IMG/VR virus record: IMGVR_UViG_3300037231_000015
Coordinates: 1-36,626 of that record
DNA from: a virus
DNA length: 36,626 bases
Reading direction: 5' to 3' (one strand)
Part shown: one piece after another, positions 1 to 36,626 of the stretch
Numbering within the stretch: position 1 is the first letter of the stretch
Layout: the number at the start of each line of letters is the position of its first letter
Notes under the pieces: generated by a model
Database searches by the model: none
Seen by the model: only the letters and a program-made list of their open reading frames with translations
What the model was told of the DNA's origin: nothing
Position numbers and translations under genes: made by a program

Positions 1-1
1 C

Positions 2-358
2 AAAGCGGGAAACGCGCTTATGACTGCGGCCGTACCGACAATACCGGTTGTCAGTGCGCCGGTTGTCGTCGCCGCGAGTTTAGCCCCCGCTGTCCCGCCT
101 GCGCCGACCGCCCCGCCCCCGCCGCCTCCTACGGTTGGAAGTGTTGCCCCGGCTGCGGCCGTGCCTGCGGCGATTGACTTCCGAGGGCTCATGCAGAAAA
201 TCCAAGCGGCGACAGCGTCGCAAAAGTTATCAACTGACCAAGTCAACGCCGCGCTCGCGGGTGTTGGCCTCAAGCCCGAGGAAATGGCGCAGTTGATTAA
301 CAATGCGCCCTTGATTGCAAGCGTCAACGCCGCAATCGACTCGTGCTTATCCTCGTGA
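2..358 (+). CDS. Pro/Ala-rich phage protein, 5' end outside window
   Basis: The reading frame is open to the left edge, so the ATG at 20 may be internal and the gene is treated as partial. From that ATG there are 112 residues: about 50 of Ala/Pro/Val low complexity including a run of seven prolines, then a helical tail of about 60 residues with no recognisable family. The linker-plus-short-C-terminal-domain plan resembles the tail of the single-strand-binding-like protein at 2025-2978. It is the first visible gene of the + strand replication operon. Function not recognised. Confidence 0.55.
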   Translation, partial: KAGNALMTAAVPTIPVVSAPVVVAASLAPAVPPAPTAPPPPPPTVGSVAPAAAVPAAIDFRGLMQKIQAATASQKLSTDQVNAALAGVGLKPEEMAQLINNAPLIASVNAAIDSCLSS

Positions 359-369
359 GCAACACGCCG

Positions 370-396
370 CCCCCTCGCCTACATTTTAGGCGGGGG
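370..396 (+). promoter_or_regulatory. GC-rich hairpin between two small genes
   Basis: The arms CCCCC-T-CGCCT and AGGCG-GGGGG can pair over ten base pairs with a single bulged T and a loop ACATTTT. No T-tract follows, so it is not a classical intrinsic terminator. It lies between the stop at 356-358 and the ATG at 415, unless the next gene starts at GTG 355, in which case it is translated. Confidence 0.4.
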
Positions 397-414
397 GTAG
401 CGGCTGAGCACGTC

Positions 415-537
415 ATGGGCCAAACGTACCGTTGGGTTGATCCAATTGACGGCACGCACAAGGGCTACGTCGTCGCGCTGCCGATCGAGTACGAGCCCAC
501 AATCGAGCAACAGATTTCGAGGAGCAAGAGACAGTGA
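415..537 (+). CDS. small hypothetical protein (40 aa)
   Basis: A 40-residue protein beginning MGQTYRWVDP; family not recognised. The ATG at 415 follows the hairpin at 370-396. An alternative start is the GTG at 355, which overlaps the preceding TGA as GTGA and would add 20 residues encoded by the hairpin. I prefer 415 because the extension is arginine/proline-rich and looks like translated hairpin. The stop at 535-537 overlaps the next start as GTGA, consistent with an operon. Confidence 0.45.
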   Translation: MGQTYRWVDPIDGTHKGYVVALPIEYEPTIEQQISRSKRQ

Positions 538-1625
538 CCGAAGCACACGCAGAGTACGCGCCGTCGTCAATGTATTTGACCGTCGCGTGTCCGGGCTGGA
601 AAAAGCAAAGCGCGCTCATGCCGCCGCAAGCCCCGACCGAGGCGATTATCGAGGGCGAGGCCGGCCACGCTGTCGCCGCGGCCATGGCAATGGGCCAACT
701 CGTGACCGACGACGCCGAGGGCGTAACCGAGGAAATGATTGACGGCGGGCATGTGTGGGTCGAGGCTCTTGAAGGGTACCCGGCGCATATCGAGACGCCC
801 GTGCAAATCAAATCGGTACACCCCACGAAATGTTGGGGCACTCCCGACGCCCGGCAATGGGCGCTCGCAACCAAGACGCATCGCGCAGCGGACTACAAAT
901 ACGGGCACGAATTCGTTGACGAGTTCGAGTGCTGGCAGTTGCTCGCGTATACCGTCGGCTCGCTCGACGAGGTTTACCCGGACTGGCGCAACGACCCGGG
1001 CGTTACGGCTCTCATGACGATTGTTCAACCGCGATTTTATAACGCGCCGCCCGTCCGTACATGGCAAACCATGACCGCCGGGTTGCTGCATTATGAGGCC
1101 CGAATGCGCAACGCCGTGGCCGAGGCCGAGGGCGACAACCCGCGCATTATCTCGGGCACGCACTGCACGCACTGCCCCGCCCGCGTGACGTGCTCGACGT
1201 TCGCCAAAACCGTCATGCACGCGATTGATTTCACGGGGCGGCCCGACCCAATGGTTGCGAACGCTGACCAAGTCGGCAAGGAACTCGTACTTGTGCAAGA
1301 GTTCATAAAGCGGCTTGAGGCGCGCGAAACGGGACTGTCAGCAATGGCCGAGGGCATGATTAAGGCCGGCCAACGTGTGCCGTTCTACAGTCTCAAACAA
1401 TCCGAGGGTCGGCTAGCGTGGATAGTGCCTGTTGAGACTGTCGAGATGACAGCACAAATGTTTGGCAAGTCGGCATTGCAAACCCCAAAACTCATTACGC
1501 CCACGCAAGCAAAGGACCGACGTATTCTTGACACACGTGTCATCTCGGAATATTCTGCGCGTCCTATGGGCGGATTTAAATTAGTTCGCGATTCAAACAC
1601 CACAACGAGGAAGTTTACGACATGA
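534..1625 (+). CDS. DUF2800 Cas4/RecB-like nuclease
   Basis: A 363-residue protein with the layout of the phage DUF2800 family, PD-(D/E)XK nucleases related to Cas4 and RecB. Visible motifs are GTPDA (102-106), the catalytic-type DYK (120-122), a following helix containing Q135, and cysteines 211, 214 and 220. With Cys19 these match the one-plus-three cysteine pattern of an iron-sulfur cluster in Cas4/AddB nucleases. The start is GTG 534, preceded by GAGGAG at 519-524 and overlapping the previous stop as GTGA. It precedes a single-strand-binding-like gene and a family A polymerase, the usual neighbours, so a role in processing DNA ends during replication or recombination is inferred. Confidence 0.85.
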   Translation: MTEAHAEYAPSSMYLTVACPGWKKQSALMPPQAPTEAIIEGEAGHAVAAAMAMGQLVTDDAEGVTEEMIDGGHVWVEALEGYPAHIETPVQIKSVHPTKCWGTPDARQWALATKTHRAADYKYGHEFVDEFECWQLLAYTVGSLDEVYPDWRNDPGVTALMTIVQPRFYNAPPVRTWQTMTAGLLHYEARMRNAVAEAEGDNPRIISGTHCTHCPARVTCSTFAKTVMHAIDFTGRPDPMVANADQVGKELVLVQEFIKRLEARETGLSAMAEGMIKAGQRVPFYSLKQSEGRLAWIVPVETVEMTAQMFGKSALQTPKLITPTQAKDRRILDTRVISEYSARPMGGFKLVRDSNTTTRKFTT

Positions 1626-2002
1626 GCGAAGCTCAGCAAGCACAGACGATTACCCCGGAACGACAAATTGCCGCGCAGCAAGTCGGCGCCGTGTTCAACT
1701 CACTACACGAATACTTGCGCTCGCTCGAACCGAAAGACCCCGAGGGCCGCACGACGCTTACCAAGCAACTCGAATTCGCGCACTGCCGCGTTGACGAGGC
1801 CGCCATGTGGGCAATCAAGTCGGTGCTGACGTACGGAATTCCGCCACGCCCCACGCCGGCCGCTGCCGAGCCCGCAGCCCCCGAGGCAACCGCCGCGAAC
1901 GATGCGCCGGCACCCGCAACCGAAACGCCTGCGCCGATCGGCGTAGTTGACCCGCCGCAGTCTTTGCCGACCGATAGCGCGTCAGGCACGGAATCTGTCT
2001 AA
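1622..2002 (+). CDS. small phage protein, possible Acb2/Tad1-type hairpin domain
   Basis: 126 residues. Residues 12-75 are helical and include EGRTTLTKQLEFAHCRVDEA followed by AMWAIKS, a pattern like the helical hairpin of small phage proteins grouped with Acb2/Tad1 cyclic-nucleotide sponges. The last 50 residues are a Pro/Ala/Glu-rich tail. It starts at an ATGA overlap with the nuclease gene. The family assignment is from memory of the motif and is weak; without it this is a hypothetical early protein. If correct it would bind immune signalling nucleotides of CBASS or Thoeris. Confidence 0.45.
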   Translation: MSEAQQAQTITPERQIAAQQVGAVFNSLHEYLRSLEPKDPEGRTTLTKQLEFAHCRVDEAAMWAIKSVLTYGIPPRPTPAAAEPAAPEATAANDAPAPATETPAPIGVVDPPQSLPTDSASGTESV

Positions 2003-2024
2003 CACCAATCGAGGAGTATTGAGC

Positions 2025-2978
2025 TTGAGTAAAACCGCAGTTGAACTAAAAACCCCGCCGGGCCGCTTTGTATTCGGTGATTTGTACGATCCCGAACGCG
2101 AAGATTTTGACGGCAATCCGCTCGTTATCAAAAATGGCGTTGACAAGGGTAAGCCGACACAGCTATTCGTCATCGGCCTCGCGATTCCCAAGACTCAGGC
2201 CCATTGGGGCAACGAGCCGGGTTGGGGTCAAACGATTTGGGGCGCCGGACACGCATCATTTCCGGGCGGCGAAGCGAGCCGCGGCGATTTCTCTTGGAAA
2301 ATTTACGACGGCGACAGTACCGTCATTCCGCCCAAGAGCAAATCCACAATAAAGCCCTGCGACCGTGAGGGCTGGAAAGGCCATTGGGTATTGCGCTTGC
2401 AATCTTCGTTTGCCCCCGCGATCTATAACGCGCTGACGAATCCCGAAAACCCGACGCCCATGAATGAAAAAGGCGCAATTTTGCCGGGCTACGTGATTCA
2501 AGTTTTAGGGACCGTCAAAGGTAACACGGGCTCGTCGCCCGGTGTTTACCTTAATCACTCTCACGTTGCGCTGCTCGGGTATATGGACCGCATCATGGCT
2601 AAGAGTGTTGACGTAAGAGGCAAATTTGGCGGGTCTTTGCCCGCTGGCGCGACGACGCTGCCCGCGGCTGCCGCTATCCCGTCGAGTGCCCCGCCCGCCG
2701 CCCCTGCGCCCGCTGCGGCGGTTCCAGCCGCCCCCGCCGTGCCAGCCGCCGCACCCGCTGCGCCGGCCCCGGCTGCCGCTCCTACGTCCGTTGTGCCGGC
2801 CCCGGCCCTCGTGGGTATCCCGACGGCCCCGGCAGTTCCGAGCGCCCCGCCTGCGCCCGCTGCCGCAGCCCCGGCCCCGCCGGCAGCCCCTCAACAGCAT
2901 AAGGGAATTCCGTTAGCCGCCTATCTGGCTCAAGGATGGTCAATGGAACAACTGAGGGCAGATGGGTATACCGGCTGA
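2025..2978 (+). CDS. DUF2815-like single-strand DNA-binding protein
   Basis: 317 residues from TTG 2025, chosen because GAGGAG (2011-2016) lies eight bases upstream; TTG 2019 is too close to it. Residues 1-200 follow the DUF2815 pattern: an early LKTPPGRFVFGDLYDP strand, KPTQLFVIGLAIPK, a DGD loop, and PGVYLNHSHVALLGY near the end of the domain. Then come about 90 residues of Ala/Pro repeats and a conserved-looking end (GIPLAAYLAQGWS). A disordered linker with a short C-terminal peptide is typical of SSB-like proteins that recruit partners. The position between a DUF2800 nuclease and a polymerase supports an ssDNA-binding role. Confidence 0.7.
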   Translation: MSKTAVELKTPPGRFVFGDLYDPEREDFDGNPLVIKNGVDKGKPTQLFVIGLAIPKTQAHWGNEPGWGQTIWGAGHASFPGGEASRGDFSWKIYDGDSTVIPPKSKSTIKPCDREGWKGHWVLRLQSSFAPAIYNALTNPENPTPMNEKGAILPGYVIQVLGTVKGNTGSSPGVYLNHSHVALLGYMDRIMAKSVDVRGKFGGSLPAGATTLPAAAAIPSSAPPAAPAPAAAVPAAPAVPAAAPAAPAPAAAPTSVVPAPALVGIPTAPAVPSAPPAPAAAAPAPPAAPQQHKGIPLAAYLAQGWSMEQLRADGYTG

Positions 2979-3171
2979 CTGGAACGCGAGCGCATGTGTT
3001 GCTCGGGTCATTTATCACGGGGGCCGGCTACGGGACACTACCGGGCCGGCGGCCCCGAGTGGCCTGACTGCACCGACGATTGCATACCGTTCTGAAACGC
3101 CGCCGCATGTCATCCCCCTGCGCGGCACAACTCGCCCCGGCTTAAAGGCCGGGGTATTTTTGCGAGGCTAA
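2962..3171 (+). CDS. possible small ORF before the polymerase
   Basis: A 69-residue frame beginning at ATG 2962 inside the end of the previous gene, with GAGGGCAG directly upstream, and ending with TAA at 3169-3171, one base before the proposed polymerase start. No family is recognised. Its last residues (RPGLKAGVFLRG) are simply the translated terminator hairpin, which argues against it. If real, its translation would run into the polymerase start and could couple the two. Otherwise 2979-3134 is untranslated sequence in which I see no tRNA or known RNA. Confidence 0.25.
   Translation: MGIPADWNASACVARVIYHGGRLRDTTGPAAPSGLTAPTIAYRSETPPHVIPLRGTTRPGLKAGVFLRG
3135..3161 (+). terminator. intrinsic terminator or attenuator before DNA polymerase
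   Basis: CCCCGGC pairs with GCCGGGG (plus a T-G pair) around a tiny loop and is followed at once by TATTTTT. This is a textbook rho-independent terminator shape. It sits only 11 bases upstream of the proposed polymerase start, so it would limit read-through into the polymerase gene or require antitermination. Confidence 0.7.
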
Positions 3172-3175
3172 CATT
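3164..3175 (+). promoter_or_regulatory. GAGG ribosome site and probable ATT start codon
   Basis: GAGG (3164-3167), five bases CTAAC, then ATT (3173-3175), followed by codons for LPVFDFETKG. The frame opens only after a TAA at 3143-3145, and between that stop and the exonuclease motif there is no ATG, GTG or TTG. The ATT is the only AT-starting codon with a correctly spaced ribosome site. Confidence 0.6.
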
Positions 3176-5356
3176 TTACCCGTCTTTGATTTTGAAACGA
3201 AAGGGTCGGCAGGATTTTGTTGGGTGCCGCCCTACGTTGACGGCAAGCTCGGACATTGGGAATCGCTGCCGGGGTTTTCCACGCAGAAGCGCGGACTAGG
3301 CGCCGTCGGCGTCCGCGTCTATATCGAGCACCCCTCATTTACCCCGTTGATGCTCGCCTATGATTTGACGCCAATCTACGGCGGCGCGACCGCTGTGCAA
3401 TGGGAACTCGGCACGTCATGGGCCTGCCTGCAACCGTTGTTCGATCATATCCGCGCCGGCAAATTGCTTGAAGCGCACAACGCCGGTTTCGAGTATCAGG
3501 TTTGGAATTACTATTGCGTGCCGCGTTGGGGTTGGCCCGCGCTGTCGATTCGGCAGTTGCGTTGCTCGGCCGTCAAGTCTCGTGCCGCCGGCTACCCGGG
3601 CAAGCTCGCCGACGTGACCGAGGTACTAGATACGCCGATCAAAAAGGACAAGGACGGCGACCGGCTCATGAAGCTATTTTCTATACCGCGCAACCCGTCC
3701 AAGAAAGACCCGCGGGTGTACTCGACGCCGCACGCGGACCCCGACGAATGGGCGAAGTATAAAGCGTACAACCTTACCGACATTCGCAGCGAGCACGAGG
3801 TTTCGACACGCGTGCCAGATTTGCCCGAGGACGAGCAACGCCGTTGGTTTCTCGACCAAGAAATCAATGACCGCGGCATGGCGGTTGATTCTAAGGGCAT
3901 CAAAGATTGTAAGGCGATTGTCGAGCAAACCTACGACAAGTTCGGCGCCGAGTTCCGCGCGCTCACGGGGGGCATTGAGCCGACCGAGCTAAAGCAACTG
4001 CAAGGATGGCTTGCCGCGCACGGCGTACAAATGTACGACATGACCGAGAAAACCATTGATGCGATGGTTGCGCGACTGACAGTACCCGAGTACCTCGTCG
4101 GCGGCGAAATCCGGGCCCCGCTGCGTGCGTTGCAACTGCGGCAAATGCTCGGCAGCGCGAGTGTCAAGAAACTGTACGCGCTCGATGCCATGACCGCGAG
4201 CGACGGCCGAGTCCATGACATGTACCTCATGCATGCCACGCACCACGGGCGCACGGGTGGGTACGGGCCGCAGCCGGCGAACCTCTATAAAGGCGATTGG
4301 CACGAACCCGCCGAAGTTGACGCCGCGTTACGCGTCATTGCGTCACGCAGTTTAGCGGCAGTCGAGACGGCCTATCCCGGCATGGGTCCGCTCGATGTGG
4401 TCAACAATTGCCTGCGCTCGCTGTTCGTGGCCGGCCCCGGCATGCAACTCGTGTCGTCCGATTATTCCGCGATTGAGGGCGTGGTACTCGCCGCGCTCGC
4501 GGGTGAGCAATGGATCATTGACGTGTTTAATACCCACGGGATGCTATACGAGGCGCAAATTTCGCGCATGACCGGCGTGCCGTTCGAGGAATTCGTGAGG
4601 CACAAACGAGAGACGGGCAAACATCACCCGCTGCGCCAGCAAGGCAAACTAGCGGTGCTGTCGGGCGGTTACGCTTCATGGATAAACGGCTGGAAAAAAT
4701 TCGGCGCCGATCAGTATTACAACGGCGACGCTGAGATTAAAGCGGCCATCTTGTCATACCGCGACAGCGTGCCGGCCATCGTGGAATTTTGGGGCGGTCA
4801 AACGCGCGACAAATTCAAATGGAACGAACGGCAGGAGCTATACGGGCTTGAGGGCGCCGCAATCCTCGCCGTGCAGAATCCCGGGCAGTGCTATCGAGTT
4901 GGGCTCATATCGTTTCAAATGGGCAGCGACGACACGCTCTACATGGTCCTGCCAAGCGGCCGATTTATTCAGTACCACACGCCTCGGTTGACGGCCGCCA
5001 CGCGGCCCTATGCGAGCCCGTGGGAGCTAGCTCTAAGCTATTGGGGGTGGTCGACGAATCCCGAAAAAGGACCCCCCGGGTGGGTTCAACAGGATTTATA
5101 CGGCGGGGTACTCACGCAGAATGCTACCGGCGGCACCGCGCGCGATATCATGCAACACGGTATGGATAACGTCACCGAAGACGGGTATCAAATCGTCATG
5201 CAGACCTATGATGAAGCCGTTGCAGAGACCCCGATAGGATGGGGCGACATCGAAGAATTCGAGGCGGGGCTAAACGACCTGCCCGACTACGCGAAGGGTT
5301 GGCCGATACGCGCCAAGGGCGGTTGGGTCGGGCCCCGATACGGGAAATGGGACTAG
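3173..5356 (+). CDS. DNA polymerase, family A, with 3'-5' exonuclease
   Basis: About 727 residues if begun at ATT 3173. The exonuclease domain has ExoI DFE (in LPVFDFETKG, residues 2-11), ExoII HNAGFE (about 102-107) and ExoIII YNLTD (about 199-203). The polymerase domain has motif A SDYSAIEG (about 429-436), motif B RQQGK...GGY (about 488-500) and motif C YDE (about 679-681), where YDE stands in place of the usual HDE. The first ordinary start, GTG 3224, would delete ExoI and cripple proofreading, so the upstream start is preferred. No 5' nuclease domain. It replicates phage DNA, working with the SSB-like protein and nuclease upstream. Its stop overlaps the opposing gene's stop at CTAG 5353-5356. 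Confidence 0.9.
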   Translation: MLPVFDFETKGSAGFCWVPPYVDGKLGHWESLPGFSTQKRGLGAVGVRVYIEHPSFTPLMLAYDLTPIYGGATAVQWELGTSWACLQPLFDHIRAGKLLEAHNAGFEYQVWNYYCVPRWGWPALSIRQLRCSAVKSRAAGYPGKLADVTEVLDTPIKKDKDGDRLMKLFSIPRNPSKKDPRVYSTPHADPDEWAKYKAYNLTDIRSEHEVSTRVPDLPEDEQRRWFLDQEINDRGMAVDSKGIKDCKAIVEQTYDKFGAEFRALTGGIEPTELKQLQGWLAAHGVQMYDMTEKTIDAMVARLTVPEYLVGGEIRAPLRALQLRQMLGSASVKKLYALDAMTASDGRVHDMYLMHATHHGRTGGYGPQPANLYKGDWHEPAEVDAALRVIASRSLAAVETAYPGMGPLDVVNNCLRSLFVAGPGMQLVSSDYSAIEGVVLAALAGEQWIIDVFNTHGMLYEAQISRMTGVPFEEFVRHKRETGKHHPLRQQGKLAVLSGGYASWINGWKKFGADQYYNGDAEIKAAILSYRDSVPAIVEFWGGQTRDKFKWNERQELYGLEGAAILAVQNPGQCYRVGLISFQMGSDDTLYMVLPSGRFIQYHTPRLTAATRPYASPWELALSYWGWSTNPEKGPPGWVQQDLYGGVLTQNATGGTARDIMQHGMDNVTEDGYQIVMQTYDEAVAETPIGWGDIEEFEAGLNDLPDYAKGWPIRAKGGWVGPRYGKWD

Positions 5357-5871
5357 CGCTTTTTAGGCGGCCCGCTCGCTGCCTGCAAATCAGCGATGTA
5401 CTTTTCTAGCCGCGCGACGGTCGCCTCAAGGCCGATTACTTGGTCGTCAGCGTCGCGCAGGGCTGTAAGGGTTGGCCCGCTAGGGTCAAAGTTCCCTGCG
5501 CTTGGTAGCACGGCGCTTGCATCAACGATTGATCCACTACCGGCGGCGGCGGTAGTTGCACTGCGTACGGGCGGCACGCTGGCGTTGCGGCACACGATGC
5601 CAGTGTCAGCAACAGCGGGTAGAGCAATTTTTGCATGGTAGGTCACTCCGATTTCGTCAAGGTCATGAGATGCGTTCGCGGCAAGCGCGTCGTCGCGTTG
5701 CTTGGTCGCCTCGGCAAGTTTCGTATCCTGTGCCGCGACCACAGCCGCGCCCTTGGCTTGCTCGATGTGGTCGTGATGAATCCACGTGCCGCCCCCGACG
5801 ATCAGCACAAGGGCGAGCACAGTACCGTAGAAAATGTCTGAGCCGGGTATTAGTTTGAGGAGGGCGAGCAT
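5353..5871 (-). CDS. Rz-like inner-membrane spanin
   Basis: 172 residues with a short cytoplasmic start, one membrane segment at about 13-31 (FYGTVLALVLIVGGGTWI) and a mostly helical, charged periplasmic part ending in a coiled-coil-like VARLEKYIADLQAA. This is the plan of i-spanins, which span the periplasm and fuse inner and outer membranes in the last step of lysis. The strongest support is the lipoprotein gene nested in another frame inside it. It is the last gene of the - strand late operon. Confidence 0.8.
   Translation of the reverse strand: MLALLKLIPGSDIFYGTVLALVLIVGGGTWIHHDHIEQAKGAAVVAAQDTKLAEATKQRDDALAANASHDLDEIGVTYHAKIALPAVADTGIVCRNASVPPVRSATTAAAGSGSIVDASAVLPSAGNFDPSGPTLTALRDADDQVIGLEATVARLEKYIADLQAASGPPKKR
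5436..5636 (-). CDS. Rz1-like outer-membrane lipoprotein spanin (nested in Rz)
   Basis: 66 residues, entirely inside the Rz-like gene in a different frame. MQKLLYPLLLTLASC is a lipoprotein signal with lipobox LASC, giving a mature lipoprotein from Cys15. The mature part is short and proline-rich (QLPPPPVV), as o-spanins are. Full nesting is the lambda arrangement. It would sit in the outer membrane and bind the Rz-like C-terminus. Confidence 0.85.
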   Translation of the reverse strand: MQKLLYPLLLTLASCAATPACRPYAVQLPPPPVVDQSLMQAPCYQAQGTLTLAGQPLQPCATLTTK

Positions 5872-6053
5872 TGTGAGGCGTCCGGGGTTTTGGCGTCACG
5901 TACGGTGAACCAATGATAGAGCCCGAGTATCGCAGGAATCGCCGCGCACACAGCAGCAACAATACTAGGGTCCGGGTGCATAAACGCCAACGTGAGCAAC
6001 GCTATCTCAGCAAGCCCCACGTGAGCGGCAATGTACCAGTCAATGAACTGCAC
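5850..6053 (-). CDS. small two-membrane-segment protein, holin candidate
   Basis: 67 residues with two hydrophobic helices, about 6-25 (WYIAAHVGLAEIALLTLAFM) and 30-49 (SIVAAVCAAIPAILGLYHWF), joined by a short turn containing HPDP, and a polar tail. It overlaps the Rz-like gene by 22 bases. Size, topology and position between endolysin and spanins suit a class II holin, but holins are too diverse to assign by sequence. Confidence 0.65.
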   Translation of the reverse strand: MQFIDWYIAAHVGLAEIALLTLAFMHPDPSIVAAVCAAIPAILGLYHWFTVRDAKTPDASQCSPSSN

Positions 6054-6056
6054 GTT

Positions 6057-6365
6057 TTAGATGAAATGCCACACGAGCAAGCCGGCAGCGACGAGCACGC
6101 CAACCGCAATTTTCTTTGCGTTGGCAGTGACGAACGCGGCAATTTTGCTTTCGGTAGCGACAACATCGGCCTTGGCCGTTGCAACGTCAGCCTTGGCTTT
6201 GGCAACATCTGCCGAGACGGTCGCGCCGAGTTTGGAAACATCGGCGACGGCCGCGGCGGCGTCCTTGGGAATGTCGGCAATGGCAGCGGCGGCAGACTTC
6301 TCAACGTCGGTGAGGTTGGTCACTTTGGGCACTCCTACGTGCGGCGGTATAGCGGGTCGTTTCAT
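6057..6365 (-). CDS. Ala-rich helical protein with C-terminal membrane anchor
   Basis: 102 residues from ATG 6365; the same frame runs further up but would overlap the endolysin gene. Residues 20-80 are alanine-rich amphipathic helix with a repeating ADVA/KADVAT pattern, and residues 84-102 form a membrane segment ending at the C-terminus (KKIAVGVLVAAGLLVWHFI). Such tail-anchored helical proteins occur in lysis cassettes, but the function is not recognised. It could modulate the holin. Confidence 0.6.
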   Translation of the reverse strand: MKRPAIPPHVGVPKVTNLTDVEKSAAAAIADIPKDAAAAVADVSKLGATVSADVAKAKADVATAKADVVATESKIAAFVTANAKKIAVGVLVAAGLLVWHFI

Positions 6366-6382
6366 AGTGAGGCCATTGTACC

Positions 6383-6841
6383 CTAAGAGGCCGGCCCGAT
6401 CATAGCCGCCTCGCCCTCGCGGCGCGTCACGAGGCCCCCGAGGCGCTTGCCGCCGGCAAATTCCCAATCGAGCAAGTGCCGGCGCACCCCGTCCCAATCG
6501 TTGTTATCAACGCATTTACGGACGGTTGAGCCCTGATAGTTGCCCGAGCCCTCGTTGTACACAAAGTCCGTCAGGGCGTCCTGCGCGCCGGCCGGCCAAT
6601 GAACGTCGGACGGAGTCAGCGCGAGGAGTTGTTGCCGCGCTCGGGTGAGCTTGGTCACGAGGGCCGCGTCGCACTGCGCCTGCGTCCACACGACGCCCGC
6701 GAATACCTCGGGGCCGGTCGTGCCGTAGCCAATTGTCCAAACCGGCGGGTTGGCGTTTGTGTCGAGGTACGCAGCGAATGTGCCGTTGCCGAGGTTGTGC
6801 TCGCAGCCCTCGCGCGCCTTGACGAAATCAACGAGGCTCAT
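6383..6841 (-). CDS. endolysin, GH24 lysozyme family
   Basis: 152 residues with the phage lysozyme pattern: REG at 10-12 gives catalytic Glu11, then YLD (Asp27) and WTIGYGTT (Thr36). The C-terminal half has the family's helical NEGSGNYQGSTVRKCVD and WEFAGGKRLGGLVTRREGE segments. It cleaves the glycan backbone of peptidoglycan. There is no signal or SAR segment, so it needs a holin for release. The Glu-Asp-Thr spacing is wider than in T4 lysozyme because of small insertions. It overlaps the upstream small membrane protein by four bases. Confidence 0.9.
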   Translation of the reverse strand: MSLVDFVKAREGCEHNLGNGTFAAYLDTNANPPVWTIGYGTTGPEVFAGVVWTQAQCDAALVTKLTRARQQLLALTPSDVHWPAGAQDALTDFVYNEGSGNYQGSTVRKCVDNNDWDGVRRHLLDWEFAGGKRLGGLVTRREGEAAMIGPAS

Positions 6842-7080
6842 TTATGAAGCCAACCGACGAGTTGGTGCAAGCCCTCGACAAGAGTGCCGACGACGCCGCC
6901 GAAAACAACCAAAGTGCGCCACGAGCCCTTGGTGCGTTCCATGTACCCGAGGATTGTTTTTACGTCGTTGGCGATAGTATCGACACGCGTGGCAATCGCT
7001 TCGATTTTTTCGGCATGGGCGGCTCGACCCTCGCGTAGTGTCGCGACTTGCTCGCGTAGTTCTGGTATCTCGTCTGCCAT
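6838..7080 (-). CDS. XhlA-like coiled-coil membrane protein
   Basis: 80 residues from ATG 7080; the longer frame would invade the tail fibre gene. Residues 4-45 are a coiled coil (ELREQVATLREG...IEAIATRVDTIAND) followed by a hydrophobic C-terminal segment (TLVVFGGVVGTLVEGL). This is the layout of XhlA-type holin-associated proteins. It is coupled to the endolysin by an ATGA overlap. Confidence 0.6.
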   Translation of the reverse strand: MADEIPELREQVATLREGRAAHAEKIEAIATRVDTIANDVKTILGYMERTKGSWRTLVVFGGVVGTLVEGLHQLVGWLHK

Positions 7081-7085
7081 GACTT

Positions 7086-8306
7086 TTAATTTCCGATTGC
7101 AATGTAGTTGATAAGCGTGGTGTTGTTGCTGTACTGACTCCAGCCCGACGCGGTCGAGGATTGATACGAGAAAAATTCGACGCCCGTTGACGACGCAACG
7201 ACCGGAATGACCACAAAGCACGCGTTGCTAAACGGCGTCGAGAACGCATGAGTTTGCACGCCTGCAACGGATTGCGTGACGATGCCCCAACGTATCTGTA
7301 TGCCGTTCGAAAAGTTCATGCCGCCATTGACGGCGACGACGGCCGAATTGCCGGCGAGCGCCTGTACAAACGCTGTCGTTGCAAGTTGTGTCGTGTTGGT
7401 GCCGGGTGCGGCCGTTGGCGCCGACGGGGTGCCCGTGAAAATTGGCGACGCGAGCCGAGCGTACAGCGCGAGCGCGGCGGTAATTGCGGCCTGCGTAAAC
7501 GCTGTCGTTGCAATCTGCGTGTTGTTGGTCGTCGCGGGCGAGGCCGTCGGCGCCGTTGGCGTGCCAGTCAATACGGGCGAGTTGATCGGCGCGAGGCCCG
7601 CAGTGCTGACGCCCGTGTTTTGAATGTTGGTGCCGTCGCAGTAAATCGAAGTAGGCGCCGCGGTGCCCGTCTGCGGAATTACAACGCCCGTGCCCGCGGC
7701 CGTCTTACAAGTGACGGTAAATGCTCCCGCGGTCACGTTGGCGACAATCCACGATTGACCCGTGTTGGCCGGGAATATGACGTTGAGGTTGCCGGTAAGC
7801 GTGCCCGTGAGCGCGATATAAGGCAATGCTGCCTGTAACGCGGTCAACGTGACGTCCGAACTTGAGAGGGCAACCGTAGTCGCGCCCACGCCGGCAGCCG
7901 GCAGCCAACCCGCGCCGCCCGTGTCGGGGTCGGTCGTGTTGCCGCTTACTTGGTTGATCCAAACGCCGTCGCCGTTGGCATTCACGAGAACGCAGCCGAC
8001 CGGGTAGCCCGAGACGGTGCTCGATAGCGTGGAGTTGTACGAGGACAGCGCGCCGGCCGCGAAGTTCGCGCAATACGCCGAAACCATGTACAGAATGCCG
8101 TTCATGTCCTGCCCAAAGAAAGGCAGGCCGCCCGAGGCTTCGGGGGTCATGGTGTTCGGCGGGAAGCCGTCAGTAAACGACGCCGCGTTGACCGTGGTCG
8201 AAATTTGCGAGGGCACGGGAATCGGAATGTTGATATACGTCGGGTTGGCGGCGTCAAATCCGAATGGTTGAGCAATCAACAAAGGTGTGACGAGGGTACT
8301 TGACAT
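7086..8306 (-). CDS. tail fibre protein
   Basis: 406 residues. The N-terminal part has the virion-attachment signature GLPFFGQDMNGILY and a GYPVG...W...N.TDPDTGGAGW stretch common in phage fibres. Residues about 238-320 carry two copies of a fibre repeat (SPVLTGTPTAPT...IATTAF and SPIFTGTPSAPT...LATTAF). The C-terminal 75 residues end in YIAIGN with an internal IRWGIVT, like the Gp53-type tip domain that contacts the receptor. It sits between the baseplate and lysis genes. No separate fibre assembly chaperone gene is seen. Confidence 0.85.
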   Translation of the reverse strand: MSSTLVTPLLIAQPFGFDAANPTYINIPIPVPSQISTTVNAASFTDGFPPNTMTPEASGGLPFFGQDMNGILYMVSAYCANFAAGALSSYNSTLSSTVSGYPVGCVLVNANGDGVWINQVSGNTTDPDTGGAGWLPAAGVGATTVALSSSDVTLTALQAALPYIALTGTLTGNLNVIFPANTGQSWIVANVTAGAFTVTCKTAAGTGVVIPQTGTAAPTSIYCDGTNIQNTGVSTAGLAPINSPVLTGTPTAPTASPATTNNTQIATTAFTQAAITAALALYARLASPIFTGTPSAPTAAPGTNTTQLATTAFVQALAGNSAVVAVNGGMNFSNGIQIRWGIVTQSVAGVQTHAFSTPFSNACFVVIPVVASSTGVEFFSYQSSTASGWSQYSNNTTLINYIAIGN

Positions 8307-8318
8307 GTCGCTATCCTA

Positions 8319-10154
8319 TCAAACGTTGGTATTGATTACGACCGAAACAGCCGGCGGCGTCGGAATGACGCCCGATTGCTCCAAAATCGCAAGTTGGATC
8401 GCTGTAGGGGTAAAGCTTAAATTGTACGAAATCGCCATTGGCCCCGTGTTGAGCACCCATGCGGTGCCCGGCCCGTACAGGTTTTGCAGTATTTGATTAA
8501 TGGCCGGCGCCGTCGTCGTACAGATGTTGGCGAACGCTTTTGCAAGGATCAATTGTCGGTAAGCCGCGTCGCCAAGCAAGTAGGCGTCGGTCGCATTGTG
8601 TCCCGTGTAGAACGCGCCGCCGACGGGCGGCTTGTTGTACGGCGCCGCGCTCGACCCGGCCGGCGTCCAATCTTGCGCGGGCTGCGATTCGGCTTTGATA
8701 TCGAAACCAACATACGCCGTCGTGTTCGGAATTTGCAGCAAGCGCGACACGCCGACAATGACGCCCCATATATCGAGGCCGAAACCGACAGCCGTGTCAA
8801 CATTCCAAACGAAATTGTAAAAATTGGCGAAGTTCGCCGATTGGTCAATGTACTGATTGAGGTTGTTGCACAACTGCATAATAGTCGGCGAGTTCGCGTA
8901 CTGCGAGATAACCGTCGCCTCGAAATCGAACATGACGCCAACGGCGGGAATGCCGAGCGACAACACAAACGAGACAATGGTGCCCGCGGCAACCGGCGCA
9001 CCCGCGCTTGGGTTTTGTGTTTGCACTTCGCCCGGCGGCACAAACTTTGACGGCGCCGAGCCGATCGCCCCCGGCACGAGGCCGAGCGATAACAGCAACG
9101 TAATTGCATTCGCCTGAGTCATGCCAAATAGGTCGGGCACCGTGATACCCGGCAAGCCCGACGACACGACCACGTTGACGGCTGAGCCGACCGCAACGTC
9201 ATTGCCGGCTGTCGGCGATTGGCAAATGACGTTGCCGGCTATAATCGTGCCGCTCGTCGCGTACGTGATAGTGCCCAAAACCAAACCGACAGCGGCAAGC
9301 AACCCGGGCGCGATTACCGTTATTGACGTGTTCGTAAGATCGGGCACGAGGGCATCGTTGCTGCCGGCGGACACGACGATATCGACAGGCGTGTTAAATA
9401 TAACGGAAGTGCCAGCAACCGGCGATTGACTTATGACTTGACCAACAGGCGCCGCGTTGAATGTCGTCGTTATGGTGCCGACGGTCAAATTGGCCGCGAC
9501 AATATCCGACTCGGCCGCGGCCTGCATTTCGCCGACGACGTTAGGAACAGTGACCGGGGCCAAGTCAGAATTCGGCCCCCATATCACATTTTTAATTATG
9601 ACAGAGCCGTTTCCCGCCACGCGCACGGCCGCCGACCATGTTTGCAAAGTAGCCGCGCTGACGACAGATGATACGTCCACGGTGCCAAGGTTTGCAGTCA
9701 ATCCCGTATTTTGATCGATCGAATAAACCGACGCGTGCGTGCCGGATATCGACAGGTAGCACGTTAGAAAATTCGTGATCGTGTTGTACGGAACGGGAGG
9801 AGAAACCGAACCGCTGAACGTGTGTGCAACTCCGCCATTGTTAACGTATACAATGAACGCGGAAAAAACGCCGCCCGAGCCGGACGGCGACGCACACATG
9901 TAATGCGTGTCGTCCAAACCGAAGCCGACTATAAGCTCGCTGAAGTAGCCCAAGGGCGCCTCGCCGGAAAATCCGACGTACACATTATCGGTTTCCGGCC
10001 CAGAAGCAGTGACCGTCCAAACGGCGCCGCTGCCTGAGAGCGGGAGGCTAGCCGTTAACAGTCCGCTCGCAGCGGTCCAAGTAAAACTCGACCCGTCGGG
10101 AAAAAAGGTTAGTTCGCTCGGGCTCAGTAATGGCGCTTGGCCTTTGAAACTCAT
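8319..10154 (-). CDS. baseplate protein DUF2612 with N-terminal lectin-like and three PASTA domains
   Basis: 611 residues. Residues about 409-611 match DUF2612, a baseplate/tail-tip protein that follows the J-like wedge in many myoviruses and is normally about 200 residues long. Here it is preceded by a beta-rich N-terminal domain (1-197, possibly lectin-like) and three PASTA repeats: 200-264, 268-333 and 336-401. Each PASTA copy has the VP(N/D)(V/L) start, an LGLV-type helix and a QSP/QNPSAG turn before a final VVVS-like strand. PASTA domains bind muropeptides or cell-wall fragments in kinases and PBPs. Starts at an ATGA overlap with the wedge gene. Confidence 0.85.
   Translation of the reverse strand: MSFKGQAPLLSPSELTFFPDGSSFTWTAASGLLTASLPLSGSGAVWTVTASGPETDNVYVGFSGEAPLGYFSELIVGFGLDDTHYMCASPSGSGGVFSAFIVYVNNGGVAHTFSGSVSPPVPYNTITNFLTCYLSISGTHASVYSIDQNTGLTANLGTVDVSSVVSAATLQTWSAAVRVAGNGSVIIKNVIWGPNSDLAPVTVPNVVGEMQAAAESDIVAANLTVGTITTTFNAAPVGQVISQSPVAGTSVIFNTPVDIVVSAGSNDALVPDLTNTSITVIAPGLLAAVGLVLGTITYATSGTIIAGNVICQSPTAGNDVAVGSAVNVVVSSGLPGITVPDLFGMTQANAITLLLSLGLVPGAIGSAPSKFVPPGEVQTQNPSAGAPVAAGTIVSFVLSLGIPAVGVMFDFEATVISQYANSPTIMQLCNNLNQYIDQSANFANFYNFVWNVDTAVGFGLDIWGVIVGVSRLLQIPNTTAYVGFDIKAESQPAQDWTPAGSSAAPYNKPPVGGAFYTGHNATDAYLLGDAAYRQLILAKAFANICTTTAPAINQILQNLYGPGTAWVLNTGPMAISYNLSFTPTAIQLAILEQSGVIPTPPAVSVVINTNV
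8952..9557 (-). repeat. three tandem PASTA-domain repeats
   Basis: Protein-level repeats of about 65 residues, residues 200-401 of the DUF2612 protein. Shared signs are VPNVVG, VPDLTN and VPDLFG at the starts and QSPVAG, QSPTAG and QNPSAG in the middle. They have diverged and are not recent DNA duplicates. Confidence 0.75.
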
Positions 10155-11626
10155 GTGATTACCGCTATGTTAGACGCGCTGATTGTGGGCTCTTGGTCGA
10201 TTCCCATTTGCAGCGACGCATTGCCAACCGAGCTATTAAACCCAATCGTAATCGTGAGTATCGAAACCTCGGTGCCGATCGCTTGAACCGGCCCGAAGTA
10301 TCGAGACGCCAACACTTGAGCGCCGATGCGTTCACGCAGCGAGCCCTGCGCCTGCCCCGTGAACTGCGCAATAACGGCTTGCTGCACAAGGTCCACAATG
10401 TTCGTCGGCAACAACGCCGAGGCCGCAAGCGTGACGGCGAAAAATACCGGCGTGCTCGCGGGATTGATGTAGTTGACCGTGTATTGCGGGACGGGCGCGC
10501 TGTACCCGCTGTTGTCCTGTACGATTTCTGACACGAGTGTCGCACCCGCGCTGCCGATTTGCTGCCCGGTTACGGCCGCGGTTGAATGCGCGGCCGACGT
10601 GCTGACGTTCAATGTTCCCGTGCCCGCCGTGTGAGTGTAGGTGCCGAACGAATTGACGATGCTGTTGGCGGTCACGCCTGCGCCGTTGAGCGTCACGCCA
10701 ACCTCGATAAACCCCGAGACGGTCGAGGCAATCGTGACGACGCCGGCAGCCTGCGAGCCCGTGCCCGAGAACACTTGAGGGTATGCCGCGCCGACGTTCG
10801 TATTTTCCCAGATGGCCGCCGCAACCGCAGCCGCCGCGCCGCCGGTCACGGCAACGTAAATAGATTTCGGCGGTACCGGGTAGCTTGTCGAATTTGGGTT
10901 GCCGTTGATTGCGCCCGAAATGGTTGCGCTCGTGTTGTTCTGCGTCACGAATACGTCGAGGACGTCTGCGACCGCGAAGCACGCCGCGTATACGGCGGGA
11001 ATTGACCCTTGCGCATTGATACCGACGGATTGCTCGCGGCGGTATTCGAACGCGGCCGGCGACTCGACATTGCTGCCCACGGTGCCGGGCGAGACGTTGT
11101 TGACCGACTCCCAACCGTTGATGCTTTGGTAAATGCGGGTCACAGTATTCGCAGGGCACGCGATCGGCCCCGCAACGACGTTGGCGAACGGCAGCGTAAT
11201 CGAGCCGCCAATCGGAATTTCGCCCGCTTGAGTGCATACGTAAATATTGCCGCTCGTATCTTGCACGAGGGCGCCAACAATGATTTCGGTTCCGAGCACG
11301 CCGGTACATAACACGTTGACCGTCGTGGGCACGGCCGGGTTGCGATTCATGAAGTAAATACGGCCGATAGCGTCTTGCATGAAGCCCGTCGCCGTGTCGG
11401 GGTCAATTTGATTGACAAACGTGGCGAATACCGCGTTGGCGTTCGCAATCATTGCCGTTGTTGACGAGCACAATTGCCCTTGCGGCGAGGTAAGTTGCGG
11501 GTTGAGGTTTCCGCCGAACGCTGCGTTATAGTCTTGCTGCACGCCAGCCAAAATGGCGGCCTCTTGCGGCAGCACCAACCCCGTCGGGGTAAATACTGGC
11601 GTCGGTACGTTGGTTGTGTTTGCCAT
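10151..11626 (-). CDS. baseplate J-like wedge protein
   Basis: 491 residues of the baseplate J family (phage P2 gpJ, Mu gp47). Recognisable parts are the N-terminal helical segment with QEAAILAGVQQDYNAAFGG, the central AFEYRREQSV that ends the core, and the C-terminal domain with PVFFAVTL and LRERIGAQVL. Wedges link the central hub to the fibres and trigger sheath contraction. Residues 286-350 are an inserted beta-rich module nearly identical to one in the sheath gene. Located between an endonuclease gene and the DUF2612 gene. Confidence 0.88.
   Translation of the reverse strand: MANTTNVPTPVFTPTGLVLPQEAAILAGVQQDYNAAFGGNLNPQLTSPQGQLCSSTTAMIANANAVFATFVNQIDPDTATGFMQDAIGRIYFMNRNPAVPTTVNVLCTGVLGTEIIVGALVQDTSGNIYVCTQAGEIPIGGSITLPFANVVAGPIACPANTVTRIYQSINGWESVNNVSPGTVGSNVESPAAFEYRREQSVGINAQGSIPAVYAACFAVADVLDVFVTQNNTSATISGAINGNPNSTSYPVPPKSIYVAVTGGAAAAVAAAIWENTNVGAAYPQVFSGTGSQAAGVVTIASTVSGFIEVGVTLNGAGVTANSIVNSFGTYTHTAGTGTLNVSTSAAHSTAAVTGQQIGSAGATLVSEIVQDNSGYSAPVPQYTVNYINPASTPVFFAVTLAASALLPTNIVDLVQQAVIAQFTGQAQGSLRERIGAQVLASRYFGPVQAIGTEVSILTITIGFNSSVGNASLQMGIDQEPTISASNIAVIT
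10577..10771 (-). repeat. shuffled beta-module copy 1 (in wedge J)
   Basis: Residues 286-350 of the J-like protein: FSGTGSQA...VVTIA.TVSG...VG...GAGV...SFGTYT.TAGTGT.NVSTSA. Over 60 aligned residues 41 are identical to the copy in the sheath (20755-20943), and the DNA shares a 19-base exact run at the FSGTGSQA end. Confidence 0.75.
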
Positions 11627-11630
11627 GTTT

Positions 11631-11972
11631 CTATCTCGAATTTCGTAAGTAGTCTAACAGACAAAGAATTAGCATTTCCGAATCGGCTAGCAACCCTAAA
11701 GCTACGTTGCACTTCATGCAAAGCCAACCGCGAAATGCGCCGGTTTTATGATCGTGGTCTAAATGCAATCGTCGTTTGCCGGGCGGCCTCCCGCAGCATT
11801 CGCAGACAGCGGGACATGGGCGCGTCGGCTCGGGCAATCCATCTTTGACTCGTTGGTATACGGTACGAACGGGATTGACCGCATGCTTCGCGTTGCGCGC
11901 GTCTTGCTGTTTACGCTTCAATTCCTTTGAACGTCGGCGGCATGAAGCTAAATTTTGTTCTCGCGTTTGCAT
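11631..11972 (-). CDS. endonuclease VII-like nuclease (free-standing)
   Basis: 113 residues. The C-terminal half has the recombination endonuclease VII signature CECCGRPPGKRRLHLDHDH, then GAFRGWLCMKCN, giving the zinc cysteines (CECC...CMKC) and the His/Asp catalytic site. The basic N-terminal half probably binds DNA. The gene is threaded between two baseplate genes: its ATG overlaps the wedge stop (TAATG) and it ends five bases before J. It is a paralogue of 28920-29588. Local base composition is AT-richer than the neighbours, which suggests acquisition. Likely a homing-type mobile gene. Confidence 0.85.
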   Translation of the reverse strand: MQTREQNLASCRRRSKELKRKQQDARNAKHAVNPVRTVYQRVKDGLPEPTRPCPAVCECCGRPPGKRRLHLDHDHKTGAFRGWLCMKCNVALGLLADSEMLILCLLDYLRNSR

Positions 11973-12328
11973 TACAATGAAACCGTTTGCGTCTGATTGT
12001 TCGCGTCGGTAAAAATAATCTGCCCGGTCGTCTCGCGCGTGGTCGCCGAATACGATTCAATGATGCACGTCGCTGTGACCACAAGGGGCACGAGCAACGC
12101 TTGAGATACAAACTGTTCCTGAAATACGGCGGCCGGGGGCGTCAGTCCGAAAAGCTTGCCGAAGTAATCGACGCCGAGCGTGTCGTCATAGTATACCTCG
12201 CTGAGCACCGTACGGCACGCGCTCGCCACGTCCTGCGCTATCGCGTAGGGGGCAGCCGCAACCGCAATGTTGCCAAACGCGTCAAGCGTCAAGTCCCACA
12301 AATCAACGTCGAGAAGTAGAGTATTCAT
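11972..12328 (-). CDS. baseplate wedge protein, gp25/GpW-like
   Basis: 118 residues: DLWDLTLDAFGNIAVA then YAIAQDVASACRTVLSEVYY and a LGVDYFGKLFG segment, followed by beta strands. This is the arrangement of gp25-like lysozyme-fold wedge proteins, which encircle the baseplate hub and start sheath polymerisation. It precedes J, the usual order, with an endonuclease gene inserted between. Confidence 0.8.
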   Translation of the reverse strand: MNTLLLDVDLWDLTLDAFGNIAVAAAPYAIAQDVASACRTVLSEVYYDDTLGVDYFGKLFGLTPPAAVFQEQFVSQALLVPLVVTATCIIESYSATTRETTGQIIFTDANNQTQTVSL

Positions 12329-12329
12329 A

Positions 12330-12539
12330 TCAAAATCCTATAGTTCCGCCGCCCCCGCCCGAGGGCAGCATGCCTACGCCTCGCGCGCCTATTTGCGGTA
12401 TCGGGTTCGCCGTTGCCTGAGCTAAAGGGCTTAAGAAATTCAAAAGGCAGCTGCCGTTCGCGCCTATCTGCGGTACCGGGTTGTCCGCCGCTTGTGCGAG
12501 CGGCGTAGTTAAATTGCCAAGTGCAACAGCGGTCGTCAT
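12330..12539 (-). CDS. small protein with internal duplication
   Basis: 69 residues made mainly of two copies of an 18-residue unit (TPLAQAADNPVPQIGANG and SPLAQATANPIPQIGARG, 13 identical), then a glycine-rich tail. The family is not recognised. It lies between an unknown structural gene and the gp25-like wedge, with one base separating its stop from the next ATG, so it is probably a small virion component. Confidence 0.55.
   Translation of the reverse strand: MTTAVALGNLTTPLAQAADNPVPQIGANGSCLLNFLSPLAQATANPIPQIGARGVGMLPSGGGGGTIGF
12378..12431 (-). repeat. 18-residue repeat, second copy
   Basis: Residues 37-54 of the small protein at 12330-12539; its partner is at 12453-12506 (residues 12-29). 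Matching DNA can be seen around CCTATTTGCGGTATCGGGTT and CCTATCTGCGGTACCGGGTT. Confidence 0.7.
12453..12506 (-). repeat. 18-residue repeat, first copy
   Basis: Residues 12-29 of the small protein at 12330-12539; the second copy is at 12378-12431. Five of eighteen residues differ. Confidence 0.7.
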
Positions 12540-12542
12540 GGC

Positions 12543-13481
12543 CTATTGCCACAATGATGCGTAACTGAAATTTGCGCCCGGCGTTAAGCCGTAGCCGACA
12601 CCCGAGCCGACGCTCGCCCCGCCGAATGCCCCCGCGCCAACTCCCAACACTGTGACCGGGGTAGAGCCTACGAGGGCCAGCGTTATCGTATTTCCTACGG
12701 GTAGCTCGCCTGTTAAAACTCCTCCTATATATGCACTCGCCGCAACGATTGGCGCCGCGTAGAACAATGGCGCTAATTGTATTTGCCCGCTAACTGTCGT
12801 AGTAGTCAGTCCGAACGGGAACGCCCCGAAACCATTGTTGGTCGGCAAAGAAATTAGCGCACTAGTCAAATAGCTATAGCACTGCATTACGCCGGGCGAG
12901 GCCGCGACACCCGACGAACTTGTTGAATTGGTAATTAAAAAATAAGCGTCAGTCGTTACCGTGCCGGAACTGTTGTTGCTTCGCGAAAGGACAATACCGC
13001 CTGAGTTACATGCTCCGGTCCCCGTGGACCCTTGCTTAAAAAATAGACCAAAGTAGCCTAGGGTTGGATTGTAAATATATCGAGACGCGTACGACGTAAC
13101 TGTAGAAATTACGGCGCCCGTGCCATTCACGGATGAGCGGGCCGTAGTTGTGCCGGTTATCGTGCCCGACCCGTTCGAGCCCGTGCCTACCGTTATCCAC
13201 ATTTGGGGGACTGCCGAAGTCGTAGAAGTACCAAATTCTAGTTTGAAAAATATTGGTGACGTAGATTGCGCGGTGTCATTGAAACGACCTATGACGTAAC
13301 CGCCGGCCAAGCCTACCCCGGGAACCGAACTGCCGCCATTTGTCGTTTGGCCTGTATCTGACGTTTGTGTCAAGCCGACGCCCGAGCCAAATATTGACGC
13401 AATGACTTCGACAACCCACGCGTTAAAGCCCGCAGTAGTCGTATGGTTTAAGACCGTCGTAGTTGTTAGTGTATTCGCCAT
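12543..13481 (-). CDS. unknown virion protein, Ser/Thr/Gly-rich
   Basis: 312 residues, rich in Ser, Thr and Gly, low in charge and with regular beta-strand patterns; no family recognised. It lies between the spike and the small repeat protein, inside the baseplate genes, so a baseplate appendage or fibre-like role is inferred. Its codons use more A/T at third positions than the neighbouring spike and hub genes, suggesting a different history. Confidence 0.65.
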   Translation of the reverse strand: MANTLTTTTVLNHTTTAGFNAWVVEVIASIFGSGVGLTQTSDTGQTTNGGSSVPGVGLAGGYVIGRFNDTAQSTSPIFFKLEFGTSTTSAVPQMWITVGTGSNGSGTITGTTTARSSVNGTGAVISTVTSYASRYIYNPTLGYFGLFFKQGSTGTGACNSGGIVLSRSNNSSGTVTTDAYFLITNSTSSSGVAASPGVMQCYSYLTSALISLPTNNGFGAFPFGLTTTTVSGQIQLAPLFYAAPIVAASAYIGGVLTGELPVGNTITLALVGSTPVTVLGVGAGAFGGASVGSGVGYGLTPGANFSYASLWQ

Positions 13482-13484
13482 GAC

Positions 13485-14852
13485 CTACCCTACCTTAATA
13501 AAAATAGAAACATTCGTAAATGCGCCGCTGACCGAGGCAAGCGTAAATAGAAAAACATCGCCTGCGGCAACTGATGTTGTCCAACCTGAGAGCACCGCGT
13601 TGTCGTAAGACGTGCCGCTAGTAATGGTTGGGGGAACGCCGCCCGTAATGTCGTTGGCGCTCGTCGGCACGGTGCCGGCGGCCGCTTTCCAGATATCTAT
13701 AACACAAGAGCCTGTACCGCCTTCCGTGTATATTCTAACCTCTAAAATCGTGCAGGCGACGTTTGCAACTTTCAAAACATTATTTGTGGGTAGCGTCAAC
13801 GGCGTTCCGGCCGGTACATTTATCCATTGCGCTTGAGGCCCTTGCACTCCCCCGCCGCCGGCTGCGCCATTCGCCGCCGCTGTCAATCGGCCCTGCGCGT
13901 CAACTGTTATGTTGGCGTTTGTGTAGCTCGCTGGCGTAACCGCGGTATTGGCCAACGCCACGGTTGAGCCTGACGCGTACAGCGGGCCGCCCGTAAGCCC
14001 CGTGCCCGTGGCAATCGAGATTGACTGCAAAGCCGTAACAGCGAGCGCGAGCGCGGCGTACGCGGTCGAGGATAGGTCAACGGTCAGCGTGCCGGCCGAG
14101 GTTACGGGGCCGCCGCCCACGATAACACCAACGCCCGGCGTCGATATGCCTACGCTCGTGACCGTCCCGCCCCCGCCGCCGCCAATGAACGAGGAGGCCG
14201 TCACGCTGCCCGAGAACACAGCCGAGGCCGCGGCAATGGTCGTCGTTGTAATGCCGGCCGGCGCGCTCACAGCGCCCGTAAGCGTGGACGTTCCCGTAAC
14301 CGCGAGCGTCGCTTGCAGCGTCGTATTGCCTGTTACCGTGGCCGTACCGCTGACAGTCGTGGCGGGTGCATTTATGGCAACCGTGCCGGGCGAGGTAATG
14401 TTGATGCCCCCGCCGGCCGCAAGGAATTGCATAAACTGCGTCGGCGCCGCGTTGAGAATACCCCCGAAGTAAATGCCGTCTGACCACGAGAAACGCCGAT
14501 TGCTCGACGGGTTGGCCGCGCCCTTGGCAGCGACAACGCCCGTTATATCGCGCGAGGCAAACACGACGACGCCAATGTCGCCGACGACCGGGTCGCAGAT
14601 GATCGCGTTGCCGCCGCCCTGCAATCGGAAGTACGGGCGGTTCGCAATAACCTCGTGCTCGACCGGCGTGTTGGCGCCCGTCACGAGGTTGACCAAAATT
14701 TGCACGTCTACCGTTTGCGCGCCAGTGTTGACCGCAATCACTTCACCGATAGAAACCGTCTGCATTTTGTCGGTTGCGCGCGCAATGATAAAGTCGAGCG
14801 TGTTGTATTCGCTCGCATCGCTAAACGGATTTGATTGGCCTACGGCGCTCAT
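13485..14852 (-). CDS. baseplate spike, Gp138-type N-terminus with fibre-like extension
   Basis: 455 residues from ATG 14852, coupled to the hub gene by ATGA; a longer frame exists but invades the hub. Residues 24-130 fit the Gp138/gp45-like OB domain (IGEVIAVNTGAQTVDVQI, CDPVVGDIGVVVFASRDI, SDGIYFGG). A beta-helical, Ala/Gly/Thr-rich shaft follows. The second half has fibre-type repeats (GTGLTGGPLYASGSTVALAN, ANITVDAQGRLTAAANG) and a final beta-rich domain of about 110 residues. Spikes pierce the outer membrane; a long C-terminal addition past the shaft is unusual. Confidence 0.8.
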   Translation of the reverse strand: MSAVGQSNPFSDASEYNTLDFIIARATDKMQTVSIGEVIAVNTGAQTVDVQILVNLVTGANTPVEHEVIANRPYFRLQGGGNAIICDPVVGDIGVVVFASRDITGVVAAKGAANPSSNRRFSWSDGIYFGGILNAAPTQFMQFLAAGGGINITSPGTVAINAPATTVSGTATVTGNTTLQATLAVTGTSTLTGAVSAPAGITTTTIAAASAVFSGSVTASSFIGGGGGGTVTSVGISTPGVGVIVGGGPVTSAGTLTVDLSSTAYAALALAVTALQSISIATGTGLTGGPLYASGSTVALANTAVTPASYTNANITVDAQGRLTAAANGAAGGGGVQGPQAQWINVPAGTPLTLPTNNVLKVANVACTILEVRIYTEGGTGSCVIDIWKAAAGTVPTSANDITGGVPPTITSGTSYDNAVLSGWTTSVAAGDVFLFTLASVSGAFTNVSIFIKVG

Positions 14853-15784
14853 GCTGCGGGCGCCGCGTTCGGGGGGTACAATTTCATGTCGGTAAACCAA
14901 AGCCCTTGAGGCGTGTTAGATTCCAACAAATGCGTCAGCGGCCCAATTATCCAATTGCCGTCGGCAAGCGTGTTGAGCGTCTTGGGCAACGCGGGGTCAA
15001 TCACAACGTCGCTACCCTGAATCGTTACGGGGCCATTCTGCCGAAATGCCGGATTGAAAATCGAGCGCACATTGAGGTACCCGTTACCGAGCACTTCGGG
15101 GTATCCAACGAGGCCCGATGTTGGCGACAACACCCACGAGGGCACATTCGTACGCGCGACGCCGGCCGGCGAAATGACGAGCAAATTTTGATTTTCAATC
15201 GAGGCATAAATACCCGCGTCCTTACACACGCTGCGCAATTGGTCGGTGAGAGTGCCCGAGTAATAGGCATTCGTGAGCGTGCCGCTAACGCCGTCGTTCT
15301 CGAACGCCATGGACATTTTCGACGCGATATTGTTCACGATATCGGCAACGTTTGCGGTGCCCGGGTATGCCGTCGGGTTTGCCGGCGTGAGTTGATCGAA
15401 GCCCGCCGACTGCGCGTGAACGAACAAGCACACGTCAGGCGCCCCGCTGTAATCCGGGCCTGCCTGATAAATCTGGCCTGAGAAAATGAACGAGAAACCG
15501 TTGCCGCTGTCAGCCTCGATTTGTACAGTGTTGAAAGAGAACTCGGGCTTGCCGCCCTGCACGGGCACAATTGCAAGCGCGTTCATATCTTGTTGGGCCA
15601 TGCCGTAAATTCTAATCGACGCCTCGGGGAATGCCGGCAGCCCTGCGCCCTTGACGGTCACGGAAATGCGCAGCCCTGACACTTGTAGCTGATTCGCGTT
15701 CGTGCCGGGAAACACTGCGTTGCTGTTCGTCAGCGTGAACGTGATACGCAGGTTTTTAACCGTATATGAGCTATTACCCGCCAA
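14849..15784 (-). CDS. baseplate hub protein (gp27/gpD-like)
   Basis: 311 residues. The N-terminal domain has strands typical of a hub (LRITFTLTN, SIRIYGMAQQDMNAL, FSFIFSGQIYQAGPDYSG), and the central part contains TLTDQLRSVCKDAGIYASIE, common in hub domains that resemble tube proteins. It is followed directly by the spike gene and preceded by a plug-like gene, the order expected for a myovirus hub. Confidence 0.75.
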   Translation of the reverse strand: MAGNSSYTVKNLRITFTLTNSNAVFPGTNANQLQVSGLRISVTVKGAGLPAFPEASIRIYGMAQQDMNALAIVPVQGGKPEFSFNTVQIEADSGNGFSFIFSGQIYQAGPDYSGAPDVCLFVHAQSAGFDQLTPANPTAYPGTANVADIVNNIASKMSMAFENDGVSGTLTNAYYSGTLTDQLRSVCKDAGIYASIENQNLLVISPAGVARTNVPSWVLSPTSGLVGYPEVLGNGYLNVRSIFNPAFRQNGPVTIQGSDVVIDPALPKTLNTLADGNWIIGPLTHLLESNTPQGLWFTDMKLYPPNAAPAA

Positions 15785-16154
15785 CGTCGTTTGCCGCGAT
15801 TAAGTCGGCCTCCTCGAGATACAGCAACACAAATTGCGAGCCGAGCCCCGTGTAATACGGCGGCGCCCCGTTGAACGTGGGCGGGCCGCCGTTCGTCGCG
15901 AGCGTATCCAAGAACATAAATTCACCAACGGCGCCGAGGTACTGCCGGTCCTGCAAAATCGGCGTACGATCGAGACAGCGAGCCGTGTTGATGATTGGCA
16001 CGCCGCCCACAATCAAGTCAAAGAAAAGCCCCGCGGCAACCCCGTACTCGTCGGTAATCGGTTGCTTTTGGTATACGGCAATCTGACAACTCTGCCCGTC
16101 GAGGACGATTGTTAGAGTTTGCGAAGGTACTGCACTCAAGGGTATCTGCAACAT
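15774..16154 (-). CDS. baseplate plug-like protein (Pam3 gp18-type)
   Basis: 126 residues starting MLQIPLSAVPSQTLTIVLDG, with FFDLIVGGVPIINTARCLDR and a later GEFMFLDTL and FVLLYLEEADL. This two-sheet pattern is seen in small phage proteins of the plug type, near the hub. It overlaps the hub start by 11 bases. Confidence 0.65.
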   Translation of the reverse strand: MLQIPLSAVPSQTLTIVLDGQSCQIAVYQKQPITDEYGVAAGLFFDLIVGGVPIINTARCLDRTPILQDRQYLGAVGEFMFLDTLATNGGPPTFNGAPPYYTGLGSQFVLLYLEEADLIAANDVGG

Positions 16155-16158
16155 GGGG

Positions 16159-16896
16159 CTAACCTGTAGGCGTCGGCGGCGTGATGGCCGTCAATGCGGA
16201 TTGCTGTACGGCCGTCGTCGGTACTTGGGGGTTGTTTAAACCCTGATTGACCGGGGGTACGGCGCTCGCCGGCTGCGCGTTCGATGTCGGTGTAACTGCG
16301 GTGCTGTACTGCGCGGCGACTTGGTTGATTTCAATGAAGTACAATTCAACGTCGAAAAAGAACGCGTTATCCTTGCCGCGGCGCGAAAGCTCGGCGCGTG
16401 TGACACTCACGTCAACATAGGATTTTTCGGGCGTACGAATCGTGTACAGGTTGATATTTTGTTGCGTAACGAGCACGTCGATTTGCTGCAAGAACGCCGA
16501 CCGGCTCGCCAAGTCGCCGCCCTTGGTCAACGTAACCGACGACTCGAACGGCAGCCCGACGCGGTTGTATGTGCCGAACTGCCCTTGCTGAATCGGGAAA
16601 TTGCCTATGCGGTTTTCCTTGCGCCAACCGAAATCCATAATTGAATCAGGCTCGACGACGAGGTTGCCATTGTCGTCGAACACGCCCCATATCGGCGCCG
16701 ACTGCGTGGCATGCCAAAGCACGTCGGGGTTAGCTGCGAAGCCCAAAACCGGCGGCGTAACGGCCTGCACGAGTAACGAGCGCGCCAACTGCGGGACGCC
16801 CGGCAAGTTTGCGACATTCGGGAATTGCGGAATAGCCACGGTAATAGCGATACCGAGCCCCGCGCCCCAACCCTGCGTAATCAATTGTGCGCTCAT
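16159..16896 (-). CDS. baseplate protein with Dit-like N-terminal domain
   Basis: 245 residues. The core IMDFGWRKENRIGNFPIQQG then FGTYNRVGLPFE, a TLTKGG loop and a YTIRTPEKSY strand match the Dit-like family of myovirus baseplate proteins that connect tail tube and hub. The last 45 residues are a Pro/Thr/Gln-rich low-complexity tail. Position directly after the tape measure supports this. Confidence 0.75.
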   Translation of the reverse strand: MSAQLITQGWGAGLGIAITVAIPQFPNVANLPGVPQLARSLLVQAVTPPVLGFAANPDVLWHATQSAPIWGVFDDNGNLVVEPDSIMDFGWRKENRIGNFPIQQGQFGTYNRVGLPFESSVTLTKGGDLASRSAFLQQIDVLVTQQNINLYTIRTPEKSYVDVSVTRAELSRRGKDNAFFFDVELYFIEINQVAAQYSTAVTPTSNAQPASAVPPVNQGLNNPQVPTTAVQQSALTAITPPTPTG

Positions 16897-16909
16897 GATT
16901 TTCTACCGC

Positions 16910-18505
16910 TCACGATTGGCCAGTATCCGATTGTGAAATAGAGAACTTACGTTGAATTGCGGCCGGCACTTGGTCGGCAACGGCTTTCGGGTCGGCGTTC
17001 GGTGCGTTGACTTGAATCGTTCCGATTGACATGGTTGTCGAATTGCCCGGGGCCTGCACATCGCTACCGGCCACACGACGCGCGCCCGGGGTCGGGCCGT
17101 ACTGTGCGCCCTCGTGCTTGATAATCGCCGCCTCAAGGGCCGCACGATCGGCCGCGGTTAGATGCTCGTTGGCGCCCTTGCCGGTATCTTTCACGAGCGC
17201 GGCAATGTATGCCGGCACGTTGTTGTGGTCGCCGGCCGGCGCGTACACGTTGATAATCTTCGAAATCGTATCGAGGCCCCGAGCCATCTTGGTCGTAATG
17301 TCGGCGTCGAGCGCCTTTAGGCCCTCCTCTTTGCTGCCGAACACTCGGATACCGCGCGCATCCACTTGCTGACCGGGCGCCGAGGCGTGAACGTTGCCGG
17401 GGTTGTTGTTGCGGTACTGTACGTTTTGCGCGTCAACGTCGCCGCCTGCGCGCGCCACGACCGCGGCTTGCTTCGCTGCCGTGTTGCCTTTCGATTCCCA
17501 AATGTCGTTAAGGTCGGCGCCCATTTGGTCGCTACGCGCTTGAGCGTTGGCGTGTTGGTCGTCGAGGATTCGGGCCGCGCCTTTGAAATCGCCATGCAAC
17601 GCCGCGCCAATGGCCGCCGCGGCGCCGCCGATCGCATTGCCCATTCCGACGAAAAGGTTTTTGATAACGACCGCGGCCGACCCAATGAGCTTGAGCCCGG
17701 TTGTAAACTCCTCGCTTTCGGCGTTCACGTCGCCGAATATCTTGAGCACTTGGGTAAGCATGGGCGTGATGGCCGTCAGAATCATCTGACCCGCGGCCGA
17801 TATCTGCAACCCGACGTTGCGCCAATACTGTTGCAACTCGGCGGCTTTCTTGACAGTCTCGTCAGTTACGTCGTTGTCGCGCTCGGCCGTGCGCAGTTGC
17901 TCCTCGCGAATGTCACGTTGCTGCACAAGGTAGTTGATATACCCTTGCGACAGCCCGGCCTGTTTGAACATCGTCACTTGGTATTGGCGGCCGTACTGTG
18001 CCGTCTTGTCGGCAAGCTCCTCGAAAATCTGCCCTTGGTCGCGTAGGTTGCCGTTGGCGTCGCGGATATTCACGCTGCGAGCGCGCAGAAATTGAAGCAA
18101 CTGCGATTGCTCGCCGGTCGTGTTCATTTTCTGGAAATCTTCGGTGAGTTGAGAGAATGCGGCCTGCGCATCGGTTGCACTGCCGCCGGCAAGCTCAACC
18201 GCATTGCCCCATTTGTTCAACTCATGGGCGCTCATGCCGATGTTGGCGGCGGTACGCCCAAGCGCGGCCTCGCCGGCATTCAACGCCCCGAGCCATTTGC
18301 CGAAACCAATGGCCGAGTCAAAGCCGAGCATGAGTACGGCGACTTGCCGGCCCACGTCAACGAGTGATTTGGTTATGTCGTCCGCGGCGGCCTTAGACTT
18401 GCGCGCGGTTTCTTTTGTTTCTTTCTCGGCCGTCTCGCGGCCCTTTTTGTAATTGGACGCGTCGAGCCCGAGGAGGACGACTAGACTGTCGATTACCGTT
18501 GCCAT
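16910..18505 (-). CDS. tape measure protein with C-terminal lysozyme-like region
   Basis: 531 residues, short for a tape measure. Residues 1-90 begin with VLLGLDASNYKKGRETAEKE and a long charged helix; the middle is helical with hydrophobic patches (about 276-303). Residues about 362-460 contain YRNNNPGNVHASAPG, GSKEEGLKALDADI and IINVYAPAGDHNNVPAYI, a pattern of structural proteins with lysozyme/transglycosylase-like fold. It would set tail length and help the tip cross the cell wall. It lies after the tail chaperone pair, the standard order. Confidence 0.85.
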   Translation of the reverse strand: MATVIDSLVVLLGLDASNYKKGRETAEKETKETARKSKAAADDITKSLVDVGRQVAVLMLGFDSAIGFGKWLGALNAGEAALGRTAANIGMSAHELNKWGNAVELAGGSATDAQAAFSQLTEDFQKMNTTGEQSQLLQFLRARSVNIRDANGNLRDQGQIFEELADKTAQYGRQYQVTMFKQAGLSQGYINYLVQQRDIREEQLRTAERDNDVTDETVKKAAELQQYWRNVGLQISAAGQMILTAITPMLTQVLKIFGDVNAESEEFTTGLKLIGSAAVVIKNLFVGMGNAIGGAAAAIGAALHGDFKGAARILDDQHANAQARSDQMGADLNDIWESKGNTAAKQAAVVARAGGDVDAQNVQYRNNNPGNVHASAPGQQVDARGIRVFGSKEEGLKALDADITTKMARGLDTISKIINVYAPAGDHNNVPAYIAALVKDTGKGANEHLTAADRAALEAAIIKHEGAQYGPTPGARRVAGSDVQAPGNSTTMSIGTIQVNAPNADPKAVADQVPAAIQRKFSISQSDTGQS

Positions 18506-18508
18506 TCG

Positions 18509-18805
18509 CTACGCCTGTTTGTCAATCTCGCGTCGGTTGTGAGCGTCCACACTGATAACCTCAGCTAGATTGTAAGCGTCGCGAACGCCGTAGACCGACT
18601 GCAATTCATGCAGCGTCGCCTTACCATCTGAGACGATCATACCGATTAGCGGCGGTAGGTTCAAATAATCAACGAGACGGCCGTTGCGGGCTGCGAACAG
18701 AGCCGCCCCTAAGTCGGGGTTGCGACGGCCGGCGAAAAACCCGTATGAAGGAACAACAGCGCCTTGTGCAGCGTCAGAAACGTTTTGATTTCCTCGACGC
18801 AGCAA
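18509..18805 (-). CDS. tail assembly chaperone, frameshift-extended part (GT-like)
   Basis: This frame has no convincing start of its own. Its conserved part, DYLNLPPLIGMIVSDGKATL followed by HELQSVYGVRDAYNLAEVIS, is the usual C-terminal extension of myovirus tail chaperones. It is in the -1 frame of the preceding gene and overlaps it across a slippery GGGTTTT at 18742-18736. Slippage there would fuse about 140 residues of the first frame to about 75 of this one. The fusion protein would help assemble tube around the tape measure. Confidence 0.75.
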   Translation of the reverse strand: MLRRGNQNVSDAAQGAVVPSYGFFAGRRNPDLGAALFAARNGRLVDYLNLPPLIGMIVSDGKATLHELQSVYGVRDAYNLAEVISVDAHNRREIDKQA

Positions 18806-19155
18806 TTGGGGCCGGCGACGATATGCTGAGGCTCGCCCGAGGGCTTGCCCTTGGTATCATGGTGCTGATACCGCGCCTGCGCGAGCATTTCGTCGAGGAG
18901 CGGCTTTAAAGCGCCGTACGGGGCCTGTAGCAAGGCCGTGACCCCGAAGCCTGCAAGGCTCGCCATGCCGGCGCCAAGGGCACCGTCGGGTAGCGAGGCG
19001 CCCGAGGCGGCCAACGCGAGGAGGGCACGCAATGCCCAATCCTGCCCGCTGTACGCGTCCATTTCGGTCAATATGAAAATCTTGCCGTTGTCGCGTTCGC
19101 CCGGGGCCTCGGAACGAGTGCCCGGAATCGTCAACGTCTCTTTGCGTCGAGCCAT
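18709..19155 (-). CDS. tail assembly chaperone, short product (G-like)
   Basis: 148 residues: a start rich in charged residues (MARRKETLTIPGTRSEAPGE), the segment KIFILTEMDAYSGQDWALRA, and a helical remainder ending in EIKTFLTLHKALLFLHTGFS. Located between the tube and tape measure genes, where chaperones of the lambda G type occur. Its last nine codons lie beyond a -1 slippery site; most ribosomes should stop at TAG 18711-18709. Confidence 0.85.
   Translation of the reverse strand: MARRKETLTIPGTRSEAPGERDNGKIFILTEMDAYSGQDWALRALLALAASGASLPDGALGAGMASLAGFGVTALLQAPYGALKPLLDEMLAQARYQHHDTKGKPSGEPQHIVAGPNCCVEEIKTFLTLHKALLFLHTGFSPAVATPT
18736..18742 (-). other. -1 ribosomal frameshift site GGGTTTT
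   Basis: In the zero frame the bases read G-GGT-TTT, an ideal X-XXY-YYZ heptamer; slipping back one base gives GGG-TTT pairing and continues with TTC GCC GGC. About ten bases downstream, GCCG...CCCC GACTTA GGGG CGGC can form a bulged stem that includes the zero-frame stop and could stimulate slippage. Confidence 0.75.
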
Positions 19156-19199
19156 GTTTCAAACTCCTCGGGCGTGGTGTGCCCGCCGGCTGCGGCCGG

Positions 19200-19631
19200 T
19201 TAAACGTTAGTGACGGGCGTCGATTCCCAAGTAATCTCGAACGTCCGACTTTCGAAAATCTTTTTGGCGTCGGGTATCGGCTTGAAGCGAGTCAACGAGC
19301 CGTTGTTGAGCGTCCACGCCTTGCCGAGCGAGGGCGACCAAATCGAGCCCGAGGCCGTAAGGTCGTCCTGCGCCGCGATCAACGCGCCGTTCCATTGGTC
19401 GAAAATGTCGCACGCCGGGCTGTCGCTCTGAATGTGGACGAGCATCTTGACGAGGTAGGGCGTGAAGCCGCTCGACTTTTTGCCGTCAACGCCGATTTTC
19501 GCCTCGACCGGGGACACGTCCTCGGAACCGAATGCGTCGTCGGTCGCGTAGCCCTGAATGATGACAGGCGCGGCGAACACGTCCGGGATGGTCAGGACGA
19601 ATTCGCTATTGGCTGAGGTAAGGGTTGCCAT
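19200..19631 (-). CDS. tail tube protein (DUF3277-like)
   Basis: 143 residues. The pattern IQGYATDDAFGSEDVSP, then a GVDGKKSSGF loop and a long hydrophobic strand LVKMLVHIQSDSPACDIF, followed by FESRTFEITWES at the end, is that of DUF3277-type tubes of myoviruses. The gene directly follows the sheath gene, as expected, and precedes the tail chaperones. The protein polymerises as hexamers inside the sheath. Confidence 0.8.
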   Translation of the reverse strand: MATLTSANSEFVLTIPDVFAAPVIIQGYATDDAFGSEDVSPVEAKIGVDGKKSSGFTPYLVKMLVHIQSDSPACDIFDQWNGALIAAQDDLTASGSIWSPSLGKAWTLNNGSLTRFKPIPDAKKIFESRTFEITWESTPVTNV

Positions 19632-19647
19632 GTTCTAAATGCTCCGA

Positions 19648-21411
19648 TTATTGAACGTCGACCGAGGACATGGACACTTTTTGGATCGATCCCCCGTCGG
19701 TATACCAAAAATTGATGGTCGGCGAACCGCGACCGCCGCGCACGATCGCGCCCGGGTCGAGAATTTGCAGATACCATCCCGTGTTCTGAATTGTGGCCGT
19801 TGCGCCCGAGTCGCCCGTCGCGTTGTTGAGCGCGGCAGACTGCGTACCGCTCAGCGACACGCCCTTGACGATCGAGCCGAAATACAAGCCTTGCTCAATG
19901 GGGCCGGTCGGGGGCGAATTCTGAGTTGCCGCATTGCCGACGAGCGCGTTGCGAATCAGGTTGTACCCGCGGGTCACATACGGCACGCTCGGCACGGTTG
20001 CGAGTAGCGTCATGATTGCCAACTGAAATTGGCTGTTCAAGTAAATCTGATTGATGTACGAATCGGCCCATTTGAACGCGCCCGAAATCTGCCCGGGCTG
20101 ATTCTGCACGAACCACTGATTGGCGGTTGCAAACGCGGCGTAGCAATTGTACCCGTTGGCAACGAGGTTGTTGTACACGGTTTGGTCGGTCACTTGAGCC
20201 GCGAGGCCCGCTTGACCGCGGAATGCCGCGACGGTGCGGCCGTTCTGTTGGTTGAAATTGATCGAGGCAGCAATCGCCGTTTGGAACGCGGCAATTACGC
20301 CCGTGCCGCTGATATCGTACACGGGCATGACGCCCGTATCCTGCGCAGCGTTGACGATGTTGCCGAACGAGCCCGTTGCCGTCGGCGACGTGGTCGGCGA
20401 TTGGTCGGAATCCTGCGCAACGTACAAGTAACGATTGAGCGCGCCCGGGGTTTGGCACCACGCGGCGAACGCCTCTTTGTTGCTCAAGCTCTGTTCGTTC
20501 ACGGTCATGAACGTCGCCCAATTCTGCGTGGCTGCGACAACTTGCGCCATGAGCGCCGCGGGAGTTACCGCAACGGCACCCTGCGACGTGACGGCGCCAT
20601 TGGCCGCCGTGAAATTCAAGCCCTGACTGAGCGCGCCATTGTCGCCAAAGCCAATCGTTGACGTGCCGCCGGTAACGGGGCTCGTAATCAGGAATGCCTC
20701 GCGCAGCGTATCGTAAGTGACGAGCGGCGCTAAAGTAACATCGGCCGCGCCGAGCGACACGGTTGCGCTCGTGCTCACGTTCACCGTGCCGGTACCCGCG
20801 GTCGTGGTGTACGTGCCGAACGATAGAATGGTCGCCGGGCCGTCCACGCCCGCGCCGGTCAAAATGTCGCCGACATGCAGTTCGCCGCTGACAGTCGTGG
20901 CAATCGTAACGACGTTAGTAGCCTGCGAGCCCGTGCCCGCGAATACGTTGCCGGTCGTCTGTAGGCCAGTCTGCAACAGCGTCGCGGCATTCGTGAAGCT
21001 CGTCGCGCCCGACAAATTGATTGCCGCCGATACGACTTGCACGCCGTCAATCGTAAGCGTGAGCGTGCCGGAAAGCGCAATCAACTGCGCGAGGGTCAGA
21101 GTTGCAACGCTGCCGCCGCGCAGATACGCCGCGACGTTCGTTGTGTTGTACTGAGCGAAATACAGCGTGCCGGGTAGCACGGTGCAATTGATAAAGCCGG
21201 CGAAATACACGTTGGCGAGAAGCGTCTCGGCAGCGTTGGGGCCGAACCAATCCGACACGTCGGGCGCGCTCGCGAAAGCCTGTACCGTTCCAATCGGTAT
21301 CGAGGTATCGCTCGTGAGGTAAACCGAATTGAGGCTTAGCGGGTTGCCGCCTGCGCTCAATACGCCCGGAATTACATCTGCGAGGGCCGAGGCCGGTATT
21401 GATGCTGTCAT
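19648..21411 (-). CDS. tail sheath protein (DUF3383-like)
   Basis: 587 residues. The DUF3383 pattern is visible in LYLTSDT-type N-terminal strands (SVYLTSDTSIPIGTVQAF), DVSDWFGPNAAETLLANVYF, an APLVTYDTLREAFLITSP strand region, and the C-terminal domain with TRGYNLIRNALVGNAATQN and GSIVKGVSLS. Sheath subunits contract to drive the tube through the envelope. Residues 157-219 are the beta-module also found in wedge J; it interrupts the first domain. The start has AGGACAAAACGAC upstream and a separate promoter-like sequence. Confidence 0.85.
   Translation of the reverse strand: MTASIPASALADVIPGVLSAGGNPLSLNSVYLTSDTSIPIGTVQAFASAPDVSDWFGPNAAETLLANVYFAGFINCTVLPGTLYFAQYNTTNVAAYLRGGSVATLTLAQLIALSGTLTLTIDGVQVVSAAINLSGATSFTNAATLLQTGLQTTGNVFAGTGSQATNVVTIATTVSGELHVGDILTGAGVDGPATILSFGTYTTTAGTGTVNVSTSATVSLGAADVTLAPLVTYDTLREAFLITSPVTGGTSTIGFGDNGALSQGLNFTAANGAVTSQGAVAVTPAALMAQVVAATQNWATFMTVNEQSLSNKEAFAAWCQTPGALNRYLYVAQDSDQSPTTSPTATGSFGNIVNAAQDTGVMPVYDISGTGVIAAFQTAIAASINFNQQNGRTVAAFRGQAGLAAQVTDQTVYNNLVANGYNCYAAFATANQWFVQNQPGQISGAFKWADSYINQIYLNSQFQLAIMTLLATVPSVPYVTRGYNLIRNALVGNAATQNSPPTGPIEQGLYFGSIVKGVSLSGTQSAALNNATGDSGATATIQNTGWYLQILDPGAIVRGGRGSPTINFWYTDGGSIQKVSMSSVDVQ
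20755..20943 (-). repeat. shuffled beta-module copy 2 (in sheath)
   Basis: Residues 157-219 of the sheath: FAGTGSQAT.VVTIATTVSG...VG..LTGAGV...SFGTYTTTAGTGTVNVSTSA. 41 of 60 residues are identical to the copy in wedge J, with a shared exact DNA run GCCTGCGAGCCCGTGCCCG on the + strand. Confidence 0.75.
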
Positions 21412-21436
21412 GTCGTTTTGTCCTAGACGTGCGTCA

Positions 21437-21449
21437 CGGGGCTACCCCG
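21437..21449 (-). promoter_or_regulatory. small hairpin in sheath leader
   Basis: CGGGG-TAG-CCCCG, a five-pair stem with a three-base loop, in the about 50-base leader between the promoter-like sequence and the sheath ATG. It could stabilise the message; no T-tract follows. Confidence 0.35.
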
Positions 21450-21470
21450 AGAATATGTGATTCAAGTCGC

Positions 21471-21499
21471 ATAATACGATTTTGGGTAGGTTATGGCAA
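21471..21499 (-). promoter_or_regulatory. sigma70-like promoter upstream of sheath
   Basis: On the - strand TTGCCA (21499-21494), a 17-base spacer and TATTAT (21476-21471); each hexamer matches consensus at five of six bases. Initiation would fall near 21464 and give a leader of about 50 bases before the sheath ATG at 21411. An extra promoter for sheath and tube, which are needed in high copy, is plausible. Confidence 0.5.
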
Positions 21500-22057
21500 T
21501 GGCGGCGCAAACCCCGTCGGCGTCACGTCCACGATGTTGACCGGCCCGAGCGTAACCGCGTAATCTTGAGTCGTCGTAACGACTTGATTAAATTGCAAGC
21601 GCGCGGTCACAATCCAACGGTCCTCGTACTGCGCCTCGGCATTCGTGAGCGGGGCGCGCATAGGGTCATCGGCGTAAAGCGGCTGACACACGGGGGCGAG
21701 CGCCATGCACCCAACATTGTCACGCAACAGCGTCGTCAGAATGTCGGACCATTCCGAGGCCAACGGCCCGTAACAATCTAGCTGCACGTCAATCTGTTGC
21801 CCTTGCTCGCTCGTGACCGGGCCGGGCGCGGGCGCCGGGTCAGTCGTGCCCGAGTAGGTATCAACGTTCGTGCGCAGCCGCTTTTTTGCGATAGCCGTCA
21901 TGACCACGAAGCCCGCCGAGGCCGGCGTCGGCATGGCCGTACGATTCTGGTAGCCCTGCACAATCTGCGTCGCGGCAATGCCTAACTGAGTAACGATGAA
22001 ATTGCCGAGCACGGTGTAAATTTGCGAGACGGTTATCGAGACGGTTGCAGCGGTCAT
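21491..22057 (-). CDS. neck terminator protein, gp12-like
   Basis: 188 residues with the features of the phage neck terminator (gp12-like) family: an N-terminal helix, a central QIDVQLDCYGPLASEWSDIL, the PLYADDPMRAPLTNAEAQYE segment and DRWIVTARLQFNQVV near the end. The protein caps the tail tube and joins it to the head. It lies directly before the sheath gene, the standard order. Confidence 0.8.
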   Translation of the reverse strand: MTAATVSITVSQIYTVLGNFIVTQLGIAATQIVQGYQNRTAMPTPASAGFVVMTAIAKKRLRTNVDTYSGTTDPAPAPGPVTSEQGQQIDVQLDCYGPLASEWSDILTTLLRDNVGCMALAPVCQPLYADDPMRAPLTNAEAQYEDRWIVTARLQFNQVVTTTQDYAVTLGPVNIVDVTPTGFAPPLP

Positions 22058-22464
22058 GTGGGCGTGTCAGTTTGTAGGCAGACGATAAACTTAGCCCAAC
22101 CGCCGGCCTCGACGTTCCAAGGCCCGTCAACGGGGCCAATGACTTTCCAGTTTTGAACGGCCTGCCCTTGGAATGGCGCGAACTGCAATAGGTCGCCGCC
22201 CTGCGCGAGCACTCGCACGATTTGCTGAGTGTTGCCGAACATGTAGATTTTTCGAAACGTGCCTTGCAAATTCAATTTTTCAATCTGGCGCAACTCGTCC
22301 TTGCCGAGCGGCTGTATCTGCACGCGGACGGGAACGGCCGGCGCATAGCCCGGCGTCTGCGAGAAATCCGCGTTGCTCGTGGCGCCGATACTCTTGAGGA
22401 GCAATGCCGGCCGATCGGGGTTTACCGAGTTGATCGCGCCGCGCACTATGCCGTGTAAGTTCAC
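22054..22464 (-). CDS. conserved phage neck/tail-completion protein of unknown role
   Basis: 136 residues starting MNLHGIVRGAINSVNPDRPA, with IEKLNLQGTFRKIYMFGN and a GGDLLQFAPFQGQAVQNWKV strand region. I recognise this as a small protein often found between a gp10-like protein and the neck terminator but know no assigned function. ATGA overlap with the next gene. A head-tail joining or tail-completion role is inferred from position. Confidence 0.7.
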   Translation of the reverse strand: MNLHGIVRGAINSVNPDRPALLLKSIGATSNADFSQTPGYAPAVPVRVQIQPLGKDELRQIEKLNLQGTFRKIYMFGNTQQIVRVLAQGGDLLQFAPFQGQAVQNWKVIGPVDGPWNVEAGGWAKFIVCLQTDTPT

Positions 22465-22976
22465 TTGTCCACTACCTCATAATCGGGGGCTCGTTGCATG
22501 TCGCCCGAGTCAACGAGCGGCTTGTCAAAGCCCTTAATTTTCACCGTCAACGGCGAGTTCGCCGGGCTCGACCATTGTGCAATGGCGTTTTCCAAATCGT
22601 CGCGCATGTCCTGCCCGAGTAGCGCGAGCGCCTTGCGGCCGTCATAGCCCGTTGCAATGATAGCCTTTCCGAGCTTGGCGCCCCATTCTTTCGATTTTTT
22701 GGCAATCGTTGTGCGGAACGCGGGGCGCGCGGGGGCGCGCGACGTGCCGTACTCATCCCAAAATGCCGCCTGCGCAATCGGTATCGAGGGCACAACCGTC
22801 GGCGTCGCCTTGCTGCCGACAGCCTTTAAAAATCGCGCGTTGGTTCGCTCGGGGTACCGCGCACCCTCAAGGAATCCCATACGCAGCACGCCGCCGCTCG
22901 TAATCTTTTTCTCGATAGCTCGTAATGCTATGTCGAGCTTTAGGCCGCCGACGACACGGTTGTTAGAAGCCGCCAC
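22461..22976 (-). CDS. tail-completion protein, HK97 gp10-like
   Basis: 171 residues from GTG 22976, chosen because the longer frame overlaps the DUF4054 gene by 164 bases while this start overlaps its stop by only 14 and has GGGGCGG upstream. The core is FWDEYGTSRAPARPAFRTTI, the motif of gp10-like tail completion proteins, and a helix GYDGRKALALLGQDMRDDLE. The end (PLVDSGDMQRAPDYEVV) is also typical. It probably helps finish the tail or neck. Confidence 0.75.
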   Translation of the reverse strand: MAASNNRVVGGLKLDIALRAIEKKITSGGVLRMGFLEGARYPERTNARFLKAVGSKATPTVVPSIPIAQAAFWDEYGTSRAPARPAFRTTIAKKSKEWGAKLGKAIIATGYDGRKALALLGQDMRDDLENAIAQWSSPANSPLTVKIKGFDKPLVDSGDMQRAPDYEVVDK

Positions 22977-23712
22977 GACCGCCGCCCCAAGGGCCAATGC
23001 CGAAGCCTGCGAGCGGGTTGTACGCACCCGCGGGCGCGGGGGAAAACAGGGCCGTACGATACCGGGCCGTGTAGGTCCAATAATCGGCGCCGTATTTTGT
23101 CTGCGTGAAATAAGCTTGATTCGCATTGGCCGGCGCTTCCCATTGCGCGGACACGCTCACGTCGCCCTCGCTAGCGTCACTGATACGGCCGACCACGCCG
23201 AGCGGCGGCACAACGTTCGGTATGCCGGGCACAATCATCGTTTCGGCCGTGACCGTCTGCGGCGCACCGTTCACGGTATAAGGGCCGAGGCCGCCCGAGC
23301 CAACGGTAATCGTTGTGCCGGGTACAATCAGTGACCCGCCAATGCTCGGGCCGTCGTACAGAACATTGCCGACAGCGAGCGCCCCAAGCGTGACCGCCGA
23401 AACGGTAGCCGTGTTGCCGGCAATCGCCACGGTGCCCGAGAACGTCGGGTTGGTCACGCCTGCGTCATTCAATCCTTGGTGAATCGCCGCAATATGCGCG
23501 GTCAGCAAGTACAACAAGAACATGCGTTGATTGGCGTCCTTGACGCGCGAGCAACACGAGTTGTTGAGCAAGAACGTTGCGCCCGTGAAATCGTTGGACA
23601 ACGACACGGGGTTGATGCCCGTAAATTCCGGGTACAGTGCCAAGAATTCGGCCGCCGAGAAATCGACGATACCGAATACGGGTTGAACAACTGCACACGG
23701 AACTACGGGCAT
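22963..23712 (-). CDS. DUF4054 head-tail connector with inserted beta-module
   Basis: 249 residues. The DUF4054 adaptor pattern is split in two: residues 1-88 (FSAAEFLALYPEF, then FLLYLLTAHIAAIHQGLN) and residues 172-249 (VGRISDASEGDVSVS, then QTKYGADYWTYTARY). Between them, residues 91-160 form a copy of the module seen in J, sheath and cement. DUF4054 proteins are normally about 130-170 residues long, so the module is an addition. The protein should form the connector ring beneath the portal. Confidence 0.8.
   Translation of the reverse strand: MPVVPCAVVQPVFGIVDFSAAEFLALYPEFTGINPVSLSNDFTGATFLLNNSCCSRVKDANQRMFLLYLLTAHIAAIHQGLNDAGVTNPTFSGTVAIAGNTATVSAVTLGALAVGNVLYDGPSIGGSLIVPGTTITVGSGGLGPYTVNGAPQTVTAETMIVPGIPNVVPPLGVVGRISDASEGDVSVSAQWEAPANANQAYFTQTKYGADYWTYTARYRTALFSPAPAGAYNPLAGFGIGPWGGGRGGF
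23233..23442 (-). repeat. shuffled beta-module copy 3 (in DUF4054 connector)
   Basis: Residues 91-160: FSGTVAI...TATVSAVT.GALAVGNVL...GPSIGG...IVPGTTI...GGLGPYTVN. It is a diverged relative of the copies in J and sheath, with the same FSGT start, L-x-VG and GTYT/GPYT landmarks. Confidence 0.55.
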
Positions 23713-23716
23713 GGCC

Positions 23717-24181
23717 TTACACGTCCTCGCGTTCGAGCGGTTTCACGCCGGGAACAATCGTTTTGGTCGAGTCAATCGGCTCGAACACCTTGGGCGTGTT
23801 GGCTGACTCAGCTACACGCAACGCGGCGCTCGCCTCGTCGCCCGCGGCAACCTCGAACAGAATTTCGTTTTTGAGCAACCACGAGCCCTTGTGCTCGGCT
23901 TTCCATTGTTCCCACAACGATTTAGGTACGTTGCGGTTGAGGAACGGCCGCGTGTTCATGCCGTGCGGTACGCCGCTCGTGCTCTTAGTCTCGACAAGTT
24001 GCCGGCGCATTTCGTAGCTGTGATGATTCCAGCCGCGAATGATAAACCGGGCGTAATTTTCGAGCCGCTTCACGGCCGCGACGAGCTTGCCCTCGTTGTT
24101 CTTTTCCTGCGTCTGTAGACCAACCTCAAGCACGAGGCCCGCCGGCAGTTTGCATCCTATCGTTACTGTCTCTTTCGCCAT
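23717..24181 (-). CDS. conserved virion protein, unknown function
   Basis: 154 residues. It opens MAKETVTIGCKLPAGLVLEV and contains RFIIRGWNHHSYEMRRQLVE, GVPHGMNTRPFLNRNVPKSL and a WLLKNEILFEVAAG strand. No family name can be given. It lies between a cement-like gene and the DUF4054 connector, so it is likely part of the head or neck. Confidence 0.7.
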   Translation of the reverse strand: MAKETVTIGCKLPAGLVLEVGLQTQEKNNEGKLVAAVKRLENYARFIIRGWNHHSYEMRRQLVETKSTSGVPHGMNTRPFLNRNVPKSLWEQWKAEHKGSWLLKNEILFEVAAGDEASAALRVAESANTPKVFEPIDSTKTIVPGVKPLEREDV

Positions 24182-24197
24182 GATCCTTAACTCCTAA

Positions 24198-24782
24198 CTA
24201 TGGTGTAAATTTTGCTGTCGTCGAAACAATCGCCAACTGTCCCGGCGGGTTCTGCGACACAACGAACCATGGTGTAAGTTCGCAATTCGCAGCCGGCCCC
24301 GAAACGGCTGACCCATCAACTAGTGAAGCATAAACCGAGTTGCCATACAATGCGCCGCCGGCAAACCGCAGCCAAAAATTCCCGCGCTTGTGCAGCGTGA
24401 CCACGAGGCCCGGGCGAATACGAAGCCCGCCAGCCGGCGTAACCGTCGGGTCGTAAAACTCCCACGTCCAAGATGCTTGAGGCCCTGCGAGGCTGCGAGG
24501 GCCGCCCACGACCCCCGCCCCACTCATAGACCTAAAAGGTATGATGACCCCTAGCGTGTCCGATGCCTCAACGCGCGTGTTGTTCACAACCCCGGTCGCC
24601 GAATTAGCCCACCCGAATCGACCTTGTATGCTTCCTGGGTTATTCGACCGCCAAGCCCCGGGTCCTGCTGTGGCAGAAGCAAAAGGGCTTCTAATCTCTA
24701 AATTTTGAGCAATCGGTGAACTAGCCCACATTCCTTCGTAGGCTCCGTTCGGTATACTTTGCGGCGCGTTACAGCAACTCAC
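24198..24782 (-). CDS. structural cement (gp24-like) protein, start uncertain
   Basis: 194 residues from GTG 24782; the same frame is open further upstream, but there it is antisense to an HNH gene and looks random. The body fits gp24-like capsid cement proteins: AYEGMWASS near the start, a WANSATG strand, GVIIPFRS, IRPGLVVTLHKRGNFWLRFA, and LTPWFVVSQNPPGQLAIVST at the end. No good ribosome site precedes the GTG. The 5' end abuts the HNH gene head to head, so the original start may have been displaced by that insertion. Base use is AT-richer than in adjacent head genes. Confidence 0.65.
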   Translation of the reverse strand: MSCCNAPQSIPNGAYEGMWASSPIAQNLEIRSPFASATAGPGAWRSNNPGSIQGRFGWANSATGVVNNTRVEASDTLGVIIPFRSMSGAGVVGGPRSLAGPQASWTWEFYDPTVTPAGGLRIRPGLVVTLHKRGNFWLRFAGGALYGNSVYASLVDGSAVSGPAANCELTPWFVVSQNPPGQLAIVSTTAKFTP

Positions 24783-24840
24783 GAGACGTACTCGATATTT
24801 TACCGGGGAACCCTGCAAACGAGGACATATTGCCGAACGA

Positions 24841-25353
24841 TTGATATCGTCCCGTGCCTGCGTAGAGTGCAAACGGGCGGCCGAAGCGGTATGGCTCACT
24901 CCCGCGCGGCGCGCGGCCAAACATGCCGCGCGTAAGCGCCCAAGTACTTGCAATCCGAAAAAAGTCAAAGCTCGGCAGGAGCGATACCGTCTTACCTCTA
25001 AATATAAAGACAATCAAAAACGATATAGACAACGACACCCGGAAAAACAACGCCGTAAATGGCACGCACATAAGGCGCGCAGACGAGCCCGTAAATTGAA
25101 TCAACTGTGCGATTGTTGTTCGGCTAAGAATATTCGCGCGTTTTATAGTGCTTGCCCGACGGGACATGAGATTGACCACCGTAGGCCGCTCGCGCTAGGC
25201 GGGCTGCATTGTCTGAAAAATCTTCAAGCCCTATCTAAAGCGAGCCACCGTGAAAAAACTACCAGCGACTTGCGGGAAATCGCCGAAGCGCAACGCGCCG
25301 CTTCGGCTGAATTTTATGCCCCCAAGTACGAGACGACGAAAATGGGACGGTAG
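24841..25353 (+). CDS. HNH endonuclease, antisense to the head operon
   Basis: 170 residues from TTG 24841. The C-terminal part is an HNH nuclease: CDCCSAKN, then HEIDHRRPLALGGLHCLKNL and SKASHREK. The reading frame continues upstream with TRYFTGEPCKRGHIAERL, the normal N-terminal motif of this family, back to a TAG at 24739, but no ATG/GTG/TTG occurs there, so the start is unresolved. The gene is on the + strand, between the capsid and cement genes, and its last 40 bases overlap the capsid gene's 3' end. Probably a mobile homing-type gene, possibly decayed at the 5' end. Confidence 0.75.
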   Translation: MISSRACVECKRAAEAVWLTPARRAAKHAARKRPSTCNPKKVKARQERYRLTSKYKDNQKRYRQRHPEKQRRKWHAHKARRRARKLNQLCDCCSAKNIRAFYSACPTGHEIDHRRPLALGGLHCLKNLQALSKASHREKTTSDLREIAEAQRAASAEFYAPKYETTKMGR

Positions 25354-26348
25354 AAAATCACGCCCCATGCGCCCTGAGACTTTTTCTGTTCCCAAGAGCT
25401 TGTCTTGGTCACGATCGCATGCGCGCGCATTTTCTCGGTGAAAGCCGCCTCGCAAGTAACCTGACCCTCGACGCTGTCGGCGATCAACTGCACGAACTCG
25501 GTTCCGCCGTTGTTCCCGCCGCCGTTGATGGCAAACTCGGGGATAGTCACGAGCTTGAGGTTGGGGAAGTTCGTCTTAATCTGCGTATACACGTTCACGT
25601 TGTACGTGTTCGTGTTGTTCAGATTCATCGCGTTGCCCGGGCTGATTCCCATGGTCATCGGTGTTTCGGCGTCGATCAAGCCTTGACCCTGAATGACCAA
25701 CTGTTGCACGAGGCGCAGAATGTCGGCGTAGATGAAATCGCCGGCCGCACCGAACCATGTGCCTGTGGGCGCCAGCGATGCCGGCAACGCCGGGTCGTTC
25801 GTTCCGCCGTACAACTGCAACCCCTGCACGCCGTACAGGTATACGAAGTTCTGGTACTTCTTGAGCGCCAGAATTGAGCCCTCGTTTACCTTTGAGGCCC
25901 AATCAATCTTGGCCTCGGACATACGCGCAAGTTCGCGCTCGCCCCAACGGGTGTTGGTCTGGTAGTGGTACGACTGCCGCTGCGGGAAATTGACGTTCGC
26001 GTTGCTCATTCCGTCCTGCGAGAAATCGCCGTATGAGGAAACCTCACCCGTGCGCTCGACGGTGATAAACATCGCGGTATCGCTGACCCACGTGCCCTTT
26101 TTGGTTTCACCGTAGAACTCGGCGGCCTTGGTCGGCGCAACAACGATTTCGATGTTGTTAGGGTCAACGTAGGTCGTGAATAACGACGGGATGCCCGCGT
26201 TGGCCGCGGTCACGAGGGCCGGCTGTGCGTCGAGCGCAACCGAGCGGTCAATCAACTGCATGCCGCGCGCTTCCTGAGCCAGCCCGGCCATGAAGTGAAT
26301 ACCGTACCGGCGTGCCAAATCCGCGTGATCGAGTGCGATGCGAGTCAT
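25314..26348 (-). CDS. major capsid protein (DUF2184-like)
   Basis: 344 residues. The pattern fits major capsid proteins of the DUF2184 group: GIPSLFTTYVDPNNIEIVVA near residue 53, an E-loop region GETKKGTWVSDTAMFITVER, QRQSYHYQTNTRWGERELAR, and a final EKKSQGAWGVIFYRP strand. It forms the capsid shell. It follows the protease, scaffold-like and cement genes, the usual order. The leader AGGACACACGAAC resembles those of the cement and sheath genes. Confidence 0.85.
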   Translation of the reverse strand: MTRIALDHADLARRYGIHFMAGLAQEARGMQLIDRSVALDAQPALVTAANAGIPSLFTTYVDPNNIEIVVAPTKAAEFYGETKKGTWVSDTAMFITVERTGEVSSYGDFSQDGMSNANVNFPQRQSYHYQTNTRWGERELARMSEAKIDWASKVNEGSILALKKYQNFVYLYGVQGLQLYGGTNDPALPASLAPTGTWFGAAGDFIYADILRLVQQLVIQGQGLIDAETPMTMGISPGNAMNLNNTNTYNVNVYTQIKTNFPNLKLVTIPEFAINGGGNNGGTEFVQLIADSVEGQVTCEAAFTEKMRAHAIVTKTSSWEQKKSQGAWGVIFYRPIFVVSYLGA

Positions 26349-26384
26349 GTTCGTGTGTCCTATGTTCTCAGTTCAAATCAGAAA

Positions 26385-27296
26385 TTAAGCGACGTTGGCC
26401 GAAATCTTCGCGACGCCTGCACCCGTCAGGGTGATCGGGCCGACGAACCAACCCGTAGCCGCCGTATTCGACGGGCCCGTGATGGTTTCCGACGCGGTAT
26501 GGAACTGCACGTTGCCCGGGATGTTGAGCAAGTACGTTCCGATTCCGCCCGAGCCGGTCAGAATTTGTGCAATCGTGGTGCCGGCGGTTACGTTCGTGCC
26601 GCTGATCGCATCGCCAACCGACAGGCCGCCGTCGGCAACCGCGGCCACATTCAACACGTACGACGCGGTCGTTGCGGCTTGAGTCGCAATGATGCCCGGC
26701 GAAGTGCTCAAAGAGTAAGTGCTGCCGACTGCGCCCGGGGTACCGGACAACAACGCGGTTACGGTCGTGCCGGCGGTAACACCCGCAGACGTGACCACGT
26801 CGCCAACCGTAATGAGGCTGCCGGCAGTCTGAGTGACGACCGTCATTACATCGGTTGCGAAAGAGGCAGTGCCCGCGAAGCCAACCGATCCAGTCACGCT
26901 GTTTGTGGTTTGCATCTGCGGGGCGCCGGTCGTTTCGTCGGCATACACTTGCGCGCCGGCCGTTGCGCCGTCCGCGAAGTACGCGAAGAAATCGCCGCCA
27001 TTCATGCCGACGACCATGAAGCCTTCCGGCACGACGAGCGTGTATTCGCCCAAGAACTCGGTAATGAGTGCCTGTTCGTTGCGGCCGAGGAATGCAATCT
27101 GCCATCCGCTCGCGTACGACTGCGACGTTTGACCGGCGGGGCCGACCCAAAAGAAGTTGCCGACGGTCAGGCCGCCCGCGGGGGCTACCAGTCCGCCCGG
27201 CGCAGTGAGTACCGAGCTAAACGGATTCGTCGAGGCGAAATCGCCGGCAACGCCGGGGGCCTGTGCGATGTTCACTACGTTTTGAAAGCCTGCCAT
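26385..27296 (-). CDS. structural cement protein with two tandem beta-modules
   Basis: 303 residues. Residues 1-130 look like a gp24-type cement or decoration protein: GVAGDFASTNPF, TVGNFFWVGPAG, GEYTLVVPEGFMVVGMNGGD, FADGATAGAQVYAD. Residues 140-274 are two copies of the shuffled module, and residues 275-303 form a last strand pair. Cement proteins sit on or between capsid subunits; surface modules could bind polysaccharide or cells. Adjacent to the capsid gene with a very similar leader (AGGACATACGAAC). Confidence 0.75.
   Translation of the reverse strand: MAGFQNVVNIAQAPGVAGDFASTNPFSSVLTAPGGLVAPAGGLTVGNFFWVGPAGQTSQSYASGWQIAFLGRNEQALITEFLGEYTLVVPEGFMVVGMNGGDFFAYFADGATAGAQVYADETTGAPQMQTTNSVTGSVGFAGTASFATDVMTVVTQTAGSLITVGDVVTSAGVTAGTTVTALLSGTPGAVGSTYSLSTSPGIIATQAATTASYVLNVAAVADGGLSVGDAISGTNVTAGTTIAQILTGSGGIGTYLLNIPGNVQFHTASETITGPSNTAATGWFVGPITLTGAGVAKISANVA
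26478..26879 (-). repeat. shuffled beta-module copies 4 and 5 (in cement protein)
   Basis: Residues 140-210 (FAGTASF...LITVGDVVTSAGVTAGTTV) and 211-274 (ADGGLSVGDAISGTNVTAGT, then GIGTYLLNIPG). They share L-x-VGD, G-x-x-V-TAGTT and GTY/STY landmarks with each other and with the copies in J, sheath and the DUF4054 protein. Confidence 0.65.
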
Positions 27297-27333
27297 GTTC
27301 GTATGTCCTGTGTACTACGTGAATCGGAAAAAA

Positions 27334-28002
27334 TTACGGGAGACGGTTGTAACCCTTGATCTTGCTTGCCATCGTGGACACGGTCGCCGCGTCGCTACCG
27401 AGCACGGGGGCCGCGGCGGCGACTGCGTCGCGCTTCATGCGGAACAATGCCGGGAACGCAGAAGCGTGAACGCCGGCAGTGTCAACGCCGAGCTTGTCGA
27501 GCGCGGCCTTGTACACGTCGCCTGCGCTGTCGTACGCGACCACGCCGAGCACTGTTTCAACGTCGCGCCGCGCTGCATGCAGTGCGTCACGCTCGTCGAG
27601 CGCAACCTTAATTGCGGCGTCGTGCGCTTTCTTGTCCTTGGCGGGCGTCGCGCCCTTGTTGCCGGCCGGCGAACCGCCGCCCGTCACTGATTCCTTGGGC
27701 TGCACGTCGTCCTCGGCTTTCTTGTCGTCCTTGTCCTCGTCCTCGTCCTCGCCGTCAACGTCCGGCATGTCGCCGTCCTTCGCTTTCTCGTCCTTGTCCT
27801 CGTCCTTGGCCTTGTCGTCCTTATCGGGAAACGCGTCCTTGGCTTTGTCCTTGTTTTGAATTTCTTTCGGGCCGAGGCCTGTATTTTCGTCTTTGCCCTT
27901 TTTGTCGGCCGCGAGAATCGCGGCCAAAATCTGCGCCTCGGTCGGCTTCGCATCGGAAGCGAGGAGGGTGGTAACTACTTGGGCGACTTTGCTGGCTTTC
28001 AT
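27334..28002 (-). CDS. acidic scaffold-like head protein
   Basis: 222 residues from ATG 28002. The first 30 residues are helical. Residues about 50-110 are almost all Lys, Asp and Glu in KDE(D)KD repeats, and the rest is helical, with DVETVLGVVAYDSAGDVYKA then ALDKLGVDTAGVHASAFPAL, a segment often found at the C-terminus of DUF2213 prohead proteases. Here that segment is in a separate gene directly downstream of the DUF2213 gene. A charged disordered protein in this place suits an internal scaffold. Confidence 0.7.
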   Translation of the reverse strand: MKASKVAQVVTTLLASDAKPTEAQILAAILAADKKGKDENTGLGPKEIQNKDKAKDAFPDKDDKAKDEDKDEKAKDGDMPDVDGEDEDEDKDDKKAEDDVQPKESVTGGGSPAGNKGATPAKDKKAHDAAIKVALDERDALHAARRDVETVLGVVAYDSAGDVYKAALDKLGVDTAGVHASAFPALFRMKRDAVAAAAPVLGSDAATVSTMASKIKGYNRLP

Positions 28003-28048
28003 GTTTCGGCTCGTGTGAAGTGTGACGAAAATCTCAGTAGCGGCAATC

Positions 28049-28930
28049 TTATGCCAAACGCCGGGCGATATGCAACACGCTATCGGCAACCATCACGTCG
28101 GGGCCGGCGCGTCCCGCCTCAACCAATGCAATGTGATTGGCAACAATACACGTCATGCGGCCGTCGTAACGCTCGCCCTCGGGCGTTGTTCCCGGCGTCA
28201 TATCCGGCTTGTAATGGTACCCGCACGACAATTCGCGTTGCTTGCCGGGCGCTTCGGGCGTGCCGATTGCCTCGATACCTTCGCGCGTCCACACGGTCAA
28301 GTCGGCCTTGATGTAAGGATGCGCGAACCGCGCGTTGCTGATAGTTCCGACCGTGATGAATTGTTGAGGCGCGTCAGGGTTGACCGCGACGTGCATTAAC
28401 AGCAATTGGATTCGGTCGTACGTCTTTACCGCGGCGTTCAATTCCGCGGCGTCGCGATACAGCATGTAAATTTTCGAGGGGTCGAGGCCAAGCGCCTCAC
28501 TGCCAGGCACTTCTGCGCCCAAGTACGGACAAACATTTGCTTTCGTGATGTTGCAGTCATACACGTGCAAAATGCCATCGAGCGTTTCCATTCGCCGGTC
28601 AAGCGCAAAATTCGGCGGGGGTGGCGCGAACATAAACGGCATACGGTCGAAACCTAGCCGCGAGTCCTTTACGGTTCCGCGCAAAGATTGCAATGCGGCC
28701 TTTTGATGCTTGAGTTCTTTTTCGCCCGCTTCAATCGCCGCTTCGATTTCCTCAGCGGTCAGACTATCCATTTCTACATCACAATCATCGCTACTTGTGT
28801 CAATATCGCAATCGCCCCGTTTTTTAGAATATGCAATCGCGACCGCCTGCGCCGTAGGCTTACCCGCGTTTTTTTCGGCGGCTACGTTATGAGAAAAGGC
28901 GGCTTTTGATTTACCAGATTCAAGCGGCAT
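28049..28930 (-). CDS. prohead protease, DUF2213 family
   Basis: 293 residues. It begins with SGKSKAAFSHNVAAEKNAGK, a start often seen on phage head proteins, then a 40-residue acidic helix. The DUF2213 domain spans about 110-293: LDGILHVYDCNITKANVCPY, MHVAVNPDAPQQFITVG, CGYHYKPDMTPG and DGRMTCIVANHIALVEAGRA. DUF2213 proteins are thought to be head-maturation proteases or scaffold-linked proteases. It overlaps the upstream endonuclease gene by 11 bases. Confidence 0.8.
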   Translation of the reverse strand: MPLESGKSKAAFSHNVAAEKNAGKPTAQAVAIAYSKKRGDCDIDTSSDDCDVEMDSLTAEEIEAAIEAGEKELKHQKAALQSLRGTVKDSRLGFDRMPFMFAPPPPNFALDRRMETLDGILHVYDCNITKANVCPYLGAEVPGSEALGLDPSKIYMLYRDAAELNAAVKTYDRIQLLLMHVAVNPDAPQQFITVGTISNARFAHPYIKADLTVWTREGIEAIGTPEAPGKQRELSCGYHYKPDMTPGTTPEGERYDGRMTCIVANHIALVEAGRAGPDVMVADSVLHIARRLA

Positions 28931-29588
28931 GCACCCATGATGACACGGCGGGGGTTATGTCGTCTATATCACTTTCCGTGTTGAACCGCTTAGCTCGTTC
29001 TGACGCGGCGGGATCATATCGATTCAGGTAACAAATCGCTCGCGCAAGTAATTCGGGATTTTCCTTAAACATGCCAAGACCTGTATTACATTGAACACAT
29101 AGCCATCCGCGGAAAACTCCGGTCGTATGACAGTGATCTAAATGCAAGCTCCTGTTTCCCGGCGGCGAACCGCAGCACTCGCATTTTTCTGGCTTAACCC
29201 GCGTAGGCTCAGGTAACCCGCGAGACTTACGCCTTCCCGCTTCTAATTTTTCGGAATTCTTAGCCCGCCAAATTTTTATAGCAGCTTTACCCGAAGAAGA
29301 CTTTCGCCACGCGGCAGTCAAACCGTACGCAACGGCAGGATTTTCGCGGCGTCTTTTCTCAGATTTTACTCGACAACGTTCTTTTTCCGTTTCTATTACT
29401 TCGGCGCTACGTCGTATCCAATTCCAACTTCGCGCCCTGCTGCATTCTTTACATTGGCCTGTATGCGTTGATCTAATTATGTGCCCGTGCAAACATGGCA
29501 CGTCACTGATAAATTCTGACGATCCCTTTAATTTAGCGGCGTTTCGGTTTACGGCGTCAACTTTAAGACGAAATATTCTTTTAGCCAT
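28920..29588 (-). CDS. endonuclease VII-like nuclease (larger paralogue)
   Basis: 222 residues from ATG 29588. There are two zinc-type regions: an N-terminal CLHGH...CKEC and a C-terminal KCECCGSPPGNRSLHLDHCH with GVFRGWLCVQCN, the endonuclease VII signature. The middle is basic and helical (KSEKRRREN), likely for DNA contact. The C-terminal 65 residues closely match the nuclease at 11631-11972. The gene is AT-rich against its neighbours and lies between two head genes. Probably a homing-type mobile gene, not a phage packaging resolvase. Confidence 0.85.
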   Translation of the reverse strand: MAKRIFRLKVDAVNRNAAKLKGSSEFISDVPCLHGHIIRSTHTGQCKECSRARSWNWIRRSAEVIETEKERCRVKSEKRRRENPAVAYGLTAAWRKSSSGKAAIKIWRAKNSEKLEAGRRKSRGLPEPTRVKPEKCECCGSPPGNRSLHLDHCHTTGVFRGWLCVQCNTGLGMFKENPELLARAICYLNRYDPAASERAKRFNTESDIDDITPAVSSWVHAA

Positions 29589-29619
29589 ATGAAAATTATA
29601 GCCAAACCTGACAGACGTG

Positions 29620-30519
29620 TCAACGGGCGCGCAATTCGGCCGCCTTGAGCAATGCGACAGGGCGCGAGGCGCGGCGCTCGGCGCCCTCGATAGTTTCAAA
29701 TGCCGGAATAATTGCTTTGCTCGTGCACCGACACGAGATAAGTTCCCCGGGCAACACATACTTGCCCTCGTCGGCATCCCAAGCGCCTTGCGCGAGCGGA
29801 TACGCTTTACCGCTTAGCGCAACGTGGGTAGCGCGCGGGACCCGTCCGCCGGCTGAGTGCTGCCAAATCGCATGCGTAATTCCCAACTCTTGCCGCCGCG
29901 TTTTCTCAATGATGGCCTTTGCCTTGTTCGTTTGGTCCCGCGCAATAATGGCCGCGCGATCACGAGTAACGCCGTACGTCTTGCGTAAATCTACGCTGAG
30001 GGCGTGCATGTCGCCGCCCTTCATAACCGAGCCCCATACCTTGCTTTCAACGTCCTTGAGGTACTGTTGCGGAATCGACTTTATGAGGTTGACTTGCTCG
30101 GACACGACAGCCTGATACGCGGCGGCGGCGCCCGGCGTCGGCGCGAACTTCACGGTAAAACCGGCCTCTTTCAGCGCGGCACGCATCTGCGTTTGCGTGA
30201 TGCCGAACGACTTGCGCGCGAACTCGCGGGACAAATCCAGCGATAGCTTATCGAATTTCGATACCCACAATCCGCCCCATTTACGCAACGCGGCGCGCAG
30301 CAACAGCGAGGGATTGCGGGGCGCGTCCATGCCTAACTCTGACGGCTCGACCTGCCCGTACGCCGCGAGCACACCGCGCGATACGGCCGCCTGCATGGCT
30401 TCAATGGCTGCCGTTAGACGGTCGTAATACCACGCGGCGACCGCAGCCGACGCGTGTATTGCCTTGACCGTGACCGGCTTACGGCTGTTCGGGGGCGGGT
30501 CGGCTCTTAGCTGCGGCAT
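29620..30519 (-). CDS. head morphogenesis protein, Mu gpF/SPP1 gp7-like
   Basis: 299 residues. Mostly helical up to 210, then the family's C-terminal motif: GGRVPRATHVALSGKAYPLA...VLPGELISCRCTSKAI, with the ordered His and Cys-Arg-Cys. An ...RDRAAIIARDQTNKAKA helix precedes it. Mu-F-like proteins are minor head proteins bound to portal. It overlaps the DUF5664 gene by 41 bases. Five non-structural or accessory genes separate it from the portal, more than is usual. Confidence 0.85.
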   Translation of the reverse strand: MPQLRADPPPNSRKPVTVKAIHASAAVAAWYYDRLTAAIEAMQAAVSRGVLAAYGQVEPSELGMDAPRNPSLLLRAALRKWGGLWVSKFDKLSLDLSREFARKSFGITQTQMRAALKEAGFTVKFAPTPGAAAAYQAVVSEQVNLIKSIPQQYLKDVESKVWGSVMKGGDMHALSVDLRKTYGVTRDRAAIIARDQTNKAKAIIEKTRRQELGITHAIWQHSAGGRVPRATHVALSGKAYPLAQGAWDADEGKYVLPGELISCRCTSKAIIPAFETIEGAERRASRPVALLKAAELRAR

Positions 30520-30820
30520 TGTCGGATTCTATCAGTAATTGCAGTTCGGCCTTAAGCCGCCAAATTGCCTTGGCCAGATGGTATTGCCCGTCGGTGTCTT
30601 TCGTGGTGCCCGTCTTGTGGTCCCAAATGTGGCGCATAGCCGTGTTCAGTTGGTCCATCGACTTGCCGCGCGCCCAATGCAGCGGCTCGCCCGGGTTGTG
30701 CTGCGCGTTCCCGACGACAGCCACGCCAACCTCTGCCAACGTGGCGTCGGGGAAATACTCGGTCAGATACGTCAAAATCGGCAGCGCCTTACGCGCTGCG
30801 TCATCTGTCGGCAGGCTCAT
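30479..30820 (-). CDS. DUF5664 dATP/dGTP diphosphohydrolase-like protein
   Basis: 113 residues from ATG 30820, overlapping the HNH gene as ATGA. The motif set is clear: ARKALPILTYLTEYFPDATL, then GNAQHNPGEPLHWARGKSMD, then a RHIWDH helix and KDTDGQYHLAKAIWRLKAEL. This matches the phage family annotated as dATP/dGTP diphosphohydrolase N-terminal domain (DUF5664). Such enzymes of MazG type split dNTPs to dNMP and pyrophosphate. It would tune nucleotide pools or remove competing nucleotides. Unusual in a head operon. Confidence 0.75.
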   Translation of the reverse strand: MSLPTDDAARKALPILTYLTEYFPDATLAEVGVAVVGNAQHNPGEPLHWARGKSMDQLNTAMRHIWDHKTGTTKDTDGQYHLAKAIWRLKAELQLLIESDNAAAKSRPAPEQP

Positions 30821-31179
30821 ACCGTTAACGCGCGGCGTCGGTCGTCGCGATCCTTGAGGTTTTTCTGATCGGTCCCTAGCGTTAGATGGTGGGGCGCGAC
30901 GCACCGTGTGTTATGGCAATCGTGCATTACCGCGACACCCTCGGTAGCCGGCACGTACCCCCACGCGAGCGCGTACGCGATACGGTGGGCGCTCATTCGC
31001 ACGGTTCCGCCTTTGCGTTTCGCCGACAACACTTTGAACCGCCCGTAGCCGTTGGTTGTTTCCATGCCTTGCCACAGCCAGCAGCCCGTCACCCAATCAA
31101 TTTTTACTAACGACCAAAACGACGCTTCAAGGTGCGGCGCAATGTCCGTTGCGCTTAACGCGTACTGAGGTCGGCTCAT
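30817..31179 (-). CDS. HNH endonuclease (HNH_3 type)
   Basis: 120 residues from ATG 31179, which overlaps the phosphoesterase stop as ATGA. Typical pattern: GCWLWQGMETTNGYGRF, then AHRIAYALAWGYVP and HDCHNTRCVAPHHLTLGT. Residues HDCHN...CVAPHH are the HNH active site. Proteins like this are homing nucleases found between phage genes. Both its ends overlap neighbours by four bases, so it is translationally coupled to the operon and not a raw insertion. Confidence 0.85.
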   Translation of the reverse strand: MSRPQYALSATDIAPHLEASFWSLVKIDWVTGCWLWQGMETTNGYGRFKVLSAKRKGGTVRMSAHRIAYALAWGYVPATEGVAVMHDCHNTRCVAPHHLTLGTDQKNLKDRDDRRRALTV

Positions 31180-32255
31180 TTTTGGGCGCCCGGGATACTG
31201 ACCCATTGCATAGACTTAACTGTCTTTGTTTTGGTGTCCGCGTATACGGGGGCATCAAACGTTATCCCGTGGTCAGGGTGAGTCATCCAAAAGTTTTGCG
31301 AGGCCGGTTCAAATCCGAAATTGTTGTCGGCGGCATATTCATCATATCCTTTAAGACTTCCGTTGCCGCGCAGTCGCGCAGTTAGCATGCGCTTATGAAA
31401 GTGTCCGAACTCCATGACATCATATTCTTGTCCTACGGCCGCGTTACGCGTGTTTTTCTTTTGCTCGCCGCGCGTGACCGGGCCAAGCGCCCCGATGATT
31501 CCGTCACCGCCGCGAAACTGATCGCCGTGGGTAAGTAAATAGCGCGTCCCGTAGATGCGATACAAGGCGTCCGAGCCGTCGGGGATATAAAATGTGACCC
31601 GCTTATCCGACTCGAAATGCGCGGCGAGAAACTGATATAGAAGCCATCCAAACGAAGTGTGATTGCGGTCCTTAGCCCAAATCTTTTTGGTATCCCGGTC
31701 GTGGTTGCCTGACACGCATGGCAGGAACACCCGGCCGAACGTATCCGCGAGCAACGTAATGACACCCACGAGTACGCGATACAAATCCATGACGGTCGGC
31801 ATGGTGTTAAGTTCGTTGGTAGCCGCCAGTTCATCGTGAATGTTGCCGCTCACCATATCGCCGCCGAGCGGACAAACGATGCCGGGGTACGACATGGTCG
31901 GGTCGAGGATCTTGCACAACGCAATGGTTGTCTCGATAACCTGACGCATACGACGGTGCGCAATGGTCAAGTTGTACGAGTTCACGCCGCCAATCTGCGA
32001 GGCGCGCACTTGCTCGCCCCAATGCAAATCGCTCAACATGATTTTAGGCACGCCCGGCGCCTTGGCCTTTTTCGGCTCGAACGCCCATGTTGGCAACTGC
32101 AATTCATTGACAGCCAATTTGGCCGTACCCACGTACTCGCGCAAGGCCGCGGCCGTGTCGGTTTCGGTCTGCGCCTCGCGAAGCTGCCGGCGCAAATCTG
32201 CAATAACCGTCGCGGGGTCGTGCAGGCTTTTAAAATCTTTGGCTGTCTTGGGCAT
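31176..32255 (-). CDS. calcineurin-like metallophosphoesterase
   Basis: 359 residues with all the metal-binding blocks: SDLHWGE (D76, H78), GGDMVSGNIHDE (D133), GNHDR (N184, H185), THGDQF (H243) and FGHFHK (H285, H287). It could act on nucleic acid or a cyclic nucleotide; the substrate cannot be told. Residues 3-13 (KTAKDFKSLHDP) repeat the start of the upstream winged-helix-like protein. It is placed within the head operon. Confidence 0.85.
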   Translation of the reverse strand: MPKTAKDFKSLHDPATVIADLRRQLREAQTETDTAAALREYVGTAKLAVNELQLPTWAFEPKKAKAPGVPKIMLSDLHWGEQVRASQIGGVNSYNLTIAHRRMRQVIETTIALCKILDPTMSYPGIVCPLGGDMVSGNIHDELAATNELNTMPTVMDLYRVLVGVITLLADTFGRVFLPCVSGNHDRDTKKIWAKDRNHTSFGWLLYQFLAAHFESDKRVTFYIPDGSDALYRIYGTRYLLTHGDQFRGGDGIIGALGPVTRGEQKKNTRNAAVGQEYDVMEFGHFHKRMLTARLRGNGSLKGYDEYAADNNFGFEPASQNFWMTHPDHGITFDAPVYADTKTKTVKSMQWVSIPGAQK

Positions 32256-32260
32256 GACGG

Positions 32261-32551
32261 TTATCCCCGTAACTTAGCGGCTACCTTAGCATTTCCGAAA
32301 TATACGCGCTTGTTCGATTTGCTGCCATTGGCCCCCGGCGCCTCGACTATGTGCGCCGCAAATTGGTCGCGGAACATAGCTAGCTGTGTCGTGGAAAGCC
32401 CCGACAGTTTCAAAAAATCAACCTCATACAACCAATTTTCGGCGCCGTCCTTTTCGATCGCGGCGAGCGCCGTGCGAATCTTGTTCGGGACAATCACGTT
32501 GGGGTCGTGGGCGGCCTTAAAATCGGCCAGTGTTTTCGCTTTGTTCGCCAT
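32261..32551 (-). CDS. small winged-helix-like protein sharing a motif with the phosphoesterase
   Basis: 96 residues from ATG 32551, with AGGAG 11 bases upstream; TTG 32560 is only two bases from it. The start has KTLADFKAAHDPN, matching the phosphoesterase start. The rest, WLYEVDFLKLSGLSTTQLAM followed by FRDQFAAHIVEA and KRVYFGNAKVAAKLR, suggests a helix-turn-helix with a wing. A DNA-binding role is inferred; it might be regulatory or related to packaging. It lies five bases before the phosphoesterase gene. Confidence 0.6.
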   Translation of the reverse strand: MANKAKTLADFKAAHDPNVIVPNKIRTALAAIEKDGAENWLYEVDFLKLSGLSTTQLAMFRDQFAAHIVEAPGANGSKSNKRVYFGNAKVAAKLRG

Positions 32552-32565
32552 GTCTGTCAATACTC

Positions 32566-32721
32566 CTACTTTGGTTGCTTAATCAATGCGCCACGAAAAT
32601 AACGCGGTTGTTCCCGGGAACTTTCACTACGTTTTGACGCGACTTCAAGCGCGATACTGCCGATTGCCTCGACGGCACGTACAACTCGCTCGTGTTCGGC
32701 GGCGTCTTTCAACTGCCGCAT
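32566..32721 (-). CDS. small charged ORF between cupin and winged-helix genes
   Basis: 51 residues starting MRQLKDAAEHERVVRAVEAI, then GSIALEVASKRSESSREQ, ending GALIKQPK; highly charged, family unknown. An alternative TTG at 32736 overlaps the cupin stop as TTGA and adds five residues. Its TAG overlaps the AGGAG ribosome site of the next gene, so it fits the operon spacing exactly. Confidence 0.4.
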   Translation of the reverse strand: MRQLKDAAEHERVVRAVEAIGSIALEVASKRSESSREQPRYFRGALIKQPK

Positions 32722-32732
32722 GCTTTGCTTTT

Positions 32733-33212
32733 TCAATCGCACCCGCGCCCAACCTCGCTGACTCCGTCGGCATAATAATCGGCCGTGCTGTTGTAATCGT
32801 CCGCGTCAACCCAACCTTGCGCGCACCAATAGCCCCAACGACGTTTGGCCGGCCAACGTAGCCATATTGTCCACACGGGCTCGGCGCTCGGCAGCCTAAC
32901 ACGGTGCGGCGTCTCAGCCCTACGGAAATACGGGACAAGCGGCCAACGGAATTTTTCGACGTAACCGTACGGGTATGCCGATCGCGGCACGGGCGTACGC
33001 GTGGGGTCGGCGTCAGGATGAAAGAATGTTTCAAAATACCCCGAGTTCAAAATGATACTGAGGTTGTCGGCCTTATGGTCGTGCAACGCCCGGTCGCTGT
33101 CGCTGCGCAACCATTTGTGTATAGACAACTGCCAGCCGCGCCATTTGAAAATGTGCCAGCGCAGGGTTTGCGGGTCGTGGCGCGGGCCAATAATCAAGTC
33201 AGGTTGTCGCAT
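32733..33212 (-). CDS. cupin-like phage protein
   Basis: 159 residues from ATG 33212 (TTG 33221 is also possible; neither has a clear ribosome site). The centre shows a double-stranded beta-helix pattern: LHDHKADNLSIILNSGYFET with the metal-type HDH, then PHRVRLP, and VWTIWLRWPAKRRWGYWCAQ, WV and DDY. Proteins of this layout are common but uncharacterised in phages of this type. A small-molecule or metal-dependent role can only be guessed. Confidence 0.65.
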   Translation of the reverse strand: MRQPDLIIGPRHDPQTLRWHIFKWRGWQLSIHKWLRSDSDRALHDHKADNLSIILNSGYFETFFHPDADPTRTPVPRSAYPYGYVEKFRWPLVPYFRRAETPHRVRLPSAEPVWTIWLRWPAKRRWGYWCAQGWVDADDYNSTADYYADGVSEVGRGCD

Positions 33213-33223
33213 GTGCGGCAAGA

Positions 33224-33328
33224 CTAGCGGGGGCTGACGCCCTTGTCAACATTATGCTTGGCCCACGCAATCACCATGCCGACGCCCGTGATAAATCCTA
33301 ACAACCATGCGGCAATAAGCCAGCCCAT
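33224..33328 (-). CDS. small membrane protein after portal (34 aa)
   Basis: 34 residues with a single membrane segment (MGWLIAAWLLGFITGVGMVI) and a short polar tail (KHNVDKGVSPR). Its ATG overlaps the portal stop as TAATG and its TAG is close before the cupin gene, so it fills the interval exactly. No family recognised; such tiny single-span proteins are often seen beside phage portals. Confidence 0.5.
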   Translation of the reverse strand: MGWLIAAWLLGFITGVGMVIAWAKHNVDKGVSPR

Positions 33329-35115
33329 TAGCCGCTCGTCTTGGCTTTGATCGGTATCGCCGGTTTGGCTTTGGCAGCCGCTTGCAGCGCCGCGAGGCCC
33401 GACTCGTGTTCACGGTCCTTGTCGGCCTCGCCCGCCTCGTGCTCACGGTTTGCGTCGCCCTCGGGGTCAGTCGTCGGCATTTCCGGTTCCTCGGGCTCGG
33501 GCGCGTTGCCCGTGAGGTTGGTATACCCGCTGTCCGGGTCACTCTTGAGGCGGTCGCGCGCCTCCTCGGGGCTGATAATTCCCGAGTTGATATTGCTCGC
33601 GTCCATGTCCGAATCAGACTTGCGGATTTCGCTAAGCTCTTTCTGCGTGGGCTCGTCGAGCGTAATCCAGTGGACGACAAGGTCGTCGTCGATTGCGCCG
33701 AACAAATCGAGTTGTACGACCTTGAGCAATATGTCGAGGTTCGGCCCATACAGCGAAATCTGACACGCGTTGATCCAATCGTACCAAACCTGTATCTCGC
33801 CCTCGCCGGTCGCGTTGAGGCCCGTAGGAACGACGCCGAACAGTTTGATAAGCGGGGTATGCCACACGGCCGCCATGTGCTCTTGCGACTGCGCTTGAAG
33901 CTTGTCGAGGCTCGCGAGCGTGGCCTCGGCGAACTCCAACAACTCGGTATCTTTGTTGATGGCCGCAACCATTTGATTGTTGCGCATGAGCTTGAATGCC
34001 TCAATGCGCGCCGGCAGTCCCGAGCCCTCCTCGCCGCCCTCCTCAAGCGTGGCCGCCAAGTCGGTATGCAACACGGGAATCGAGAAATTGTTGATAAGAT
34101 CGTTGACGGCCTTGCGCGTGCGCAACCACATGTTGACGGCAAGCTCGCCCAACTGAATCATTGATATGCCCGAGAAATTGTACGCGGGCTTGAGTAGGTC
34201 GGGCACTTCGCGGCCAATGAAAGTCAACAAGCGCGTCTCGTGCGTCTTGCGACCCATGATGTACCACGAGGTAGGCTTGTAGAAATCCGGGCGTTCAGGG
34301 TACGCGGCATTCCACGAATACGGCGTTGACCAATACGGCTCGATACCTGCGATTGATTTCAATGACCCTTTCTTGATTGACTCGGGCGTCAGTTCGAGCG
34401 GCAATTGCCGGGTGCGGTCGTCTGCGTCCTCAATGTTCAAATAGATTTGGTACCGGCCGAATTGCGCGTCGTTGAGGGCCGCGCGTTTGAATAGCTCGCG
34501 TACTTTCAAATCCTCAAGCCGCGCCATGATCTGCGCGATTTTCTCAGTCTTGTCGCCCTTTTCCGTCTGCCCCTCGGCTTCGGCGTCGTCCTTGGGCTTT
34601 TTCTTGGCGCCGCTGCGGCTCTGCAACTCGAACCATTTGCGCGTCATTTCCGTCGCAATCGTTTCACACGGCGCGCGATATTCCGATATCTGTGTCAGTT
34701 CGGCGAGGTATGGGTACCCGGGAAACCAAAAGCCATTGCCGAAACCGTTGCCGTTTCCGAGCCCCCACGATGGCGCAAACGAACACGCGTCCATGGCGAG
34801 CGCCTTACGCTCGACTTCGCCCGGCAACAGAATCGTCGGCCCGGTTTGCTTGCCGTCCTGCGCAATGACGACGGCGAGCGTGTCAATGCTCTTGGGTATG
34901 ACGCCCGGGGGCAGTTCGGGAAACTTGCCGGCCTCGGGCCGTTCGGGGCGCTTGGGGTGAACGTAATCGAGGGGGGTATCGGACGCCGGCATTGACTGCG
35001 CGGCCCGCAAAATACCCCGGGCGGCGGCCTTACGACGCGCGGACAATTGAACGACCGCGGGCGGCGGGACTTGGGGCGCCATAAACTGCGCAATTGCGGG
35101 GTGTAGGTCGAACAT
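33328..35115 (-). CDS. portal protein (DUF1073-like)
   Basis: 595 residues. The portal pattern is visible in GYPYLAELTQISEYRAPCET then TEMTRKW, SWYIMGRKTHETRLLTFIGR, MIQLGELAVNMWLRTRKAVN, and AAVWHTPLIKLFGVVPTGLN, with GLNATGEGEIQVWYDWI typical of DUF1073 portals. The C-terminal 60 residues are charged and repetitive (NREHEAGEADKDREHESG). The portal forms the ring through which DNA enters the head. It opens the late operon and is preceded by a promoter-like sequence ending next to the ATG. No terminase gene precedes it in the window. Confidence 0.88.
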   Translation of the reverse strand: MFDLHPAIAQFMAPQVPPPAVVQLSARRKAAARGILRAAQSMPASDTPLDYVHPKRPERPEAGKFPELPPGVIPKSIDTLAVVIAQDGKQTGPTILLPGEVERKALAMDACSFAPSWGLGNGNGFGNGFWFPGYPYLAELTQISEYRAPCETIATEMTRKWFELQSRSGAKKKPKDDAEAEGQTEKGDKTEKIAQIMARLEDLKVRELFKRAALNDAQFGRYQIYLNIEDADDRTRQLPLELTPESIKKGSLKSIAGIEPYWSTPYSWNAAYPERPDFYKPTSWYIMGRKTHETRLLTFIGREVPDLLKPAYNFSGISMIQLGELAVNMWLRTRKAVNDLINNFSIPVLHTDLAATLEEGGEEGSGLPARIEAFKLMRNNQMVAAINKDTELLEFAEATLASLDKLQAQSQEHMAAVWHTPLIKLFGVVPTGLNATGEGEIQVWYDWINACQISLYGPNLDILLKVVQLDLFGAIDDDLVVHWITLDEPTQKELSEIRKSDSDMDASNINSGIISPEEARDRLKSDPDSGYTNLTGNAPEPEEPEMPTTDPEGDANREHEAGEADKDREHESGLAALQAAAKAKPAIPIKAKTSG

Positions 35116-35122
35116 AATCGCG

Positions 35123-35150
35123 ACTATACGCGCGCGCGCGTGCGCTTGTC
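35123..35150 (-). promoter_or_regulatory. sigma70-like promoter for the late operon
   Basis: On the - strand GTGACA (35150-35145), a 16-base spacer and TATAGT (35128-35123); both hexamers match consensus in five of six. The start would fall at about 35117-35115, at or next to the portal ATG at 35115, which has no ribosome site. The spacer is an alternating purine-pyrimidine CG tract. Confidence 0.5.
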
Positions 35151-35160
35151 ACGCGGAACG

Positions 35161-35308
35161 TGTAGCCCTTAAGATCGATCGCTGCAACGTCTTTAATGCT
35201 TCGCGAGTCAACATCGCCGGGTGCGATATGCCCGGCCTTGACGAGTTCGCGAAGCCAAGCCGCAGCTTTAGGGTCAAATTCATTGTAATACGCCCGTGGT
35301 GTTGGCAT
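35161..35308 (-). pseudogene. truncated cytosine DNA methyltransferase (N-terminus only)
   Basis: Residues 1-48 (MPTPRAYYNEFDPKAAAWLR, then ELVKAGHIAPGDVDSRSIKD and DLKGYT) match the N-terminal start common to phage cytosine-5 methyltransferases, where the next residues should be the FAGIGG-type SAM motif. Here the frame goes on with unrelated Arg-rich sequence (FRVTSARARAYSR) and runs into the portal gene, ending at 35030. No catalytic PC motif or target-recognition part remains. It is read as a deletion remnant. Confidence 0.65.
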
Positions 35309-35386
35309 GCTTGAAGTGTGACACGGCCGTCAGTTTTAGGCAATCAGTCACGATATGATTATTTTCAGCAACTAGGAGAAATGACG

Positions 35387-35629
35387 ATGCGCGATACAAT
35401 TCGTAAATCTGCCAACCGTTACGGCAGGCCCCGCAAATCCCCGCGGGAATGTTTTTTAGAGGACGAAAACATACGTCTCAATAATCAATTGAACTCGGCG
35501 CGAGAACAAGCTCTAACCGACCAACAACGCATAGACGATTTCATGCTTATCTGCTTGACACCCACAGATACTACCTGTAGTATTCAAATCGTAGGCTCTG
35601 AAACGCGATTTATACAGGAGATTAAGTAA
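35387..35629 (+). CDS. small protein upstream of repeated promoter module
   Basis: 80 residues from ATG 35387, with AGGAG (35374-35378) eight bases upstream; ATG 35381 is too close. Residues 1-50 are basic then coiled-coil-like (KSANRYGRPRKSPRECFLED, RLNNQLNSAREQALT). The last 28 residues (from MLICLTPTDT to the end) are encoded by the first copy of the repeated promoter module, so the original C-terminus may have been replaced. Not recognised. Confidence 0.5.
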   Translation: MRDTIRKSANRYGRPRKSPRECFLEDENIRLNNQLNSAREQALTDQQRIDDFMLICLTPTDTTCSIQIVGSETRFIQEIK

Positions 35630-35633
35630 CATG
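35542..35633 (+). repeat. 92-bp promoter/operator/leader repeat, copy 1
   Basis: From CATGCTTATCTGC to the ATG of the next gene. It is the same length as copy 2 (35820-35911) and differs at five positions (87 of 92 identical). It holds a promoter, an inverted-repeat operator, a leader hairpin (35586-35591 with 35606-35611) and the ribosome site CAGGAG. Confidence 0.85.
35555..35583 (+). promoter_or_regulatory. promoter with palindromic operator, copy 1
   Basis: TTGACA (35555-35560), a 17-base spacer, TAGTAT (35578-35583). The inverted repeat ATACTACCTGTAGTAT (35568-35583, seven-base arms) covers the -10 box and most of the spacer, so a bound repressor would block polymerase. Confidence 0.65.
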
Positions 35634-35813
35634 GGAACCTCTAAAACTTACGAATTAAGCCCAATGAATCCCGTTGCTCTAGAACTAATAACGCAGGTAG
35701 AGCAACTGATAGCTGGACACACGGCTAAAACAGGGACGCTTATTACTTCAATCAAAGTCACTGGGTATAGTGGGGGTAACGTGGGCGTACAAATCCGCGC
35801 GAAGCAACGATGA
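35631..35813 (+). CDS. small unknown protein under repeated promoter, copy 1
   Basis: 60 residues (starts MGTSKTYELSPMNPVALELI, ends VGVQIRAKQR). It has a helix with hydrophobic heptads followed by strands; no family recognised. AGGAG is ten bases before the ATG. The leader is shared with the next gene, implying joint control by the same repressor. Confidence 0.5.
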   Translation: MGTSKTYELSPMNPVALELITQVEQLIAGHTAKTGTLITSIKVTGYSGGNVGVQIRAKQR

Positions 35814-35819
35814 ACGCTG

Positions 35820-35911
35820 CATGCTTATCCGCTTGACACCCACAGATACTAGGTGTAGTATTTAAATCGTAGGCTCTGAAACGCGATTTAAACAGGAGAT
35901 TAAGTAACATG
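35820..35911 (+). repeat. 92-bp promoter/operator/leader repeat, copy 2
   Basis: 87 of 92 bases match copy 1. The leader hairpin is perfect here: TTTAAATCG (35861-35869) pairs with CGATTTAAA (35884-35892), and two of the five differences from copy 1 are on opposite arms of this stem. Confidence 0.85.
35833..35861 (+). promoter_or_regulatory. promoter with palindromic operator, copy 2
   Basis: TTGACA (35833-35838), a 17-base spacer, TAGTAT (35856-35861). Operator ATACTAGGTGTAGTAT (35846-35861) keeps six-base arms while its centre differs from copy 1. Confidence 0.65.
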
Positions 35912-36118
35912 AAGTCCCCCCACACAATAGAAAAGATAGAGCTTGATATGGCTGTCGAGCGCGCCGCGCCGCTGGCTATGACGACAAGAAACGATTATTC
36001 GACGCGCGGCTCTGACTTGATCGTGCGCCTTGAGACAGCGGAAACCCTTGCAGCGCTTGAGGGGATCGTGGCGGATATGAAGCGCGTACAGTCCGAACTT
36101 AACCGGATTACCCGCTAA
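35909..36118 (+). CDS. small unknown protein under repeated promoter, copy 2
   Basis: 69 residues (starts MKSPHTIEKIELDMAVERAA), helical and charged with a coiled-coil-like end (ALEGIVADMKRVQSELNR). No family recognised and no similarity to the gene under copy 1. Its stop is followed at once by the transposase ATG (TAAATG). Confidence 0.45.
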   Translation: MKSPHTIEKIELDMAVERAAPLAMTTRNDYSTRGSDLIVRLETAETLAALEGIVADMKRVQSELNRITR

Positions 36119-36626
36119 ATGCCGCCGGACATTCTCCAGCATTCCGACTTGCCGTTCCCCACATCGCTGCCTCAGTTTCAGCGGTTGTTCCCGAACGACG
36201 AGGCGTGTGCCAAGTACCTCGAAAACATCCGATGGGATCAAGGCTTTACCTGCGAGCATTGCGGCGACCGTGGCGAGCCGTTCCGCTTCAAAGCGCGGCC
36301 GCATGTACTGCGCTGCCGGTCCTGCCGCCGTGACATCGCTCTGACCGCTGGTACGGTCATGGAGCGCACCCGCACACCGCTTTCGACGTGGTTCTGGGCC
36401 GCATATCTCGTTTCCAGCCACACGGCAGGCATGAGCGCGACCCAGTTCCAGCGCCAACTTGGGCTGAGCCGGTACGAAACCGCTTTCCAAATTCTGCACA
36501 AACTGCGGGCCGGTATGGTCCGCCCGGATCGGGATCGCATCGGCAAGCCTGGCACGTCTGACCACGTTGAAATTGACGAAACTTGGGTGGGTGGCGCTAC
36601 ACGCGGGAAGGGCAAAGGCGTCCACG
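36119..36626 (+). CDS. IS1595-family transposase, 3' end outside window
   Basis: 169 codons are visible and the frame is still open at the right edge. A zinc-ribbon region with CEHC (48-51) and CRSC follows an N-terminal FNDEACAKYL-like helix (here FPNDEACAKYLENIRW). A long helix GMSATQFQRQLGLSRYETAF is typical of IS1595 transposases, and the first catalytic Asp is in EIDETWVGG. An insertion sequence thus ends the window. The left inverted repeat was not located. It may have inserted just after the small gene before it. Confidence 0.85.
   Translation, partial: MPPDILQHSDLPFPTSLPQFQRLFPNDEACAKYLENIRWDQGFTCEHCGDRGEPFRFKARPHVLRCRSCRRDIALTAGTVMERTRTPLSTWFWAAYLVSSHTAGMSATQFQRQLGLSRYETAFQILHKLRAGMVRPDRDRIGKPGTSDHVEIDETWVGGATRGKGKGVH

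Follow-up and report, generated by a model that had tools for sequence, protein, structure and literature searches.

A small predicted beta-domain inserted in four virion genes of an IMG/VR phage, probably a plug-in surface module

A segment of 60–62 residues, predicted to form a self-contained beta-domain, occurs in five copies within four virion genes of the window, as counted by profile search (the window is the whole stretch of DNA analysed, i.e., IMG/VR record IMGVR_UViG_3300037231_000015, positions 1–36,626). We consider that this module probably behaves as a promiscuous, insertion-tolerant plug-in surface module of the virion. An earlier note on this DNA had placed the module in the genes for the baseplate wedge J and the tail sheath; both copies are present, three further copies had been overlooked, and the wider family proved to be virion-wide and phage-wide. 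Five copies in four genes rule out an oddity confined to two genes.

Module copies and their host proteins

The J-like baseplate wedge protein (491 aa; 10151–11626, minus strand) carries one module at aa 286–347 (10586–10771, minus strand), and the tail sheath protein (587 aa, DUF3383; 19648–21411, minus strand) carries one at aa 157–218 (20758–20943, minus strand), each located by BLASTP and profile. Both hosts are what the earlier note had taken them to be. J was matched by phrog_6 (E=7.5e-48), and its model by the wedge proteins of Pa193 (Foldseek 9b45_j, E=1.3e-26), E217 (8eon_q) and XM1, J-type proteins also being returned from the viral library; the Pfam scan of J gave two chance-level matches only and no baseplate family. 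The sheath was matched by PF11863 (E=6.6e-106) and phrog_205, and its model by the E217 sheath (Foldseek 8env_A, E=3.4e-28, TMt 0.77). A third host, the DUF4054 neck-region virion structural protein (249 aa; 22963–23712, minus strand; PF13262 in two stretches, phrog_302 E=3e-18), has one copy with an extra LYDGPS...VPG loop (23233–23442, minus strand; i-E 1e-13). The capsid cement/minor head protein (303 aa; 26385–27296, minus strand; PF23982 XM1_gp53_minor_capsid E=1.5e-16, PF22758 Phage_cement E=3.5e-9, phrog_2122 E=8.6e-30) has two copies in tandem (copy 1, 26691–26879, i-E 2.5e-14; copy 2, 26508–26687, i-E 5.5e-13; both minus strand). Profile E-values for the three copies beyond J and sheath ran from 1e-11 to 1e-14.

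Whole-protein BLASTP of J against the sheath gave a single significant stretch (J 285–371 / sheath 156–234; 48/87 identical, E=4e-11), within which the ungapped core (J 286–347 / sheath 157–218) has 41 of 62 residues identical; this core is slightly narrower than the segments 10577–10771 and 20755–20943 first delimited. The module DNA of the two genes aligned colinearly and without gaps at 66% identity, with a constant spacing of 10172 (D12, D18). The 19-mer GCCTGCGAGCCCGTGCCCG has exactly two occurrences in the window (10749–10767 and 20921–20939, plus strand), where shuffles expect 0, and it encodes the conserved GTGSQA motif on the minus strand at 10749–10767. One profile matched the copies of both hosts, with E-values to 1e-27. 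A chance likeness from low complexity is ruled out by the 19-mer shuffles, by BLASTP, by the profile E-values and by independent matches in further loci; the earlier reading of one homologous module, with its shared 19-base run, in two unrelated proteins is supported. Structure prediction gave an all-beta module in each host (pLDDT about 85–94 in most blocks spanning the module in J; 92–97 in the sheath), with the same predicted order of one long, two short and one long strand (J, E285–305/312–314/322–327/337–355; sheath, E157–176/183–185/193–198/208–225).

Empty sites, occupancy changes and the origin of the copies

Clean empty sites were found in J, sheath and DUF4054 homologues of module-free relatives (for DUF4054, NDGAGNITPPLGIVGRI in relatives L043 and L078), including J relatives at 76–84% identity. 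The E217 sheath and wedge are also without the module, and the window's sheath module falls entirely in the gap between residues 153 and 154 of E217 gp31. The empty sites in these relatives and in E217 bear out the claim that the module interrupts a known domain in both hosts. An opposing reading makes the segment an integral structural part of the sheath and J folds, the likeness then being convergence on a similar beta-hairpin. At both positions the models do place a helix before and a strand after the insertion point, and the low-complexity Thr/Gly/Val composition could inflate similarity. However, homologues of both proteins lack precisely this segment, a single profile covers both hosts' copies, and J uses three different sites; we give this reading a negligible probability, and the module-free relatives rule it out.

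In most cultured relatives the sheath matches span ~1.45–1.49 kb and the J matches ~1.15–1.21 kb, too short to include the module, which is therefore taken to be absent from the sheath and J of those phages. Match lengths were relied upon here because a tblastn search of cultured phages with the module, which returned nothing or single partial matches, applies a low-complexity filter that may hide copies.

The sequence comparisons show that occupancy has changed repeatedly, and at more than one site. Sheaths among the relatives have 0, 1 or 2 copies, and J lineages have three insertion sites (about 237, 286 and 380–397) whose modules occupy separate regions of the module tree, a tree of 62 columns only in which many forks are unresolved. 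The J backbone tree requires a minimum of 6 changes of occupancy, 3 of them forced by starred branches, and the sheath tree a minimum of 10, of which 9 are forced. Some J relatives of the window clade without a module keep a GSAGATLVSE-like linker, which module-free outgroups do not have, and in these relatives the module appears to have been lost. Frequent changes and apparent losses of this kind are also what a near-neutral passenger would leave, tolerated by outer loops and re-inserted by ectopic recombination with no selected function. We judge this unlikely: the reading frame and the Gly/Thr core have survived deep divergence, nonsynonymous change in the module is well below synonymous change, the tandem pairs in cement proteins are conserved across relatives, and the cost amounts to some 300 extra residues across four genes.

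The earlier note had explained the J-sheath likeness by recent copying within one phage, that is, a duplication in this lineage of the sheath segment into J or the reverse. In favour of this are the identical residues of the core and the exact J-sheath run (19–20 nt), longer than under synonymous recoding (P=0.003); between the window J module and the sheath module of L006, a close relative, 35 consecutive nucleotides are identical (0/300 recodings, maximum 32). Orthologous copies are closer, however: the window J module is nearest to J modules of other phages (77%) and the window sheath module to other phages' sheath modules (84%), compared with 66% for the pair within the window. J/sheath pairs from the same genome are no closer in protein sequence than pairs across genomes (0.59 vs 0.58 aa identity), and Ks between the window J and sheath copies (0.69) is not below that for the nearest orthologues (J 0.67; sheath 0.29–0.58). 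These three comparisons rule out recent intragenomic duplication as the main story and leave that explanation a very low probability; the claim was unsupported. The short exact tracts (20–35 nt) hint instead at occasional later ectopic exchange, and short exchange tracts between J and sheath copies are possible. In the module tree the J-286 modules group with sheath modules (84/96), and a single J clade was not rejected by the AU test (p=0.10). Copies have mostly been inherited along with the host gene, the J site-286 copies branching beside or within the sheath copies.

Distribution across virion genes, phages and bacteria

All of the 19 related environmental phage records tested by profile carry the module, in mosaic combinations of the four module-bearing genes. 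Among homologues of the outer hosts it was present in 25/29 cement, 60/83 sheath, 25/75 J and 20/71 DUF4054 proteins; among those of tail tube (0/83), tape measure (0/100), portal (0/17), major capsid (0/44), hub (0/75) and chaperone (0/59) in the window phage clade there were none, all of these counts coming from a sample biased by fetching loci via module, sheath or J. The lack of copies in inner and shell proteins is limited to that clade, since one capsid protein (PF25209) of L338, outside it, has a copy.

A profile made solely from window-clade copies matched 188 ORFs, in 120/124 further loci, with E-values to 3e-35; the wider host families are head closure Hc3, adaptor-like, head decoration, cement, sheath, J, terminator and tail fibre proteins. 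Two copies were found in a secreted bacterial GH5 cellulase and five in a bacterial GEVED/fn3 protein. Bacterial genomes scanned with close-clade patterns gave no matches; a generic consensus gave 45 loci, and these were accepted only because the window-clade profile independently matched nearly all of them. Module-bearing cement proteins are also encoded, for example, on Herbaspirillum and Bosea contigs (L337, L345). Almost every occurrence in the collections searched belongs to an uncultured environmental phage or a prophage.

By sequence, each insertion occupies a loop of a virion protein that is expected to be outward-facing: cement, DUF4054 neck, sheath and baseplate wedge here, and elsewhere adaptor, head closure, terminator, head decoration and tail fibre proteins. 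Judging from host protein type and the published architecture of sheath and cement (PMC9230969, PMC10329688), the module is probably displayed on the outside of the virion. Ectopic recombination between virion genes that carry the module, in related or co-infecting phages, could give rise to new insertions; these would be tolerated since two adjacent long strands should lead the chain into and out of the module. The copies could form an accessory surface layer that covers the particle from head to baseplate.

Possible role and relation to known domains

About half of the module residues are Thr, Gly or Ser; K+R make up 0.19% and Trp 0.08%, Phe/Trp/Tyr are at half the level of the host backbones, and Gly and Thr occupy most of the best conserved positions. 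Pfam scanning of 41 module copies gave no family, with no Ig-type family up to E=1 and no match to carbohydrate-binding families; a profile of the 41 copies against PDB chains gave one chance-level match only (E=0.33). The module could be a specific adhesin, as the earlier note proposed, i.e., a carbohydrate- or cell-binding domain giving the particle multivalent binding. Many outer positions and tandem copies would give high avidity, one tail fibre carries the module, its presence in secreted bacterial proteins (twice in the cellulase, five times in the GEVED/fn3 protein) is compatible with a surface role, and for Ig-like domains in similar places, binding to sugars of the cell surface has been proposed (PMC9230969, PMC10385173). 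The composition, the lack of matches to carbohydrate-binding families and the absence of a candidate binding set among the conserved Gly/Thr positions speak against it, and we hold it possible but doubtful. A dedicated sugar-binding site is unlikely because charged and aromatic residues are so scarce in the module. As a plug-in surface module, it would rather have a role other than that of a specific receptor-binding domain: the layer may contact cells, polymers or particles in a weak and generic way, or provide spacing or shielding, and the module may be a passive spacer.

Promiscuous Ig-like domains of phage virions (Fraser et al. 2006, as cited in PMC10385173), such as that of T4 Hoc (PMC10385173), and additional domains of tail sheaths (PMC9230969) have been described. 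Like the Ig-like domains, the module is a small beta-domain that several unrelated outer virion proteins carry as an appendage or insertion; it is exchanged between phages, can be dispensed with, as relatives without it show, and is kept away from the tail tube. Unlike them, it is an internal loop insertion, very Thr/Gly-rich and without a Pfam match; it has ~62 residues and four predicted strands, whereas an Ig sandwich has ~7 strands and 80–100 residues, a comparison of size and predicted strand number. The BACON repeats of crAss-like phages (PMC6949934) are similarly tandem beta-domains of phage that occur also in bacterial proteins, but the module has no Pfam BACON match and uses several virion genes and internal sites. 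Among solved structures, the sheath, wedge and cement proteins of the myophages E217, Pa193 and XM1 are the nearest to the host proteins, the E217 sheath and wedge differing from the window hosts by the missing module. Copies are already buried, unnamed, in phrog_21413 (unknown function; profile positions about 400–465 of 595) and phrog_38233 (tail fibre protein; about 560–620 of 896), which are clusters of whole proteins; they define no domain and do not record that virion proteins share the segment. A description of the module was not found in the open-access literature, and the domain family is apparently undescribed; it is apparently a second counterpart of the promiscuous phage Ig-like domains.

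In practice, a module-bearing protein can be mislabelled as a tail fibre on the strength of a profile match to phrog_38233. The pairs of occupied and empty sites, at host protein identities of up to 84%, are ready material on the role of extra virion domains. This promiscuous virion domain, which Pfam does not list, is common among environmental phages but almost absent from the cultured ones searched. On balance, we lean towards regarding this ~60-residue family, which secreted bacterial enzymes also contain, as an environmental counterpart of the phage Ig-like domains; inserted at head, neck, sheath and baseplate of a single particle, it would provide an evolvable, virion-wide outer coat that the cultured relatives lack.

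Module copies in the window and their insertion sites

In the window, a single IMG/VR phage record, the whole J protein (baseplate wedge J-like; 10151-11626, minus) and the whole tail sheath protein (19648-21411, minus) were compared by BLASTP and matched over one stretch with 48/87 identical residues (E=4e-11); no second significant stretch of similarity was found between them. The ungapped core spans 62 residues with 41 identities, the module DNAs are colinear and 66% identical, and a 19-nt run is present twice, with no third occurrence in the window, in agreement with the shared J/sheath module claimed in the earlier note. The module is not confined to these two genes. Profile iteration through the initial relatives revealed two further module-bearing ORFs: the DUF4054 protein (22963-23712, minus; DUF4054/phrog_302 by Pfam and PHROGs), with one copy at 23233-23442, and the cement protein (26385-27296, minus), matched by Pfam and PHROGs as XM1 gp53-like minor capsid/structural cement (PF23982, PF22758, phrog_2122), with two tandem copies placed by the profile at 26691-26879 and 26508-26687. 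Apart from these genes, the genome is typical of contractile-tailed phages in the wider Bcep781/E217 group. A second cement-like protein (24198-25013, minus; 271 aa, homologue median 202) has a long N-terminal extension, without the module.

The segment is an insertion in J and in the sheath, as had been proposed: both proteins have cultured relatives that align with them on either side of the module, mostly through matches too short to hold one, and against the sheath of myophage E217 (gp31) the entire segment falls in a single gap, between residues 153 and 154. J relatives of 76-84% identity read GAAYQTAAGSAGATLVSE at the site where the window has GAAYPQV-module-GQQIGSAGATLVSE. More distant J proteins also lack the GSAGATLVSE piece (e.g. 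NVGCAYNGNTS-VTVADPS in locus L278), so the near J relatives seem to have lost the module by deletion while keeping the linker. The empty site of the DUF4054 protein is equally clean (LQGTNDGAGNITPPLGIVGRI in loci L043 and L078). The cement modules come after a conserved N-terminal body, and a module-free cultured homologue has 167 aa vs 303 aa in the window; because the short C-terminal end past the modules could not be aligned to this homologue, insertion there was either internal or near-terminal.

Whole-protein AlphaFold2 models gave a mean pLDDT of 89.9 for the sheath (module 92-97) and 81.5 for J (module mostly 85-94), and the DSSP strings showed one predicted strand order in both modules: long, short, short, long. 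The two long strands at its ends may lie side by side, which would make the module a good loop insert. Thr, Gly and Ser make up half of the module residues, Cys is 0.05%, and both K+R (0.19% vs 3.3%) and Trp (0.08% vs 1.2%) are low relative to the host backbones. Such a composition favours a compact, neutral knob at the surface over a classical sugar-binding platform of aromatic residues.

Change of site and occupancy

Among 45 non-redundant J proteins the module occupies three sites: residue ~286 in the window clade, ~237 in L284 and L287, and ~380-397 in L281 and L293. Sheaths have zero, one or two tandem copies, and the L227 sheath lineage has the module at a slightly different place. Backbone trees built with the module columns left out require a minimum of 6 changes of occupancy in J, 3 of which are forced by starred branches, and a minimum of 10 in the sheath, 9 of them forced. 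These comparisons indicate that the module moves.

The module tree groups copies by host gene (24 changes vs 66 in shuffles), so most copies were inherited along with their gene. J copies from sites other than 286 fall in other parts of this tree and J-286 copies branch beside or within the sheath copies (support 84/96), although the tree rests on 62 columns, its finer branching is unreliable, and a single J clade was not rejected in a reduced set (AU p=0.10).

The earlier note had also suggested recent copying between J and sheath within this one phage, which was not borne out. Identity is 77% between the window J copy and that of L003, and ~84% between the window sheath copy and those of L023/L155, both above the 66% between the window J and sheath copies; mean amino acid identity of J/sheath pairs was 0.59 within genomes and 0.58 across genomes. 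Codon agreement was slightly higher within genomes (0.51 vs 0.44), part of which may come from shared base composition. A 20-nt J/sheath run was longer than synonymous recoding gives (P=0.003). The window J module (10586-10771) also matches the sheath module of the close relative L006 (L006:1501-1686) exactly over 35 nt, a length reached in 0/300 recodings. The longest run of window J to other J modules was 18. Such short exact tracts hint at possible ectopic exchange over short lengths, although constraint on codons or the large number of comparisons may also have a part in them.

Host proteins in the fetched loci

Among homologues of each structural gene of the window in the fetched loci, which were obtained via the module, sheath or J so that carriage rates are biased, the module was found in 25/29 cement, 60/83 sheath, 25/75 J and 20/71 DUF4054 proteins, and rarely in head protein phrog_1912 (4/81), terminator phrog_1876 (4/76), tail fibre (2/82) and the DUF2612 protein (1/68). 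It was absent from homologues of tail tube (0/83), tape measure (0/100), hub (0/75), portal (0/17), major capsid (0/44), protease (0/22) and chaperone (0/59), genes lying on the same stretches as module-bearing ones. In this phage clade the bias towards outer proteins fits display on the virion outside, and agrees with published views of sheaths, whose extra domains are positioned away from the tail tube (PMC9230969), and of the E217 cement protein gp24, which forms protrusions on the capsid (PMC10329688).

Other features of the window were also seen. In the DUF2612 tail/baseplate protein (8319-10154, minus; 611 aa), the DUF2612 part is preceded by three stretches of PASTA domain (PF03793, E=4.9e-32). 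Since PASTA domains are best known in bacterial kinases and penicillin-binding proteins, they could represent a second surface domain borrowed by the same virion. Two endonuclease VII-type genes among the structural genes (11631-11972 and 28920-29777, both minus), possibly a mobile or homing pair, have in common an 86-nt stretch of 74% identity (11719-11804 / 29098-29183). A 92-nt direct repeat (35542-35633 / 35820-35911; 95% identical, 278 bases apart), each copy ending in an ATG and containing TTGACA-like and TAGTAT-like boxes, is probably a duplicated promoter/leader.

The wider family

A generic consensus, used solely as bait, drew no fewer than 462 loci from viruses, along with 45 from bacterial genomes. 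As an independent test, a profile from the window clade only matched 188 ORFs in 120 of the 124 fetched bait loci (E down to 3e-35). Module-bearing ORFs of the bait loci form about 40 groups of host proteins, with families including head closure Hc3, adaptor-like, cement, head decoration, terminator, head protein, sheath and J; the module was also seen in one capsid protein (L338), twice in a GH5 cellulase that has an N-terminal signal-peptide-like stretch (L332), and five times in tandem in a GEVED/fn3 protein (L357). A protein from a Nitrospira genome bin, read as J-like from its sequence (L335:2969-4597), apparently has two modules inside the chain, one at aa 143-201 and a separate one at aa 342-401. 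No Pfam family consistently matched 41 module copies, the few weak matches (best E=0.0066, to a single copy) looking like chance, and no PDB chain matched the module; phrog_21413 and phrog_38233 contain it, unnamed there.

The phenomenon is thus well supported as real and larger than first reported: the module is a beta-domain that plugs promiscuously into outer proteins of the virion. Ectopic recombination would be the route of its spread. It works like the phage Ig-like domains, beside which we set it by behaviour without classing it among them, and on the particle it would be exposed and may have an accessory surface function.
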